From: a virus
Length of the DNA: 51,515 nucleotides
Reading direction: 5' to 3' (one strand)
IMG/VR virus record: IMGVR_UViG_3300045999_011051
Coordinates: 1 to 51,515 of that record
The notes beneath the pieces were generated by a model. The model was given only the letters and a program-made list of their open reading frames with translations, searched no databases and was not told where the DNA came from. Of the stretch, positions 1 through 51,515 are shown one piece after another (positions within the stretch are counted from its first letter, which is position 1; each line of letters opens with the position of its first letter). Both the position numbers and the translations under genes were made by a program.

Positions 1-165
1 CAGCCCCATCACCATCGCCCGGTCCCGCTCGGACAGGCGGGGAAAGTCGTCGAGGTCGTCGAGGCGGTACACGTTCGTCCGGTTCCCCGGCGCTCCGTTG
101 ATCAAGTACAGCGACAGCCCGCGCGAGTCGACCTGGAGCGACAGGCCCGGGTCCGGTTCCGGCAT
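1..165 (-). CDS. Phage head-region protein, N-terminal fragment
   Basis: The first 55 residues of a leftward protein that runs off the left edge. It starts with MPEPDPGLSL at an ATG five bases after the stop of the preceding gene, with a GGTGA element about five bases before the ATG. The visible part is acidic (a DDLDDF stretch) and has no motif I recognise. It follows the terminase, where a portal or accessory head gene is expected, but nothing in the fragment identifies it as a portal. Confidence 0.6.
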   Translation of the reverse strand, partial: MPEPDPGLSLQVDSRGLSLYLINGAPGNRTNVYRLDDLDDFPRLSERDRAMVMGL

Positions 166-170
166 GACGT

Positions 171-641
171 TCACCCGGCCACCTCGGTCTGCGCCGCGAC
201 CCACTGCTCGTAGCTGATCGACAACCCCATCTGCGCCCGCTTGAACAACAGCGGCCGGATCACCGAATCCGCCGTGAACCGGCGCCCATTCGGCGACGAC
301 CACGACCCGTCCGGATTCGGCGTCCACGTCGCAGGCGACGCCTGATCCGGCCGCACCACCCGCCCCTTCCCGTACGACACCAGACGCCGCGAGGCGAGCT
401 CGTCCGCGTCCGGCAGCGACAGCCGGGCGGGTTCGGTCGGGTCGTCGACCTCGGTGAGCGCGTCCAGCTCGGAGATCTCACCCCGCCACCGCGCCTGCCC
501 CGCCAAAGAGGCTTGCCGGTAGGCCTCGTTGACGGCGTGCCACAGCTGGTGGGGGCCGCGGGCGCAGCGGGCCCAGCCGCGGGCCTGCGGGGTGGACACG
601 CGGATCTCGCCGGTGTCGAGGGTGTGGAGGTGGAGTTGCAT
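171..641 (-). CDS. Conserved phage protein of unknown function downstream of terminase
   Basis: A 156-residue protein starting MQLHLHTLDTG. It is soluble-looking, with no membrane segment or signal peptide, and has a tryptophan-rich middle (WARCARGPHQLWHAVNEAY). Proteins of this kind follow the large terminase in other actinobacterial prophages as I remember them, but I know no function. The ATG at 641 has no clear Shine-Dalgarno sequence. A GTG at 734 would add an Arg/His-rich extension that looks non-coding, so I prefer 641. Confidence 0.65.
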   Translation of the reverse strand: MQLHLHTLDTGEIRVSTPQARGWARCARGPHQLWHAVNEAYRQASLAGQARWRGEISELDALTEVDDPTEPARLSLPDADELASRRLVSYGKGRVVRPDQASPATWTPNPDGSWSSPNGRRFTADSVIRPLLFKRAQMGLSISYEQWVAAQTEVAG

Positions 642-788
642 GTGCCGGGCGGTGGGGAGCGCCTGGGCGGGTGGCACGGCGTGGACCTCCGGGCGGTGGC
701 GTCGCAGCGGGTGCCGTGCACGATAGCGGATCACCGGGTGCGAGTGGCGGGTTCTGCCGTAGAGACGCGCCGGGAACTGTCAGGTTGC
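642..788. other. 147-bp gap between terminase and next leftward gene
   Basis: No convincing gene. On the minus strand a CTGACA near 780 is followed after about 16 bases by TACGGC, at best a weak sigma-70-like promoter. This is one of the few breaks in an otherwise overlapping gene string. Confidence 0.25.
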
Positions 789-2519
789 CTACCCGACGCC
801 GCCGATGGTCCGCACCAGCCCGCGCGACATCACACCACGCCGCGGATCCCGCCCCGTCGACGTCGGCACCCCACGACCCGGACGAGCCCGCGCCACCGAC
901 GCCGACCCACCCAGCCGCGCCCCATCCAGATGCGTCAACAGGTGCGCGAGCGTGTCGAGGCGGTTCGGCGACGGCTGCCCCGGCTGCCACGTCACCATCT
1001 CGTGCTCCAACAGCGGCAACCGGCCCACGTGCCGCGTCCGACCGGTCTCGTACAAGCCGGTGACGGCGTGGGCGCGCACGAACTTCGACTGCCGCGGCGT
1101 CACCGCCACGATCCGACACGGGCCGGTCGACGGCCGGGCGAGGACGTCGTCGAGCAGCGCCCCCAGCTCGCCGAGCTCCGCAGTGTCCGCGGCCGCCGTG
1201 TCACCCCGGGCGGCGAGCAGCGCAGCCGCCCCGGCCGACGTCCCCGCCTCGGCGAGCGCGGCGGCCTGCCGGCGGATCACCGACCAGCCGTCGCGCAACG
1301 CCCGGCCCATGCCGAGGTTGGACTCCTGCAGGATCGTGTCAGCGTCGAACCGGACGGCGGCCAGGCAGGCCCGGCGGGCCCACTCGCCTTGGGACAGCTG
1401 CCCGGACAGGTCGGCCCGCACCCAGATCTGCCCGTCCCCGGTGCGGGAGCCGACGAGGATGCCGGCGGCGTCACCCTGCCCGGTGTCGGCGGGGTCGATG
1501 GCGACGGTGGTCGCCACGAGCCCGTCGGGGAGGGCGTCGGCGCGGTGGGCGTCGATCCACTCCTGCCGGAAGATGCCGCCCTCGAGGGGGGTGGGGCGGC
1601 CTTGGTAGAGGGCGGCGAAGACGCGTTCGCCGACGCGCCGCCGGATGGCCTGCCACTGCCCGGTGGTGCGGCGGCGGGCGGAGGTGAGCCACTCCCCCGC
1701 CGGCCGGCCCAGGCTGTCGTCGGTCTGGCCGTCGGCGAGGGCGGGGATGTTGATGACCTGCCACTCCCGTTCGCCTTCGGGGAGTTCGGCGTCGGCGGCG
1801 ATGAGCCGGCCGGCGAGGTCCTCCTCGTGCCAGCGGGTCTGGATGACCACCACGCTGGTGGACGGGCCGAGGCGGGCTTCACCGACCGATGTCCACCACG
1901 ACCACACCGCGGTCCGGGTCGCTTCGGAGTCGGCGGAGCGCATGTCCTTGATGGGGTCGTCGACGACGAACAGGCCGTCGACGGGTCGTCCGGTGAGGCC
2001 GCCGCCGACGCCGATGCAGTAGAGGCCGCCTTCGTGCCCGGCGAGGGACCAGTTGCCTGCGGCGGCGTGGTCGTGGGCGACGGCGATGCCGAGGGCGTCG
2101 GGGAGGCGTTGGCTGGTGATGGGGTCGGTGGCGCGGGAGCCGTTGCCGTCGATGAGTTGGCGGATCTTGCGGCCGGAGTCGGTGGCGAGGTCGGCGCCGT
2201 AGGAGGCGATGGCGCAGCGTCGGTGGGGGTCGCGTTGGAGCTTGCGGACGATGGCGTTCTGGACCTGGGTGGTCTTGCCTTCCTGCGGGGGCACGCTGAT
2301 GATCACCCGCTTGCCGGGGGTGGTGATGGCGTCTTCGAGGGCGGCGGAGATGAGCTCGAGGGCGGGGGTGCGGACCGTCGCCGGGTTGAGTTCGCAGGCG
2401 AGGTCGAGGGGGCCGGCGAGGTCTCGGAGGGAGCGGGCGCGGGTGTCGTCGGCGCCGTCGGCTCCGTCGAGGCGGTCGGCGGCCATGGCGAGACCGCGGT
2501 CGAGGGCGGGAGCGGTCAC
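789..2519 (-). CDS. terL: Terminase large subunit
   Basis: A 576-residue packaging motor: the ATPase translocates DNA into the procapsid and the nuclease cuts it. A Walker A-like PPQEGKTT lies near residues 77-84, Walker B LFVVDD near 183-188, and a coupling-type QTRWHEEDLAG near 227-237. The RNase H-like nuclease half has its first acidic motif (AIDPADTG, Asp about 342) and a late RLDTLAHL. Length is normal for the family. The GTG at 2519 overlaps the preceding stop by four bases, which fixes the start. It is the last gene of a leftward packaging operon with the DUF2493-like and small-terminase-like genes. Confidence 0.92.
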   Translation of the reverse strand: MTAPALDRGLAMAADRLDGADGADDTRARSLRDLAGPLDLACELNPATVRTPALELISAALEDAITTPGKRVIISVPPQEGKTTQVQNAIVRKLQRDPHRRCAIASYGADLATDSGRKIRQLIDGNGSRATDPITSQRLPDALGIAVAHDHAAAGNWSLAGHEGGLYCIGVGGGLTGRPVDGLFVVDDPIKDMRSADSEATRTAVWSWWTSVGEARLGPSTSVVVIQTRWHEEDLAGRLIAADAELPEGEREWQVINIPALADGQTDDSLGRPAGEWLTSARRRTTGQWQAIRRRVGERVFAALYQGRPTPLEGGIFRQEWIDAHRADALPDGLVATTVAIDPADTGQGDAAGILVGSRTGDGQIWVRADLSGQLSQGEWARRACLAAVRFDADTILQESNLGMGRALRDGWSVIRRQAAALAEAGTSAGAAALLAARGDTAAADTAELGELGALLDDVLARPSTGPCRIVAVTPRQSKFVRAHAVTGLYETGRTRHVGRLPLLEHEMVTWQPGQPSPNRLDTLAHLLTHLDGARLGGSASVARARPGRGVPTSTGRDPRRGVMSRGLVRTIGGVG

Positions 2520-2932
2520 GGCCGGGCCTCGCCCTCGACGACGCGCACCGGGATCCCGGCGAGCTGAGCACGCGCCATGCAGTCCCGCGTCCCGGGCGAC
2601 CGCCCGATGGGGAACCCAAGGCACACGACGGCGCCGGCGTCGACCATCCGCTGGTTGCGGTACGGCCCGGCGCGGCGGCCGTAGCGGGCCCACAGCGCCG
2701 GGTGCGACTCCGGCTCGGCGAGGACGTCGACGCCGTCGTACAGGTGGCGCAGGTTGGCGGCCAGCTCCCGCCACAGTCGCTCGGCGAGCCGGTCCAGGCC
2801 GCGAGCAGCGCCGTGGACGAGCACCGGCTGCCCGAGCGTGGAGAACTCCGTGACGGCGCGTTCCAACGCGTCGCGGACCGGGACCGGGTCGGTCCAGTCC
2901 CGGGAGCCGGTGACGAGGATCCGGGCGCTCAC
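2516..2932 (-). CDS. DUF2493 / SLOG-family (YspA-like) protein
   Basis: A 138-residue Rossmann-like protein. The N-terminal RILVTGSRDW and the later HGAARGLDRLAE are the nucleotide-binding signatures of the DUF2493 branch of the SLOG superfamily, whose members bind nucleotides or ADP-ribose-like ligands. A NQRMVDAGAVVCLGF segment is also typical. GTG start, with 4-nt overlaps on both sides, so it is part of the packaging operon between the small- and large-terminase genes. Its role in a phage is not established; ligand sensing or modification is inference. Confidence 0.8.
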   Translation of the reverse strand: MSARILVTGSRDWTDPVPVRDALERAVTEFSTLGQPVLVHGAARGLDRLAERLWRELAANLRHLYDGVDVLAEPESHPALWARYGRRAGPYRNQRMVDAGAVVCLGFPIGRSPGTRDCMARAQLAGIPVRVVEGEARP

Positions 2933-3519
2933 GACGCCTCCCGCCCGGGCAGTGCGCGCAGCTCCCGCGCCACCACCCGCTTCGCCGCACCAACCCGCGC
3001 ACCAGTCACACCGGCCTCAGCGAGCCCGGCCTCGACGGCCCGGACGACGGCGTCCGCCTGCTGCTCCGTCACCCGCGCCAGGCGGGCCTCGATCCCCAGC
3101 TTCGACATCGTCGCCAGAGCACTCACAGCCCGATCCATGCTGCGCTCGAACAGCGCGACCATCGCGTTGATCTGCTCCGCACCCTTGTCATCCAGGCTGC
3201 GCAGATCCTCGTACTCCGCGATCCGACCCGCGCAGTAGTCCTTCCACGCCACCACCTCACCCACCGCCCGAGCCAACGCATCGAACGGGTTGTCCACCGG
3301 CTGCGCATGCTCAGCCAGCCGGCCGAACGCCTGCCGGGCATGCACCTCCGCGACCCGCTCAGCAGCCCGAGCCCGCACATGCGGCGACGCCCCACCGTGG
3401 AACCGGCAGACCACCGCACCCGGCACCACAGGCCGCGTGCACCGCGCCCCCGTCGACTTCGCCGTCGCCGTGCACTGCTCCGCCGACGTGAGCCACGAAG
3501 CGCCACCCTCGTCTGCCAT
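2929..3519 (-). CDS. Putative terminase small subunit with N-terminal Cys/HGG motif
   Basis: A 196-residue protein. The N-terminus carries a putative zinc motif of Cys residues ending CRFHGG; the rest is mostly helical with Arg- and Ala-rich segments. Proteins starting with this Cys/HGG module occur just before the large terminase in actinophages. Position two genes upstream of terL and helical character fit the DNA-recognising small subunit, but sequence alone does not prove it. An HTH-like regulator is the alternative. The stop overlaps the next start by four bases. Confidence 0.6.
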   Translation of the reverse strand: MADEGGASWLTSAEQCTATAKSTGARCTRPVVPGAVVCRFHGGASPHVRARAAERVAEVHARQAFGRLAEHAQPVDNPFDALARAVGEVVAWKDYCAGRIAEYEDLRSLDDKGAEQINAMVALFERSMDRAVSALATMSKLGIEARLARVTEQQADAVVRAVEAGLAEAGVTGARVGAAKRVVARELRALPGREAS

Positions 3520-3523
3520 GGGC

Positions 3524-4099
3524 TCAGCCTGCCTGCGCGATCTGCTGTGCGGTGGCGTCGTCTCGGGTGGGCCAGGCGACGGCTGCGAGCGCTGCGGCGT
3601 GGTGGGCTCGGGTGGGGACGTTCCAGCCGAGGTGTTGGGCGCCGATGGTGGCGAGGGCGAGGGCGTCCCATTCGTCGTCGGTGCGGGCGTCGATGTCGGG
3701 CCAGAGGCGGGCGATGGCGACGCCGACTTCGGTCTTGCCGGCGTTGCCGCGGGTGGTGGCGAACTTGGCTCGGGTGGCGGGTGGGACGACGGCGGTGGGG
3801 ATGTGGTGGGCGTGGAGGCGTTCGTAGACGGCCCACCAGAGGCCGGCGCGGTCGTGGACTCCGGCTTGGCGTCCGGAGCCGTAGGAGGGGCCTTCGAGGA
3901 GGGCGAGTGTGGGTGGTTCGGTGCCGGCGGTGATGCGGTCGGCGAGGGTTTCGAGTCGGTGTCGGCGGGCTTCCCAGGTGTTGTCGGTGGGCTTGCTGGT
4001 GTGGGTGCCGCAGTGGGCGGAGGTGAGTTCGGGGGTGTGGGCGATGACGGCCCAGCCGGTGGAGGTGAGGGAGAGGTCGAGGCCGAGGACGTAGGTCAT
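3524..4099 (-). CDS. RuvC-like Holliday junction resolvase
   Basis: A 191-residue RNase H-fold nuclease. The start LGLDLSLTSTGWAV gives the first catalytic Asp (8), LALLEGPSYG the Glu (69), and DDEWDALALA near 141-150 the C-terminal acidic pair, the DEDD layout of RuvC. Phage RuvC homologues resolve branched DNA before packaging, which fits its place as first gene of the packaging operon. The ATG at 4099 begins the conserved strand directly; upstream in-frame sequence lies in the repeat-rich intergenic region and is not coding. Confidence 0.85.
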   Translation of the reverse strand: MTYVLGLDLSLTSTGWAVIAHTPELTSAHCGTHTSKPTDNTWEARRHRLETLADRITAGTEPPTLALLEGPSYGSGRQAGVHDRAGLWWAVYERLHAHHIPTAVVPPATRAKFATTRGNAGKTEVGVAIARLWPDIDARTDDEWDALALATIGAQHLGWNVPTRAHHAAALAAVAWPTRDDATAQQIAQAG

Positions 4100-4367
4100 G
4101 GTGGGCTCCGTGGTGTGGACGTGTTGGGGGGTGTACGTGCGCCTTCGTGAACCGTGTACATCGCGTACACCGTGTACGTGCGCTCTTGTGTACATCGGGT
4201 CTCTCACACGCGGAGTCCGATTTCTCTCGTATTTCTTACTCTTAGTAATCAGTTCGCGACACTGCGTAGAGATTTCTGTCGCCGACGTCGAGCGACCACG
4301 TACACGACTTACACGATGTACACGCACTCCAAGATGCCTGGACTGTCCACGTGATAGCGTCCACATC
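4100..4367. promoter_or_regulatory. Divergent intergenic region with GTGTAC array and AT-rich core (possible operator or origin)
   Basis: 268 bp between the leftward RuvC gene and the rightward RHH gene. GTGTAC or its complement GTACAC occurs at 4131, 4154, 4165, 4172, 4188, 4300 and 4318. The copies at 4154 and 4165 form a perfect dyad, GTGTAC-5-GTACAC (4154-4170). 18-bp spacings occur on each side (4154 to 4172; 4300 to 4318). The groups flank an AT-rich patch at about 4210-4285, exceptional in this GC-rich genome. It must hold promoters for both flanking genes; its position beside the RHH gene and near the primase also suits a replication origin. Confidence 0.65.
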
Positions 4368-4751
4368 ATGTCGAAGCGGGCGCTGCCGATCACCGTCGAG
4401 ATGCACCAGCACCAGTACGCCGTCTTCGCCGCCGCAGCCCGAGCCAGAGGGCTCACCCCGTCCGGGCTGCTGGAGCTGCTGGCCGAGACGTTCGTCGTCA
4501 CCCAGCAGCTCCCGGCGCGCACACCGGGGCGAGCCGGCGCTACCCCCGCCGACCCGTTGGACCGCATCGGGGAGCTGCTGGCTCGCCTGGTGCAGCGCGA
4601 CGGCCCGATCACCGTGGGCGCCGCATGGCGGTCGCTGTCACACCGCGACCGGCAACGCGGCCGCGACGTGTTCGACCAGGCCGTCGAACGAGCCGTCGAG
4701 CGCGGCATGATCACGGCCGGACCGGACGGTCTGGCCCCGGTCACCGGCTAG
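4368..4751 (+). CDS. RHH DNA-binding protein with primase-like C-terminal domain
   Basis: A 127-residue protein starting at the ATG after ACATC. Residues 1-45 read as a ribbon-helix-helix: a strand (ALPITVEM), then a helix, a turn at GLTPSG and a second helix. After a Pro/Ala linker, residues about 65-127 contain GAAWRSLSHRDRQ and GRDVFDQA, closely matching the C-terminus of the convergent primase/helicase-like protein (GAAWRAVAYRDRQ, GREVFEAA). The two genes overlap by 11 bp tail to tail. It is the only rightward gene before 19 kb. It probably binds the GTGTAC sites in its own promoter region; a role in loading or regulating the helicase is inference. Confidence 0.75.
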   Translation: MSKRALPITVEMHQHQYAVFAAAARARGLTPSGLLELLAETFVVTQQLPARTPGRAGATPADPLDRIGELLARLVQRDGPITVGAAWRSLSHRDRQRGRDVFDQAVERAVERGMITAGPDGLAPVTG

Positions 4752-4889
4752 CCTCGGCGATCGAGGTGATCCCGTGCTCACCGCGCACGAACATGCCGTG
4801 CGCTGACCCGTAGTCCAGGGCGGCCTCGAACACCTCACGGCCGCCCTGCTGACGGTCGCGGTAGGCCACGGCCCGCCATGCGGCACCGT
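4619..4889. repeat. Imperfect long inverted repeat across a convergent gene junction
   Basis: The arms are about 4619-4683 and 4820-4889. They arise because the convergent RHH and primase/helicase-like genes encode homologous C-terminal domains, so similar DNA lies in inverted orientation. A shared block on the coding strands is GCCGCATGGCGG. Transcripts through the junction could fold or anneal, though with many mismatches. Confidence 0.6.
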
Positions 4890-6222
4890 TGGTGAGTCCA
4901 CCTTCCTCGTCGGCGCGACGGGCGAGCCGGTCGGCGATGCGCTTCACGGTGGACTCCAGCCCGGTGACGGCGGCTTCGATGCGGAGCTGCTGGTCGACCT
5001 TGTCGCGGGTGGCCCGCTCCCTTTCCTTCTTCCGGGCGGTGGCGCCGATCTCGAGGAGCCCGTCGCGGACGGCGCAGGAGGTGTCCCACACGATCTGGGA
5101 CAGCGCCCAGTCGTCGACGGTGATGTCGGTGCGGCCGTCGAGGAGCGCGAGGAGCGCGGCGACCTTGGACCGGAGGAGGGGTTCGTGGGCGTCGAGAGGT
5201 GCGACGGTGGTTTCGCCGCGGGCGAGGGCGATCTTCCGCTGCCAGAGTTCGTCGCGGATCTCGTCGGCGGCGGGCATGACGCCGGTGATCGGCCAGCCAC
5301 CTTCAGTGGTGAGCGGGATGTAGAGGGGTCCGGGGTGCTCGATGCGCTGGTCGGGGACCGAGGGGTCGTGGGCGGAGCACCACAGGAACCGTTGGGGGGT
5401 GCCGGGCCCGGAGTCGGCGAGCAGGGGTGCGGCGGTGTCGGGTTGGTAGCCGACGAGCATGCCGAGGCTGTAGGTGCCGGCGGCGATGACGCGCATGCGG
5501 TCTTCGGAGGCGTTGGCTTGGCCGAGGACTTCCCCGACCCAGGCGGAGCGGATGGTGGGGCCGATGGTGGCGCCGGACCGTTCGGCGGTGCGGGTGAGTT
5601 GTTCGCCTTCGTCGACGGAGAAGAACGCGTGGTGGCGGACCTGTTGGCGGACGCGGATGGTCTTGGTCTTGCCCTTGCGGTCGGTGTCGTCGGTGTCTTG
5701 GACGACGACGCCCATGAACGCTTCGGCCATGCCTTCGCCGGAGCCGAGGGGTAGGCCGTCCCAGAAGGTGGGGCGGCCGTCTTCGGTGGTGCGGTTGAGG
5801 TGGGCGGGGGTGTGGACGAGTTCGCGGGCGAGTTTGGCGCCGGTGGTTTTCCCGATGCCGGAGGTGCCGACGGCGGCGACGAACAGGTTGAGGCTGCCGG
5901 GGCCGAGGCCGACGTCGAAGCGGAGGTTGGGGTCGACCATGCCGGAGAGGCGGGCGAGGACGCCGTGGAGGACGGCGTCGGCGGAGCAGAGGCGGGAGTG
6001 GGCGGCGGTCTGGATGTGTTTGAGCTCGGGGCGGGCGGCCCAGAAGTCGTCGGGGAGGTTGGGGAGGTCGGGTGTGGCGGCGTGGTCGCTGTCGGGGGTG
6101 CGGGTCTGGGTGGCGGTGTGTTCGTGTTCGGCCATGACGGCGGCGAGGTAGGCCTCGTCGTCGGCGGGGTCGGTGGTGATGGGTAGGTCGACGATGTCGG
6201 CCCACCGGTCGGGGGCGGTCAT
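4741..6222 (-). CDS. P-loop primase/helicase-type replication ATPase (DUF3987-like)
   Basis: A 493-residue protein. The acidic N-terminus leads into an ATPase core with Walker A GTSGIGKTT (119-127) and an acidic FFSVDEGEQL segment fitting Walker B. A Lys/Arg-rich coil (ARKKERERATRDK) joins the core to a C-terminal domain of about 60 residues with GAAWRAVAYRDRQ, shared with the convergent RHH protein. DUF3987-like proteins act as replicative primase/helicases or loaders in phages. The ATG at 6222 overlaps the previous stop by four bases. It is the distal gene of the long replication/recombination operon. Confidence 0.75.
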   Translation of the reverse strand: MTAPDRWADIVDLPITTDPADDEAYLAAVMAEHEHTATQTRTPDSDHAATPDLPNLPDDFWAARPELKHIQTAAHSRLCSADAVLHGVLARLSGMVDPNLRFDVGLGPGSLNLFVAAVGTSGIGKTTGAKLARELVHTPAHLNRTTEDGRPTFWDGLPLGSGEGMAEAFMGVVVQDTDDTDRKGKTKTIRVRQQVRHHAFFSVDEGEQLTRTAERSGATIGPTIRSAWVGEVLGQANASEDRMRVIAAGTYSLGMLVGYQPDTAAPLLADSGPGTPQRFLWCSAHDPSVPDQRIEHPGPLYIPLTTEGGWPITGVMPAADEIRDELWQRKIALARGETTVAPLDAHEPLLRSKVAALLALLDGRTDITVDDWALSQIVWDTSCAVRDGLLEIGATARKKERERATRDKVDQQLRIEAAVTGLESTVKRIADRLARRADEEGGLTNGAAWRAVAYRDRQQGGREVFEAALDYGSAHGMFVRGEHGITSIAEASR

Positions 6223-6638
6223 GACGCTCTCCGGCGGCGGGCGCGGCCGTGGTCGGGGTCGGCGCGCAGCGCGAGGTGCCGGCGGTCGAGGCGACCGTTG
6301 AACGTGGAGCGGTGGTGTTCGAGCTCGTCGTGGCTGGGCTGTTCCCACCAGCGGGGTGCGTGTTCGACGAAGCCGGCGTGGATGGCGTGGCTGACTTCCC
6401 GCAGCGCGGTCTTGGCTTGCCGGATCTCGATGGCCAGGCGGGCGGCGATGTAGCGGGGGTCGTCGTCGGCGACGGTGGCGAGCATGGTGGCGAGCGCGGC
6501 GGGGTCGACGCCGGTTGGGTCGGTGTCGACGGTGAGGTAGCGCGGCTGGTGGTGGGGTGCGAGCGCGGCGTGGGGGGCGCCGGGGTCGCGGTCCAGGCGT
6601 GCTTGGGCGCGCGTGTCGGGGTCGCGCTGGGAGGGCAT
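6219..6638 (-). CDS. Hypothetical phage protein in replication operon
   Basis: A 139-residue protein starting MPSQRDPDTRAQ with no recognised domain. The middle is predicted helical (IAARLAIEIRQAKTALREV), then a WWEQPSHDELEHHR segment and a basic Arg-rich tail. Its stop overlaps the start of the primase/helicase-like gene by four bases, suggesting coupled translation. It may be a small accessory or DNA-binding protein; that is inference from charge and position. Confidence 0.6.
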   Translation of the reverse strand: MPSQRDPDTRAQARLDRDPGAPHAALAPHHQPRYLTVDTDPTGVDPAALATMLATVADDDPRYIAARLAIEIRQAKTALREVSHAIHAGFVEHAPRWWEQPSHDELEHHRSTFNGRLDRRHLALRADPDHGRARRRRAS

Positions 6639-6644
6639 GGGGTA

Positions 6645-7232
6645 TCAGCTGGCCTTCCTGCGCAGGGCGGTGGTGATCGATTCGGGGTCGACGTGGAGGC
6701 GTTCGGCGATCTGCCGGCGGCTGTAGCCGAACGCTTCGAGGTGGGTGACGTCGTCGAGGTCGATGCGGCCGCGGGGTCCGGTTCGGCCGGCTGTGCCGTG
6801 TTGGGGTGTGGCGGTGGGGTCGTCGATGGCGTGGTCGTCCCAGGCGAGGGGCGGCGCCCAGCCGAAGTGGCGGGCGCGGGCGCGCATGTGCGGGCTGGGG
6901 CCGGGCTGGTCCCACAGCTGGTCGTAGACACGGCGCACGACTGCGGCGGTCTCGCGGCGGACCTGGGTGCGGCGGTGCGCGCGGAGGTTGGACAGGTAGC
7001 GGACGGTGATGCCGGTGTGGGTGGTGAGGCTGTCGCTGCTCCAGCCGATGGCGGCGAGGGCTTGGAGGCGGCGTGAGGTGCCGGTGGCGTCGGTGTAGGG
7101 GGGTTGGGTGGCGCCGTTGGTGCGGTGCTTTTCGTGGCGGTTGACGATGGCGCGGGTGTGGTCGTGGCGGCAGCCGCGGCGGTAGGCGGTGGAGGGCCGG
7201 TAGCCGAGCTGGCAGGGGCAGGTGTCGGTCAT
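6645..7232 (-). CDS. Helix-turn-helix protein with N-terminal Cys motif
   Basis: A 195-residue protein that opens with MTDTCPCQLGY and a C/H-rich segment ending GCRHDHTRA, a possible metal site. Two HTH-like segments follow: RRLQALAAIGWSSDSLTTHTG in the middle, and a C-terminal FGYSRRQIAERLHVDPESI. Proteins of this layout recur in actinophage replication operons as putative DNA-binding proteins. The ATG at 7232 overlaps the preceding stop by four bases. Target unknown. Confidence 0.65.
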   Translation of the reverse strand: MTDTCPCQLGYRPSTAYRRGCRHDHTRAIVNRHEKHRTNGATQPPYTDATGTSRRLQALAAIGWSSDSLTTHTGITVRYLSNLRAHRRTQVRRETAAVVRRVYDQLWDQPGPSPHMRARARHFGWAPPLAWDDHAIDDPTATPQHGTAGRTGPRGRIDLDDVTHLEAFGYSRRQIAERLHVDPESITTALRRKAS

Positions 7233-7645
7233 GCGCTCTCCTCCTCTTCCTGCTGGTCGGTGTCGCGGTTGCGGTCGGCGGTGATGGCGGCGTGTTCGGC
7301 TTGGTCGCCGCAGTCGGCGCAGAGGCGGAGGCCGTGGAGGTGCGCGACGGGCCGGCCGATGTGGATGACGGTGGGGCAGCGGTCGCAGTCGATGGGTGCG
7401 GTGCGGTTGTCGGTCCAGGAGGGCCAGACGTGGCGGCCGCCGAGGTGCCATCCGGTGCCGCCGTTGGGGCAGCGGTAGGCGTTCATCTGGGTGCCGACGG
7501 CGTCGGGGTAGAGCGCGCGGAGAGCGCGTCGCGCACTGCGCCGGTCGGGGTACGAGCGCTTGCGGCAGTACCCGCACGGCGACGGGCTCTGCCACGACGC
7601 GGATGCAGGGCGGTACTCGCTGATGGACCAGCGCTTGCGCTTCAC
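7229..7645 (-). CDS. Small zinc-ribbon protein
   Basis: A 138-residue protein starting VKRKRWSISEY. It has two likely metal sites: CGYC paired with a downstream YRCPNGGTGWHLGG segment, a signature seen in many small actinophage proteins, and DCDRC paired with LCADCG. The tail is acidic (QQEEEESA). The GTG at 7645 overlaps the preceding stop by four bases; the earlier in-frame ATG near 7696 would overlap the upstream gene by over 50 bases and is less likely. Function unknown. Confidence 0.6.
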   Translation of the reverse strand: MKRKRWSISEYRPASASWQSPSPCGYCRKRSYPDRRSARRALRALYPDAVGTQMNAYRCPNGGTGWHLGGRHVWPSWTDNRTAPIDCDRCPTVIHIGRPVAHLHGLRLCADCGDQAEHAAITADRNRDTDQQEEEESA

Positions 7646-8454
7646 GAGCCGCCTGCCTGGGTCGTCGGGGTGGCGGTGAACCCGGCCGGACGCCACACCT
7701 GGGCGGGGGCGGCGTCACCGAACACGGTGAGCACGGCGCGGGGCTTCGCGGCCGGTCGGCGCCGGGCCGGCACGCGTCGGACGGCGGGTTTGCGGATGCG
7801 GTTCTGGTTGAGGTGCGCGGCCCGGCAGGCGGCGTTGCAGTACTTGCGAGCGGCGAGCCGGCCGGGGGTGTCGTAGCGGCCGGGGACGATCGTGGTCCCG
7901 CACGCCCGGCAGTCGGGTGCGGCCGCGGCGCCGCGACGGCGCATCGCCTCCCCGGCGCACGTCCGGGAGCAGTGGATGCGGCGGGCGAACAGGGCGCGGG
8001 TCTGTCCGGTGTCGGCGCGGGTGTAGGTGCGGTCGCAGACGGGGCAGGTCTTGGCGGGGGGTGCGGTGGCCTCGAGGTCGGCGAGGTAGCAGGCGCGGGA
8101 GCAGAAGCGGTTCTTGGCGCGGCGGGTGGCTTCGCTGCGGGAGCGGCCGATGATGGGCTGGGCGCAGTGCCGGCAGTCGCGGCCGATGGGTTCGGGGTGC
8201 GCGGCGGTGGACTTCGCGGCGCCGTTGCAGGCCTGGGAGCAGTAGCGCGGTTGGCGCTTGAGGAAGCTGGAGGGGCGTTCGTGGCGGGTGGGGCCGAACG
8301 TGACCGAGCAGTGCTCGCACACGGCGGTGGGGCGGGGCTTCCGGTTGGTGGCGTCGTAGCAGGCGCGGCTGCAGTAGCGGCGCGCGGCGTGCTGGGTGTC
8401 GCTGTCGCGGGGCCGGCGTGGGATGGGTTGGGTGCAGTGCTCGCAGGTGGTCAT
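7642..8454 (-). CDS. Five-finger TRASH/MYM-type zinc protein
   Basis: A 270-residue protein built mostly of five tandem Cys4 modules, each C-x2-C-x(20-22)-C-x3-C, usually with an aromatic just before the third Cys (for example RYCSRAC, RFCSRAC, KYCNAAC). This spacing matches the TRASH/MYM-type finger, a fold used in metal sensing and in protein or nucleic-acid contacts. A basic tail of about 70 residues (RRVPARRRPAAKPR) follows. It sits between the LuxR-type HTH gene and another zinc protein, with 4-nt overlaps on both sides. DNA or RNA binding is likely from the charge but not shown. Confidence 0.7.
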   Translation of the reverse strand: MTTCEHCTQPIPRRPRDSDTQHAARRYCSRACYDATNRKPRPTAVCEHCSVTFGPTRHERPSSFLKRQPRYCSQACNGAAKSTAAHPEPIGRDCRHCAQPIIGRSRSEATRRAKNRFCSRACYLADLEATAPPAKTCPVCDRTYTRADTGQTRALFARRIHCSRTCAGEAMRRRGAAAAPDCRACGTTIVPGRYDTPGRLAARKYCNAACRAAHLNQNRIRKPAVRRVPARRRPAAKPRAVLTVFGDAAPAQVWRPAGFTATPTTQAGGS

Positions 8455-8762
8455 GCGGCGCCGCCGGTGTGGTCCGGGAGGAGTTCCGCGAGGACGGCGC
8501 CGGGTGCGAGGAGCCGGATGGGTGTGGCGTCGTGTGGGAGGGCGATGTGGCCTCGGGCGATGCCGATGGCGACGGCGTGGGCGCGGTCGCGGGCGCCGAT
8601 CTTGCTGCGCAGCCGCATGGTGTGGGCCTTGACGGTGTTCTCGCTGACGAACAGGGCGCGGCCGATCTGGGTGTTGGTGTAGCCCTCGGCCATGAGTCGC
8701 AGGACGGCGAGTTCGGGGCTGGTGAGGTCGAGGCCGGCGAGTTCGCTGTAGCGGGTGGGCAT
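8451..8762 (-). CDS. LuxR/GerE-type HTH protein
   Basis: A 103-residue protein with a GerE helix-turn-helix: LTSPELAVLRLMAEG, then TNTQIGRALFVSENTVKAH and LRSKIGARDRAHA. No receiver or sensor domain is present, so it is a stand-alone DNA-binding module. The ATG at 8762 shares one base with the stop of the Gp3-like gene (TGATG). It probably regulates phage transcription; lying inside the recombination operon, it may time late or early expression. That role is inference. Confidence 0.8.
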   Translation of the reverse strand: MPTRYSELAGLDLTSPELAVLRLMAEGYTNTQIGRALFVSENTVKAHTMRLRSKIGARDRAHAVAIGIARGHIALPHDATPIRLLAPGAVLAELLPDHTGGAA

Positions 8763-9898
8763 CACGCACCGGCCTTCGCGCGCTTGGCGAGCTCGACGGC
8801 GAACTTCCGGAACTGCGTCGCCGTGCCCTCCTCCACCGCGGCGTTGGCGAACGCGGTGAACGCCTCCTCGACCTGCGTGGTCGACCAGTCCTCCGGCGCG
8901 ACGGTCATGACGTGCGCCCACGCGGCGTCGGCGTCCCCACCGGAGGTGCCGGTGCCGGAGTCGAGGGTGATGTCGTCGGGGTTCGGCGACGTCTGCGGGC
9001 CCTCCCCCGCAGGCTGCTGCTCCGGCTGCTCGGCGGCCTTGAGCTCGGCGGCCCGCTCCTTCGCCACGTCCTCCAGGCCGGCCGTCTTGATGTCGGCCCA
9101 CATGGCCCGCAAGTCGTCGACGGTGTCGATCGCGGCGATCGCGGCGCGGACGCTGTCGACGTCGACCGACGGGGCGGCGGGCAGCGCCCGCTGGTCCTGC
9201 ACGCCCGGCCCGGCCGGGAGCGCGGCCCGCTGACCGCTGTCCAGCTGGGCGGCCGGGGCGCCACCACCGGCGAGGAGCTGCTGGGGCGTCATCGCGATGT
9301 CGATCGTCGGGACCATGAATCGGCGCGTCTCGCCGTCCCGCTTGATCACCCGCTCCTCTAGGCCCAGGTAGCCCTGGATGTAGTTCCCCGCCGAGGCCAG
9401 CAGCTCCGCCGCCATCGGGAGCTCGACTGCCGCGTAGTAGCCGTGGGTCTCCAGCCGGAACACCCCGATCCCCTCGACCTCACGCAGGACGACGTTGAGC
9501 CGGGTCGTCGGCTTGCACAGCCGGTTGCTCGGGTCCGGACCGCAGAGGCACGCCTTGTCCGACAGCAGCTCGCGGACGCCGTCGCAGCGGCGCGCGCACC
9601 CGCCCTTCGACCAGTGCTCCAGGTACTGCGAGATCGGCTGCGGCGGGACGAGGATCGGCAGCCGGGTCGCGTCGGTGAGGACCTCCCACCCGGCGGGGCC
9701 GCCGCCCTGGGGCTGCCACTCGGTGGCTGTGCCGCCGTACAGGGCGGCGACGCTCTCGATCAGTGGACGGGAGTGCGAGGTGACCCGGAACCGGTCGAGC
9801 TTCGCGGGACGAGTCTTCCCGCTGGCGGTGGGCTGGACCTGTCCGATGCGGATGCGGCCCAGCTCTCGGGCGCGCTTCTGGATGTCGAGGATGGGCAT
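8762..9898 (-). CDS. Recombination directionality factor-like protein (phiC31 Gp3 family)
   Basis: A 378-residue protein. Residues 1-215 carry signatures I associate with the Gp3-like family: LDIQKRARELGRIRIG, a KTRPAKLDRFRVTS segment, a Cys cluster (GGCARRCDG, ACLCG) and LETHGYYAAVELP. The C-terminal 150 residues are an Ala/Pro-rich linker and acidic helices. phiC31 Gp3 controls a serine integrase, but this phage has a tyrosine integrase, and the neighbours are an exonuclease and an HNH nuclease. A DNA-binding or annealing role in recombination is therefore at least as likely as excision control. Family fairly sure, role open. Confidence 0.7.
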   Translation of the reverse strand: MPILDIQKRARELGRIRIGQVQPTASGKTRPAKLDRFRVTSHSRPLIESVAALYGGTATEWQPQGGGPAGWEVLTDATRLPILVPPQPISQYLEHWSKGGCARRCDGVRELLSDKACLCGPDPSNRLCKPTTRLNVVLREVEGIGVFRLETHGYYAAVELPMAAELLASAGNYIQGYLGLEERVIKRDGETRRFMVPTIDIAMTPQQLLAGGGAPAAQLDSGQRAALPAGPGVQDQRALPAAPSVDVDSVRAAIAAIDTVDDLRAMWADIKTAGLEDVAKERAAELKAAEQPEQQPAGEGPQTSPNPDDITLDSGTGTSGGDADAAWAHVMTVAPEDWSTTQVEEAFTAFANAAVEEGTATQFRKFAVELAKRAKAGA

Positions 9899-9900
9899 GA

Positions 9901-10419
9901 TCAGTGGCTCCTCTTTGCGCGGAGGCGGTGCTCACGCTGGCGGTCGGCCTTGCACGCGCGGCACTGCCGGGCGCCGTGGCTGGTCAGGTAGGTGTTGGCC
10001 GTCGTCCAGGCGTGGCCGTGCGCGCAGTGGGTGCGCGGGTCGCGCAGCGCGCGCAGGGTGTTGACCTGCTGGGTCACCGCTTCGAGGTGATCCGGGTTGA
10101 AGCAAGACCTGTTGCCGCACAGGTGGTCGAGCACCAATCCGGCCGGGATCGGTCGGCGGCAGTGCTCGTAGACGGCGCGGTGGACGTAGACCTTGCGGCC
10201 AGCGAGCGAGATCTGGCCGTAGCCGGCGCCGTTCGTTGCCCCGCAGAAGATCCAGCACGTTCCCCACGTGGTGCTGTTGAGCAGGGCCCGGGACACGACG
10301 TCGAGCGACGAGCTGACCGGGTGGCCGCCTGCGTCACGGGTCATCGGCGCGTTGTGGGCGACTTCCCGGCCCGGCATCTCGATGTCGGCGCAGAGCAGCA
10401 GCTCGGGCTGGGGCGTCAC
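9901..10419 (-). CDS. HNH endonuclease
   Basis: A 172-residue protein with an HNH core: VHRAVYEHCRRPIP, then LVLDHLCGNRSCFNPDHLE (Asp-His near 98-99, second His near 111), followed by zinc-type Cys pairs (HCAHGH, CRAC) and a basic tail. The GTG at 10419 overlaps the exonuclease stop by four bases, and two bases separate its stop from the Gp3-like gene. Free-standing HNH enzymes are often mobile in phage genomes, so this may be an insertion between exonuclease and recombination partner. The core is locally less GC-rich. Confidence 0.85.
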   Translation of the reverse strand: MTPQPELLLCADIEMPGREVAHNAPMTRDAGGHPVSSSLDVVSRALLNSTTWGTCWIFCGATNGAGYGQISLAGRKVYVHRAVYEHCRRPIPAGLVLDHLCGNRSCFNPDHLEAVTQQVNTLRALRDPRTHCAHGHAWTTANTYLTSHGARQCRACKADRQREHRLRAKRSH

Positions 10420-11249
10420 GCGGCCGCCTTCCCTTCGGCCGGCGCGGGCTTGAGGTCCCAGACGGTCACGGCGCGCTTGGCGGGCCGCTTCGTCCAGCTC
10501 AGGGTCACGTCGCGGGCTGCGAGGAACGCCGCGTAGACCTCGTCGCTGGTGTCGATCTGGTAGACGCGGTAGCCGCCGGTCTTGGCGTGCACGTCCGGGC
10601 GGATGTGGACGACGACGCCGCCGTCGGTGGCCGGCGGGGTGATCTCGGTGCCGTCGCGGAGCCAGCCGACGGTCGCGCGCCGGTAGGCGGCGAGCTGGAG
10701 CGCGGCCTCGTCGTAGACCTTCTTCCCGGTCTTCCAGTCCCCGGTGAGGAGCGCGGGGCCGCGGCGGGGCAGGCGGAGGCTGGTGTCGAGCTTCCCGGCC
10801 CACTGGTCGTCGGGGTTGGAGACGACGAGCTCGGCGGCCTCGAACTCGGGCTGTTCGTCGTCGAGGAACTGCTGGAAGGCCCGGAAGAACGGGGCCTGCT
10901 CCTCGGTCGGCTTCGGCATTGGGGCGCCGAGGACGCGCGCCTCGTAGACGTCGTGCAGTGCGGAGCCGAGGTCGGCGGCGGTGTCGCGCTTGCGTTCGGC
11001 GGCGCGGCGGAGCCACTGGTAGGCGTCCTCGCGGGCGGTCTCCCCGCGGAGGCGGGCGAGGCGGGGGACGGACTCCATGGCGCAGCGGGCGACCTCGATG
11101 GCGGCCCAGTGGACGAGGCCGGGCTTGGGGACGCCGCCTTCGATGAGGGTGGTGACGGAGTAGAAGTCGCCGTAGGGGGTGGAGTAGATGCCCTTGTCGT
11201 TGCGCATGGGCGCGTGGGTGAGGGGGGCGGGCTGTTCGAGGGTGGTCAT
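10416..11249 (-). CDS. RecB/Cas4-like PD-(D/E)XK exonuclease
   Basis: A 277-residue nuclease. Motifs of the RecB/Cas4 family appear in order: GSALHDVYE (His about 99), AGKLD (Asp about 155), TGDWKTGK (Asp about 171, Lys about 173) and the EAALQLAAY helix (Gln about 185, Tyr about 189). Phage enzymes of this type resect DNA ends for single-strand annealing; here it would pair with the downstream Gp3-like protein. The ATG at 11249 overlaps the previous stop by four bases. A later Met (MRNDKGIYS, residue 15) is an alternative start. Confidence 0.85.
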   Translation of the reverse strand: MTTLEQPAPLTHAPMRNDKGIYSTPYGDFYSVTTLIEGGVPKPGLVHWAAIEVARCAMESVPRLARLRGETAREDAYQWLRRAAERKRDTAADLGSALHDVYEARVLGAPMPKPTEEQAPFFRAFQQFLDDEQPEFEAAELVVSNPDDQWAGKLDTSLRLPRRGPALLTGDWKTGKKVYDEAALQLAAYRRATVGWLRDGTEITPPATDGGVVVHIRPDVHAKTGGYRVYQIDTSDEVYAAFLAARDVTLSWTKRPAKRAVTVWDLKPAPAEGKAAA

Positions 11250-11560
11250 CGGGTGCCTCCGGGGCGGCGTTGGTCGTCGGCGACAGAAGTGGCGGCCCAC
11301 GCCCCGGCGAGCGCGGCGGCGAGCGCGGCGCAGGCCAGGGCGAGGGCGGCTCGCGGGCCGGTCACGGGGTGGCCGCCGGGTCGATGGCCGCCGGGACGCA
11401 CGACGGGTGGTAGACCGTCGGCGACGGTCGAGTAGCCGACCTCGACGACGTGGCCGGGTGGGTCGTGGCGCTCGTACTGGCGGACGACGGTGAGGTGCCG
11501 GGTGGTGGCGTCCACGGTCTGGCCGCAGCCGTTGCAGGGCATGTCGAGGTCGGACGCCAT
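11246..11560 (-). CDS. Small Cys-motif protein with C-terminal membrane segment
   Basis: A 104-residue protein starting MASDLDMPCNGCGQ, a CxxC-type metal site. A central His/Gly/Pro-rich stretch leads to one hydrophobic segment of about 20 residues (ALALACAALAAALAGAWAA) and a short tail. A membrane protein is unexpected inside a DNA-metabolism operon. The start shares one base with the upstream DnaQ-like stop and the stop overlaps the exonuclease start by four bases. No function recognised. Confidence 0.6.
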   Translation of the reverse strand: MASDLDMPCNGCGQTVDATTRHLTVVRQYERHDPPGHVVEVGYSTVADGLPPVVRPGGHRPGGHPVTGPRAALALACAALAAALAGAWAATSVADDQRRPGGTR

Positions 11561-12378
11561 CAGGACGCACCCCGCATCGGCCACTCGCGGGACACGTCGT
11601 CGTCCTTGCCCTGCTTGCGCAGGTACGCGCCGAACCCCTCGGCCCAGGTGCGGTGCTTCTCGGCCTGCCACGACTGCAGCTCGTCGAGCGGCATCTGCCC
11701 GATGTCGGGGTAGCGGCGGGCGATCTTCCACGCGATCCGGCACGCGGCCAGCGCGTCGGCGTCGGAGGCGTGCGCGTCCTCCTCGGACAGCTCGATGCCG
11801 TACACCTGCGCGGCGGCGGTCAGGGTGCGCTTCCCCTTGCGGTACCGGTCGACGCCGCGGTCGAGGACGATCGTGTCGATGACCGGGCCGGTCACAGTGA
11901 ACGGGAACGCCATGCCGACGCGGCCGCACTCGGCGGCCAGGACGGTGAGGTCGTAGGACACGTTGTGGCCCACGACCGGGATGCCGGCCTTCCACTCCAG
12001 CTCCAGGGCGACGCGGACCTCGTCGACGACCTGGGCGTGTGGGCGTCCGTGCTGGCGGGCGTGCTCGGTGGTGATGCCGTGGACGGCGGCCGCACCGTCG
12101 GGGATGTCGTCGCCGTCGACGTCGGACAGCCAGTTGGTGACGACCTTGGGGGTGCCGGGGCGGATGCGGACCGTGGTGGCGGTGACGATGCGCGCGGTGA
12201 GGGGGTCGGGGCCGGTGGTTTCGAGGTCCCAGCCGCACATGGGGCCGTCGGACCAGCTGGGGCGGGGCGTCTTGCCGTCGTCGTCGCGGCAGGTGCAGCC
12301 GGTGGTGACGTCGGCGCCGCGCCACACCGGGCAGCGTGCGTCGTGGTCGAGGCGGGGCTCGACAGCATCCGCGGTCAC
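11560..12378 (-). CDS. DnaQ-like DEDDh 3'-5' exonuclease
   Basis: A 272-residue exonuclease. Exo I is WDLETTG (Asp 51, Glu 53), Exo II is VGHNVSYDL (Asp about 143) and Exo III is HASDADA (His about 203, Asp about 208): the complete DEDDh set. A preceding Cys cluster (RCPVWR, GCTC, MCGWD) may bind metal. Enzymes like this proofread or trim DNA 3' ends. The GTG at 12378 overlaps the previous stop by four bases. No polymerase lies in the window, so host polymerase or repair use is likely. Confidence 0.85.
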   Translation of the reverse strand: MTADAVEPRLDHDARCPVWRGADVTTGCTCRDDDGKTPRPSWSDGPMCGWDLETTGPDPLTARIVTATTVRIRPGTPKVVTNWLSDVDGDDIPDGAAAVHGITTEHARQHGRPHAQVVDEVRVALELEWKAGIPVVGHNVSYDLTVLAAECGRVGMAFPFTVTGPVIDTIVLDRGVDRYRKGKRTLTAAAQVYGIELSEEDAHASDADALAACRIAWKIARRYPDIGQMPLDELQSWQAEKHRTWAEGFGAYLRKQGKDDDVSREWPMRGAS

Positions 12379-12683
12379 GACGCCTTCCTCTCGGTCACGG
12401 CGAGCTCGTCGCGCCACTCGCGGGCGGTGGCCAGCTCGTCGACGTACTTCCACGGCTTGCGCACGGCCTCGGCCAGGTCACCGGCCTCGAACTCGCCGGG
12501 CCCGGCCATCCACTCGGTGAGCAGGATCAGGTCGTCGTGGCTGGTCGGCTCGGACAGCAGCTGCACGGCGGGCGGCTGGTCGGTGTCGTCGACGTCGCGG
12601 CCGCAGGACGGCTCGTGGAGGTGGTCCCAGGTGCCGCAGGTGCAGTGACCGACCTCGCGGCCCGGGTAGCTGTCGGCGCTCAT
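12375..12683 (-). CDS. Hypothetical protein with N-terminal Cys/His motif
   Basis: A 102-residue acidic protein starting MSADSYPGREVGHC. The Cys/His spacing HCTCGTWDHLHEPSCG suggests a small zinc site; the rest is helical (LILLTEWMAG, DLAEAVRKPWKYV). It overlaps both neighbours by four bases. The MSAD start resembles other genes near 16-18 kb. Confidence 0.6.
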   Translation of the reverse strand: MSADSYPGREVGHCTCGTWDHLHEPSCGRDVDDTDQPPAVQLLSEPTSHDDLILLTEWMAGPGEFEAGDLAEAVRKPWKYVDELATAREWRDELAVTERKAS

Positions 12684-12976
12684 CGGACCGGCACCCCCCG
12701 GTACGGGAAGTACGCGGACGGGCCGGGCAGCGGCGGCAAGAACCTGGGGCCGCTGTCGGTGACGTCGGTCCACAGCCGCTCGTCCCGCTCGGCGTCGCCG
12801 GGGCTGCGGTGCTGGTTCGCGATCGGCGCGGCGGTCGCGGCGGCGAGCGCGAGGGTGGCGTGCACCGCCGCGAGGGCGGTGGCGGCGTCGGCGTCGGCGG
12901 GCCGGTCGGCGGCCCGGTGCTTGACGGCCTGGTCGAGGAGGTCCTCGGCGGTGCCGTAGTGGTGGGGTCCGTTCAT
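12680..12976 (-). CDS. Hypothetical Ala-rich helical protein
   Basis: A 98-residue protein starting MNGPHHYGTAEDLL. An alanine-rich helix (ATALAAVHATLALAAATAA) could be a weak membrane segment or a soluble helix; a Pro-rich tail (FLPPLPGPSAYFPYRG) follows. Four-base overlaps link it to the WhiB-like gene upstream and the Cys-motif gene downstream. Function unknown. Confidence 0.6.
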   Translation of the reverse strand: MNGPHHYGTAEDLLDQAVKHRAADRPADADAATALAAVHATLALAAATAAPIANQHRSPGDAERDERLWTDVTDSGPRFLPPLPGPSAYFPYRGVPVR

Positions 12977-13269
12977 GCGCGCTTGGCCTCCTTGAGGCTG
13001 GTGAGCGGGGTGAGGAGGTCGATGGAGGTGGTGGAGCCGCGGCCGTCGTCGACGCGGAGCAGGCCGCCCCACAGGCCGGTGTTGTGCTGCTGGCCGAGGG
13101 CGCGGCACTGGCGGCGGAGCGGGCAGGGGCCGCAGTGGGTGCGGGCGGTGCGGGCGGCGGCGCGGAGCTGGGCGACGGTGGCGACGAGCGGAAAGAACAG
13201 CTCTGCGTCGACGGTCTGGCAGGCGAGGGGCTGGTCGGTGTCGGCGGGCGGGTCAGCGAGCGCGGTCAT
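12973..13269 (-). CDS. WhiB-family iron-sulfur regulator
   Basis: A 98-residue WhiB-like protein. Cys 17, 46, 49 and 55 (CGPC, RRQC) are placed as in the [4Fe-4S]-binding set, followed by the GLWGG turn (65-69) that contacts the sigma factor in this actinobacteria-specific family. The basic C-terminal end (KEAKRA) is short. Phage WhiB proteins can interfere with host WhiB regulation or superinfection; which applies is not visible. It is the second gene of the replication operon, so it is expressed early. Confidence 0.9.
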   Translation of the reverse strand: MTALADPPADTDQPLACQTVDAELFFPLVATVAQLRAAARTARTHCGPCPLRRQCRALGQQHNTGLWGGLLRVDDGRGSTTSIDLLTPLTSLKEAKRA

Positions 13270-13643
13270 GCCGCGACCGCCTTCTCGTCGACGGCCGCCC
13301 GCTGCTCGACGACGTTCCGCTGGTTCTCACGCCGCGCGCGGGTCTGCGCCCGGTAGTGATCCCGGTAGTGATCCAGGGACTCACCGGTCCACGAGTCCTC
13401 CACCGTCCACCCGGCGGTCAGCGCGGCCGGCCGCACCTCGAACCGCAGGGCGTCGACGGCGGCGAGCGCGTCGAACAGGCCCCGCAGGTAGTCGCCGGTG
13501 GCGAACGGGTCACCGAGGGCGGCCATCTTCGACGCGGTCGTGATCTGTGCGGCGATCGCGTCGTGCGCGGGCCGCACAAGGGTGTTGTTGCTGGTGGTGG
13601 CGGTACCCGGCTGTGTCGCGGGGTCGCCGTAGAATGAAGTCAC
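13266..13643 (-). CDS. Hypothetical first gene of replication operon
   Basis: A 125-residue protein with no recognised domain: a Thr-rich start, a middle with DYLRGLFDALAAVDAL, and an Arg/Gln-rich C-terminal helix (RAQTRARRENQRNV). A GTG start at 13643 is preceded by AGGAAGG at good distance, one of the clearer ribosome binding sites here. The leftward operon promoter must lie in the adjacent 205-bp gap. Confidence 0.65.
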   Translation of the reverse strand: MTSFYGDPATQPGTATTSNNTLVRPAHDAIAAQITTASKMAALGDPFATGDYLRGLFDALAAVDALRFEVRPAALTAGWTVEDSWTGESLDHYRDHYRAQTRARRENQRNVVEQRAAVDEKAVAA

Positions 13644-13848
13644 TGGTCGCCTTCCTGGCAGTTGAGCGGTCGGTGCGGTGGGGTCCCGCGGCCCGTCTGG
13701 AGTTGGCGCTCCGGGCGGGCCCGACCTGTGTCCGGCGAGACCTACGGTACCAAAGTTTCGGGTTTTGTCGTATAGCTGCGTCGGGTTTGTTCGCAGAGTT
13801 CTACCACCGGCACGAGCCGTCGCCGAGGGCTACGCGGCGAACGGCAGG
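13644..13848. promoter_or_regulatory. Promoter/operator region of the replication operon
   Basis: 205 bp without a gene, relatively AT-rich around 13750-13800. It holds the 17-mer TTTCGGGTTTTGTCGTA at 13756-13772, which recurs in close form at both sides of the immunity region (18881-18897 in the opposite sense; 18974-18990). A looser copy (TCGGGTTTGTTCGCA) follows near 13781. A phage repressor operator controlling the leftward operon is the likely reading. Confidence 0.55.
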
Positions 13849-14061
13849 TCAGGACCCGGCAGGCCGGCCACGGTCCGCGCGCCCGTCCGGGAACTCGGCG
13901 CGCAGATGCGCGATCGCCTCACCCAGCGCCGCGTGGAACCGGTCAGCGGCGGCCAGGTCGTCGGCGTTCAGGCGCTGCGCCGGGACCAGCAGGAACGGCC
14001 CCAACGTCGTGATCCCACCCGGCCACACGTGGGGCGGGGAGCAGCGCGACGGCTCGGTCAC
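13849..14061 (-). CDS. Small hypothetical protein
   Basis: A 70-residue protein starting VTEPSRCSPPHVW at a GTG that overlaps the previous stop by four bases. The C-terminal half is a helix (AADRFHAALGEAIAHLRAEF). It is the last gene of the early operon before the regulatory gap. No function recognised. Confidence 0.55.
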   Translation of the reverse strand: MTEPSRCSPPHVWPGGITTLGPFLLVPAQRLNADDLAAADRFHAALGEAIAHLRAEFPDGRADRGRPAGS

Positions 14062-14498
14062 GACGCTTCCGGCCGGTCGTAGAGGGCGGCGATGTCGGCG
14101 AACACGGCGTTCTCCATGGCCTCGGTGTTGCGGTCGGCGACCCCGATGGGTGCGACCCACGACCACCGCTCCACCGACGGGTGGTCCCCGGGCCGGCCTG
14201 GTGGCCGGACGACGTACCCGGCTCGGACGAGGGCGAGGAGGTGTCCGCGGACTTCGGTGGCGGTGAGGTGGGCGGACACGATGTGGCCGTCGGTGCCGAG
14301 GCATTGGCGGAGCCGGAAGCGGGGGTGGCGTTTCAGTGCGTGGTGGTCGCCGCGGCAGAGCGCCCCGGTGGGGTCGGTGAGGGTGCGGGTTTGGCCGGGG
14401 AGGCGTGCGGTGATGGCGGTGGTGTCGAGGGTGTCTTCGGCGTCGCGGAGGACGGCTTTGAGCATGTCCCGGATCGCGGTGTCGGCGGGGTGGGTCAC
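14058..14498 (-). CDS. Hypothetical protein, possible winged helix
   Basis: A 146-residue protein starting MTHPADTAIRDMLK. A segment TATEVRGHLLALVRAGYVVR resembles the recognition helix and wing of a winged-helix fold, and a Trp-containing strand (VERWSWVAP) follows. Four-base overlaps on both sides. DNA binding is only a possibility. Confidence 0.55.
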   Translation of the reverse strand: MTHPADTAIRDMLKAVLRDAEDTLDTTAITARLPGQTRTLTDPTGALCRGDHHALKRHPRFRLRQCLGTDGHIVSAHLTATEVRGHLLALVRAGYVVRPPGRPGDHPSVERWSWVAPIGVADRNTEAMENAVFADIAALYDRPEAS

Positions 14499-15940
14499 GA
14501 CTCGGCCTCCGGCTGGCTGCCCCGGACGGGCTGACCGGCCGGGCTCTCATCGGCGAAGGGGTCCCGATCCGGCAGGGCGTCGAGCACCGCTACCGGCACG
14601 CCGATGGCGCGACGGCCCCACTGGTTGACGGCCTTGACCAGCGCTGCGGCCAGGTCGGGCGGGTGCATCCACCCGACCCGGACGTCGTTAGCGTCCACGA
14701 TCGATCGGAGGTAGCTGTTGCCGTCCCGGCGCCACGGCAGCGGGTGGTCCGGTGCGGCGGTGTCGTCGGCCGGGTCGTCGTGCAGCATCCCGGCCCCCTC
14801 CAGGGCGCGGACCAAGCGCCGCAGCGGCGCAGGACCGGTCAGCGGGCCAGCCTCCCGCACCTCGATCTCGATGCCGGCGCAGTCGGCGACGTTCTCGACG
14901 TGGCGGGTGAGGCGGTCGACGCGCTCGTCGCGGGACTCGACCATCCACGGCGCGTCCGGTGCGGCGGTGTCGTGGGCCGGGGCCCCGGACAGGGCAGCCG
15001 CGATCCGGACGGCGGTCGAGTGGTCGACGGACTCGCACACGAAGTCCCCGGACGGGTCGTAGACGTGGTCGAACTGCGCGGTGAAGGACCCGACCGCGGT
15101 CGCGGCCCTAGCCCGCTCGATGAAGTCGGCCGACTCGACATCACCCCACCCCTGCACGGCGGTGTCGTCGGCCGGGGCCGCGGACGGGACCCGGTACAGG
15201 GCCGAGATCGCGGCGTCGGCCCGCGATGCGTCGAAGTGCGCATCGATGTAGGCGCGCGCCTGCTCGAACGTCATCGGCGTCTGGCCGGGCAGGTCGACCG
15301 GCCCGGACTCCCCGGGGACCTGCTCGTCGGCCGGGGCCGCAAGTACCGCCCGCACGTCCACCGTCCGCACGTCCCGTCCCTCCCGCTCGGCCTGCTCGCA
15401 CACACCGAGCAGAGCGGCCCGGACCGCGAACACGTCGTCGAGCGTGCGCAGGTGATCGCGCCTCTCGGCCATGGCGTCGTCGGCCGGTGGCTGCCCGTCC
15501 GTGCGTGCGACAGCCGGGCGGGCGATCCGGTTCAGGTAGTTGGCGATCGGTTCCCAGCGCATCGTTCCGTCGTAGGCACGCTGGACGTCCTGTGCGGTCA
15601 GGTCACGCCCGGCGGCCGGGCGCGCGAGCACGGCACGCACGATCGTCGCCAGGAACCGGCCCGTACCGACCGACACTTGGCCCTCCTCCAGCGCGGCGAG
15701 CCGGACGTCGGTGCCTCGCCGCAAGTTCGTGATCGCCTCGGCCAGCTCGGTGTCCGGCCCGTCGGGCACATTCGGGGCCACGGCAACGGGTACGGGAAGG
15801 CCGCGAGCGCGCTCGATTGCAAGGGCCGCGGCCTTGACCCGCTCGATCCCCTGATTGGTGTGACGCCGGGTGTGCGCCAGGAAGCTCGCAGCTTTCACCA
15901 GTTCGGCCAGCAGCAGCGCCTCCGTGGGCTCGTTGGTCAT
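14495..15940 (-). CDS. Large modular hypothetical protein with PADDTA linkers
   Basis: A 481-residue acidic protein of unknown function, the largest gene of the early operon. It looks like short segments joined by near-identical linkers: PADDAMAE, APADEQVPG, APADDTAVQ, APAHDTAAP and DPADDTAAPD. The segments contain different helical or mixed stretches (for example MTFEQARAYIDAHF and a DDVFAVRAALLGVCEQ helix). No membrane segment or catalytic motif seen. The ATG shares one base with the preceding stop. The repeated linkers suggest growth by duplication or fusion of small genes. Confidence 0.6.
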   Translation of the reverse strand: MTNEPTEALLLAELVKAASFLAHTRRHTNQGIERVKAAALAIERARGLPVPVAVAPNVPDGPDTELAEAITNLRRGTDVRLAALEEGQVSVGTGRFLATIVRAVLARPAAGRDLTAQDVQRAYDGTMRWEPIANYLNRIARPAVARTDGQPPADDAMAERRDHLRTLDDVFAVRAALLGVCEQAEREGRDVRTVDVRAVLAAPADEQVPGESGPVDLPGQTPMTFEQARAYIDAHFDASRADAAISALYRVPSAAPADDTAVQGWGDVESADFIERARAATAVGSFTAQFDHVYDPSGDFVCESVDHSTAVRIAAALSGAPAHDTAAPDAPWMVESRDERVDRLTRHVENVADCAGIEIEVREAGPLTGPAPLRRLVRALEGAGMLHDDPADDTAAPDHPLPWRRDGNSYLRSIVDANDVRVGWMHPPDLAAALVKAVNQWGRRAIGVPVAVLDALPDRDPFADESPAGQPVRGSQPEAES

Positions 15941-16185
15941 CAGGACTCCTCGTTGTCGCTGCGCCGGTCCATCCCGGCCTGCCACTCGGCGACCATGCCG
16001 CGGACCTGCCACCCGGGGATCGCGTCGTCGGAGACCTCGTCGATGACGACACCGCCGCCGTCGGCGGCGCGGGTTGCGGCCACGACCAGCCACGCCACGA
16101 TGACCTCGCCGTCCGGGCGCAGGTGGGGTTGTAGGTGGTCCCGCACGGCGTCGTCGAGGGCGCGGTGCGTGTCTCCGGCGCTCAC
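15940..16185 (-). CDS. Small hypothetical protein (MSA-start group)
   Basis: An 81-residue protein starting at a GTG (VSAGDTHRALDDA) that overlaps the previous stop by four bases. It has a hydrophobic strand or helix (VIVAWLVVAATRA) and a WQVRGMVAEWQAGMD end. It belongs to a run of adjacent small genes with similar first residues. No function recognised. Confidence 0.55.
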   Translation of the reverse strand: MSAGDTHRALDDAVRDHLQPHLRPDGEVIVAWLVVAATRAADGGGVVIDEVSDDAIPGWQVRGMVAEWQAGMDRRSDNEES

Positions 16186-16523
16186 CGGGCGTCCACGTGC
16201 GGCTGGTCGTCGACGTAGTAGGCGGTCGCCGGTTCGTCAGCCAGGACGAGCAGCAGCCGGCGGGCGCTGCTGATGTTGGCCGGGCCGACGACACCGAACG
16301 CGCCGTCGCCGAGGTGACCGAGGAACCGGAAGATCGGCGCCCCCGTCTCCTCGCCGATCCACACCACCACAGCCAGACAGCGGGTGAACGTGCCCTTGCC
16401 AGCCGCGTACTCGCCGGTGATCTCCCAGATCTCGTCCATCCCGGCGACCTCCCACGGGCGGGCCATCAGCATCTGCTGACGCTCGTGGACCAGCTCCGGA
16501 CGGGCGGCGTCGTTGGCGCTCAC
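16182..16523 (-). CDS. Small hypothetical protein (MSA-start group)
   Basis: A 113-residue protein starting VSANDAARPELVHE. Mixed alpha/beta with an ITGEYAAGKGTFTRC segment that superficially resembles a P-loop but lacks the GK(S/T) context. Its GTG sits in the 17-mer TCGTTGGCGCTCACCGG that recurs at the start of the gene at 17394. Unknown function. Confidence 0.55.
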   Translation of the reverse strand: MSANDAARPELVHERQQMLMARPWEVAGMDEIWEITGEYAAGKGTFTRCLAVVVWIGEETGAPIFRFLGHLGDGAFGVVGPANISSARRLLLVLADEPATAYYVDDQPHVDAR

Positions 16524-16993
16524 CGGGACCCACCCCGAGCGGCGCCCTTGATCGCAGCGACCAGCAGCAGGGCTGCCACGGCGAACCAGGCAGTCGCCGT
16601 CGCGACCCGCTCGACGGTGGGCGCGCCCGTCGGGGCGGCTCCCACGATCCGAGCCTCACCCGGCCACCGCGCCACGGCCACGTCAGCGCAGCCCCGGCAG
16701 AACATCCAACGCTGCCAACCCCCCAGGAGCCATGAATGCATCTCAAGCGCCGTGCCCGGCAGGCCGGAGCACCTACCGGGTGGGTGCTGGCATGACTTCG
16801 TGATGCAGGGGCAGTACGTCGTCACCTGTTGCGGGAAGTACAGAAGAAGGTTCTCGTCAGCGACGGCGTCCCGGCCGGGGATGGCGTCCAGTGCGTACCA
16901 GGTCCCGTCCGACATGCGGCGGTGCACGATCCCGGTATCCGGGTTGACCGCGAGGGCGACGGGCTCGGCGGCTCGCTGGTCGTCGGCGCTCAT
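16520..16993 (-). CDS. Cys-rich protein with C-terminal membrane anchor
   Basis: A 157-residue protein starting MSADDQRAAEPVAL. A strand-rich N-terminus includes DGTWYALDAIPG; then come Cys clusters (YCPCITKSC, FCRGCAD) that could bind zinc, and a final hydrophobic helix (ATAWFAVAALLLVAAIKGA) that would anchor it in the membrane with the Cys domain probably in the cytoplasm. Unknown function; membrane topology is inferred from hydrophobicity only. Confidence 0.6.
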   Translation of the reverse strand: MSADDQRAAEPVALAVNPDTGIVHRRMSDGTWYALDAIPGRDAVADENLLLYFPQQVTTYCPCITKSCQHPPGRCSGLPGTALEMHSWLLGGWQRWMFCRGCADVAVARWPGEARIVGAAPTGAPTVERVATATAWFAVAALLLVAAIKGAARGGSR

Positions 16994-17394
16994 CGCTTCA
17001 CCTCGGCGGGATAGGAGTCGTCGAAGCCGGCGCAGTAGTCGTCGGCCTCGGCGTAGGTGTCGAACGGTCCGGCGACCCGGCGGTCGTCGACGTCGGAGCG
17101 GACCTCCCACGCACTCGACGCGGCCCGCTGTGACGGCGGGTCGATCACGTCAGCCCGGGTGTCCAGCAGCGCCGCCAAATCGCGGGCCTGCGCGGCCGTC
17201 AGGTTCCGTACCGCGCGTCCCTCGTCGTTGCCGAGGTCGTGGCCGACCATCACCAGCGGGATGTGCGGTTCGCCCGGCTCGACCCCTTCGACCCCGAGGA
17301 GGGGCGGGGGCACGGTGGACTGGGTCCAGTCTTCGAGCACTGCAGCGTTGGCGGTGTCCTGCGCAGCACGGGCTCGGTACTCGTTGGCGCTCAC
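16990..17394 (-). CDS. Hypothetical protein (MSA-start group)
   Basis: A 134-residue protein starting VSANEYRARAAQDTA. A Pro-rich stretch with VPPPLLGVEG precedes a helix (LTAAQARDLAALLDTRAD); the C-terminus (SSAWEVRSDVDDRRVAGPF) resembles short phage SPOR- or DUF-type strands but I cannot assign a family. The GTG overlaps the previous stop by four bases. Confidence 0.55.
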   Translation of the reverse strand: MSANEYRARAAQDTANAAVLEDWTQSTVPPPLLGVEGVEPGEPHIPLVMVGHDLGNDEGRAVRNLTAAQARDLAALLDTRADVIDPPSQRAASSAWEVRSDVDDRRVAGPFDTYAEADDYCAGFDDSYPAEVKR

Positions 17395-18215
17395 CGGTCG
17401 GTCGCCTTCCACTCGGACTCCCGGCGGGAAGTCGACACCGTCCGAGACTCGACACGGGCGTCGGTCCAGCCGATCTTGCGGCACACCGTCACGAAGTTCG
17501 AGGCCACGCTTGCCGACGTCGTGGTGCTCTCGTACGGCCGCCCGCTCGGCTTGGACGCGCTCAGCCGGTACTCGGTGACGATCCGGTCGGACGTGCCCGC
17601 CTCGTCGGACGGCCGGCCGACGCGCCGGACATCGTCCCCGCGGGTCGTGGCGCCGTCCACGAAGCCGTCCGGCTCGATCGCGGCGACGTCGTCGGGCGAC
17701 GACAGCGTCACCGGCAGCCCGACGGCCGGGGGCTCCGTGGGTGCGACAGCCGGGGCCGCGAGGTCGGTGCCCGCGTCGGTACCGATTGGCGAGTCGCTGC
17801 CGATGTACCCGGCCGCTGACAACCAGCCCGCGGACCACTCGTCTACGGGTCCGTCGACGAACCGGGACCGCAGCTCGGCGGCGAGTTTCCGGCGTTGGTC
17901 GGCGGGGATCGCGCGGGACGGCGGGGTCAGGTCGATGAGGATGCGCTTGTCCGGCAGCAGGCCCCCGGCCGTGGGTGCGTCACCGCGGACCGACCGCCAC
18001 GTCTCTTCGGCCTGCTCGGCCCGGTGCATCGGCCGGGTGGTCGGCGAGCCGAGATCGTCGAGCAGGTCGTTCACGGCCTCGGCCAGGGCGTCTCCGGCGG
18101 CCCGGGTCTCGGCCAGCTCGGCGCGCAGACGGTCGATCTCCTTCGCCTGTCCCATCACGGCGGTGCGCAGCCGCTCGGACTCTTCGGCGGCCCGCTGGTC
18201 GTCGGCGGCGCTCAC
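17391..18215 (-). CDS. Hypothetical coiled-coil protein (MSA-start group)
   Basis: A 274-residue protein starting VSAADDQRAAEESERL. Residues about 8-55 form a predicted coiled coil (IDRLRAELAETRAAGDALAE). A middle segment follows with RSRFVDGPVDEWSAGWLSAA, and the last third is Ser/Thr-rich and low in hydrophobics. No enzymatic motif seen. The start shares the DDQRAAE peptide with the gene at 16993. Confidence 0.6.
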   Translation of the reverse strand: MSAADDQRAAEESERLRTAVMGQAKEIDRLRAELAETRAAGDALAEAVNDLLDDLGSPTTRPMHRAEQAEETWRSVRGDAPTAGGLLPDKRILIDLTPPSRAIPADQRRKLAAELRSRFVDGPVDEWSAGWLSAAGYIGSDSPIGTDAGTDLAAPAVAPTEPPAVGLPVTLSSPDDVAAIEPDGFVDGATTRGDDVRRVGRPSDEAGTSDRIVTEYRLSASKPSGRPYESTTTSASVASNFVTVCRKIGWTDARVESRTVSTSRRESEWKATDR

Positions 18216-18463
18216 GACGCCCGCCCCACAACCCGCAGCGCCGCACACCCACACGCCCGACGCTGCGCCGCCTCGTCCCCACCCCGCACGAAGCAGTCCA
18301 CCGCGTCCGGATGGAACGACCACCGCGACCGCGGCAACACCCGACCACGCTCGTCCCGACGCTGATGCCCGTGCAACGAACCTGCCTCGGCGGCACGGCG
18401 CACCACCGACGGATCACGCTGAATCCGCGCCCCCGCCTGCGCACTGGTCAGCCACTGCATCAC
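18212..18463 (-). CDS. AlpA/excisionase-like HTH protein
   Basis: An 83-residue protein. LTSAQAGARIQRDPSVVRRA is a MerR/AlpA-type helix-turn-helix, followed by a wing-like segment ending in RWSFHPDAVDCF, the usual layout of phage excisionases and AlpA regulators. It lies one gene from the XRE regulator and close to the integrase, so it may direct excision or activate the early operon. Four-base overlaps on both sides. It competes with the Gp3-like protein as candidate excision factor. Confidence 0.7.
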   Translation of the reverse strand: MMQWLTSAQAGARIQRDPSVVRRAAEAGSLHGHQRRDERGRVLPRSRWSFHPDAVDCFVRGGDEAAQRRACGCAALRVVGRAS

Positions 18464-18870
18464 GCCACCGCCGACTCGGACAGACCCAGCGCGCCGGCAT
18501 CCACACCCAGGCGGACGGTCAGCCGCTCCACCTCCTGCGGAGTCGGCCCGGCCACCCCCTCGACGATCGACGTCATCCGCGCCGGCGCTATCCCCAGCGC
18601 TGCGGCCAGGGCCTGCGTGGAGACCCCCAGGATCCGGGCCAGCGCCGCGACCGCCGGGGTCTGCCCGGTCAGCACCGGCACCGGCACCCCCAGCGCAGCG
18701 GCCAGGCGGGCGGTCACCTCCGCCGACGCGGTCTCGCGGCCGCGTTCGATCCGGGACAGGAACCCGACCGACACTTCGGCGGTGGCAGCGATGTCGTGGA
18801 GGCGGCGGTCCAGGGCTGTGCGCAGGGCCCGCACGGTGGGGCCGTGGGCGCGGCGAGCAGGTGAAGTCAT
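18460..18870 (-). CDS. XRE-family regulator with two HTH segments (Cro-like)
   Basis: A 136-residue protein. Residues about 10-65 are an XRE fold (IAATAEVSVGFLSRIERGRE); a second HTH-like repeat follows (LAAALGIAPARMTSIVEG). It is the first gene of the leftward early operon, divergent from the repressor, as Cro-type genes are. No Shine-Dalgarno sequence is seen; a minus-strand TAAATT lies six bases before the ATG, so the transcript may be leaderless. The -10 adjoins a shared operator 17-mer. Confidence 0.8.
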   Translation of the reverse strand: MTSPARRAHGPTVRALRTALDRRLHDIAATAEVSVGFLSRIERGRETASAEVTARLAAALGVPVPVLTGQTPAVAALARILGVSTQALAAALGIAPARMTSIVEGVAGPTPQEVERLTVRLGVDAGALGLSESAVA

Positions 18871-19004
18871 AGCGACAATTTACGACAGAACACGAAAGAA
18901 AGCTACGGCGGCTTGCGACGTACGAGTGTCACGATCACGGCAGACCGGTGACCGCAACCATCTACCTGCGGAGTTTCGGGAATTGACGTGTCAGACTGAG
19001 GTTC
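18871..19004. promoter_or_regulatory. Divergent immunity promoter/operator region
   Basis: 134 bp between the Cro-like and repressor genes. On the minus strand TTTCGTGTTCTGTCGTA (18881-18897) runs into the TAAATT -10. On the plus strand TTTCGGGAATTGACGTG (18974-18990) lies just before the repressor start. Both resemble the element at 13756. This is the expected switch region of a temperate phage; the assignment of repressor to site is inference. Confidence 0.6.
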
Positions 19005-19400
19005 GTGCCTTCCCCGCACGGTCTCGCCGACCGCATCCGCCGCGCCCGCCAGGACCTCGACCTCACCCAGGACGCCCTCGCCCGCGCCGTCGGCGTCGAC
19101 ATCCGCACCGTCCAAGGCTGGGAAGCAGGCCGTCGCCCCCGCGGCAACGCTGCCCGCCAAGTCGAACGCGTCCTCGGCATCGACCTCGACGCCGACGTCG
19201 TCACCATGAGCCCACGCCTCGACGACGCCACCGACGCCCAGGTCATCGCCCACCTCGCCAGCCGCCTCGCCGAACGCGACCAGGCCATCCGCGAACTCCG
19301 CGAACGCCTCGACACTGTCCTCCAAGGTGAGACCAACGCCGATACGGCAACCGGCCGATGGGCTGCTCGCACCCGGGAACCGGCCGACAACCCGGAGTGA
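19005..19400 (+). CDS. XRE-family repressor (CI-like)
   Basis: A 131-residue protein from a GTG. Residues about 7-60 are an HTH_XRE domain (LDLTQDALARAVGVDIRTVQG) and residues 75-110 a coiled-coil helix (LASRLAERDQAIRELRERL) likely for oligomerisation. No LexA-type peptidase domain is present. No clear Shine-Dalgarno sequence; a CAGACT seven bases upstream suggests a leaderless transcript. Position beside the ImmA-like gene and integrase supports a role as lysogeny repressor. Confidence 0.75.
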   Translation: MPSPHGLADRIRRARQDLDLTQDALARAVGVDIRTVQGWEAGRRPRGNAARQVERVLGIDLDADVVTMSPRLDDATDAQVIAHLASRLAERDQAIRELRERLDTVLQGETNADTATGRWAARTREPADNPE

Positions 19401-19616
19401 CCGAACGGCGTAGCGCTTTCATCACTCTCGACTACGGAACCCAGTCCATCAGTAGCCACTGACCACCCGAACAGTCGCTTGCCCGGCCATTCCACCCCGC
19501 ACCAGCCACCACACACCGTCACCGACCACCCGGCTTCGAAAGCCTGTTCTAGGCCAGGACGGTGGACTCTGGACGACCTCTATGTGACCGCGCATCCCTT
19601 CCGCCACGATCAAGTG

Positions 19617-20042
19617 ATGACGTTCCCCCGACGGCCAGCGCAGCCCGAACCCACCCCGGACCCGGTGCTCCCCCTCTTCCTCGACGTGTTGCGCGACAGG
19701 GGCCACGTCTCCTTCGTCCTCGCCGACCTCGACAACCGCTGCGGCATGGTCGAACTCGACAAGTCCGTCATCGTCCTCGACGCCAGCAACACCGTCGCCG
19801 AGATGCGCTCCACCATCTGCCACGAACTCCTCCACCTCCACTGCGACGAGTGCCCCGAGGACGAAGTCGAGGAGATGACCGCCGGGATCCTCGTCCCCCT
19901 CCAGGACGCCCTCGCCGCCGCAGCCGAAGCCGGCGCCGACATCGCCCAGGTCGCCGCCCGCCTCGGCGTCGACGAGCAGCTCGTCCGCGCCCGCCTCCGC
20001 TCCATCCCCCACCAGCAGGGATACGCCGATGGCGTGGGCTGA
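19617..20042 (+). CDS. ImmA/IrrE-like zinc metalloprotease
   Basis: A 141-residue protein with the HELLH motif (69-73) in a CHELLHLHCDE context and further acidic residues (EDEVEEM), typical of ImmA/IrrE peptidases, which cleave XRE repressors such as the preceding gene product. The C-terminus has an HTH-like helix (QVAARLGVDEQLVRAR). ATG 19617 chosen; GTGs at 19614 and 19584 are alternatives. It overlaps the integrase start by 14 bases. The 216-bp gap before it holds only a short palindrome, GGCTTCGAAAGCC (19532-19544). Confidence 0.8.
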   Translation: MTFPRRPAQPEPTPDPVLPLFLDVLRDRGHVSFVLADLDNRCGMVELDKSVIVLDASNTVAEMRSTICHELLHLHCDECPEDEVEEMTAGILVPLQDALAAAAEAGADIAQVAARLGVDEQLVRARLRSIPHQQGYADGVG

Positions 20043-21225
20043 GGAGATCCCCGGATCCGGACGGTGGCGCGGCCTCTACCGCGACTCCTCCGGCCGCAAA
20101 CGCACCGCCCCCGATGGGCCCTACAACACCGAGGCCAAGGCCAAGCGCGCCGCCGCCGTCGCCGAAGACGACGCCCGCCGCCGCCCCGGCCAACAGGTCA
20201 CCGGCTCCGCCCGGCTCACCTGGTCCACCTGGTGCGACCTCTGGTGGGGCCGGCGGAAAGTCGAACCCGGCACCCTCGCCCGCGACGCATCACGGCGCAC
20301 CGCGCACCTCGACCCCCGCTGGGGCGACGTTCGGCTCGCCGCGATCACCCGCGACCAAGTGCAGGCCTGGGTCGACGACCTCACCGACGCCGGCCTGTCC
20401 GCGTCCACCGTCGCGAACGTCTACCACCTGCTGTCCTCATCGCTGAAGGCCGCGGTCCTCGACGGCCGCCTCGCCGCCTCGCCGTGCACCTCGATCGCAC
20501 TGCCCCGACGGCCGCCGGCCGACGAACGGTTCCTCACCTGGGAGGAGGTCAGCGCGATCTGTCACCACCTCGACGACCGGGACGCGCTGCTCGTGTGGTG
20601 GCTGGTCGGGACCGGCGCCCGCTGGGGTGAAGGCGTGGGCGCGCACCGGCACCGGCTGCACCTGGACAGCAGCACCCCGCGCCTGGACATCCACGAGGTG
20701 TGGGACCAGCGGTCCCGGGAGGTGAAGCCCTACCCGAAGGGCCGCACGAAGCGGTCGGTGCCGCTGCCCCGGTGGCTCGTCGGGAAGCTCGAGGAGCACC
20801 TCGACGGCGACCCCGGGCGCGGGCGGTGCGGGTCGGCGCACCGGACGGGGTCGCGGTGCCGGTCCCCGCTCGTGCTTCCCGGGCGGGACGGGAAGGTCAT
20901 CGACTACGACTCGTGGCGCAAGACGCGGTGGCTCGATGCGTGCGCCCGCGCGGAGGTGGGGCATGTGCGGATCCACGACCTGCGCCACACGTACGCGTCG
21001 TGGTTGTTGCAGTCGGGGCAGGTGTCGATCGAGGCGTTGTCGGAGCTGATGGGGCATGCGTCGATCGCGGTCACGCAGCGCTACGCGCACCTGGCGGACA
21101 CGCAGTGGGGGAACGTCGTGGAGGCGCTGAACGGGAAGAGTGCCCCACATCTGCCCCAGAACGATCATGGTGCGGGTGGGCACGATCAGAATGTGCGCCG
21201 TATCAGCAGGTCAGACGGCGCGTGA
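20029..21225 (+). CDS. int: Tyrosine integrase
   Basis: A 398-residue site-specific recombinase. The N-terminus has an arm-binding-type segment (residues 10-50, GRWRGLYRDSSGRK), then a SAM-like core-binding domain (60-160) and the catalytic domain with Arg 198 (GTGARWGEG), His 316/Arg 319 (HDLRHTYASW), His 343 (MGHAS) and Tyr 352 (QRYAHL). All catalytic residues are intact. The box I context is slightly unusual, GEGVGAHR replacing the common GEL-type sequence. The 3' end contains one 18-bp arm-type repeat (21141) and the att core begins directly after the stop. Confidence 0.93.
   Translation: MAWAEEIPGSGRWRGLYRDSSGRKRTAPDGPYNTEAKAKRAAAVAEDDARRRPGQQVTGSARLTWSTWCDLWWGRRKVEPGTLARDASRRTAHLDPRWGDVRLAAITRDQVQAWVDDLTDAGLSASTVANVYHLLSSSLKAAVLDGRLAASPCTSIALPRRPPADERFLTWEEVSAICHHLDDRDALLVWWLVGTGARWGEGVGAHRHRLHLDSSTPRLDIHEVWDQRSREVKPYPKGRTKRSVPLPRWLVGKLEEHLDGDPGRGRCGSAHRTGSRCRSPLVLPGRDGKVIDYDSWRKTRWLDACARAEVGHVRIHDLRHTYASWLLQSGQVSIEALSELMGHASIAVTQRYAHLADTQWGNVVEALNGKSAPHLPQNDHGAGGHDQNVRRISRSDGA
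21141..21158 (+). repeat. Arm-type direct repeat, copy 1
   Basis: TGCCCCACATCTGCCCCA, made of two TGCCCCA words 11 bp apart, one helical turn. It lies inside the 3' end of the integrase gene. Likely integrase arm-binding site. Confidence 0.65.
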
Positions 21226-21271
21226 TGGTGCGGCGGGCCGGGCTCGAACCGGCAACCTGACGGGTTATGAG
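21226..21271 (-). other. att core: 3' half of a tRNA-CAU (Met or Ile2)
   Basis: Read on the minus strand: anticodon loop CTCATAA, then CCCGTCAGG, a T arm (GCCGG-TTCGAGC-CCGGC), CCGCCGC and ACCA. The 5' half is absent: upstream sequence has neither the matching acceptor strand nor a D arm, and the anticodon stem 5' side is imperfect (GCGGT). Identity stops at the anticodon loop, the usual crossover place. It is not a functional tRNA gene. Confidence 0.75.
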
Positions 21272-21389
21272 ACCGCAGCCGGTCCCGTGCAGGCCCGCGC
21301 ACGGTGACACGCGGTGACCACGATCGGCAGGCCAGGCGAGGTCCAGCGGCGTGGTCTCGTGCGCGGGCGTGCACCGGCGGACGGGATCC

Positions 21390-21407
21390 TGCCCCACATC
21401 TGCCCCA
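21390..21407 (+). repeat. Arm-type direct repeat, copy 2
   Basis: Exact second copy of the 18-bp repeat on the other side of the att core, same orientation. Likely the opposite-arm integrase or excision site. Confidence 0.65.
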
Positions 21408-21499
21408 CCACCAGTCCACATCAGACAGACCCAGGCCGGCCCCACCGGTCACGGCCTGACGGGCCCGCTGCACCACGACCGGACCCGTAACCTCCACGG

Positions 21500-21790
21500 T
21501 TATGAGTCCAGGGCCGACCGGCCCGCCGCCCGCAGCAACCGGTCCCGGTCGACCCGCCGCCCCCGGATGATCGCCCGGTCCCGGTTCGTCAACGGCTCCG
21601 CCGCCGGATGCAGCTCGCCATGAACCGCGCAGACGTAGAGCCGAGTCGTGTGCCGGCGCGGGTACAGGTAGGTGTGGGGCACCGCGGCCGCCTCCTCCGC
21701 CCCGCACTGGGTCGGGGACCCGCCGTGGGACACGCGGGCGACGCAGCCGACGTTCGTGCCGTAGGTCAGAGCGGGGACGTCGTCGGTCAC
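21500..21790 (-). CDS. Small hypothetical protein
   Basis: A 96-residue protein starting MTDDVPALTYGTNVGC. Several Cys and His residues (GCVARVSHGG, YVCAVHGELH) might form a metal site; the C-terminus is basic (NRDRAIIRGRRVDRDR). Divergent from the gene at 21821 with 30 bp between them. Its stop lies in a degenerate tRNA-like sequence. Function unknown. Confidence 0.5.
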   Translation of the reverse strand: MTDDVPALTYGTNVGCVARVSHGGSPTQCGAEEAAAVPHTYLYPRRHTTRLYVCAVHGELHPAAEPLTNRDRAIIRGRRVDRDRLLRAAGRSALDS

Positions 21791-21820
21791 GCCCGGCAGT
21801 GTCGCCTACGCTCCCGGGCT

Positions 21821-21997
21821 GTGAGCGACGAACCCGCCCAGCCGACCGTCCGCAGCCGTGTCCTCGCCGCCGGCGTCGCCCCGGAGGACCTCGACGCGCA
21901 CCACGCCCGCGGCGCCGTCCTGCTCGACGGCGAACCCGTCACCGACCTCGATCAGCCGGCCCCGGCCGGGACGAGGATCAACTTCGCTGGTCAGTAG
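21821..21997 (+). CDS. Small protein with S4-like fold features
   Basis: A 58-residue protein from a GTG (VSDEPAQPTVRSRV). The segment ARGAVLLDGEPVTDL followed by PAPAGTRI resembles the strand pattern of S4-type RNA-binding domains, but it is too short for certainty. It overlaps the convergent gene at its 3' end by seven bases. Confidence 0.5.
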   Translation: MSDEPAQPTVRSRVLAAGVAPEDLDAHHARGAVLLDGEPVTDLDQPAPAGTRINFAGQ

Positions 21998-22326
21998 TGG
22001 CGGCGGCTCAGCATCGCCTGGGCCGCGAGGGTCGCCCGCACAGCGTCCGGCGGGTCGAGAAGGCTCTGATTCATCGGGCTGACCTGAACGGCCGTCGGCC
22101 CCTGCACCATTCGCGCCTCGACCGACTCAACAACCTGGCGGGCCACCCGTTGCCGGACGAGCACGTGCTCGACGCGCATCCACGCCAACAGACCCGCGAG
22201 GCGCCGCCGATCGATGAGCGCCCACCCGGACCTGGCCCTGCATCGAGGACACGAGGAGAAGTAGTAGGGAATCCCGCGGAGTCCACAACGATCGCACCGC
22301 AGGATCGGCAGCAACCCGATCCACAT
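21991..22326 (-). CDS. Zinc-ribbon hypothetical protein
   Basis: A 111-residue protein starting MWIGLLPILRCDRCG. CDRC and SCPRC are spaced as a zinc ribbon; the rest is a long amphipathic helix (LAGLLAWMRVEHVLVRQRVA). It follows the XRE/DUF5753-like gene by two bases, so it is probably cotranscribed. Function unknown. Confidence 0.55.
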   Translation of the reverse strand: MWIGLLPILRCDRCGLRGIPYYFSSCPRCRARSGWALIDRRRLAGLLAWMRVEHVLVRQRVARQVVESVEARMVQGPTAVQVSPMNQSLLDPPDAVRATLAAQAMLSRRHY

Positions 22327-22328
22327 TC

Positions 22329-23138
22329 CTACGCCACCTCCGCGATCGGCCGGGCGGCGTCGAAGAGCTCGTCGAACCGCTTCCGGTAGATCGCCACCGA
22401 CTCCTCGTCGGTCAACCGCACCTCGTCGTTCTCCAGCTCGATCGTCACCAGCTGCTCGTCCCCGACATACACGTTGAAGCTCGAGTACGACCCCATCACC
22501 GCCGAGTCGTCCTCAAGCACCCGCACCTGCACCGACGGCAGCCGGTCGAGCTCCACCAGCTTCGCCGCCTGCGCGGACATCGAGACCTCCGGACCCGGAG
22601 GCCACGACAGAGCCCGCCGCGTCACCACGAACCGGAACTCCCGGCCCGCGCCGTAGAGCAGCTCCTGACGTCGCATCCGCGCAGCGACCGCAGCAGCCAG
22701 GTCCTGGTCCAGGTCGAAGCGGGCCAGCAGCGCCCGCGCGTACTCCGTGGTCTGCGCGAGGCCCGGCACATAGGCCTGCTCGTAGGAGCAGACCAGCGTC
22801 GCCGCCTGCTCCCGTGCGGCCGCGACGTCCTGCAGGTGCGGCACGCCGGCCTCGGACAGCGCGTCCGACCACTTCACCGTCTCGGCGTGCGCGGCCTGCA
22901 GCAGTGCCCGGACTCGATCGCTGGTCGCGTCGTCCGCCCTGGTGTGGGTCAGCCACGCCTCGGTGAGCGCCTTGTCCGGTAGCGAAGTGCCGGACTGGAT
23001 GCGGGAGAGCCGGGCGTGGTTGGACAGCTCCAGACGGCGTGCGAGCTCGCGGACAGTGAGCCCGGACAGCGCGCGCAGCTGCCCGAGCTCCGCGGCGAGC
23101 TGGCGGCGCAGTCTGGACGGCGGAGCGCTAGGAGACAC
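22329..23138 (-). CDS. XRE regulator with DUF5753-like domain
   Basis: A 269-residue regulator. Residues about 10-65 form an HTH (LTVRELARRLELSNHARLSR); the C-terminal 180 residues carry DUF5753 signatures such as YVPGLAQTTEYARALL, RMRRQELL and an RVLEDDSAVMGSYSSFNVY region. This family is abundant in actinomycetes and usually sits beside a small partner. Its stop lies two bases before the zinc-ribbon gene and its start overlaps the DUF6879-like stop. It may control the divergent transfer operon. Confidence 0.85.
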   Translation of the reverse strand: MSPSAPPSRLRRQLAAELGQLRALSGLTVRELARRLELSNHARLSRIQSGTSLPDKALTEAWLTHTRADDATSDRVRALLQAAHAETVKWSDALSEAGVPHLQDVAAAREQAATLVCSYEQAYVPGLAQTTEYARALLARFDLDQDLAAAVAARMRRQELLYGAGREFRFVVTRRALSWPPGPEVSMSAQAAKLVELDRLPSVQVRVLEDDSAVMGSYSSFNVYVGDEQLVTIELENDEVRLTDEESVAIYRKRFDELFDAARPIAEVA

Positions 23139-23709
23139 CGGGCACCTCGGCGCGCCGCCGCGCGAGGTAGTCGTTCAGGCCGATGGCGTACTCCCGGAGC
23201 TGGTCGGCGGCGTGGTAGAGCGCGGTGAGCTCGCCGGGATCCTGCCGGAGCTCGAACTCCACGGGCTCACCGCTGTAGCTGTAGTGCATGACGATCGCGA
23301 ACCGGTCGGCCTCGTCCTGCCCGTCGAACGCCCAGAAGTCCGGGAGCAGCGCGACCTGCTCGGGCAGGTCGGTGATGATGCTGATCTGCTCCCCCGCCGG
23401 GCCGGACTCGCCGTAGGCGAGCAGCTCCCAGCGGGTGTACTCGGTGAGGGGTTCGGTGACGTACCGGATCCGCTCCCACCGCTTCCCGGCCAGGGTCGTC
23501 GCAGCGATGCGCGCCAGCCACGGGTCGGTGGCCACCGACCGGACGGGGCGGGCGGTGCCGTCGCGGAACGCCCGCCAGGACGGTTCGTCGTAGTCGACCT
23601 GGTAGTGCTGCAGCCCCTCCCAGCGGAACACCGCGGAGGAGGTCTTCGACTGCGCGAACAAGTCGAAGTAGGAGTCGAACAGCTCGTAGTCGAGGCCGAG
23701 GCTGGTCAC
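23128..23709 (-). CDS. DUF6879-like protein
   Basis: A 193-residue protein from a GTG. It has an FDLFAQSKTSSAVFRWEG opening, then a WLARIAATTLAGKRWERIR segment, a YTRWELLAYGES strand and a FWAFDGQDEADRFAIVMHYS region, all signatures I associate with DUF6879 partners of DUF5753 regulators. No catalytic motif known. Overlaps of 11 bases with the regulator and four with the upstream small gene support one operon. Confidence 0.75.
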   Translation of the reverse strand: MTSLGLDYELFDSYFDLFAQSKTSSAVFRWEGLQHYQVDYDEPSWRAFRDGTARPVRSVATDPWLARIAATTLAGKRWERIRYVTEPLTEYTRWELLAYGESGPAGEQISIITDLPEQVALLPDFWAFDGQDEADRFAIVMHYSYSGEPVEFELRQDPGELTALYHAADQLREYAIGLNDYLARRRAEVPGVS

Positions 23710-23969
23710 GCCGGCTCCGGTGCACGCTCCCGACGCATGGCGAGGATCCGGTCCAGTGCGTCGTCGGTCAGGTGCGTGGCGAGGAGCCGCTCGAACACGT
23801 CGGTGTCCATCTCGATGCGGTGCTCCCCCGGCGGGGTCGCGGGCAGGTCGGGGCTGAGGCTGGCCGGGGGCGGGTCGTAGCCCTGTAGGCCGGTCTTCCC
23901 GCGTTCGGCGTCGATCGTGATGTCGGGGCATGGGCCGCCCGAGCAGCTGCCTGCGGTGAGTCGGTGCAT
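23706..23969 (-). CDS. Small partner protein of the DUF5753/DUF6879 cassette
   Basis: An 87-residue protein starting MHRLTAGSCSGGPCPDI. A short Cys motif (SCSGGPCP) at the N-terminus and an acidic C-terminal helix (FERLLATHLTDDALDRIL). It is first in the leftward regulatory operon and lies across the GGTGCR repeat array from the transfer operon. It may act as a small co-regulator; inference from position. Confidence 0.6.
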   Translation of the reverse strand: MHRLTAGSCSGGPCPDITIDAERGKTGLQGYDPPPASLSPDLPATPPGEHRIEMDTDVFERLLATHLTDDALDRILAMRRERAPEPA

Positions 23970-24122
23970 CGGTGGGGCCTCCGGCGTCCTGGTGCGTGGT
24001 GGTGCGATCCATGGTCCGGCCCTCCGCGTCGTCCGGCAACGGTGCACGCCGGTGCAATCCGTATCGCTTTGGTGCATAGTGGTGCAGGCCCAGCATGGCA
24101 CATCGCGACGACGGAGGCTTCC
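23963..24122. promoter_or_regulatory. Phased GGTGCR repeat array (operator candidate)
   Basis: Decamers beginning GGTGCA or GGTGCG start at 23991, 24001, 24041, 24051, 24071 and 24081, all at multiples of 10 bp, so on one face of the helix and in three tandem pairs; another GGTGCA is at 23963. The region separates the leftward regulatory triad from the rightward transfer operon and ends in a GGAGG element for the first transfer gene. A cooperative repressor site is the natural reading. Confidence 0.65.
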
Positions 24123-24368
24123 GTGCACGCAACTCCCACACCCGCCGCCGCCCCGGCGACATCCCGTTGCTTGAGCTGCGGCGGTGAAGGCGCCGTCCGC
24201 GTCGTCGCCCCGGACGGGGGGCACGACCTGTGCGTGCTCCACGCCATGGCGCTTCTGCAGCAGGCCGAGCACGGCGTGCACGTCGCGGTCGTCATCGACG
24301 CGGACATCGCCTGCCCGTGGTGCGGCGCCGGGTCCGGGCACTTCCCCGGCTGCCGGGGTGGCCGGTGA
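24123..24368 (+). CDS. Small zinc-binding protein, first gene of transfer operon
   Basis: An 81-residue protein from a GTG with GGAGG six bases upstream. CLSCGGEG and CPWCGAGSGHFPGC are two Cys motifs likely to bind zinc. Small proteins like this start AICE or conjugative-plasmid transfer operons. The stop overlaps the next GTG by four bases. Confidence 0.65.
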   Translation: MHATPTPAAAPATSRCLSCGGEGAVRVVAPDGGHDLCVLHAMALLQQAEHGVHVAVVIDADIACPWCGAGSGHFPGCRGGR

Positions 24369-24553
24369 GCGCCCGGGGCGAGCGCGGAGCGTCGATGCTC
24401 CTGGTCGCGCTCGGGAACCTGCTGATCATCGCGTCGGTCCTGACGGAGCGGCCAGTGTCCACGGTGCTCGCCGTCGCGGCGCTGCTGCTCATCGTGCCGC
24501 AGGCCGTCCGCGGTCTCCGGGCGTGGCGCCGGACCCGACAGGAGATCCAGTGA
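24365..24553 (+). CDS. Small membrane protein
   Basis: A 62-residue protein from a GTG: a basic start, then two close hydrophobic stretches (LLVALGNLLIIASVL and VLAVAALLLIVPQAV) and a basic end (RAWRRTRQE). Probably an inner-membrane hairpin. Four-base overlaps with both neighbours. Resembles small Spd-like membrane proteins of actinomycete mobile elements in position, not clearly in sequence. Confidence 0.6.
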   Translation: MSARGERGASMLLVALGNLLIIASVLTERPVSTVLAVAALLLIVPQAVRGLRAWRRTRQEIQ

Positions 24554-25239
24554 AGCTTTGGCGCTGGCTGCAGCCGCACCTGACCGTCCCGCTCGTCGTC
24601 CTCATCGTCGGCTTCACCTTCTCCGCCGCCGCGAACATCGCCTGGTCCTGGGACGGCGGCCCCATCCGCGTCCTCGGCGGACTCCTCGCGTCCCTCGCCC
24701 TACCCGGCGCCATCCACATGTGGCCCCGCATCCCCGTCCACGGCACCTGGCACTGGCGGAACCGCGAGTGGCCGCTTCGGCGCGTCGTCCGCGCCGTCGT
24801 CATGACCCTCATCGCCAGCCTCGCCGCGGTCACCACGTTCGCGCACGCCTCCGCGCTGCTCATCGCCCACGGCGAGAACCCGGCCCTGGCGATGGCCTAC
24901 CCCGTCATCACCGAACTCGTCGTCGTCATGGGCGCCCTCGCTCACCAGGCAGGCGACACCCCCGCCCGGCACCGGGCGAAGCGTCCCGCCAGCGCGCATG
25001 ACGCAGGTCGCGCGCTGGCGGAGACACCCCCGAAGCGGACCCCGCGGGAACCGCTGCACGCCGTCGCTCCGGTCTCGACCGCCGCGCGGGCCCGGGAGTG
25101 GATCCGGACCGCGCTCGACGCCGGCCGCGACATCACTGGCGCCGACGTGGACTCCGCGCTCGGCCTGACCGGCAAGCAGCGGTGCGGCGCCCGCGAGCTC
25201 GGCAAGGTCCTCGCCCAGCGTGAGGCGGTGTCGGCGTGA
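24550..25239 (+). CDS. DUF2637/SpdB-like membrane protein
   Basis: A 229-residue protein from a GTG. About four membrane helices in residues 1-135 (VPLVVLIVGFTFSAAANIAW; VLGGLLASLALPGAI; VVMTLIASLAAVTTFAHAS; YPVITELVVVMGALA), then a cytoplasmic tail ending in an HTH-like ITGADVDSALGLTGKQRCG. DUF2637 proteins sit beside TraB/FtsK-like translocases in AICEs and Streptomyces plasmids and are linked to intramycelial spread. The same neighbourhood occurs here. Confidence 0.75.
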   Translation: MKLWRWLQPHLTVPLVVLIVGFTFSAAANIAWSWDGGPIRVLGGLLASLALPGAIHMWPRIPVHGTWHWRNREWPLRRVVRAVVMTLIASLAAVTTFAHASALLIAHGENPALAMAYPVITELVVVMGALAHQAGDTPARHRAKRPASAHDAGRALAETPPKRTPREPLHAVAPVSTAARAREWIRTALDAGRDITGADVDSALGLTGKQRCGARELGKVLAQREAVSA

Positions 25240-26009
25240 CCGCGGCGGAGACGACCCGGGCGCTGCGCCGGACTGGGGCCGCGATGCGGAAGGCAGCCGA
25301 TTCGGCGCGGCACTCGCTGACCGAGATCTCGTGCAAGCAGTGCCCGCCCGGGACGTGGGTGCGGCGCATGGACCTGGAGAACCACCGGTCCAACTACCAC
25401 CGGGCCGGCGGCTACATGTTCGAGCGCCGGAAGAAGGCCGCCGCCGACGCGAAGGCGGCCGAGCAGACCGCTGAGAAGGCCCGCCGGGACGCGGAGAAGG
25501 CCGAACGGCAGGCCGCAGCGCGCGCCGCCCGCCCCACCAACACCAGCAAGAAGGAGAACACGATGGCAGGCGACAAGAAGGACTGGTGGGCGCCGACGAA
25601 CAGCACCGGCGCGGCCCCGGCCGCGGCCGCGCGCAACGGCAACGGGCAGGCGCAGCGGTCCGCGCCGGCTGCGATGTCGGCGACCGAGGGCGTGGCGCAG
25701 CTGATCTGGACGTGGGCCCGTCAGGTGCCGCCGTCGATCCCGGCGTCGCGCGCGGATGCGCAGGCATCGGCGGAGATGTGGCGGCAGGCCGCGGACGCCG
25801 TCCGGGCGCGGGCCCGCGCCGAAGGTGAGGCGAACCGGATCCCGCCGGACCTGTTGGAGCCCTACCTGCAGGTCGCGCAGCTGCTGTCCCAGCTCGGGGA
25901 CCTGCACATGGAGGTCGTGAAGCGGATGGTGCAGCGGTACGGGCAGGTTGCGGAGACCCTGGCGGATCCGCGCACGCCGTCGGCGGAGTTCCTCAAGGGC
26001 GGCGTGTGA
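25236..26009 (+). CDS. Transfer-operon accessory protein with internal start
   Basis: A 257-residue protein from a GTG. A CKQC motif with two His residues (about 33-52) may be a zinc finger, followed by a charged coil (AEKARRDAEKAERQAAARAA) and a C-terminal helical half (ASAEMWRQAADAVRARARAE). A strong AAGGAG lies before an internal ATG at 25563 (MAGDKKDWWAP), which would give a 148-residue product of the C-terminal half. Its stop overlaps the translocase start. Similar proteins precede FtsK-like genes in AICEs. Confidence 0.65.
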   Translation: MTAAETTRALRRTGAAMRKAADSARHSLTEISCKQCPPGTWVRRMDLENHRSNYHRAGGYMFERRKKAAADAKAAEQTAEKARRDAEKAERQAAARAARPTNTSKKENTMAGDKKDWWAPTNSTGAAPAAAARNGNGQAQRSAPAAMSATEGVAQLIWTWARQVPPSIPASRADAQASAEMWRQAADAVRARARAEGEANRIPPDLLEPYLQVAQLLSQLGDLHMEVVKRMVQRYGQVAETLADPRTPSAEFLKGGV

Positions 26010-28192
26010 TGGCCCGGCGGGGAGGCCGCCGGAGTAAGGCGAACCGTGACATCGACGGCGTCATCATCGTCGTGGTCGTCGTGCTGCTCGGCGTCGCGCT
26101 CTGGCAGCGCCTGTCCTGGTGGCTCGTTGTGTTCGCCGCCGCCCCCGTCATCTGCTGGCTCCTCGCGATCCAGTGGGGCTGGCTCCGCCGCCACCGCCGG
26201 AAGCTCGCCCCCACCACCGCCGGGATCGCCGTCGCCGTCGCCGCCTACTCCTCCAAGGCCATCGCCGAGGTCGGCGGCCACGGCGGCTGGGTCCTCGGCG
26301 TCTACGCCGCCCTCACCGCCGCGATCGCCTGGGGCATCCGCGTCGACGAGTCCCGCGACCACCGCCGCTACTTCACCGTCGCCCTCATCGCCGGGCTCGC
26401 CTGGACGGCGGCAGTGCACCTCACCGACTGGGCCCGGTGGCCCGACATGGCCGGCACTTGGACGGTGCTGGTCATCCTCGCGTCCGCGTTCTGGTGGACC
26501 GACCGGCGCGTCATCCACGAGGTCAAGGCCGAGGAACGCGTCCGGTCGTGGCCCGAGATCGTGCGCGGCACCGAGCTCGCCGGGACGGTGCGGGAGTACT
26601 TCACCGAGAAGCCCGAAGGCGGCTGGCGGATGCGCCTGACCTGGGCGCCGGGGCGCAACCTCGTCGACGCCGTCCGCAAGCACGACCGGCTCCTCGAGTC
26701 GGTGATGGACGCGCCCCGTCGCTCGGTGACGATCGAAGCCGACGGCGCCAACGCCGTCATCGCCGAGTGCTCCCCCGTCGGATCCCTCGGAGCGCTGGTG
26801 TGGGACGGGCAGGTCGCCACGTCCATCGCCGACACCGTCATGCAGGCCCGCTACGGCGACAACACCGTCGAGGCCTACCCGCGGTGGGTGCCCGGCATCG
26901 GTGGGAAGCACAAGCTCCGCGCCGGGAAGACCCGGTCGGGGAAGTCCGGCGGGATGAAGCACGACGCCGTCGTCTACGGCCCCGCCGAAGACGTTGTGCT
27001 GTGGCTCATCGACCTCAAGGGCGGCGCCTCCCTGCGGGCGCTCGCGCCGATGGCGGACTGGTTCGCCACCCGCACCGACGAGGCCGTCGCGATGCTCGAG
27101 GCCGCCGCCCGGCTCTGCGACGCCCGCGGCCACTACATGTCCGAGCAGGGCTGGGACCCGTGGCAGCCGTCCCGGCAGCACCCCGTCATCGTGATCATGG
27201 CCGACGAGGTCGCGAAGCTGTTGGGCTACATGGCGCCCCACGAGGTGCAGGGCCGGGCGCTGGCCGCGGCCACGATCATCGGACAGCAGGGCGCCGGCCT
27301 CGGGATCCTCATCGACCCGGCCACCCAGTTCGCGACCCTCGAAGCGCTGGGGAGCTCCCAGTTCCGGGAGCAGCTCGCGCTGACCGAGTGCTACCGGATG
27401 CGGTCGGAGGGCACCGCAGCGCACTTCCTGCCGAACGCCCCGTCCGGGGTGGAGCCGGCTCAGCTGCCCGCGTCGTCACCCGGGGCGCACTACGTGGACG
27501 TGGACGGAGAGTTCCGGCCGCAGGTCGCGCAGAAGCCGAACGTCACCCCGGAGCAGGTGCAGGCGGTGGTCGCCGAGTACTGGGACACCACCCCGGAGAT
27601 CGAGGCCGTGCACCACCCGGTGCTCGGTGAGGCGTGGGCGCGACGCGACCGGTGGGTGCCGCAGCCCGACGGGAAGGTCGCCCGCGTCGCGTTCGACGCC
27701 GCGGGCCCGGACGCCGCGGCGGATGTCGCGGACCGCGACGAGGAGGACGAGATGCCGCAGCAGCACGGTGCGACACCCCGCGACGAGGTTGCGACGGTGT
27801 CGCAGCGCGCGTCGCAGCCGGTGTCGCAGCCCGAGTACCGGCCAGCGTGGGCGGGTGTCGCGGACGACGGCCTGACCTACGCGGCGGTCGTCGCGGCCGA
27901 CGCGGTACTGCAGACTCCGGAGCAGCGGGCCGCGGAGAAGGCCCGGCTGGTGACGTGGCTGGCCGAGACCCGCCCGGCCGACCCGGCGCAGGCCCCGGAG
28001 ATCGTGTGGCGGCTGCTGACCGAGGCCCCGGACGGGGAACCCGTCTCCCCTGGCGACGCCCAGCGCGCGTCCGGGCTGTCGGAGTCGACCGTGCACCGGC
28101 TGTTGCGCCGCTGGGAGGACGAGGGCCGGGTCGAGCACGTCGGGCGGGGCGCCTACCGGCCGGTCGTCGCCGGGGCGGTGACAGGCCTGTGA
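26009..28192 (+). CDS. FtsK/SpoIIIE (TraB)-type DNA translocase
   Basis: A 727-residue motor. About five or six hydrophobic segments lie in residues 16-165, then a linker and the motor with Walker A AGKTRSGKS (304-312), WLIDLKGG and Walker B VIVIMADE (392-399). The C-terminal 60 residues are a winged helix (RASGLSESTVHRLLRRW), the position of the DNA-reading domain in FtsK and TraB. Streptomyces TraB moves double-stranded plasmid DNA between cells as a hexamer. With the DUF2637 and YdjM-like genes it suggests conjugative-type transfer rather than phage packaging. ATG 26009 preferred; GTG 26006 possible. Confidence 0.85.
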   Translation: MARRGGRRSKANRDIDGVIIVVVVVLLGVALWQRLSWWLVVFAAAPVICWLLAIQWGWLRRHRRKLAPTTAGIAVAVAAYSSKAIAEVGGHGGWVLGVYAALTAAIAWGIRVDESRDHRRYFTVALIAGLAWTAAVHLTDWARWPDMAGTWTVLVILASAFWWTDRRVIHEVKAEERVRSWPEIVRGTELAGTVREYFTEKPEGGWRMRLTWAPGRNLVDAVRKHDRLLESVMDAPRRSVTIEADGANAVIAECSPVGSLGALVWDGQVATSIADTVMQARYGDNTVEAYPRWVPGIGGKHKLRAGKTRSGKSGGMKHDAVVYGPAEDVVLWLIDLKGGASLRALAPMADWFATRTDEAVAMLEAAARLCDARGHYMSEQGWDPWQPSRQHPVIVIMADEVAKLLGYMAPHEVQGRALAAATIIGQQGAGLGILIDPATQFATLEALGSSQFREQLALTECYRMRSEGTAAHFLPNAPSGVEPAQLPASSPGAHYVDVDGEFRPQVAQKPNVTPEQVQAVVAEYWDTTPEIEAVHHPVLGEAWARRDRWVPQPDGKVARVAFDAAGPDAAADVADRDEEDEMPQQHGATPRDEVATVSQRASQPVSQPEYRPAWAGVADDGLTYAAVVAADAVLQTPEQRAAEKARLVTWLAETRPADPAQAPEIVWRLLTEAPDGEPVSPGDAQRASGLSESTVHRLLRRWEDEGRVEHVGRGAYRPVVAGAVTGL

Positions 28193-28305
28193 CAGGACCG
28201 GGGCAGGACCCGGCCGCGGGGATGGATCTTCACAGGTCCGACAGGGGTTCCGGGTGTAGGTGGGAGCCCGGTGACCGGATGGTGACAGGACTCGGACAGG
28301 ACCGG
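28178..28305 (+). repeat. GACAGGACC repeat cluster after the translocase gene (clt-like candidate)
   Basis: GACAGG words start at 28180, 28191, 28240, 28284 and 28295, the best forms being GACAGGACC (28191 and 28295), with related GGCAGGACC at 28202. Two pairs are spaced 11 bp, one helical turn. They cover the end of the FtsK/TraB-like gene and the 117-bp gap after it. In Streptomyces plasmids the TraB recognition locus clt is a set of short direct repeats close to traB; the sequence differs here. Confidence 0.55.
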
Positions 28306-28309
28306 TCCG

Positions 28310-28864
28310 GTGCTCGGCCGTAGCCACGGCCTGGCCGGCGCCGCGGCCGGGCTCACGGTCGGGCTGGCCGCCCCGAGCGTCATGGTCGGGTTGGGCTGCG
28401 GTGTGGTCGGCTACCTCGCCGCCTATGTGCCGGACCTCGACCACCCGCGGGCGCGGGCGGTGCGGGTCCTCGGCCCTCTCGGCTGGCTGGCCTGCCGGAT
28501 GCTGCGAGGTCTGTCGACCGCGCTGGGGCTGCCGGCGCACCGGGGGCTGTCCCACACCGTGGCGTGCGCGCTGGGGGTCGGGGCGCTGGCCGGTGCGACG
28601 GCCGGGCTGTGGCTCGCCGTTGTCGCGGCGGTCGCGGTCGGTGTCGCAGCGGCCGCCGGGGTTGTCGCGGCGCTGCTCGGTGACTGGTTGACGGTGCAGT
28701 CGTTGCCGCTGCTGTGGTGGCCGCTGTCGCGGACCGGGTGGTGCCCGCCGCGGGGGATGCGGATGCGCACCGGTGGTGTCGCAGAGAAGTGGATCGTGGT
28801 CCCGACGCTCGTCGCGCTCGTCATAGCGCTGGGTGTCGCGCAGATGAGGAGTGGTGTCACATGA
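28310..28864 (+). CDS. YdjM-like membrane protein (DUF457, metal-dependent hydrolase family)
   Basis: A 184-residue membrane protein from a GTG. GRSHGLAGAAAGL, YVPDLDHPRA and PAHRGLSHT are the His/Asp motifs of the YdjM/DUF457 family, here among four or five hydrophobic helices. E. coli YdjM is an SOS-regulated inner-membrane protein of unknown activity; relatives occur in AICE transfer operons. The stop overlaps the next ATG by four bases. Confidence 0.8.
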   Translation: MLGRSHGLAGAAAGLTVGLAAPSVMVGLGCGVVGYLAAYVPDLDHPRARAVRVLGPLGWLACRMLRGLSTALGLPAHRGLSHTVACALGVGALAGATAGLWLAVVAAVAVGVAAAAGVVAALLGDWLTVQSLPLLWWPLSRTGWCPPRGMRMRTGGVAEKWIVVPTLVALVIALGVAQMRSGVT

Positions 28865-29109
28865 CCCTGTCGCACGAGGCCCCCGTCACCGCGCTGTCGG
28901 TGAACCAGGTGTCCGCCGAAGCCCTGCGGCGTGTCGCTGCAGCGCGGGAGGCAGCGCTTGTCGCCGGCCGCGAGGACCTGGCGGTGGAGTTGGCCGAGTT
29001 CGCTGAGGAGTTCGATCCGCAGAACTCGACCTGGGATCTGCAGGGTGCCGACTGGGCTCTGCCGTACGTGCTCGCCGCGCTTCTGGGTGTCACGGTGAGT
29101 GAGGTGTGA
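28861..29109 (+). CDS. Small hypothetical protein of transfer operon
   Basis: An 82-residue protein, start fixed by a 4-nt ATGA overlap. Helical (VSAEALRRVAAAREAALVAG), acidic in the middle (ELAEFAEEFDPQ), with a more hydrophobic end (WALPYVLAALLGVTV). No domain recognised. It precedes the M41-like peptidase gene with another 4-nt overlap. Confidence 0.6.
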   Translation: MTLSHEAPVTALSVNQVSAEALRRVAAAREAALVAGREDLAVELAEFAEEFDPQNSTWDLQGADWALPYVLAALLGVTVSEV

Positions 29110-29606
29110 CCGGCCCGGGGATCGACGTCCGGTCGAGGCGGTGGCTCGTCGCCGTCCACGAGGCCGGGCACGCCTGCGCCGCACGCTCCTTCGACTGGCG
29201 GGTCGCGTTCACTCGCGTCCACAGCGACGGCACCGGCCTGACCCGGGACGCGCCGCCGTGGCTCCGCGCCCAGCACCGCGCCGCACGCGAGGACATCCTC
29301 GTCAGCCTTGCCGGGCCCTTGGCCGACGAACGACTGCTGGCGGTGAAGCTGCCCCCCGACGGCCGCTACGACGATCTGCGGACAGCGGCGAAGGACCTGC
29401 TGCGTGCCGGGATCCCCGGTGGCTGCGAGTTCGACATGACGACCGCGCACCGCGACGCCGCCCGCCTGGGGGTTGCCCTGCCGGAGCTCATCGTGGAGGC
29501 CCGCCGCGTCGTCGTCGCGCGGTGGGCGGAGATCGAGCGGGTCGCCGCCGTGCTGCACGACCGCGGATCGCTCAACGGCCGTCAGATCGCGCAGGCGGCC
29601 CGGTGA
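29106..29606 (+). CDS. M41-like (FtsH peptidase-type) zinc metalloprotease domain protein
   Basis: A 166-residue protein from a GTG. VAVHEAGHACA is the HExxH metal site of FtsH-family M41 peptidases (His 18, Glu 19, His 22), followed by ILVSLAGPLADERLL matching the helix that carries the family's GxxAE-like element. There is no AAA+ ATPase or membrane anchor, so it is a stand-alone peptidase-like domain. Such proteins occur in actinomycete mobile elements; substrate unknown. Confidence 0.75.
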   Translation: MTGPGIDVRSRRWLVAVHEAGHACAARSFDWRVAFTRVHSDGTGLTRDAPPWLRAQHRAAREDILVSLAGPLADERLLAVKLPPDGRYDDLRTAAKDLLRAGIPGGCEFDMTTAHRDAARLGVALPELIVEARRVVVARWAEIERVAAVLHDRGSLNGRQIAQAAR

Positions 29607-29794
29607 TCGGACGCTGGTTCGGACGGCGCAGCCGCGACGACGGGTTCGGGCCGGTGTGCCCGGTGTGCGGCCGCTACGACTGGCCGGAGCAGCCGACTGT
29701 GGGGGTGCCGTGCGACTGCGGCGGGCACAGCAGCCGGTCGTGTCCGTGCGGGTTCACCGTGGAGATCCCGGAGCCGGGACCGGAGTGCGGGTGA
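29603..29794 (+). CDS. Small zinc-ribbon protein, last gene of transfer operon
   Basis: A 63-residue protein from a GTG (VIGRWFGRRSRDD). CPVCGRYDWPEQP, PCDCGG and SCPCG are three Cys motifs, enough for a zinc ribbon. Its 3' end overlaps the convergent lysis-region gene by 41 bases, so no separate terminator can lie between the operons. Confidence 0.6.
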   Translation: MIGRWFGRRSRDDGFGPVCPVCGRYDWPEQPTVGVPCDCGGHSSRSCPCGFTVEIPEPGPECG

Positions 29795-30023
29795 CGGGGG
29801 CGCTAGCCGGTCGTGGGGCGGGGATGCGGGCCGCCCACCGCGGGTCCGGCCCGTCGGGGTCCGCATCGAGGGTGAGACGGATGAGAGGCAGCTGCACCCG
29901 CAGGATCCGCACCGTCCGCTCCAACTCGGCGATCCGCTGACGGAGCCGATCGTTCTCGGCGGCGAGGTGATCGGCACGGCGCGCCCACACCTCCCCCCGG
30001 TCCACGTCCGGGGCTTCGGTCAT
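29754..30023 (-). CDS. Small coiled-coil protein at end of late operon
   Basis: An 89-residue protein starting MTEAPDVDRGEVW. Residues 15-48 form a coiled coil (ENDRLRQRIAELERTVRILR); the C-terminus is Pro-rich. The ATG overlaps the previous stop by four bases. It could be a spanin- or lysis-associated protein, but no lipobox or membrane segment is present. Confidence 0.5.
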   Translation of the reverse strand: MTEAPDVDRGEVWARRADHLAAENDRLRQRIAELERTVRILRVQLPLIRLTLDADPDGPDPRWAARIPAPRPASAPVTRTPVPAPGSPR

Positions 30024-30433
30024 GGCCCGGTCCGGGCGGGCCGGGCCCGGTTCACCCGCTCCTGCATCGCCCGCACCGCGGCCTCCGGGTCATCGTCGTA
30101 GGACGGGAACCCGGCCTCCTCGGCGAGCCGGGCGGCGGGGACGACCACGGGCAGCCCGGTCGCCGTCGGCGCGGCCGGGCGGGGCTGCGCGGGCCGGCGG
30201 TCCAGCGCTTGCTGGGCCGCTTGGGCCATCGACCACGTCGTCCACACCCCCACCGCGCCGGTCACCAGCGCTGAGGCGACGCCGGCGGCGAGGTCCCACG
30301 TGGTGACGGGCCGGCCGGCGACGATGAGCGCGGCCAGGTAGCCGAACCCGGCGCAGATGGTGCCGACGACGATGACGGGGGTTTGCCGGAGCGCGGCGTC
30401 CCCGACACGCTGGGAGCGGATGCGGACGGTCAT
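30020..30433 (-). CDS. Membrane protein of lysis region
   Basis: A 137-residue protein with two hydrophobic helices near residues 18-38 (PVIVVGTICAGFGYLAALIV) and 46-68 (WDLAAGVASALVTGAVGVW), then a Pro-rich cytoplasmic or periplasmic tail with an acidic motif (PSYDDDPEAA). It may be one of several holin-like proteins in this cluster. ATG fixed by a 4-nt overlap. Confidence 0.6.
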   Translation of the reverse strand: MTVRIRSQRVGDAALRQTPVIVVGTICAGFGYLAALIVAGRPVTTWDLAAGVASALVTGAVGVWTTWSMAQAAQQALDRRPAQPRPAAPTATGLPVVVPAARLAEEAGFPSYDDDPEAAVRAMQERVNRARPARTGP

Positions 30434-30798
30434 GACGTGCGCCAGAACTTGGGGATGGCGCCCGCCGGGGCGGAGAACACGATCTCGACCATGTCGGCGC
30501 CCTGGGGTGGGGCGGACACCCAGCCGTAGCCGACCCATCGTTCGGAGCCTGCGTGGCCGCGGGATGCGCCGACGGGGTGGTCCTGGGGGGCGTGGACGGG
30601 GTTGTTCGCCGTCCACTGCGGGGTGCGGACCCACCAGCGGATGAGGTGGACCCAGCCGCCGTTGTGCTTGGCGTCGGCTCCGTGGTCGAGCTTCATGACG
30701 CCGGTGCCGGGTTCGAAGGACTCGATGTGGCGGACGGTGGGCCAGTCCCACTTCTCCTGGCCGTCGGCGGGGGCGGGGGTGCGGATGACGTCGGCCAT
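30430..30798 (-). CDS. Hypothetical protein next to endolysin
   Basis: A 122-residue protein rich in Trp, Gly and His (KWDWPTVRHIESF, GGWVHLIRWWVRTPQW, ERWVGYGWVSAPPQG). Beta-rich and soluble-looking, which might suit wall or sugar binding, but no family is recognised. It shares one base with the endolysin stop, so it is cotranscribed. Confidence 0.6.
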   Translation of the reverse strand: MADVIRTPAPADGQEKWDWPTVRHIESFEPGTGVMKLDHGADAKHNGGWVHLIRWWVRTPQWTANNPVHAPQDHPVGASRGHAGSERWVGYGWVSAPPQGADMVEIVFSAPAGAIPKFWRTS

Positions 30799-31442
30799 CA
30801 GGGCTCCTGCAGGACGTGCGGCGGGACAGCGGTGGGCTTCACGGCGGCCGTCGAGGTCGGGACCCGCGTGGTCACCGAGGCAGTGGTCGGCAGGAGCGCG
30901 TTGCCGAGGCGCAGGCAGCGTTCCCAGCGGGCGACCCGGTCGGCGAGGCCGTTGGTGCCGCCGTTGATGAGCTTGGTGACGGCGGTGACCGCGCCTTCGT
31001 CGCAGCGCGCGTTGATCGTGGGGCGGGCCACGGTCCAGTACCAGACCGGGCCGAGGAAGCCGTAGCGGTCCGAGGCCAGCTCGGCGGGGCGGTCGAGGAA
31101 GTACGTCGGGGTCGGGACGTAGCCCTTGGCGTGTGCCCACTTCGACACGGCGGCGTAGTTCGCGCGGCCGGTGACCTGGATGGGGCCGCGGCCCTTGAAC
31201 CGGCGGCCGTCACCGGGCTGGGTGTTCCCGAGGCTGGCGCGGCCCTCGTAGGCGGCGCCGGAGGCGATCTCCTCCATGTAGCGCAGCCCGGCGGACTCGT
31301 GGCCGAGCTGGGCGCACCACATCGCGGCCCGGTTCCGGGTGACGCATCCGGCTGCGATCATCGCGGCGTTGAACGCGACCAGGTAGCGGTCGGCGACGGC
31401 GCGGGAGCAGCCCATGGCCGTGGCGAGGGTCGCGGTGTCCAT
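30798..31442 (-). CDS. Endolysin, glycoside hydrolase family 19-like
   Basis: A 214-residue lysozyme/chitinase-type enzyme. QLGHESAGLRYMEE holds the likely catalytic Glu (about 49) and second acid, RFKGRGPIQVTGRANY is the GH19 substrate-binding signature and TKLINGGTNGL the second conserved loop. It would cut peptidoglycan glycan strands at lysis. No signal peptide, so export needs a holin; several small membrane proteins lie beside it. No obvious C-terminal binding domain, only a Thr/Pro-rich tail. Confidence 0.85.
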   Translation of the reverse strand: MDTATLATAMGCSRAVADRYLVAFNAAMIAAGCVTRNRAAMWCAQLGHESAGLRYMEEIASGAAYEGRASLGNTQPGDGRRFKGRGPIQVTGRANYAAVSKWAHAKGYVPTPTYFLDRPAELASDRYGFLGPVWYWTVARPTINARCDEGAVTAVTKLINGGTNGLADRVARWERCLRLGNALLPTTASVTTRVPTSTAAVKPTAVPPHVLQEP

Positions 31443-31792
31443 CAGCGGAGCCGGTCGGGGTGCACGGCGGTGCCGCACGTCGGGCAGCACACCGGCGCGG
31501 CCGGGCCGGTGGCGAGCTCGTGCCGCCCGACCGGGCCGGGGACACCGAGCAGCGCCATCGCCGGATCGGTGCGCTCCACCGGCGCCGCAAGCTCGTCGAC
31601 GTGCTCGACCGGGGCGTCCGGGTCGATCGCGGGCAGCGACTCGTCACCCGGCCGGCCGCCGCCATCGGCGCCGATCGACGGGTCGTACACGTCGCGGGAC
31701 GACGGGATCGGTGCGACCACAGGCAACTCCATGCTGGGCTGGAAGAGCAGACGGTCGGCGGTCTGCCGGTAGATCGGCAGGCCTGCGGTCAC
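31442..31792 (-). CDS. Hypothetical protein with C-terminal CxxC motif
   Basis: A 116-residue protein, mostly extended and acidic (Pro/Asp-rich middle), ending in VCCPTCGTAVHPDRLR, half of a possible zinc ribbon. GTG overlaps the previous stop by four bases. Disordered overall. Function unknown. Confidence 0.55.
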   Translation of the reverse strand: MTAGLPIYRQTADRLLFQPSMELPVVAPIPSSRDVYDPSIGADGGGRPGDESLPAIDPDAPVEHVDELAAPVERTDPAMALLGVPGPVGRHELATGPAAPVCCPTCGTAVHPDRLR

Positions 31793-32007
31793 GCCGGCTC
31801 CTCGGGTGGTTCGGCCTCGTCACCGGCCATCGGGGTTCCGGCCGCGAACGGGGACAGCGCGGTGAGGTTGATCTGCTGCTGGCGGGTCAGTCCGGGACCG
31901 TAGGCCGGACAGCGGGTGGGGCCGCACTCGCCGCAGTCGGTACCCGGCCGGTAGTGCTCGTGCATGTCGGCGGGGTGCCCGCACCGGCACACCGACCGGG
32001 CGGCCAT
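31789..32007 (-). CDS. Small Cys-rich protein
   Basis: A 72-residue protein starting MAARSVCRCGHPAD. CRCGHPADMHEHYRPG with DCGECGPTRC gives a set of Cys/His suited to zinc; this CxCGH...H pattern is common in small actinophage proteins. One-base overlap with the holin-like stop. Confidence 0.6.
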   Translation of the reverse strand: MAARSVCRCGHPADMHEHYRPGTDCGECGPTRCPAYGPGLTRQQQINLTALSPFAAGTPMAGDEAEPPEEPA

Positions 32008-32321
32008 CAGGGCTGGGTGCTGACGGTGAAGGTGTCGGAGTTGACCGGGACGACCTTCTTCCGGGCGTGCCACGCCGTCAGCACGGACGCGCCGACGCCG
32101 GACACGATGCCGACGATGACGGTGACCGCTCCGGCGAGGGCGGGGAGCTGGGTGGTGACCTGGTTGCCGATCTGGGTGATGGTGTCGGCCTGGTCGGAGG
32201 AGATGACGCCGAGCTGCACGGCGCCGCCGAGGACACCCAGGCCGGTGGCGATGGCGGTGCCGACGGTGGTGGCGGCCTTGTAGATCGGTTCCTGCGTGGA
32301 CTCGGTGGGGCTGCTGGACAT
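32007..32321 (-). CDS. Holin-like protein
   Basis: A 104-residue protein with two hydrophobic helices (AATTVGTAIATGLGVLGGAV and ALAGAVTVIVGIVSGVGASV) and a short basic end (AWHARKK), the layout of a class II-type phage holin. Placed a few genes upstream of the endolysin. Best holin candidate among the membrane proteins here, on size and position. Confidence 0.65.
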   Translation of the reverse strand: MSSSPTESTQEPIYKAATTVGTAIATGLGVLGGAVQLGVISSDQADTITQIGNQVTTQLPALAGAVTVIVGIVSGVGASVLTAWHARKKVVPVNSDTFTVSTQP

Positions 32322-32331
32322 GGCGGTGCTC

Positions 32332-32565
32332 CTACTTCTTGGACGGCTTGTAGTGGAGGACGACGGGGCCGTCGCCGACGGTGCCGCCGGGGGGCTGGCC
32401 GGGGACGTGGACGCCGGTGGGTTCGCCGTCGACGGGCGCGGAGAACATCGGGGTGCCGGGCGGGACGACGTCGAGGGCGGCGGGCGCGGTCGCGGCGGCC
32501 TTCGCCGTGGTGGCGGGCGATGCCGACTTGGTGGGCTTGGTGTCGTCGGCCTTGGTGTCGGTCAT
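32332..32565 (-). CDS. Small Pro/Ala/Lys-rich phage protein
   Basis: A 77-residue low-complexity protein starting MTDTKADDTKPTKS and ending in a strand pattern (DGPVVLHYKPSKK). Probably disordered. It resembles small proteins in actinophage tail/lysis regions but has no known function. Confidence 0.5.
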   Translation of the reverse strand: MTDTKADDTKPTKSASPATTAKAAATAPAALDVVPPGTPMFSAPVDGEPTGVHVPGQPPGGTVGDGPVVLHYKPSKK

Positions 32566-32594
32566 GCCGCGGACGGTAGGTCTCTGGCCTGCGG

Positions 32595-32948
32595 CTACGT
32601 CGGGTTCCTCGGGCCGGGCGGGCGGTCGTGGCGGCGTAGGTGCGCCCCGACGTCGATCATCGCGGCGAGCAGGGTCAGCATCGACGCGAGGTAGATCCAC
32701 ACGGCGCTGCTGACCGGGGTGGTGCCGGCGGTCTGGTAGAGGCGGTAGCCGAGCGTCGCGACGAGCCCGAGGGTGCCCAGGGTGACGAGGGTGACGTGGC
32801 GGAGCAGGAGCCGGCCGGGGGCTTTCCCGGCGCGGACGGTCGCGATGGCGTAGCGGGCGAACACCACGAGGACCGCCCCGGACACGGTGCACGACAGCCC
32901 GGCGACGATGTAGCGGACCAGGTCAGGGTCGATGAGCACGCCGCTCAC
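32595..32948 (-). CDS. Multi-pass membrane protein
   Basis: A 117-residue protein with about three hydrophobic helices (LVRYIVAGLSCTVSGAVLVV; LVTLGTLGLVATLGYRL; AVWIYLASMLTLLAAMI) and a basic tail. A small holin- or membrane-associated phage protein. Its start overlaps the next gene upstream by 26 bases. Confidence 0.6.
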   Translation of the reverse strand: MSGVLIDPDLVRYIVAGLSCTVSGAVLVVFARYAIATVRAGKAPGRLLLRHVTLVTLGTLGLVATLGYRLYQTAGTTPVSSAVWIYLASMLTLLAAMIDVGAHLRRHDRPPGPRNPT

Positions 32949-33213
32949 CCAGCAGTGCGAACGTGAGGAGCGCGAACGCGGCGGCGACGACGGGCATCTG
33001 CCACTGGAAGGGCTGGCCGAGGGCGGTGAGTCGGGACAGGGCGCCGACGAACAGCAGGATGGTGAAGGCGACGACCCGGGCGCGGTAGTGGATGGTGTCG
33101 GCGATGCGCCGGTACACCTGCCAGTAGGCGCCGGTGAGGATGAACCCGGCGAGGGCGGTGACCGCCCGGGCGGTGTCGAGGACGACGAGCTCGGGGGTGG
33201 AGAACGGGGTCAT
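32923..33213 (-). CDS. Multi-pass membrane protein
   Basis: A 96-residue protein with three hydrophobic stretches (ARAVTALAGFILTGAYW; VVAFTILLFVGALSRL; MPVVAAAFALLTFALL). It pairs with the downstream membrane gene, and both may come from duplication of a small membrane module, though sequence similarity is weak. ATG overlaps the collagen-like gene stop by four bases. Confidence 0.6.
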   Translation of the reverse strand: MTPFSTPELVVLDTARAVTALAGFILTGAYWQVYRRIADTIHYRARVVAFTILLFVGALSRLTALGQPFQWQMPVVAAAFALLTFALLGERRAHRP

Positions 33214-33890
33214 CGTGTCTCCTCGGCGGGGGGCTGCTCGGTGGTGTCGGGTGTGGGCTCGGTGATCTGGCAGCGGTAGATCGGGTCCAGGTCGGTGCCC
33301 GCCGCGCGCACGCAGGTGGCGGTGCGGCCGTCGGGGAGCAGGTAGGTGCCGGATGCGGGGGCGGGGGCGTCGCGTCCGTCGGCTCCGCGGCACTGGCCGG
33401 GTTCAGCGAGGCAGGGCGGGCTCTGACCGTCGGTGCCGTTCGTCCCGTCGTTCCCGTCCTTGCCGTCGGTGCTCACCCCGTTGGTGCCGTTGGTGCCGTT
33501 GGTGCCGTCGCGGCCTTGGCACTGGCCGGGGGTGAAGTAGCAGGCGGGGGTGAAACCGTTCACGCCGTCACGACCGTTCGTGCCGTCGGTTCCGTTCGTG
33601 CCGTCCGCGCCGTCGTCCCCGGCCTTCGTGATCACGTACGGGCCGGCCTGCCGAGCCTGATCGGCGGCCAGGCACGCCCCGGACAGGGCGAGCTCCGCCG
33701 CGGCGCTGGTGTTCTCCCGGCAGGTCTGCGCGACCGGCGCGACCACCGCGTCGATCTTGCCGCCCATCACCCAGGCCAAGCTCCACCCGCCGACCGCGAC
33801 CACGAACATGATGACCATCCCGGCGACGACGCGACGCGGATCGAACCGGGCGTTCTGGAGCGTGGTGCGCACGAACTGGCGTGTGGTCAT
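33210..33890 (-). CDS. Membrane-anchored collagen-like protein
   Basis: A 226-residue protein. A basic N-terminus and one hydrophobic helix (VVAGMVIMFVVAVGGWSLAW) are followed by collagen-type Gly-X-Y runs rich in GTNGTDG (about residues 93-155), broken by Cys-containing inserts (PACYFTPGQCQG, PPCLAEPGQCRG). The C-terminus has more Cys. Collagen-like repeats occur in phage fibres; here the anchor would place the trimer outside the membrane. GTG/ATG start fits a 4-nt overlap. Confidence 0.7.
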   Translation of the reverse strand: MTTRQFVRTTLQNARFDPRRVVAGMVIMFVVAVGGWSLAWVMGGKIDAVVAPVAQTCRENTSAAAELALSGACLAADQARQAGPYVITKAGDDGADGTNGTDGTNGRDGVNGFTPACYFTPGQCQGRDGTNGTNGTNGVSTDGKDGNDGTNGTDGQSPPCLAEPGQCRGADGRDAPAPASGTYLLPDGRTATCVRAAGTDLDPIYRCQITEPTPDTTEQPPAEETR

Positions 33891-34135
33891 GTCGGGTCCT
33901 GAGGGTTGCGGTGGCGTCCTGGGGGCTGCTCCGGTGGTGCGGCTTCATCGGTCTTGCCGTCGTCGGGCTTGGGGCCCTTCTGTCCGGCCAGGACAGCGCC
34001 GATCACTGCCAGCAGCGGGCCGATGACCAGTGGGTTCGCGGTGTGGCCGGGGATGAAGTACTGCGCTGCCAGGTCGAACGCGACCCCGCCGGTGAGGACG
34101 AGCACGACGACAGCTACCACCGGGCGTGGAAGCAC
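33887..34135 (-). CDS. Small two-helix membrane protein
   Basis: An 82-residue protein from a GTG with GAGG before it. Two hydrophobic helices (VVAVVVLVLTGGVAFDLAA and PLVIGPLLAVIGAVLAG) and a hydrophilic Lys/Pro/Asp tail. A holin-like shape; one of several candidates in the cluster. The 100-bp gap upstream has only GC-rich dyads. Confidence 0.6.
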   Translation of the reverse strand: MLPRPVVAVVVLVLTGGVAFDLAAQYFIPGHTANPLVIGPLLAVIGAVLAGQKGPKPDDGKTDEAAPPEQPPGRHRNPQDPT

Positions 34136-34235
34136 ACGGCCCTCCTCTCTCCGTCCAGGCGGGCCGCCCGGGGGCGCGCGGTACCCACGGCGCAACCATC
34201 GCTGAACCGGTCACGGCAGAGGCGGGTTGCTCGGG

Positions 34236-34550
34236 TCAGTCGGCGGGGGGTGCTTCGTCGACGTCGACTGGCCACAGGCGGGTCGACAGCTCGGCGCCGG
34301 ACACGGCGTAGGCGCTGGTGCGGCCATCAGAGACGGCGACGTCTCCGAGCCCGACGAGGCGCGAGGTGTAGGGGCGGGAGCCGGGGAGGATCACGCACGG
34401 CGCCCCGGCGACGAGGGTGACCTCTCCCCCGCCGGCCCACGCGATCAGCGCGTCTGCTCTGCCGGGGGTGTGCGCGTACACGTGCAGGACGGTGGCCCGG
34501 TCGACGTCGCCGTCGACGACCGGGTGGTAGGGGCGCGGCCAGTCAGGCAT
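34236..34550 (-). CDS. Hypothetical phage protein
   Basis: A 104-residue protein from ATG 34550 (MPDWPRPYHP); a GTG at 34559 is an alternative. Beta-rich with VYAHTPGRADALIAWAGGGE and no membrane segment. Position after minor tail genes suggests a tail accessory or adaptor. No family recognised. Confidence 0.55.
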   Translation of the reverse strand: MPDWPRPYHPVVDGDVDRATVLHVYAHTPGRADALIAWAGGGEVTLVAGAPCVILPGSRPYTSRLVGLGDVAVSDGRTSAYAVSGAELSTRLWPVDVDEAPPAD

Positions 34551-34743
34551 CGGGCTCACCCGCTGGCGGCACGGTGCTCTGCTGGGCGTTGCGGAGCCGG
34601 GCGTTCTCCTCGCGGAGCTTCTGGTTCTCCGCCTTCGCGACGGCGGCGTCCCAGCCGATGCGGGTGCGGTCGTCCATGTGCGCGAGGACGTCGTTGAGGT
34701 CCAGGCCGCCGTCGGACGGCGCGGCAGGGGTGGTGTCGGTCAT
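34543..34743 (-). CDS. Small coiled-coil phage protein
   Basis: A 66-residue protein starting MTDTTPAAPSDGG. The C-terminal half is a coil (AENQKLREENARLRNAQQ). It overlaps both neighbours, by one base upstream and eight downstream. Function unknown. Confidence 0.55.
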   Translation of the reverse strand: MTDTTPAAPSDGGLDLNDVLAHMDDRTRIGWDAAVAKAENQKLREENARLRNAQQSTVPPAGEPDA

Positions 34744-35279
34744 CAGGGTCCTTCGAACGGGGGCCAGTACAGGTAGGTGCCGTCGGCGTGCACGGTGAGG
34801 GGCTGCGCAACGCTGATCGCGACGATGGACACGGCGGTCAGGCGGACGGTGGCGCCGGCGTCGTTGACCGAGCTGGGGACGATCGCGGCGGTGACGCGGC
34901 CGAGCCACGCGACGCCGACGTCGAGGCGGGCGACGGCGTGGCGGCACGCCGCGAGCGGCGCGGTCTCCCAGGTGATGGGGATGTCACGGGTCTGCCCCGC
35001 GACGATGGTGATCGTCGAGGTAAGGGTGACGGCTCCGTGAACGCCGCGCAGCTGCATGTCCGCAAGCCGCCCGAGCGCGGACTGGACGAGCGCGAGTTGC
35101 GCGCCCAGGTCGACGGCCTGTGTGCCGTCAGGGCCGTCGACAGTGGCCACATCAGGGAGGGCTGATGGGTCCACGGCCGCAACTGCGCGAGGCCCGCGGC
35201 CGTCATCGACGGTCCGGACAACAGGGCGGGCGGCCTGGACCGCGAGCAGCGGGTCCAGTAGCTGACGTAGGTCGATCAC
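34743..35279 (-). CDS. Minor tail-associated hypothetical protein
   Basis: A 178-residue protein from a GTG overlapping the tail-protein stop by four bases. The second half is beta-rich (GAVTLTSTITIVAGQTRDIP, ATVRLTAVSIVAISVAQPLTV), as in small tail or fibre proteins. It follows the large tail protein directly, so a tail tip or chaperone role is plausible. Confidence 0.6.
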   Translation of the reverse strand: MIDLRQLLDPLLAVQAARPVVRTVDDGRGPRAVAAVDPSALPDVATVDGPDGTQAVDLGAQLALVQSALGRLADMQLRGVHGAVTLTSTITIVAGQTRDIPITWETAPLAACRHAVARLDVGVAWLGRVTAAIVPSSVNDAGATVRLTAVSIVAISVAQPLTVHADGTYLYWPPFEGP

Positions 35280-38200
35280 GAGACGGCCTTGAGTGGTGGT
35301 GTGGAGTGCACGGCGGCCTCCAGGCGTTCGATGCGGCTGGCAAGGTCGGGGCAGACTGCCCAGAGCACGCCGATGAGGGCGCCGAGGTCGACGGTGTCGA
35401 GGTCTTGGTCGTCGTTGCGGCGGCGCATCACGGCGGGGAGGTCTTCGATCATGGGGCCGATGTGCTTCCCGGTTCCGGTGTCGAGGTACTCCCACATGTG
35501 GGCGGGCGCGCGCCGGATCGCGGTGAGCGGGTCGAACGGGACCCGTTCGACGTGGTGCTTGCGGGTCCGGCTCGACGACACTTCGTGGGTCGCGGCCTGG
35601 AAGCGGGCCGCGGCGCCGCTGGTCTGGACCACGGAGATGATGCCGGTGTCGAACTGGAAGCCGCTGTTGCGGTCGAAGTTCCGGAAGCGGGCGTTCCCGG
35701 TGCCGTTGCCGTTCGAGGTGGTGAACGACAGAACGCCCGGGTTGGACCCCCAGCCGAGTCCCTCCCCGTTGTTGTCGCGGTCCGGTCCGACCGACAGGAA
35801 CCCGCGGTAATCAGCTGCCTGTGTTGCAAGAGCGACGACGCGCGCCCGGGGCCCGCCGATGTACACCTCCCCCGACGACGCCGACACCCGGCTTGTCACT
35901 GCTCCTCCGCCGCGCTCGTTCGCCCATGCGATCGAGGCGTAACCGGGGAACACCGCGACCTCACCGGACTGCTTGTCTTGGCGAGGGCTGTAGCCCTTCA
36001 TGTTGATCCCGGCCTGGTTCTCGTTACCGATGGCGACCGAGGTGACGCATGTCATCGAGGCGTACTGGTTCGTAGAACCCGGGTAGAAGCGGACCTCGTC
36101 AGGGGCGGAGCCGTTCGGGTTGAACACCAGACGCTGCCCGCTGGTGAGCGAGGTGCGGTACTCACCCGCGATCATCGCGGAGCCGTCGGAGGTCTTGAAC
36201 TGGACGTTGATGTTGCCGCCCGAGTCGTACAGGCGCAGCCCGGCGGAGTCCTGCTCGACCCGGGCACCGCTCGCGGCGGTGGCGATCTTCCCCGTGCCGA
36301 TGATCATCGAGGCGGTGAGGAGGCCCGCGGTGAGCTTCCCGACGCCGAGGTTCTCGATCTGGCCGTCCCCGACCGCGAGCACACCGATCTTCGCCCGGAT
36401 CACAGAGGCGTCGGCCAGCTGCGCGGACCCGATCGCGCCGGCGAACACGTCGTCGCCCAGCAGCTTCGCCGGAACCGCGGACCCCTGCACCGACGCCGTC
36501 GGCTGCCGGTTCCCCCGCACATCGACCGGGACCAGGCGGGCGTAGACCGTGACGCCGTACCCGATCGGTGAGCCGTCGGGCATCTTCGCGTAGGAGTAGG
36601 CGCCCTTGCCGTACACCTTGTCCAGCTGCGTCGAGGAGTCCGGAGTGAACTGCGACGACGTTGACATGTGCAGCTCGGCGAAGTCGAAGTCCGGGGCCGC
36701 GGCGAACATGTCCGCGCCGGTGCTCGACTTCCCATCCCACGTCCACGTGACCACACCGAGGTAGACCGACCCGATGATCGCCGAGGTCTGCGGCGGCGGC
36801 GTCGAGTCGACCTCGGTGGTGTGCGGCGCAGTCAGCGTCAACCACGCCGACGCCGCCCCCGACGCCTTGTACGCCGACACCCGCACCAGGATCGGCAGCC
36901 CGACCGCAGTCGTGAACTGGGCCTGGGTGACGTTCCCGCCCACCGTGGCCGCGGCCCGCCACTTCGTCGGGTTCGCGTACTCCGTCCACTCCACCCGGTA
37001 CCCGGCCAGACTGGTGAGCGCCGACCCGTCGACGTTCGTCTCCGGCGCCGTCCATCCGACGAGGACGACCGCGTAGGCGTCGATCCCCTCGTTGAAGGCC
37101 CCCGAGCTGACGAGCAGCCCCGTCGGCGGCGACGGCGGCGTGGCATCGACCGGGCGGGTCGACGTGCCGGTGACCGCCTCACCGGAGGAGATCGCGTCCA
37201 ACTGCTGCCGCTGCCGCAGCACCTCGTCGACGAACGCATCGTTCAAGGTCACGGTCGCCGACATCTGCCGGGTCGCGTTGATCGTCAGGGACCACTCCAC
37301 GACCCGGTAGCGGTCCAGGCTCGTCCCGGTCGCGGAGTAGATCCAGTCCCCGACGTTGAAGCTGATCAGGGGGCGGGGCTGCCCGGGGAGCAGCGCGAGG
37401 CCGTGGGTGACCTCGAGGGTGCCGTCGGAGTTCGTCGACAGCCGGCGCTGGGCGTAGGCGAGGACGGCGTCGGAGGTCTGCAGGTTCTGCGACGTCGTCC
37501 AGCCCTCGATGCGGCGTCCGCGGCGGGCCTGGGCGTTGAGGTCGGTGGTGTCGGCGTACCAGCCCTCGGCGCCGGCGGCGCCCATCGCGGTCGGGGACGA
37601 CCGGACGGACCACTTCGTGGGTGCCTCGGGCAGGTTCCTGCCTGCGCGGAGCACGACGGGGCGGAGCCCGGTGGACTTGTCGACACCGCGGGCGCCGGCG
37701 ATCCACAGGTTCAGCTGCCGGGCGGTGCCGGTCCACGACATCGACCACTCGGCCCGGCCGAGCTGCGCCAGGAGGTTGAGGACCTGCTCGTAGGTGGCGC
37801 CCGGGGACACGGTGGTGGTCACCAAGGTGGGCCACGGGGTGCCGTTCGAGTCGCGCTCGGCGGTGAAGCTGGTGGTGATGTCGGTGAGCGCGCCGCGGGC
37901 GCGTGCCTGGGCCAGCAGGAAGGAGATCATCGCGCCGGGGGTCTGGGCGATGAACTTCGCTTCGCGCTTCGGGTCGGCGAGGACGGGGACGGTCGCGGCG
38001 TTCGCCTTGACCGCGTCGAGGATCTTCTGCGGCACCGACACCGTCGGGTCGGCGTCGGAGGAGGCGTTGTAGCCGAGCGTGGCGGTGAGGCGGGTCCACT
38101 GCGCCGCGGTGACCGTCGACTTCTTCACCGTGACCGTGTCGCCGAGCGTCGCCTCCCCCACCAGCGGCTGCGGCCAGACGCGGGCCTCGGCCATGCGGAG

Positions 38201-39751
38201 CTCGAGGAACCCGCCGGTGAACGTCCACGATCCGCCGCGGCCCTCCTTGACGTCGTCGCCGGACCCTTCCTGCAGGTAGCCGCGGAGCGCGCCGGTGGGG
38301 TTCCCGATGGTCCAGATCTCGACTTCGAGGTCGCGGTCGGCGCCGACGGTGTTGTCGCGCAACACCGAGAAGTTGAGGCCCGCGGCGGGGTAGGTCAGGG
38401 AGATCGAGCCGGCGCCGTTGCGGGTCGGGGCGAGGGTCAACGACTGGTAGTCGGGCAGGGGGACGGCGACGCCGGCGACGAGGGCGTAGATGGAGATGAC
38501 GATGTCGCCGTCGAGGGCTTCGACGTAGCCGCCGTCTGCGCCGGTGCCACTGTCGGTGCCGCGGGTGTCGGCGTAGAGGTTGGTGAGTGTGGAGGCGCCG
38601 GTGGCGGTGTCGGCGCCGTAGGTGGTGATCTTCCCGGTCTCGGTGGTGTTGCTCTGGTCGGTGCCGGTGACCTGGGCGGTGGTGGACCCGGTCTCGGTGC
38701 CGGTGCCGGGGTTGGTGCCGGTGACGGCGGCGGTGCTTGAGCCCGGGAGGTTGGTGCCGGTCGCGGTGTCGGCGCCGGTGGTGGCGGTGGCCGTCTGCCC
38801 GGTCTCGCCACCGGTCGCGGTGTCGCCGGTGGTGGGGGCGACGGTGATCGGCGTGGTGGTGGGGTCGATGCCGGTGCCGGAGTCGCCGCCGACGGTGGCG
38901 GTGGCTGCGGTGCCTGTGTCGGTGCCGAGGGCGGTGTCGGTGCCCGAGCCGCCGTTGCCGGCGTTCCCGGCTTCGGAGCCGGTGGCGGTGTCCGCTCCCG
39001 CGAACAAGATCGCGGCGACGCCGGCCTCCGCCCCGGTCGCAGTGTCCGCCCCAGCCGGGCCTGCGACCGCAGCCCCGCTTTCGGCACCGCTTCCAGAGTC
39101 GCCGCCCGCCTTCGAGACAAGGCCATCGGCGATGAACATCGAGGTGCCCGACCACGTGCCCGTCGTGGACGAGACCGCCGTGCGGGTGCCGGTCGTCCCG
39201 TCCGCGGTCTCGACCTCGTAGTTCAGGCCGATGTTGAAGCCCGCGGTGGAATCCGACGCGGTGTAGGCCAGCCGCGTCATCCCTGCCGGGACGGTCTGGG
39301 TGCTGGTGTTCGCGGCACCGGAGGTGGTGTCGGTGATGTCGTGCCAGGTCAACAGCACGCCCGGGCCGCTGACAGAGATCGAGGGGGCGACCAGGTTCGA
39401 CGAGTTCGAGCTCGACCCGGTCGTGGTCGAGGCGAGGGTCTGGGCGGTGTCGCGGCCGCGGATGGTGATCGACGCTGTGCCCCACCCACCAGACGAGCTC
39501 ATGGTGGCCGTGGTGTCGGTGTCGCTGCCGGTGAGGACGCGATAGAAGATCGCGACCCGGCGGGACACCGCGTCGGAGGTGGAGTTGTAGAGCGCTGTCC
39601 ACCCCGACGGGGTCGACAGGGTCCGGCTGGTCGCGCATTCGACGCGGACGATGCGGAGGTCACCGGCGGTCGGTGAGGCGCCGACGGTGATCGGGACCGA
39701 CGTGGTGTTGTTTCCTACGGCGGCGGCAGCGTTCAGCAGTGTGATCGGCAC
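35276..39751 (-). CDS. Large tail-tip/fibre protein with repeat hinge and S74-like chaperone
   Basis: A 1491-residue structural protein from a GTG with a strong GGAGGT. Order: beta-rich N-terminal domain (1-210); eleven 16- to 20-residue repeats of GADTATG type (216-413); tail-tip region of phage type (420-860); FN3-like domain (about 870-990, ATPPSPPTGLLV start); tip/fibre segments with helical AIGSAQLADASVIRAKIG; C-terminal S74-like domain (about 1392-1491, SSSRTRKHHVERV, Ser/Lys dyad likely) that folds and then cleaves itself off. It would form the receptor-contacting tip and fibre. Confidence 0.8.
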   Translation of the reverse strand: MPITLLNAAAAVGNNTTSVPITVGASPTAGDLRIVRVECATSRTLSTPSGWTALYNSTSDAVSRRVAIFYRVLTGSDTDTTATMSSSGGWGTASITIRGRDTAQTLASTTTGSSSNSSNLVAPSISVSGPGVLLTWHDITDTTSGAANTSTQTVPAGMTRLAYTASDSTAGFNIGLNYEVETADGTTGTRTAVSSTTGTWSGTSMFIADGLVSKAGGDSGSGAESGAAVAGPAGADTATGAEAGVAAILFAGADTATGSEAGNAGNGGSGTDTALGTDTGTAATATVGGDSGTGIDPTTTPITVAPTTGDTATGGETGQTATATTGADTATGTNLPGSSTAAVTGTNPGTGTETGSTTAQVTGTDQSNTTETGKITTYGADTATGASTLTNLYADTRGTDSGTGADGGYVEALDGDIVISIYALVAGVAVPLPDYQSLTLAPTRNGAGSISLTYPAAGLNFSVLRDNTVGADRDLEVEIWTIGNPTGALRGYLQEGSGDDVKEGRGGSWTFTGGFLELRMAEARVWPQPLVGEATLGDTVTVKKSTVTAAQWTRLTATLGYNASSDADPTVSVPQKILDAVKANAATVPVLADPKREAKFIAQTPGAMISFLLAQARARGALTDITTSFTAERDSNGTPWPTLVTTTVSPGATYEQVLNLLAQLGRAEWSMSWTGTARQLNLWIAGARGVDKSTGLRPVVLRAGRNLPEAPTKWSVRSSPTAMGAAGAEGWYADTTDLNAQARRGRRIEGWTTSQNLQTSDAVLAYAQRRLSTNSDGTLEVTHGLALLPGQPRPLISFNVGDWIYSATGTSLDRYRVVEWSLTINATRQMSATVTLNDAFVDEVLRQRQQLDAISSGEAVTGTSTRPVDATPPSPPTGLLVSSGAFNEGIDAYAVVLVGWTAPETNVDGSALTSLAGYRVEWTEYANPTKWRAAATVGGNVTQAQFTTAVGLPILVRVSAYKASGAASAWLTLTAPHTTEVDSTPPPQTSAIIGSVYLGVVTWTWDGKSSTGADMFAAAPDFDFAELHMSTSSQFTPDSSTQLDKVYGKGAYSYAKMPDGSPIGYGVTVYARLVPVDVRGNRQPTASVQGSAVPAKLLGDDVFAGAIGSAQLADASVIRAKIGVLAVGDGQIENLGVGKLTAGLLTASMIIGTGKIATAASGARVEQDSAGLRLYDSGGNINVQFKTSDGSAMIAGEYRTSLTSGQRLVFNPNGSAPDEVRFYPGSTNQYASMTCVTSVAIGNENQAGINMKGYSPRQDKQSGEVAVFPGYASIAWANERGGGAVTSRVSASSGEVYIGGPRARVVALATQAADYRGFLSVGPDRDNNGEGLGWGSNPGVLSFTTSNGNGTGNARFRNFDRNSGFQFDTGIISVVQTSGAAARFQAATHEVSSSRTRKHHVERVPFDPLTAIRRAPAHMWEYLDTGTGKHIGPMIEDLPAVMRRRNDDQDLDTVDLGALIGVLWAVCPDLASRIERLEAAVHSTPPLKAVS
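38513..39106 (-). repeat. Coding repeat: eleven 18-residue hinge units
   Basis: About eleven copies of a unit with consensus G(A/T)D(T/S)ATG-E(A/T)G plus a variable seven residues, residues 216-413 of the large tail protein. The DNA is highly repetitive and could change copy number by slippage or recombination. Confidence 0.75.
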
Positions 39752-39794
39752 AGGTCACCTCCTCGCCGTCGGTGTGGTCACGTACAGGAAGTGA

Positions 39795-40361
39795 TCAGGA
39801 GATCGACAGGGTCCAGGTGAGCGTCCAGGTCGCGGACGACGACTTCGTGCCGAGCGCGGACACGGTGCGCGACAGCATGGTTCCGCCCGACGCGGCCGAG
39901 GCGACGCCGACCTCGTTCCACGCGTAGTTCGCGACGCTCGTCCCGAACGTCGCGACGAACGTGATCTGGTTGTTGCTGACCGTGGGTGCGGCGTCGACGA
40001 CCTGCCGGAACTTGTTCGTCCCCACCAGATCGGTCTGCCCGGCCGCGGCGGCGGTCGTGGAGTCCCCGACGCACAGGCGCGCGTTGGAGCCGTTGAAGGC
40101 GGTCGCGGTCTGCCCGGCGACGAGCTTCCACAGCTCCGCGATCCCCGCGGTGAGGAACAGGTTCGGAGCAAGCTCGATGGACTCGTACAGGTCGGCCGGG
40201 TCGGTGGAGTCGCCCCGGTACTTGTCGACGCGGTAGCGGCCCTCCATGACCGCGAGCCCCGCGGCGCGGGCGGCCTCGAGCGCCTCGTCCTTGTCGCTGA
40301 ACAGCCGGATCTCGGTGACCTGCGGCTCGGCGTCGGCGATCGCGGTGTCGTGTCCCAGCAT
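39795..40361 (-). CDS. Minor tail protein
   Basis: A 188-residue protein starting MLGHDTAIADAEPQV. Mixed alpha/beta with a ARLCVGDSTTAAAAGQ strand pair and a C-terminal immunoglobulin-like WTLTWTLSIS. It lies between the distal tail protein and the large tail protein, 43 bases before the latter. A baseplate or tip component is likely from position and beta content. Confidence 0.65.
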   Translation of the reverse strand: MLGHDTAIADAEPQVTEIRLFSDKDEALEAARAAGLAVMEGRYRVDKYRGDSTDPADLYESIELAPNLFLTAGIAELWKLVAGQTATAFNGSNARLCVGDSTTAAAAGQTDLVGTNKFRQVVDAAPTVSNNQITFVATFGTSVANYAWNEVGVASAASGGTMLSRTVSALGTKSSSATWTLTWTLSIS

Positions 40362-40375
40362 GATCGTTCTCCCTG

Positions 40376-41239
40376 TCAGGCGTTCTGGTACTTGCGGCGG
40401 GCAGTGATCCAGGAGCGGGCCGACCCGCCACCGGTGTGAATCCAGGTCACGTCGAACGGCTGCCGTTGCGGGTCCAGCTCGAACCACGACGGCCCCGGGT
40501 AGAAAGCGACCTGCCGCAGATCCGGCGTCCACGCCGCACCCGTCCCCGGCGTCACCTGCCACACCGCGGTGTCGATGACCAACTGCCGCCCGGACGGGAT
40601 GACCCCGTTCCACTGCAAAGTGCGGTCGCCGTGCACCCACAGCGGGTTGCTGCACGGCCCCTGCACCGTCAACGTCATCCCCGCCATCGGCGCCGTGGCC
40701 GCCGCGAACGCGGCCAGGGGCACAACCGTCCCCGACGGGCCCTCCACGTTCTGCGTGACGAGCTCGGCGTCCTCCCAGAACGCGCCGGGGATCCGCACGG
40801 TCACCTTGAACCGGCCGAACCACGGATTCGCCCGCTGCTGGGCGGGCTGCAGCGACCCCAGCAGCCGGCCGTACGCGCGCCGCGACGACCCGTCCGGGCG
40901 GACCGCGACGATCTCCAGGCGGGGCGCGGTGAACATGCGCTGCAGCGCGTCCACCCGGCGCAGGTACTCCCCGAACGGCTCCGCGGCGTTCCACAGCCCG
41001 GTAGCGGGGTCGACGCCCAGGATGTAGCCGGAGAACGTGATGAACCCCGGCCCGACGGTGCCGCCGACGTCGATGACGCCGTGCCGGCCAGGGACCTTCA
41101 CCGTCACGTCGGGCTGCTCCGGCGGCTGCACGAGGCCTTCGTCGTCGCCGAGGATGACGGCGATCGATTCGAGGTCGACGCCGTTGACCAGGTAGCGCAG
41201 GGTCTCCTGGACGTTGGGGTAGACGATGCCGCTGGTCAT
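40376..41239 (-). CDS. Distal tail protein (Dit-like)
   Basis: A 287-residue protein with the Dit/SPP1 gp19.1 layout: an N-terminal DLESIAVILGDDEG, a VTVKVPGRHGVIDVGGTVGPG segment typical of these proteins, a YLRRVDALQRMF helix and a C-terminal galectin-like beta domain. Dit forms the hub linking tail tube and tip. Start overlaps the tape-measure stop by four bases. Confidence 0.75.
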   Translation of the reverse strand: MTSGIVYPNVQETLRYLVNGVDLESIAVILGDDEGLVQPPEQPDVTVKVPGRHGVIDVGGTVGPGFITFSGYILGVDPATGLWNAAEPFGEYLRRVDALQRMFTAPRLEIVAVRPDGSSRRAYGRLLGSLQPAQQRANPWFGRFKVTVRIPGAFWEDAELVTQNVEGPSGTVVPLAAFAAATAPMAGMTLTVQGPCSNPLWVHGDRTLQWNGVIPSGRQLVIDTAVWQVTPGTGAAWTPDLRQVAFYPGPSWFELDPQRQPFDVTWIHTGGGSARSWITARRKYQNA

Positions 41240-44200
41240 CCGAACGCCCCCAAGGCTGCTTGTGAGCGGAGGCGCTGGGTCTTCTCGCCCGCGCCGTCGG
41301 CGGTGAACGCTTCGAGGAGCTTGTCGAGGCGGTCGAGCATGTCGGGGCCGTAGCCGGACGACAGCAGGTCGCCGCGCATCCCGTGGAGCGCGGCGGTCTG
41401 CGCGCGCAGCTCGGCGACGAGGGTGGCCGCGTCGCCGCCCCGGCTGGTCGTGGTGGCTGCGGCGGTCAGGTCCGCCACAGGCGACACCGAGGTTCGTGGG
41501 GCGGTCGCGGCGGCCGCGCTGGAGATGATCCGAGTCCCGGACAGGGCTGCCACGGTCGACGCCGACAGCGTCGCGGCCGGGTCGACCGCCGACAGTGCGC
41601 CCCGCACGCGGGCGGCCATCGCGGTCGCGGCGGCGGTGACCTGCCCGGCCTGGTCACCGATACCGGTCGCGAGGCGGGTCGCGATCTTCCCGCCGGAGAT
41701 GAGCGGGTCACCCTGCCCCGACAGCGGGCCCTCCTTCGCCGGGGAGGACGGGAACTGCGCCTTGATGCTGGCGGCGATCCGGGCCGCCGCGGCGGTGGCC
41801 GCGGCGCCGGCGGCGATCATCCCGGCGGTGAGGCGCTGGATCAGCGTGTAGCCGGCCGAGTACATGGGGCCGGCCTGCGCCTGGAACGCGGCGACGACCT
41901 GCTGGCCGGTGTTGCGGGCCGACGCGACGGCCTGGGCGCCGCCCGCGGTGAACGCGGCCACGATCCGCTGCCAGGCCGCCGTGACGATCTGCACGACCTG
42001 GTTGAAGCTGGTGGTGTAGACCTGCTGGATCTGCTGGCCGCCCTGGGTGGCGACCTGCACGCACCGCTGCATCCCCTGGGTGACTGCCTGGGTGGTGCGG
42101 TTCATCGCCGCGGACACCGCAGCGGTCGCTCCGTCGAACCCGCTGGTCAGCGCCGACCGGATCCGGTTCGCGCCTGACGTCGCGGCCGACGCCGCCCGGT
42201 CCATGCCCTGCTGCACGGCCGTGCCGATCCGGTCGGCCGCCGACTGTGCGGCGGTGGCGGCGGAGTCGAGCCCGGACTGCACGGCGGTGCGCACCTTGTC
42301 GGCCCCGGACTGGGCGGCCTGCCCGGCCCGGTCCATGCCCGACTGGACGGCGTCGGCGATCCGGCTCATGCCGTCGGTCGCCGCGGTGGTCGCCGCGTCG
42401 ACGCCGGTGCGGACCCCGTCGCCGATGCGGGTGCCGCCGACCTCCGCCGACGCCCCGGCCCGCTGCATCGACGCCTCGACAACGTCGGCCATGCTCGACA
42501 TGCCGGTAGTCGCCGCGTCGGAGGCGGCCTTGAACCCCTGCTCGGCCGAGGTGCGGATCTTCTCGGTGCCCTGGGTCATCGTGTCGACGGATGCGTTCAC
42601 GCCATCCGCGACGCTCGTCGGAAGCTGCCCGAACACCTGGTTCGCGGCGTCCAGGACAGGCTGGAACGACACCTGCCCGGTCGCGTCCGTGACCACGCCG
42701 GGGATCTCCCCCACCGGGGGCTTGACCCCGTCCAGAACACCCTTACCGGCCTCGTCCGCCGCCGGCGGGAGCTCACCCAGCGCGCCCTTCGCCGCATCGA
42801 CACCGGCCTTGGTGTCGTCGCCGAGCCCCTTCGCGGCGTCCCCGGCTCCCTTCGCCGCGTCCTCGGCCTGCGCGCCGCTGGTCTCGGCGCTGCCACCGAA
42901 CAGGTCCCACGCCCCGCTGACCGCGTCGATGACGCCTCGCACGGGGGTGAACGCGGTGGCGACCTTCCCGATGGCGTCGACGATCAGGCCGAGAGCATCG
43001 ACGACGAGCGGGGCCATGTCGAGGACGAGCTGCGCGAAGCGCTGCACGTCGGGGTTGTTCGCCAGCTCGGCGAACTTGTCGACCAGCCGGTTCACGGCGT
43101 CGACGAGGCCGTCCCAGGTGGATTGCGGAATCGACTTGATGAAGTTCCCGGCGGCGTCGGCGGCCTTCCCGAACGCGGGGCCAAGCTTGCCGATGGTGTC
43201 GACCACGGGGTTCAGGGACTCGATGAAGTTGCTGACCCCGGGGGTGGCGTCGTTGAAGAACCGGAGCGCTGCGTCGGCGACGCGGAAGAACAGGTCCTCG
43301 ATCTTGCCGAGGACCGTGCGGAGGTTCTCCATGCCCTGCGCGGCCCGCCCGGACTCGTTGACCTTGTTCAGCCAGTCCGCGGTCTTGTTGGTCAGGTCGG
43401 AGAAGATCCCGATCAGCGACTCGATGATCCGCGAGTTCGACCCGACGTTGATGAAAGCCTGGGCGAGATTGCCCAGTGCGGGGTTGAGCTGACCCCGGAT
43501 CTGGTCGGAGAGCGTCATGATCGCCGAATTGATCTTCGTGATGTTCTCGCTCTTGTTAACCATGTCGATCAGCGCTTCCGCGCCGTCGGAGAAGGCGTTG
43601 GCGAGGTTCTTCATCTGATCGGTGATCTGCGGGATCAGCTGATCACCCAGCCGCTTGAAGGCCGGGGTCAGCCGGGCCTCGAAGACGTCGGAGACCTGCG
43701 CGGACAGCTTGTCCAGGGCAGGCTTGAGCCCGTTCTCGTAGGCCCTCTTGATGCCGTCCATGCCCGCGGCGAACACACCGAAGGTCGCCGCGCCCGCGAG
43801 CACGATGGCCGGTAGCGAGGTGAACGCGGCGGCGATCGCGCCGACCGCGAACGTGATCGCGCCTGCGATCGCAGCGAAGATCCCCGCCTGGATGCCCGCG
43901 GTCAGGAGCGCCCCTGACAGCTGCAGCGCCGCGCCCGCGGCGGCGCCACCGGCGCCCTTGAGCCCGCCGAGGACCTCGGACAGGCCACCGCCCTTCCCCG
44001 ACACCCCGGAGAAGATCGACCCGAGCCCGGAGAAAATCCCCGACGCGGCCTTCGCGATCGACGACGTCCCGGAGATCGAATCTCCGACGAACGACAGCCC
44101 TCGCCCCAGGCCGTCTGTGACTCGCCCGAGCACGGAGAACCCGTTGCGCAGGTCGGTGGACACGCCGCGGCCGACGCGGCGGACCCGGGCGAACGTGCGC

Positions 44201-45243
44201 TCGAACCGGCCACCGGCGAGGTCGACGTCGTCACCGAAGGTGCGGACGGCGTTGCGGACCGCGGCGAACCCCTGACCGACCGACCGGACCGAGCCGACGG
44301 TGCGGCGCAGCGTCCGCTCGTAACGCCCGGCGGCCTTCTCCCCGTCGTCGAGGGCGACCCGCACGCCCGTCGTCGCCTCCCGCAGCGCCCGCTGGGTGAC
44401 CGTGAACGCGCGCGACCCTGTGACCGCGGCCCGGGTGGAGGTCGTGATCCGGTTGAGCAGGCCCCGGTACTTCTCCCGCTCCCGGTTGCCCCTCTGGATC
44501 TCCGCGGTGTTGATGATCTCGGCGCGGTTGTAGGCCGCCCGCGCGGTCGTGAGGTCACGGGTCGCGTCCTCGACGCGGCGCAGCGTCTCGCTGTAGGTGC
44601 GGGCCGCGTCCTCGGCCTTGTCCCGGATCTCGTAGCCGCGCTGCTCCGACAAGGTCGCCGCGTCGGTCGCCTTCAACGCCCGCACCTTCGCCCGCGACAG
44701 CCGGTCCTCGGCCGCTTCCAGCCGGTCGGCGACGTCGAGGCCCTTCTCCCGCTCGTCGGCGAGCTGCTGCTCTGCTCGTTCGATGACGAACGCGGAGTCC
44801 CCGCCCTGCTCGCGGTAGCGGCGCAGCCCGTCCTCGATCTCCTGCACCTTCACCGCCTGCGTCGCGTACTCGGCGCGGCCCTGGGTGACGTCGTCCTCGG
44901 CGCGGGCGAGCTCCCGCAACGACTGCTCGTGCTGCTCGACGACGGCCATGTGGCGGCGCTCGGCGGACTCCAGCGCGTTGTTGGAGGTGACCAGCGCCCG
45001 GTCGGCCTTCTCCAGGTCCCCCTCGGCGGCCTCGAGGTTCCGGGCGGCCTGTTCGAGTCCGCGCATGGTGTCGAGGAGCCGGGCCTGGGACTGGTCGACG
45101 TTGGTCTTGACGCGGACCTCGACGTCCTCGCGGAGGCCGGCGGTGGCCTTCTTGAGGTCGGCGGCGAGTTCGGCGCGGAGCTTCGCGGCGAAGCCCTTGT
45201 CCTCGGGGACGATCTGCACCCCGGCCCGGTCGACGATCTTCAC
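41236..45243 (-). CDS. Tape measure protein
   Basis: A 1335-residue protein from a GTG overlapping the previous stop by four bases. N-terminal third: coiled coil (NLEAAEGDLEKADRALVTSN). Middle: hydrophobic segments (AGIFAAIAGAITFAVGAIAA; LPAIVLAGAATFGVFAAG) and long helices (GLKPALDKLSAQVSDVF). C-terminal part: about seven 22-residue amphipathic repeats (SGADKVRTAV type) coded by about 42050-42500. At roughly 1.5 A per residue the tail would be near 200 nm. No peptidase motif was found. Confidence 0.9.
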   Translation of the reverse strand: MKIVDRAGVQIVPEDKGFAAKLRAELAADLKKATAGLREDVEVRVKTNVDQSQARLLDTMRGLEQAARNLEAAEGDLEKADRALVTSNNALESAERRHMAVVEQHEQSLRELARAEDDVTQGRAEYATQAVKVQEIEDGLRRYREQGGDSAFVIERAEQQLADEREKGLDVADRLEAAEDRLSRAKVRALKATDAATLSEQRGYEIRDKAEDAARTYSETLRRVEDATRDLTTARAAYNRAEIINTAEIQRGNREREKYRGLLNRITTSTRAAVTGSRAFTVTQRALREATTGVRVALDDGEKAAGRYERTLRRTVGSVRSVGQGFAAVRNAVRTFGDDVDLAGGRFERTFARVRRVGRGVSTDLRNGFSVLGRVTDGLGRGLSFVGDSISGTSSIAKAASGIFSGLGSIFSGVSGKGGGLSEVLGGLKGAGGAAAGAALQLSGALLTAGIQAGIFAAIAGAITFAVGAIAAAFTSLPAIVLAGAATFGVFAAGMDGIKRAYENGLKPALDKLSAQVSDVFEARLTPAFKRLGDQLIPQITDQMKNLANAFSDGAEALIDMVNKSENITKINSAIMTLSDQIRGQLNPALGNLAQAFINVGSNSRIIESLIGIFSDLTNKTADWLNKVNESGRAAQGMENLRTVLGKIEDLFFRVADAALRFFNDATPGVSNFIESLNPVVDTIGKLGPAFGKAADAAGNFIKSIPQSTWDGLVDAVNRLVDKFAELANNPDVQRFAQLVLDMAPLVVDALGLIVDAIGKVATAFTPVRGVIDAVSGAWDLFGGSAETSGAQAEDAAKGAGDAAKGLGDDTKAGVDAAKGALGELPPAADEAGKGVLDGVKPPVGEIPGVVTDATGQVSFQPVLDAANQVFGQLPTSVADGVNASVDTMTQGTEKIRTSAEQGFKAASDAATTGMSSMADVVEASMQRAGASAEVGGTRIGDGVRTGVDAATTAATDGMSRIADAVQSGMDRAGQAAQSGADKVRTAVQSGLDSAATAAQSAADRIGTAVQQGMDRAASAATSGANRIRSALTSGFDGATAAVSAAMNRTTQAVTQGMQRCVQVATQGGQQIQQVYTTSFNQVVQIVTAAWQRIVAAFTAGGAQAVASARNTGQQVVAAFQAQAGPMYSAGYTLIQRLTAGMIAAGAAATAAAARIAASIKAQFPSSPAKEGPLSGQGDPLISGGKIATRLATGIGDQAGQVTAAATAMAARVRGALSAVDPAATLSASTVAALSGTRIISSAAAATAPRTSVSPVADLTAAATTTSRGGDAATLVAELRAQTAALHGMRGDLLSSGYGPDMLDRLDKLLEAFTADGAGEKTQRLRSQAALGAFG

Positions 45244-46138
45244 AGGACGCCGCCTGCGGGGCCGCCGCCCATGCCGGACATGGACGCCATCCACTGGGCC
45301 TGCGCGGCCTGCGCCTCGGGGTCGGCGCCCCAGGTGTCCATGGTCGGCCCGCCGTCGCTCTGCTGGTCGGGGTCGGGTTCGGTGAGGGTGTTCATGGCGT
45401 CGTCGATGGCGTCCATGTGCCCGTCGCGGGCGGCGAGCATGAAGTCGACGTAGACAGCCCATGCGGCGGCGAACCACACCTTGATCGGCTCGGTGCCGTC
45501 GAGGTGTGGTGCGCGGATCGCGAGCTGTCCGGCCATCCAGGTGCCTAGCGGCCCGGTGTCCGTCGCGAGCGCGACGAGCCGCCGGACCGCTTGGTAGGGC
45601 GGTCCGCGGCCGCGGAGACGATGAGGTCGACGATGCCCGTGAGGGCTTCCTGCTCGACCGAGGCCCAGGGGTCGTCGACGAGAGCGGCGAACCGGCGCAG
45701 GGACGATCCGTTCTCGCGGGCGTACTGGTGGGCGAGGTTCTCCGACGGGAAGGTGGCGTCGAGGCCGGGGAGCTGCCAGACGACGTCGGCGAGTTCGGAG
45801 GGGCGGGTGTCGGTGTCGTCGACGGGGACGAGCTCGCCCTTGCCGCTGCCGGGCTTCTTCGCTTCCGGCTGGGCGTCGCGGGTGACGCCGTCGTCGTCGA
45901 CGAGGGCGCGCATGAGGAGGTTCTGGATGCCGGTGAGGGCGTCGACGTTCCCGGCCCGGGAGGAGCCGAACGCGAACACCGACCCGCTGTCGAGGTTGGC
46001 GCGGGCGGTGAACGTCTCGAGGTGCTCGCGGTCGGAGGAGTCGTACCAGGCGAGCTGGAAGCGGACTCGGGGCGGCGCCTGGGTGCGGCGGCCGAGGATG
46101 ACGGGTTCGTCGGCCTCGGTGGTGGGGGTGGCGGTCAT
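45240..46138 (-). CDS. Tail assembly chaperone, -1 frameshift product (GT-type)
   Basis: The -1 frame of the chaperone gene stays open through its end and continues to 45240, where its stop overlaps the tape-measure GTG. The continuation reads PPYQAVRRLVALATDTGPLG, then WMAGQLAIRAPHLDG. A ribosomal -1 shift in the last part of the zero frame would give about 299 residues. No standard slippery heptamer is obvious; the region 45545-45610 is the best interval. The coordinates cover both parts. Confidence 0.7.
45545..46138 (-). CDS. Tail assembly chaperone, zero-frame product (G-type)
   Basis: A 197-residue acidic protein starting MTATPTTEADEPV and ending in a basic tail (RSGGSSRSRRTPGR). Between the tail-terminator and tape-measure genes siphophages carry a chaperone pair made by programmed frameshifting; this is the short form, with the typical alpha-helical middle (VDALTGIQNLLMRALV). 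Confidence 0.75.
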   Translation of the reverse strand: MTATPTTEADEPVILGRRTQAPPRVRFQLAWYDSSDREHLETFTARANLDSGSVFAFGSSRAGNVDALTGIQNLLMRALVDDDGVTRDAQPEAKKPGSGKGELVPVDDTDTRPSELADVVWQLPGLDATFPSENLAHQYARENGSSLRRFAALVDDPWASVEQEALTGIVDLIVSAAADRPTKRSGGSSRSRRTPGR

Positions 46139-46222
46139 ACGGCGACTGTGTGTCGCCGCGTAGTCCTCGGGTCGTCGAACAGCCCACGAGGACTGGGGCA
46201 CGAATGCGTTCGCCCCGGGGGC

Positions 46223-46633
46223 TCACTCCTTCGCAGCGCGTAGAGCTCGCACCAGGAACGGGTTCGGGCGGTTGCCAGGATGCGCGACCTGCCGGGCGAA
46301 CACGACCGTGCCGCCCGCCTCGAAGCGCAGCATGCCGCCCTTCTTCTTCGGGCGGATGATGTGCGGCCGCGCCCCGAAGATCACCGGGGAGGCGTAGGGC
46401 ACCCCGGGGCCGCCGACCGACACCTCACCGGTCGAGCCCTTCATGTTCGACTTGATCGACCGCTTCAAGCGGCCCGTCCGGATGGGGGCGGTGGCGCGGG
46501 CGAGGGCCGCGACTCGCTTCGTGCGGCGGGTCATGGAGCGGCGGACACCGGGGAGGTCCTTGGCGTTGATGCGGCCGCCCTGCTGCCGCACCGTCGCCGG
46601 GGTGAGGCTGACCGAGATCTTCGCCGACGCCAC
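46223..46633 (-). CDS. HK97 gp10-like head-tail / tail completion protein
   Basis: A 136-residue basic protein from a GTG. ATAPIRTGRLKRSIKS followed by a PYASPVIFGARPHIIRPKKKG segment is the hallmark of gp10-like neck or tail-completion proteins that join head connector and tail. Position between the connector genes and the tail chaperone fits. Confidence 0.8.
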   Translation of the reverse strand: MASAKISVSLTPATVRQQGGRINAKDLPGVRRSMTRRTKRVAALARATAPIRTGRLKRSIKSNMKGSTGEVSVGGPGVPYASPVIFGARPHIIRPKKKGGMLRFEAGGTVVFARQVAHPGNRPNPFLVRALRAAKE

Positions 46634-46648
46634 CGCAGGTCCCTTCTG

Positions 46649-47134
46649 CTACTGGATGGGGGAGATCGTGACGACGGCCAGGTGCCCGGCGTAGCCGCCT
46701 TCGGGGCCGATCGCTTCGAGCTGCCCCCACGTCGCTTCCTTCGTGACCTGCTCGACGGCCAGCCAGGTGATGATCGCGTTCAGCAGGGGGCCGGCGTCGG
46801 CCAGGACGCGACGGCCATCGGCGTGCAGCATGCTCGCGGCCGGGATGCGGGTGTTCGCGTCGATCGTGGTGACCTTGCGGAGCAGCCGCACCATCAGCGA
46901 CGCCCGCGGCATCGTCATCTGCCCCAGACCGCGGCCCGGCCCGATCGGCGAGTCCGACCCGTCCGAGCTGCCGGGCGCGATCTGCGTGAGCCCGACCAGC
47001 AGGTGCTCCCGCCCGTCCCACGCCGGACCGTCACCCGCGGCGACGTACCGGGCCGCGGGCAGCTTCCACTCGTCGGTCTCGCAGGCGACGATGTGGTCGA
47101 GGAGCCGCTGGCAGGGGGCGACGACGTCGATCAC
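46649..47134 (-). CDS. Tail terminator-like / head-tail joining protein
   Basis: A 161-residue protein from a GTG with mixed alpha/beta (CQRLLDHIVACETDEWKLPA; LLNAIITWLAVEQVT) ending in beta (GHLAVVTISPIQ). Order after the connector and SAP-like genes and next to the gp10-like gene suits a tail terminator, but sequence alone does not confirm it. Confidence 0.6.
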   Translation of the reverse strand: MIDVVAPCQRLLDHIVACETDEWKLPAARYVAAGDGPAWDGREHLLVGLTQIAPGSSDGSDSPIGPGRGLGQMTMPRASLMVRLLRKVTTIDANTRIPAASMLHADGRRVLADAGPLLNAIITWLAVEQVTKEATWGQLEAIGPEGGYAGHLAVVTISPIQ

Positions 47135-47142
47135 AGCGGCGG

Positions 47143-47445
47143 TCAGGACTCGTCGACGAGCCGGTCGACCAGCGCCGCCTTGTTCCCGCCGTCGCTCACA
47201 CCGCGCTTACGGGCCAGGGACTGCAGCTGCGCGCGGGTCATGCCCTCCAGCGCGGCCCGCGACCGGGGGTCGTCCTGCCGCTCCTGGTGGTCGGTGTCCG
47301 GACGGCCGGCGTCCGTGGCCCGGTCCGGCTGAGCCACCTGGGTCGCGCCCTGACCGGCCGTGGTCGTCTCGGCCTGACCGTCGACAGCAGCATCCGGCTG
47401 CACCGGCTCCGGGGTGCGGGGGCGAGCCCTGAACGGGTCGGTCAC
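47143..47445 (-). CDS. Small SAP-like domain protein
   Basis: A 100-residue protein from a GTG overlapping the connector stop by four bases. After a Gln/Thr-rich linker, residues 68-100 (MTRAQLQSLARKRGVSDGGN, then ALVDRLV) form a SAP/HeH-type helix-extension-helix, a DNA- or protein-binding motif found in small phage head proteins. Role in neck assembly is inferred. Confidence 0.65.
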   Translation of the reverse strand: MTDPFRARPRTPEPVQPDAAVDGQAETTTAGQGATQVAQPDRATDAGRPDTDHQERQDDPRSRAALEGMTRAQLQSLARKRGVSDGGNKAALVDRLVDES

Positions 47446-48182
47446 GAGATCCTCCTGTAGGTGCGGGGCATGTCGACCGACACGACCGACGGCCGACGAC
47501 GCAACCTGGCCGGGTTGACCGCCGCCAACCACATGTCGATCTCCAAGATGCCGGTCTGGGCCTTGTCCAGGTGGTCGAAGGTGTCGAGCATCCCGATCGA
47601 CACCCCTTCCCGGGTGATGCTGGAGATCCGGCGCGGCAGGTCCGAGTCCAGGCCGGCGCCGGCCTTCCCCAGCTCGAGCGCCAGCAGCACCGCGGCACGC
47701 CGGCCACCGGCGTCCGGGGCCAGCCCGTGCCGGTAGGTGATCGCCGCGGTCCCGTCGAGCGGCCACGGCCGACGGTCGGCCCGCCAGATCTGCCCCGACG
47801 CCGGCCGCACCTCGAAGTCCACCGGGGTACCGGCGATGGTGACCGACTGGACGGAGGTGACCGGTGAGCCCGGGAGGACCGCCACGATCTGATCCCGGGC
47901 CCACCGCACCGGCCGCGCACCGCCAACGGCGGTGGCGGCGTCGACTCCCATCGGCGTCCAGGCTGCGCAGTAGCCCGTCCCGCCGGGGAGCCTGTCCAGG
48001 ATGACCGTCGAGGCGCAGCCGCCGGAGAACTGGCGACCCGAGAAGCTGTAGAGGATCTCGGAGGACTGCCACAGCAGGTCGGTCCACGCAGCATCGTCCA
48101 GCTCGACCGGGCGGTCACCGCCGGTGGGGAGGTCGTCGACCGTCGCCCACGGCGCACAGATCAGCCGCAGCGGCTCCACCAT
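47442..48182 (-). CDS. Head-tail connector (gp6-like adaptor)
   Basis: A 246-residue protein. WTDLLWQSSEILYSFSGRQF is the helical start, with mid segments RHGLAPDAGGRRAAVLLALEL and SITREGVSIGMLDTFDHL typical of HK97 gp6-type adaptors that sit under the portal. ATG 48182 has GGAGG five bases upstream; a GTG at 48188 lies too close to it. Last residues are basic. Confidence 0.75.
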   Translation of the reverse strand: MVEPLRLICAPWATVDDLPTGGDRPVELDDAAWTDLLWQSSEILYSFSGRQFSGGCASTVILDRLPGGTGYCAAWTPMGVDAATAVGGARPVRWARDQIVAVLPGSPVTSVQSVTIAGTPVDFEVRPASGQIWRADRRPWPLDGTAAITYRHGLAPDAGGRRAAVLLALELGKAGAGLDSDLPRRISSITREGVSIGMLDTFDHLDKAQTGILEIDMWLAAVNPARLRRRPSVVSVDMPRTYRRIS

Positions 48183-48253
48183 CCCCACCTCCGATCACAG
48201 GACGAGCGGGGTCCGCGCCGCGGGGAGCTCGGCGCGGACCCCCGGGTGTCGGG

Positions 48254-48916
48254 TCAGGACTGGGCGACCACGGCGTCGTAGCCGTAGGTGTAGTTCGGCA
48301 GCCCCGGCTCCTGCATCCACTGCCCGATCCGGCTGGTGAGCGGCCAGTCGATGTCGTCCTTCGGGCCGGTCCCGAACATCGGGTTCTCCACCGCGATCCC
48401 GTCGAGACCGGTGTCGTAGGCGTTCTTCCCGTCCAGGTCCTGGTTCTTGGTGAACTGCAGGAACACCCGCGGCAGGAGCCAGTGGAAGTAGCCGACGATC
48501 GCGCCGTTCTGCACCTGGCTCGACCACAGCTCCATCGCGACACCGAACGGCTTCGGGTCCGTCCCGATCGCGGGGAACGCGTACCCGAGAGCCTGGTCGG
48601 CGGCCGCGCCGGCACCGTTGAAGATGGCGCCGCCGGCGAGGAACTCGATGGCCTCGGGGTCCGGGTAGCAGAAGTTGATGTTCGCGATGTCGAGGCGCAG
48701 CGCGGTCTGCGGCGGCGAGTAGGTCATGCAGACCTTCCCGGAGCCGTTGGTGATGGTGATGTCGTCCTGCTTGACGTAGGCCATCGTGTGCTGCATCGAG
48801 ATCAGGGAGTCGGTCCAGAAGCAGTTCTTCGGGCCGACGATGGGCTTGCCGGTGATGTCGATGCGGGTGAACCGGGCGAGGACCGCCTGGAGCATCCCGG
48901 ACTTGTTGTAGGCCAT
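48254..48916 (-). CDS. Major tail protein-like structural protein
   Basis: A 220-residue protein with ITNGSGKVCMTYSPPQTALR, then ANINFCYPDPEAIEFLAGG, a pattern I associate with actinophage major tail (tube) proteins. The rest is beta-rich (GYFHWLLPRVFLQF). It lies between capsid-proximal and connector genes, an early position for a tube protein. The family assignment is from memory of such sequences, and a head decoration protein is the alternative. Confidence 0.55.
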   Translation of the reverse strand: MAYNKSGMLQAVLARFTRIDITGKPIVGPKNCFWTDSLISMQHTMAYVKQDDITITNGSGKVCMTYSPPQTALRLDIANINFCYPDPEAIEFLAGGAIFNGAGAAADQALGYAFPAIGTDPKPFGVAMELWSSQVQNGAIVGYFHWLLPRVFLQFTKNQDLDGKNAYDTGLDGIAVENPMFGTGPKDDIDWPLTSRIGQWMQEPGLPNYTYGYDAVVAQS

Positions 48917-48939
48917 GGGAGGGTTCCGTTCCTTCCGGG

Positions 48940-49812
48940 TCAGGCGGGGGTGAGTTCGCAGCCGGTCGCGGTCTGCGGGTCGAACAAGACGAGGCCAGCG
49001 CGCTCGGCGTGGACGCCGACGGCGTTGGTGCCGAGCTCGACGATCGAGGCGGGGTCGGAGTGCACGAGCGGCTCACCGGCCCAGGCGACGACGGGGCCGG
49101 TCGCGTACACGGCGGGCGGCCCGGCCTGGCCGTTGGTGCCGGTGTAGCCGGCGTCGCACACCACGATCGAGCCGAGCGGGGTGCGCATGACGTTGCCGTC
49201 GTAGCGGAGCCCGAACTGCGACAGCGGCATGAGGTAGTCGACCGGGATGTGGATGTAGAGGGGCCCGCCCGCGACCTTGTCCGCCGACGCGGCTTCGACG
49301 GCGCCGACGGCTTCGGCGGGATGCGAGACGGGGTCGAGCATCTCCGCCGCGGCCAGGTGCGGGTTGAGCCACGGCCCAGCCACATCGGTGCCCGCCCCGG
49401 GGCGGGGGTTCGCCAGCGTGAACGGCACCCCGTCGGGGAGCGTGAACGGCTCGGCCCGGGTGAGGTCCCCGGTCCACAGCTCGCGGGCCATCGCCTGGGA
49501 GGTGACGGCTTCGAGCTGCCGGGTCGCGCGCTGGACGAGGAGGTCGAGGCCGATGCGGGGACACTTGGTGACGGTCTGGATGACGAACGGGATCGCGCCG
49601 ACGGGGTCGGCGGCGATGCCGTAGTCGTAGGCGACCGTGGCCGGTGCGCAGTCGGCGACCGTCCGCCACCCGGCGGCTTCCTCGGGCCAGGTGATGACGC
49701 CCTTGCCCCAGTCGGTGTCCGGGTCGCCGGGGATGGCGGCGGTCAGCAGCGCCCCGAGTGCGCGGGGCGCTGCTGCCACGGCTGGCGCCTGGGCCAGCAT
49801 CTGGATCGCCAT
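48940..49812 (-). CDS. Conserved capsid-adjacent structural protein
   Basis: A 290-residue protein. GWRTVADCAPATVAYDYGI, then a PFVIQTVTKCPRIGLDLLVQ segment and AMARELWTGDLTR are features shared by proteins that follow the major capsid gene in many actinophages; a C-terminal DAGYTGTNGQ strand is also typical. Function is not established; portal-proximal, decoration or tail-tube roles are possible. Ends 23 bp before the next gene. Confidence 0.6.
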   Translation of the reverse strand: MAIQMLAQAPAVAAAPRALGALLTAAIPGDPDTDWGKGVITWPEEAAGWRTVADCAPATVAYDYGIAADPVGAIPFVIQTVTKCPRIGLDLLVQRATRQLEAVTSQAMARELWTGDLTRAEPFTLPDGVPFTLANPRPGAGTDVAGPWLNPHLAAAEMLDPVSHPAEAVGAVEAASADKVAGGPLYIHIPVDYLMPLSQFGLRYDGNVMRTPLGSIVVCDAGYTGTNGQAGPPAVYATGPVVAWAGEPLVHSDPASIVELGTNAVGVHAERAGLVLFDPQTATGCELTPA

Positions 49813-49818
49813 GACCGG

Positions 49819-51515
49819 TTACTGCGCGGCCGTGACGTCGACGGTGCCGGCGGACTCACCGGTCGGGGCGACCTTCGCCAGCAGGCGGAGCGCCTCGACG
49901 CCGCGGGCGGCGACGCCCTCCCAGGTCTCGGTGAACTGCCGGTACCGGTTCCGGTCGATCAGGCTGGAGTCGCGGACGATGCCGAGGTCGAGGGTGCCGC
50001 CGTCGAGGAACGTGAAGTGCCCCTCGGCGTGGAGCAGCATGTCGATCGTCGTCGGGTGCTTCGGCACCGACGCGCCCACCGCGGCGAGCGTGTACTGCTG
50101 CGCCGGGATCGCCGGGATCGCCGGCGGGCCGGTGACCGCAGCGGTCTCGGAGTCCTTCCCGTCGAGGTGCCACACCGGGTTCAGGCCGCGGGACCGCAGG
50201 AAGCTGTCGATCTGCTCGTCGGTGATCGCGAGCCCCTCGGTGGGGGTCATCGACATCGCGCGGGTGAGGTCGGCGCGCAGCATGTGCCGCACCCAGAACG
50301 GCAGGATCGCACGCAGGGACACGTTGTCGCCGAGGCGGTGCACCGACCGGTAGTAGGACTGGGCGCGGTCGAGGGTGACGAGCACGTCGCGGGTCGCGCC
50401 GAGGACCTGCTCGGAGGTCATCACCTTCGACGCGGACTGCAGCTTCGCCAGCAGGTTGTTCTCGGCGAACCGGTCGTGCCACACGAGGGCGGCGTGCTGG
50501 TTGGCCTGCACGGTCTCCGGGTCGAACCGGGAGGTGACGTTGGAGAACTCCAGCTGCAGGGTGATGGCCTCGACCTGCGCGGTCGCGGTGTCGGGGCAGT
50601 CGACGATCCACACGGCCTTGCGGGGCGGGTTGGACGCGGCGTAGGCGTCGACGTCGTTCTGGTTGGTCCAGATCCCGGTGGCCGACCGCGGGCCGGTGTT
50701 GGAGGTGTTCGTGACCGGGGAGATGTCCGGCCGGAACTGGATGCCGCCGCGCTCGGCCTGGAACGCGGGCAGGCTGTCGCGGATCGGGCGGCCCTGGACA
50801 CCGATGGCCTGGTAGGAGTAGTCGATGGCCAGCGGGGCGCACAGTCCGCCGGCGGCGACGATCGCGCCCGGGGAGGCGACGGCGTCGAACTTGGCGGTGT
50901 TGCGGCCCCAGTGGTCGGACTCGCGGACGTGCCGCTCCTCCGGGACACCGGAGGCGACCATCTTGACAACGGACACCTGCTCGCCGTCACCGCCGGCGGA
51001 GGACGCGCGCAGCGCCTGCAGCCGGTTCGCCATGGCGCGGCCGATCTCGTCGAACTGCAGCGGGGTGCCCGCGCCGCGGTCCTGCAGGTCGGCGGCGGCG
51101 ACGATCGCGATGGACGCCTGCGCGCCGGCGGCCTTCTTGGCGGGGGCGGCCTTCGACGTCTTCCCGAGCGCGGGGACCTTCGCGCCGGCGGCGACCGGCT
51201 GGGCTGCGTTCATGTCGGCCTCGGTGTCGCTGGTGGTGTCGTCCTCGGCGGGCGCCTCGGCCGGGGTGTCGTCGTTCTCGCTGGGCTCCTCGGACTGCTC
51301 CGGGTCCTCGGCGGGGGGCTGCTCGGTGCCGGGCTCCGGGATGTCGGCCAGGACCTGGTCGGCGGCGGCGTACTGCTCGTCGCGGCGCGTCTGCCGCTCG
51401 GTGGCCTGCCCGTTGACCTGCTGGTAGGTCTGCGACAGCTCCTGCAGCTCGGTGAGCTCCTCGTCGGTGAGGCTGCGGTCGGCGGCCTTGGGGCGGAGCT
51501 CGTTGATGCGGGTCC
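49819..51515 (-). CDS. Major capsid protein with N-terminal scaffold (start off right edge)
   Basis: At least 565 residues; the frame stays open to the right edge. The visible N-terminus is a helical/acidic scaffold region (TDEELTELQELSQTYQQVN, then a Glu/Asp/Pro-rich linker and a Lys/Ala patch ALGKTSKAAPAKKAA). The shell part has HK97/encapsulin-like features: RDSLPAFQAERGGIQF, ANQHAALVWHDRFAENNLL, a beta SVSRAILPF-type region near DNVSLRAILPFWVRHML, and a C-terminal RLLAKVAPTGESAG. An internal Met near 51213 would lose the scaffold. Confidence 0.8.
   Translation of the reverse strand, partial: TRINELRPKAADRSLTDEELTELQELSQTYQQVNGQATERQTRRDEQYAAADQVLADIPEPGTEQPPAEDPEQSEEPSENDDTPAEAPAEDDTTSDTEADMNAAQPVAAGAKVPALGKTSKAAPAKKAAGAQASIAIVAAADLQDRGAGTPLQFDEIGRAMANRLQALRASSAGGDGEQVSVVKMVASGVPEERHVRESDHWGRNTAKFDAVASPGAIVAAGGLCAPLAIDYSYQAIGVQGRPIRDSLPAFQAERGGIQFRPDISPVTNTSNTGPRSATGIWTNQNDVDAYAASNPPRKAVWIVDCPDTATAQVEAITLQLEFSNVTSRFDPETVQANQHAALVWHDRFAENNLLAKLQSASKVMTSEQVLGATRDVLVTLDRAQSYYRSVHRLGDNVSLRAILPFWVRHMLRADLTRAMSMTPTEGLAITDEQIDSFLRSRGLNPVWHLDGKDSETAAVTGPPAIPAIPAQQYTLAAVGASVPKHPTTIDMLLHAEGHFTFLDGGTLDLGIVRDSSLIDRNRYRQFTETWEGVAARGVEALRLLAKVAPTGESAGTVDVTAAQ

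Follow-up and report, generated by a model that had tools for sequence, protein, structure and literature searches.

The locus and its repeat array

The DNA analysed here, referred to hereafter as the window, is the whole stretch of 51,515 nt that makes up positions 1–51,515 of IMG/VR record IMGVR_UViG_3300045999_011051. It carries a convergent gene pair. A protein of 127 residues, with a probable ribbon-helix-helix (RHH) head and a winged-helix tail, is encoded on the plus strand at 4368–4751, and a 493-residue DUF3987/MCM-like AAA+ helicase, a putative initiator, is encoded on the minus strand at 4741–6222. The genes overlap tail to tail by 11 bp (4741–4751), at the axis of an inverted similarity described below. 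Both open reading frames and their overlap were found where the initial annotation had placed them. The small gene shows the GC content by codon position expected of coding DNA (0.77/0.54/0.89). A start farther out, at 4098, was ruled out, as codon-position GC is flat there. No nucleotide match to the pair region was found among known phages.

The small gene starts 45 bp beyond an array of GTGTAC repeats and reads towards the helicase gene, the order in the window being helicase gene, small gene and then array. A motif search placed five GTGTAC sites in a first cluster (4131–4193), and two such sites plus one variant in a second (4300–4323). Between the clusters lies an AT-rich stretch at about 4220–4279 (62% AT, against a mean of 28%), which is a candidate unwinding element. 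The array, which had been noticed initially, is real: 7 of the 17 exact GTGTAC sites in the window fall within the 193 bp of 4131–4323. We infer that this array functions as an origin.

Two features border the array. Two GTCCAC sites (4345–4364) immediately precede the start of the small gene; they correspond to the commoner GTGGAC type of iteron, the adjacent array being of the GTGTAC type. Immediately past the array on the other side, the minus strand encodes a protein starting MTYVLGLDLSLTSTGW (3524–4099), which is RuvC-like by eye. In Gordonia phages, too, a Holliday-junction resolvase gene follows the primase gene at a distance of a few genes.

The helicase belongs to the DUF3987 family

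The PF13148 (DUF3987) profile matched the helicase with 30.5 bits, above the curated cut-off of 27, which makes it a member of the family. It also matches PHROG families of phage DNA polymerase/primase. The structural model (pLDDT 91) has an AAA+ fold of the MCM kind followed by a C-terminal winged helix, the recognition helix of which begins at residue 454; the best PDB matches were MCM subunits (E 1e-6), but the TM score by query reached only about 0.35. A Walker A segment, GTSGIGKTT, was read from the sequence at residues 119–127 (5842–5868, minus strand), and its GK is invariant in the alignment. The protein had been labelled a primase/helicase and should be called a helicase, since the AEP primase (Prim-Pol) domain, PF09250, was searched for across the window and was not found.

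Relatives of the helicase are annotated as DNA primase/polymerase in Gordonia, Mycobacterium and Tsukamurella phages. Closer relatives are encoded by a Nonomuraea plasmid with terminase genes (45%), by viral contigs and by actinobacterial genomes. A genome scan with the window helicase as sole query returned nothing, and one with the helicase alignment as query returned 16 loci. The plasmid, Nonomuraea gerenzanensis plasmid III (L014), combines its terminase genes and helicase with a TGTGGACA iteron array at 7300–7490, divided by an AT-rich stretch. On the strength of the terminase genes and of the helicase with its array, it looks like a phage-plasmid.

The two proteins end in homologous winged helices

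The RHH protein and the P-loop protein had been described as ending in homologous domains. Alignment of residues 64–125 of the small protein with residues 426–488 of the helicase gave 40% identity and 63% positives over 63 residues (E 1e-12, for a single comparison). A profile was then built from C-terminal sequences of 40 further helicases, excluding the two window proteins. This comparison had been set beforehand as the one on which the similarity could fail, and the similarity was significant, the tails of the small protein and of the window helicase being recovered with E values of 5e-11 and 4e-10 respectively. Because a profile built without either window protein finds both tails, the similarity reflects homology. 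What the two tails share is the winged helix that DUF3987/MCM-like phage helicases carry at the C-terminus.

Homology, profile and model together place the winged helix at residues 63–127 of the small protein (4554–4748, plus strand), where it is modelled with a pLDDT of about 93–98, and at residues 424–493 of the helicase (4744–4953, minus strand). GAAWR is common to both window tails. In helicase tails, a motif of the form x-RD-[R/K] sits at the start of the recognition helix; it reads YRDR at residues 454–457 of the window helicase (4852–4863, minus strand), which include the top covarying columns discussed below, and its counterpart in the small protein is HRDR at residues 92–95 (4641–4652, plus strand). 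What comes next is a lineage-specific insertion: both window tails have 4–5 additional residues after RDRQ that are absent from all 40 of the other helicase tails in the first alignment. The two tails form a clade with support of 92/97 in a tree from which the insertion columns were left out, and in BLAST they match each other with E 1e-10, the nearest other helicase following at E 1e-4.

At the DNA level the homology appears as an imperfect inverted repeat, in which 4609–4895 matches itself at 67%. Randomisation according to codon usage gave an expectation of 117 ± 3.4 identical bases, and 115 were observed. The protein similarity thus fully accounts for that of the DNA, and the duplication is old. 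A recent inverted duplication was ruled out: synonymous sites are saturated, and the 67% repeat is predicted by the protein similarity. The repeat has its axis at the two stop codons, which is compatible with an ancient tail-to-tail duplication but no proof of one.

The head of the small protein comprises residues 1–47 (4368–4508, plus strand). No library gave a significant match to an RHH family, the best being RelB at E 0.1, below the cut-off, followed by an unnamed PHROG at E 0.16. The small protein had no match in NCBIfam, and a fold search with it returned nothing significant in the PDB or among viral models. The RHH head that had been named initially is thus confirmed by no profile library. 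The monomer model shows two helices in the head, at residues 8–26 and 31–46, with moderate confidence, and on this model an RHH fold is plausible.

Helicase tails covary with iteron sequence

An iteron array was present in about half of 88 helicase loci (within 900 bp after the helicase stop), clearly above shuffled controls. Iterons directly downstream of the helicase gene, which characterize SaPI Rep-type initiators, are found in the window as well. The order iterons, AT-rich stretch, iterons was seen in 10 of the 10 loci examined, the window included. The iteron core varies among phages, with GTGGACA, GTGTACA, GGGGACA, GGGAACA, GAGTACA and others represented.

The core was written as X1X2X3X4ACA, and every column of the tail was scanned for association with X2 and X4; a tree built from the ATPase part served as control. 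Using iteron classes that were hand-assigned and not blind in this first scan, the best column by far for X2 was the residue after RD: all 15 loci with G have K there, and all 37 with T have R. There were five changes on the tree, and the phylogenetically independent pairs were concordant in four of four cases, a number with which a sign test is unable to pass 0.05. For X4 the best column was the residue before RD. Of the 10 loci with T, 9 have something other than S or G there, as do 3 of the 45 loci with G; independent pairs stood at about 6.5 to 0 (p 0.016). The idea of a recognition code arose after the alignment had been viewed, and the later scan took in all tail columns.

When iterons were classed automatically from the downstream DNA, X2 was concordant in 44 of 47 loci (Fisher 1e-8) and X4 was again associated (Fisher 2e-5); both Fisher values take no account of kinship. 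Applied to upstream DNA as a control, the automatic rule classified only four loci. Six loci are then exceptions to one or the other covariation rule (L017, L029, L044, L082, L087 and L106). The tail of L029 breaks the base-2 rule; this locus is absent from the hand-classed set and is an exception in the automatic set.

Comparison of sister helicases pointed the same way. Where sisters have different iterons, identity was 98% in the ATPase versus 70% in the tail for Tarzan/Santhid, and 93% versus 39% for L023/L025. Over all close pairs, which are non-independent, the median gap was 0.28 if iterons differ and 0.075 if they are the same (p 9e-10). The covariation, and the divergence of tails when the iterons of sisters differ, are most simply explained if the tail reads the iteron. 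The covariation strongly suggests that the C-terminal domain of the helicase binds iterons, and the shared tail domain very probably reads DNA. The Gordonia phages in this set (Tarzan, Santhid, Reyja; L005 versus L006/L012) have ATPases that are 97–98% identical and helicase tails that are 70–72% identical, with GTGGACA versus CTGGAAA iterons. Judging from these sequences, the reading head seems to have been exchanged in nature.

In the window, the YRDR of the helicase and the HRDR of the small protein both fall in the class of the adjacent array, GTGTAC. Among helicases, H before RD occurs only in L068; the small protein is therefore placed in its base-4 class mainly because this residue is neither S nor G.

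These data bear on another role that had been proposed for the common domain, namely contact between the two proteins. The domain would then pair with its copy, and the small protein would attach to the helicase rather than to DNA. Winged helices can act as contact domains, and the two window tails are each other's closest relatives. Pure contact, however, would predict neither covariation of tail and iteron at the start of the recognition helix nor divergence of the tail when iterons change. We regard this role as very improbable; the covariation points instead to a DNA-reading head. The shared C-terminal domain and the link to initiation that had been suggested are supported.

Small proteins with the tail domain in other phages

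Among the data searched, the convergent pair was found in this phage and in one contig that is 99.99% identical, and nowhere else. Searches for the small protein itself covered 50,697 phage records, 72,556 plasmids (best E 0.08), viral contigs and seven helicase-bearing genomes (best E 0.018), and none yielded it elsewhere. The confinement of the exact pair to one phage counts against the role proposed below for the small gene.

The helicase-tail profile did detect four other small proteins, each beside a helicase gene and an array, in three other phages (L060, L029 and L111). They scored E 3e-5 or better, and the next match was at 0.02. With flanks of about 4 kb searched, a small protein with the tail domain was thus present at 4 of about 95 distinct helicase loci. 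The expectation that the pairing would recur in relatives is borne out only in this looser form: the exact convergent arrangement stays with this phage and its near-identical contig, and the small proteins that carry this domain beside the putative origin in the three other phages are different ones.

The four proteins are diverse. Two consecutive small winged-helix genes (5650–5934 and 5960–6195) lie beside a GTGGAC array in L060 (IMGVR_UViG_3300043313_001108); the first encodes nothing but a winged helix, 94 residues long, with the motif SADR, whose S and R are those expected for GTGGAC. The small protein of L029 (IMGVR_UViG_3300049437_000042) is encoded at about 5030–5347, downstream of the helicase gene and a GGGGACCGGTCCCC array, and its head (TILFDGELWVSVADMAR) is Bro-N-like by eye. 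In L111 a small open reading frame ending at 4806, right after the helicase gene, has a winged-helix tail (E 1e-11) and another head, and iterons overlap its 5' region. The small tail of L029 groups with the tail of its own helicase (support 100/92), as in the window, and that of L060 does not. To judge from these relationships, the reading head probably arose more than once on a small origin-linked protein.

Possible roles of the small protein at the origin

We propose that the helicase settles on the GTGTAC iterons through its winged-helix tail and then opens the AT-rich segment between the iteron clusters at 4131–4323. Through an old duplication, a convergent second gene would have acquired this reading head, and its product combines it with a dimerisation-type, probably RHH, head and lacks an ATPase. 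Having the same reading head and no motor, the small protein should sit on the same repeats; it most likely occupies the GTGTAC iterons, which are also just upstream of its own gene. Occupation of the iterons of the helicase, and of a site upstream of its own gene, would make it a competitor of the helicase for the origin, serving as a brake or timer that regulates itself. We consider this role, and with it a negative sign of the effect, somewhat favoured. Two functional readings survive, and a decoy that regulates the helicase, as suggested initially, is the one we prefer.

The main rival to a brake is a co-initiator. Bound to the same iterons, the small protein could equally be helping to load or position the helicase, for example by bending the array or by joining the clusters through dimerising heads. 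It shares both reading head and array class with the helicase, the clusters flank an AT-rich stretch that a dimer could bridge, and such small proteins recur beside the array. On the other hand, a protein of this sort lies within the fetched DNA at no more than 4 of about 95 distinct helicase loci, so that the family does not in general need one, and in L060 one of the small proteins, a bare winged helix, lacks a dimerising head. We judge a co-initiator possible and rather unlikely.

Control of transcription alone has a lower probability still. The array would then be an operator for the small gene and for the leftward genes beyond it, with the domain used as a site reader and no direct role at the origin. 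The array is directly upstream of the small gene, which is transcribed against the neighbouring genes and has the two further GTCCAC sites ahead of its start codon. Binding to the iterons would alter access of the helicase anyway, however, and relatives have arrays without any small gene. This makes a role in transcription alone improbable in our estimation.

Comparison with known systems

The self-loading initiator helicases SaPI Rep and SCCmec Cch2 have a C-terminal domain that recognizes short iterons directly downstream of their own gene (PMC7581432). The window resembles them in having iterons downstream of the helicase gene and a C-terminal reader, the binding of which is predicted here. 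It differs in that the ATPase is a DUF3987 protein of actinobacterial phages, in that iterons lie on both sides of the AT-rich segment, and in encoding, besides the helicase, a small protein that shares its reading head. In PrimQH-type AEP proteins, as described in the available part of PMC5862659, the DUF3987 ATPase is a predicted helicase and the C-terminal winged helix a predicted origin reader. Relatives of the window helicase in Gordonia and Mycobacterium phages are likewise annotated as primase/polymerase; unlike in PrimQH, no AEP domain accompanies the helicase in the window. Iterons and residue-to-base covariation do not feature in that part of the PrimQH account. C-terminal recognition of iterons was thus already known for SaPI Rep, and a DUF3987 helicase with an origin-reading winged helix already existed as a prediction (PMC5862659, in the part available).

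A brake of the kind preferred here has precedents in PrpA and in RepR' of pIGRK. The PrpA family, PF03693, is presumably of the RHH type. PrpA, of the PrpT/PrpA pair, binds origin iterons and blocks the initiator, according to the accessible portion of PMC7848731. Like the predicted action of the window protein, this places a small DNA-binding protein at iterons. Unlike the window protein, PrpA serves as antitoxin in a toxin pair, and the same portion mentions no domain shared with the initiator; the reading head of the window protein is homologous to that of the initiator. RepR' is an initiator fragment that acts as a negative regulator of replication (PMC6854812). It arises from an internal start in the same gene, whereas the window protein comes from a separate, convergent gene and has another head. 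Plasmid pRN1 encodes ORF56, a small repressor/copy-control protein, next to the replication protein ORF904, which has a C-terminal winged helix (PMC4234260, in the sections available). This is an archaeal plasmid without iterons, and those sections mention no domain shared by ORF56 and ORF904. In the open-access literature we found no report of iterons for DUF3987 phage helicases, of residue-to-base covariation or of a small protein sharing the reading head of an initiator, and, as far as found, no tests of how the DUF3987 helicases of phages or phage-plasmids find their origins.

Taken as a whole, we put forward tentatively, and with the balance slightly against it, that phage MCM-like initiator helicases carry a readable origin code, in which the residue after RD (K or R) would specify G or T at base 2 and the residue before RD would specify base 4, and that several phages have copied the reading head onto small proteins controlling the origin, here on a convergent, tail-overlapping gene derived from an old inverted duplication of the 3' end of the helicase gene. 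The covariation amounts to a two-residue prediction of the iteron read by each helicase, and natural sister pairs differ in both. The origin specificity and incompatibility of these replicons thereby become directly testable. A copy of the initiator's reading head is a direct route to a matched competitor, and a phage may regulate its own origin in this way; the paired genes would thereby gain a reason, namely regulation of the origin by a copied reading head.

Follow-up and report, generated by a model that had tools for sequence, protein, structure and literature searches.

Actinomycete integrative conjugative elements (AICEs) are defined by three parts, Int, Tra and Rep, and those of the pSAM2 type carry an integrase with a tRNA att site and a TraB-type Tra protein with small membrane proteins encoded upstream of it (PMC3218068). 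In the theta plasmid pWTY27, transfer between strains was proven to need clt, which starts 16 bp before the end of the tra gene and extends 159 bp past it; the Tra protein binds its TGACACC repeats, and the winged helix of pSVH1 TraB reads repeated 8-bp motifs (PMC3583192). Phage structural genes and an FtsK/TraB-type transfer protein (gp071 in the gene table, which also lists a GntR regulator) occur together in the Streptomyces plasmid-phage pZL12 (phage ZL12, NC_013420), a 90-kb extrachromosomal element with ParA/ParB, which is a precedent for the combination of both modes as far as the account of Zhong et al. 2010 given in PMC4487206 goes. The plaque-forming Thermobifida phage P1312 (KT021004, 60 kb) has a TraB-type translocase near its recombinase, published only as a segregation ATPase (PMC4569894). 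No description of integrative phages with TraB and clt was found in the literature searched, most subscription papers lying outside the search.

The stretch of DNA analysed here (the window) is a whole IMG/VR virus record of 51,515 bp (IMGVR_UViG_3300045999_011051) with a GC content of about 72%. Comparison with PHROGs identified genes for TerL, the major head protein, tape measure, endolysin, integrase, exonucleases and RuvC, which bears out the phage setting described in an earlier note on this DNA, and the first four together with the integrase identify a temperate tailed phage (Caudoviricetes). XRE regulators and an IrrE-like protease are also encoded. The ends of the window are joined by a further IMG/VR contig of 25,732 bp, L036: it matches positions 7026 to 1 at 99.99% and 51512 to 50765 at 100%, and spans the gap between them with 8,461 bp, for a circular map of about 59.97 kb. 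This contig encodes an 865-aa portal-type protein, assigned from position only; by eye, its head-gene region also includes an HNH-like ORF opposite to the gene direction (10889-11476) and a 665-aa SGNH-like protein (12588-14585). As the integrase gene ends right at a tRNA-Met gene of which only the 3’ half is present, attP is internal, and the record looks like a free phage genome rather than a prophage fragment with host flanks. Judged by its genes, the phage is a temperate virus whose host is known only as far as an actinobacterial-type genome. Genes in records without annotation were called with a simple ORF caller.

Table 1 Features of the window discussed in the text, with the basis of each assignment.
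Feature	Position	Strand	Basis
Tyrosine integrase, g34	20029..21225	+	PF00589 E=4.4e-18; phrog_1 E=1e-65
attP, 3’ half of tRNA-Met gene directly past the integrase stop	21224..21279	-	79-81% to genomic tRNA-Met(CAT) genes
HTH/DUF5753 regulator, g38	22329..23138	-	PF19054 E=8.7e-30; PF13560
DUF6879 protein, g39	23128..23709	-	PF21806 E=1.2e-34
Small Cys-pair (zinc-type) protein, g41	24171..24368	+	Sequence only; no family above threshold
52-aa membrane protein, g42	24395..24553	+	Hydropathy
DUF2637/Spd-like membrane protein, g43	24550..25239	+	DUF2637 17.0 bits, sub-threshold (cut-off 22.8); membrane segments
Accessory protein, no known family, g44	25236..26009	+	Profile searches
TraB-like DNA translocase, g45	26009..28192	+	NF041214; tree; winged-helix model
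clt-like repeat array	28176..28308	+	Repeats; function inferred from pWTY27 (PMC3583192)
YdjM-like membrane protein, g46	28310..28864	+	PF04307 E=1.1e-15
No family assigned, g47	28861..29109	+	Profile searches
HExxH peptidase-like protein, g48	29106..29606	+	M50/M41 sub-threshold; HEAGH motif present
Small zinc-ribbon-like protein	29603..29794	+	Cys pairs in translation

Nine rightward ORFs, all intact, occupy positions 24171-29794. The tight overlap claimed for them in the earlier note holds at most junctions (+26, -4, -4, -1, +117, -4, -4 and -4 nt) and fails at two gaps, of which the one behind traB, 117 nt long, is the key feature and goes unmentioned in the note. Its assignment for the translocase is the strongest in the block and that for the YdjM-like protein is solid, while others have weak family support: g48 has the peptidase motif with a sub-threshold M50/M41 score, the two zinc-type proteins are recognised by their Cys pairs, and g43 has the membrane segments of a DUF2637 protein with a family score below the cut-off. 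Alignment of g43 with a mixed DUF2637 set by hhalign gave nothing, and g43 might at most be Spd-like; both g42 and g43 are membrane proteins. The block is covered by one contig only. Its GC, GC3 and tetranucleotide composition are in keeping with the remaining sequence of that contig; by tetranucleotide distance it ranks 31st among 93 windows.

The translocase g45 matches the NCBIfam plasmid_TraB model (NF041214) over residues 58-717 with E=4.9e-16, its score of 58 bits lying far below the curated cut-off of 800; PF01580 remained sub-threshold (E=0.002). It combines predicted N-terminal membrane segments, a motor with conserved P-loop and acidic residues and, at the C-terminus, a winged helix that both Pfam and a model at pLDDT 83 support; the best Foldseek matches of this model were winged-helix DNA-binding domains, none below E 0.001. 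The motor domain reached only pLDDT 36 in structure prediction without an alignment. Although identity to other TraB proteins is only 25-31%, a maximum-likelihood tree placed g45 in the plasmid/AICE TraB clade, separated from chromosomal FtsK (100/100), and a chromosomal FtsK, which would have undermined the original proposal, was rejected on this ground. Its neighbour in the tree, with moderate support (90/85), is the TraB of the prophage G154 described below, and the nearest TraB relatives come from AICEs and conjugative-type plasmids. By homology, g45 is best described as a remote but full-length TraB. Searches of IMG/VR, INPHARED, PLSDB and one GTDB scan returned no relatives, or remote ones, of g45, g43 and the G154 TraB.

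Direct repeats of 8 bp, GACAGGAC, start at 28180, 28191, 28202, 28284 and 28295, two of them with one mismatch, in an 11-bp register. They run from the last traB codons through the 117-nt gap, just as those of pWTY27 run from the last tra codons into a noncoding gap, and a TGACA core is common to the pWTY27 repeat and the window (TGACAGGA) (PMC3583192). The three exact copies of GACAGGAC in the 51.5 kb all lie within the array, and its 11-bp register was equalled by none of 300 dinucleotide shuffles and, within the window, only by stretches overlapping this one. Copy number by itself was not significant, 27 of 300 shuffles matching it, and was dropped as evidence; by exact 7-mer ranking, the end of traB was only 4th among 73 gene ends. 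As the choice of the register test followed the sighting of the array, independent cases weigh more. By analogy of position with the pWTY27 clt, for which binding and transfer are proven, the array, known from its sequence, is a candidate clt. Several ordinary AICEs have comparable arrays 3’ of traB.

An alternating CGCGCG tract (e.g. TACGCGCGCGTGCG) follows traB in many TraB elements (L170, L171, L167, L115 and G154) and is absent 3’ of traB in the window.

The earlier note likened the block to the transfer region of an AICE. The element indeed shares with AICEs the Int function (Table 1), with attP in a tRNA-Met gene, a Tra protein of the FtsK/SpoIIIE-domain type, and small membrane proteins encoded ahead of it; unlike AICEs it is fully equipped with genes for virion, packaging and lysis, and RepSA, RepAM (DUF3631) and Prim-Pol were not found, most genes having been judged for this from the gene list. 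As no AICE-type Rep was found and virion genes are present, the element does not qualify as an AICE under the three-part definition (PMC3218068). The statement that no Rep gene is visible thus stands, among the genes tested, for Rep of the AICE type; a primase/helicase-like gene with DUF3987, g08, is however present at 4741-6222. No Rep or Par functions for extrachromosomal maintenance were recognised in the genes tested; an integrase and attP are present instead. Set beside the extrachromosomal pZL12, the phage appears from its gene content to be an integrative variant, and because pZL12 combines both modes, it is the integrative form that is new rather than the combination.

ARAGORN detected no full tRNA in the window, and attP was recognised starting from the integrase end. 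An AICE, L172 (G041:C1 5890471-5904812), is flanked by tRNA-Met matches to this attP, which suggests that phage and AICE integrate at sites of the same kind. The regulator g38 may possibly act as a repressor of the transfer block. A Gp3-like protein of a recombination-directionality-factor family (8762-9898; PF18897, E=7.7e-41) is encoded alongside the tyrosine integrase; such factors are known to accompany serine integrases.

Similar arrangements were found in other phages and prophages. G154 is a prophage of ~61.5 kb that interrupts comM in a 2.7-Mb contig, one half of the gene lying on either side (1-107 and 109-205 of the Mg_chelatase profile), with genes for a serine integrase, TerL, portal, capsid and tape measure. 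Its far att end carries traB, between the lysis genes and att, together with a Spd-like gene and a GntR gene. Just 3’ of traB, GCGGACA occurs five times in an 11-bp register that is unique in its 63 kb, and GGACA repeats are kept at this place in G673, G457, G422 and G399 (P 0.0015 to 0.014 each). Relatives of the G154 TraB (67-30% identity) occur in the prophages G673, G399 and G676; differences between the G154 and G673 traB genes by codon position (0.24/0.21/0.44) are compatible with purifying selection. Among the remaining relatives, a tape-measure match was found on the short contig G514, the length of G457 does not allow the element type to be judged, and G422 is a compact integrase/TraB element in which no phage genes were recognised. 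Two further phages carry different TraB proteins. G228, a contig of 54.9 kb on which phage head and tail genes lie, encodes one 38% identical to an Amycolatopsis plasmid TraB. P1312, which unlike the window’s phage uses a serine recombinase, has a third type, grouped with those of Hiyaa and pZL12; its traB stop is accompanied by TGTCAC repeats. The repeats of G228 and P1312 did not pass the register test, and no array was present at the traB stop of Hiyaa or of pZL12, whose TraB is of a distant lineage. At least three TraB lineages are therefore carried by phages according to the tree, and recurrence of a transfer module on phages is well supported by these comparisons.

Three readings of the block other than transfer between colonies were weighed. 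One is that TraB acts within a single mycelium, moving or segregating phage or prophage DNA across septa for the sake of spread or stability. Once transferred, known plasmids do spread through septal cross-walls, and Spd proteins interact with TraB (PMC4170104); DNA segregation is what the authors of P1312 suggested for its homologue (PMC4569894). This reading is nevertheless unlikely, given that the repeats at the end of traB correspond to a site whose necessity for inter-strain transfer was proven in pWTY27, and that the closest TraB proteins belong to AICEs and conjugative-type plasmids.

The second reading, for which chances are slim, regards the block as an AICE part picked up beside att and without present function, or the contig as chimeric. 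Cargo does land next to att, where the block is, g45 is divergent, and the block is absent from the related phage L002; a phage having lysis genes in common with this one lacks TraB. Phages sharing some genes but lacking the block exist, but the outcome that was to refute the note's proposal, such phages together with a misassembled window, did not come about. Against a relic stand the intact ORFs, the retained array, the normal composition and the independent prophages with the same arrangement and a conserved TraB. Moreover, the window’s phage shares core genes with TraB-bearing prophages (TerL 45% to G673, primase 44% to G399), which makes misassembly unlikely; it was rejected on the independent prophages, among them the one set within comM, and on the composition of the block.

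Last, FtsK-like genes are common in large actinophages, but that the translocase serves packaging, ejection or host takeover as in those phages is very improbable, since a canonical TerL is already present, related phages do without the module, and membrane segments, winged helix and repeat array suit transfer better.

The reading preferred here is that the block is probably a functional dsDNA transfer module of the plasmid/AICE TraB-clt type within a complete temperate actinobacterial phage. The integrated phage would excise at the tRNA-Met att site as a circle carrying traB and the array in cis. TraB hexamers in the membrane, with the C-terminal winged helix bound to the array, would then drive the double-stranded circle into an adjacent hypha or compartment, g42 and g43 perhaps aiding passage across septa, and the phage integrase would insert the transferred circle with no virions made and no lysis. 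Spread by virions would be retained alongside, so that the phage may have dual transmission and presumably a choice between the two routes. As the arrangement recurs in other prophages, direct transfer of DNA from cell to cell may be a further means of spread for such viruses. More tentatively, they could belong to a recurring group of integrative temperate actinophages that combine virions with TraB/clt conjugation of the excised prophage as duplex DNA, having taken TraB from several lineages and kept it near att by selection.

If this holds, a phage could leave its host without killing it and cross mycelium resistant to its virions, host DNA would perhaps be mobilised by such phages, and the boundary between phages and conjugative elements would be blurred in antibiotic-producing bacteria. 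TraB-specific repeats make the idea directly testable, with P1312 and lysogens of the G154/G673 type as material.

Some further features were observed. Pieces of the window between 2541 and 16988 (5% of the query) are 88% identical in DNA sequence to the Microcystis phage Mwe-JY05 (PP395638), a host label that is odd beside a phage of actinobacterial type with 72% GC. The head-morphogenesis protein of G399 (L247:14240-17569) has a C-terminal ADP-ribosyltransferase-like region (phrog_3895). Close to the lysis genes of the window, a protein with collagen-like Gly-X-Y repeats is encoded at 33210-33890, and it is also found in IMGVR_UViG_3300045996_001447 (53%).
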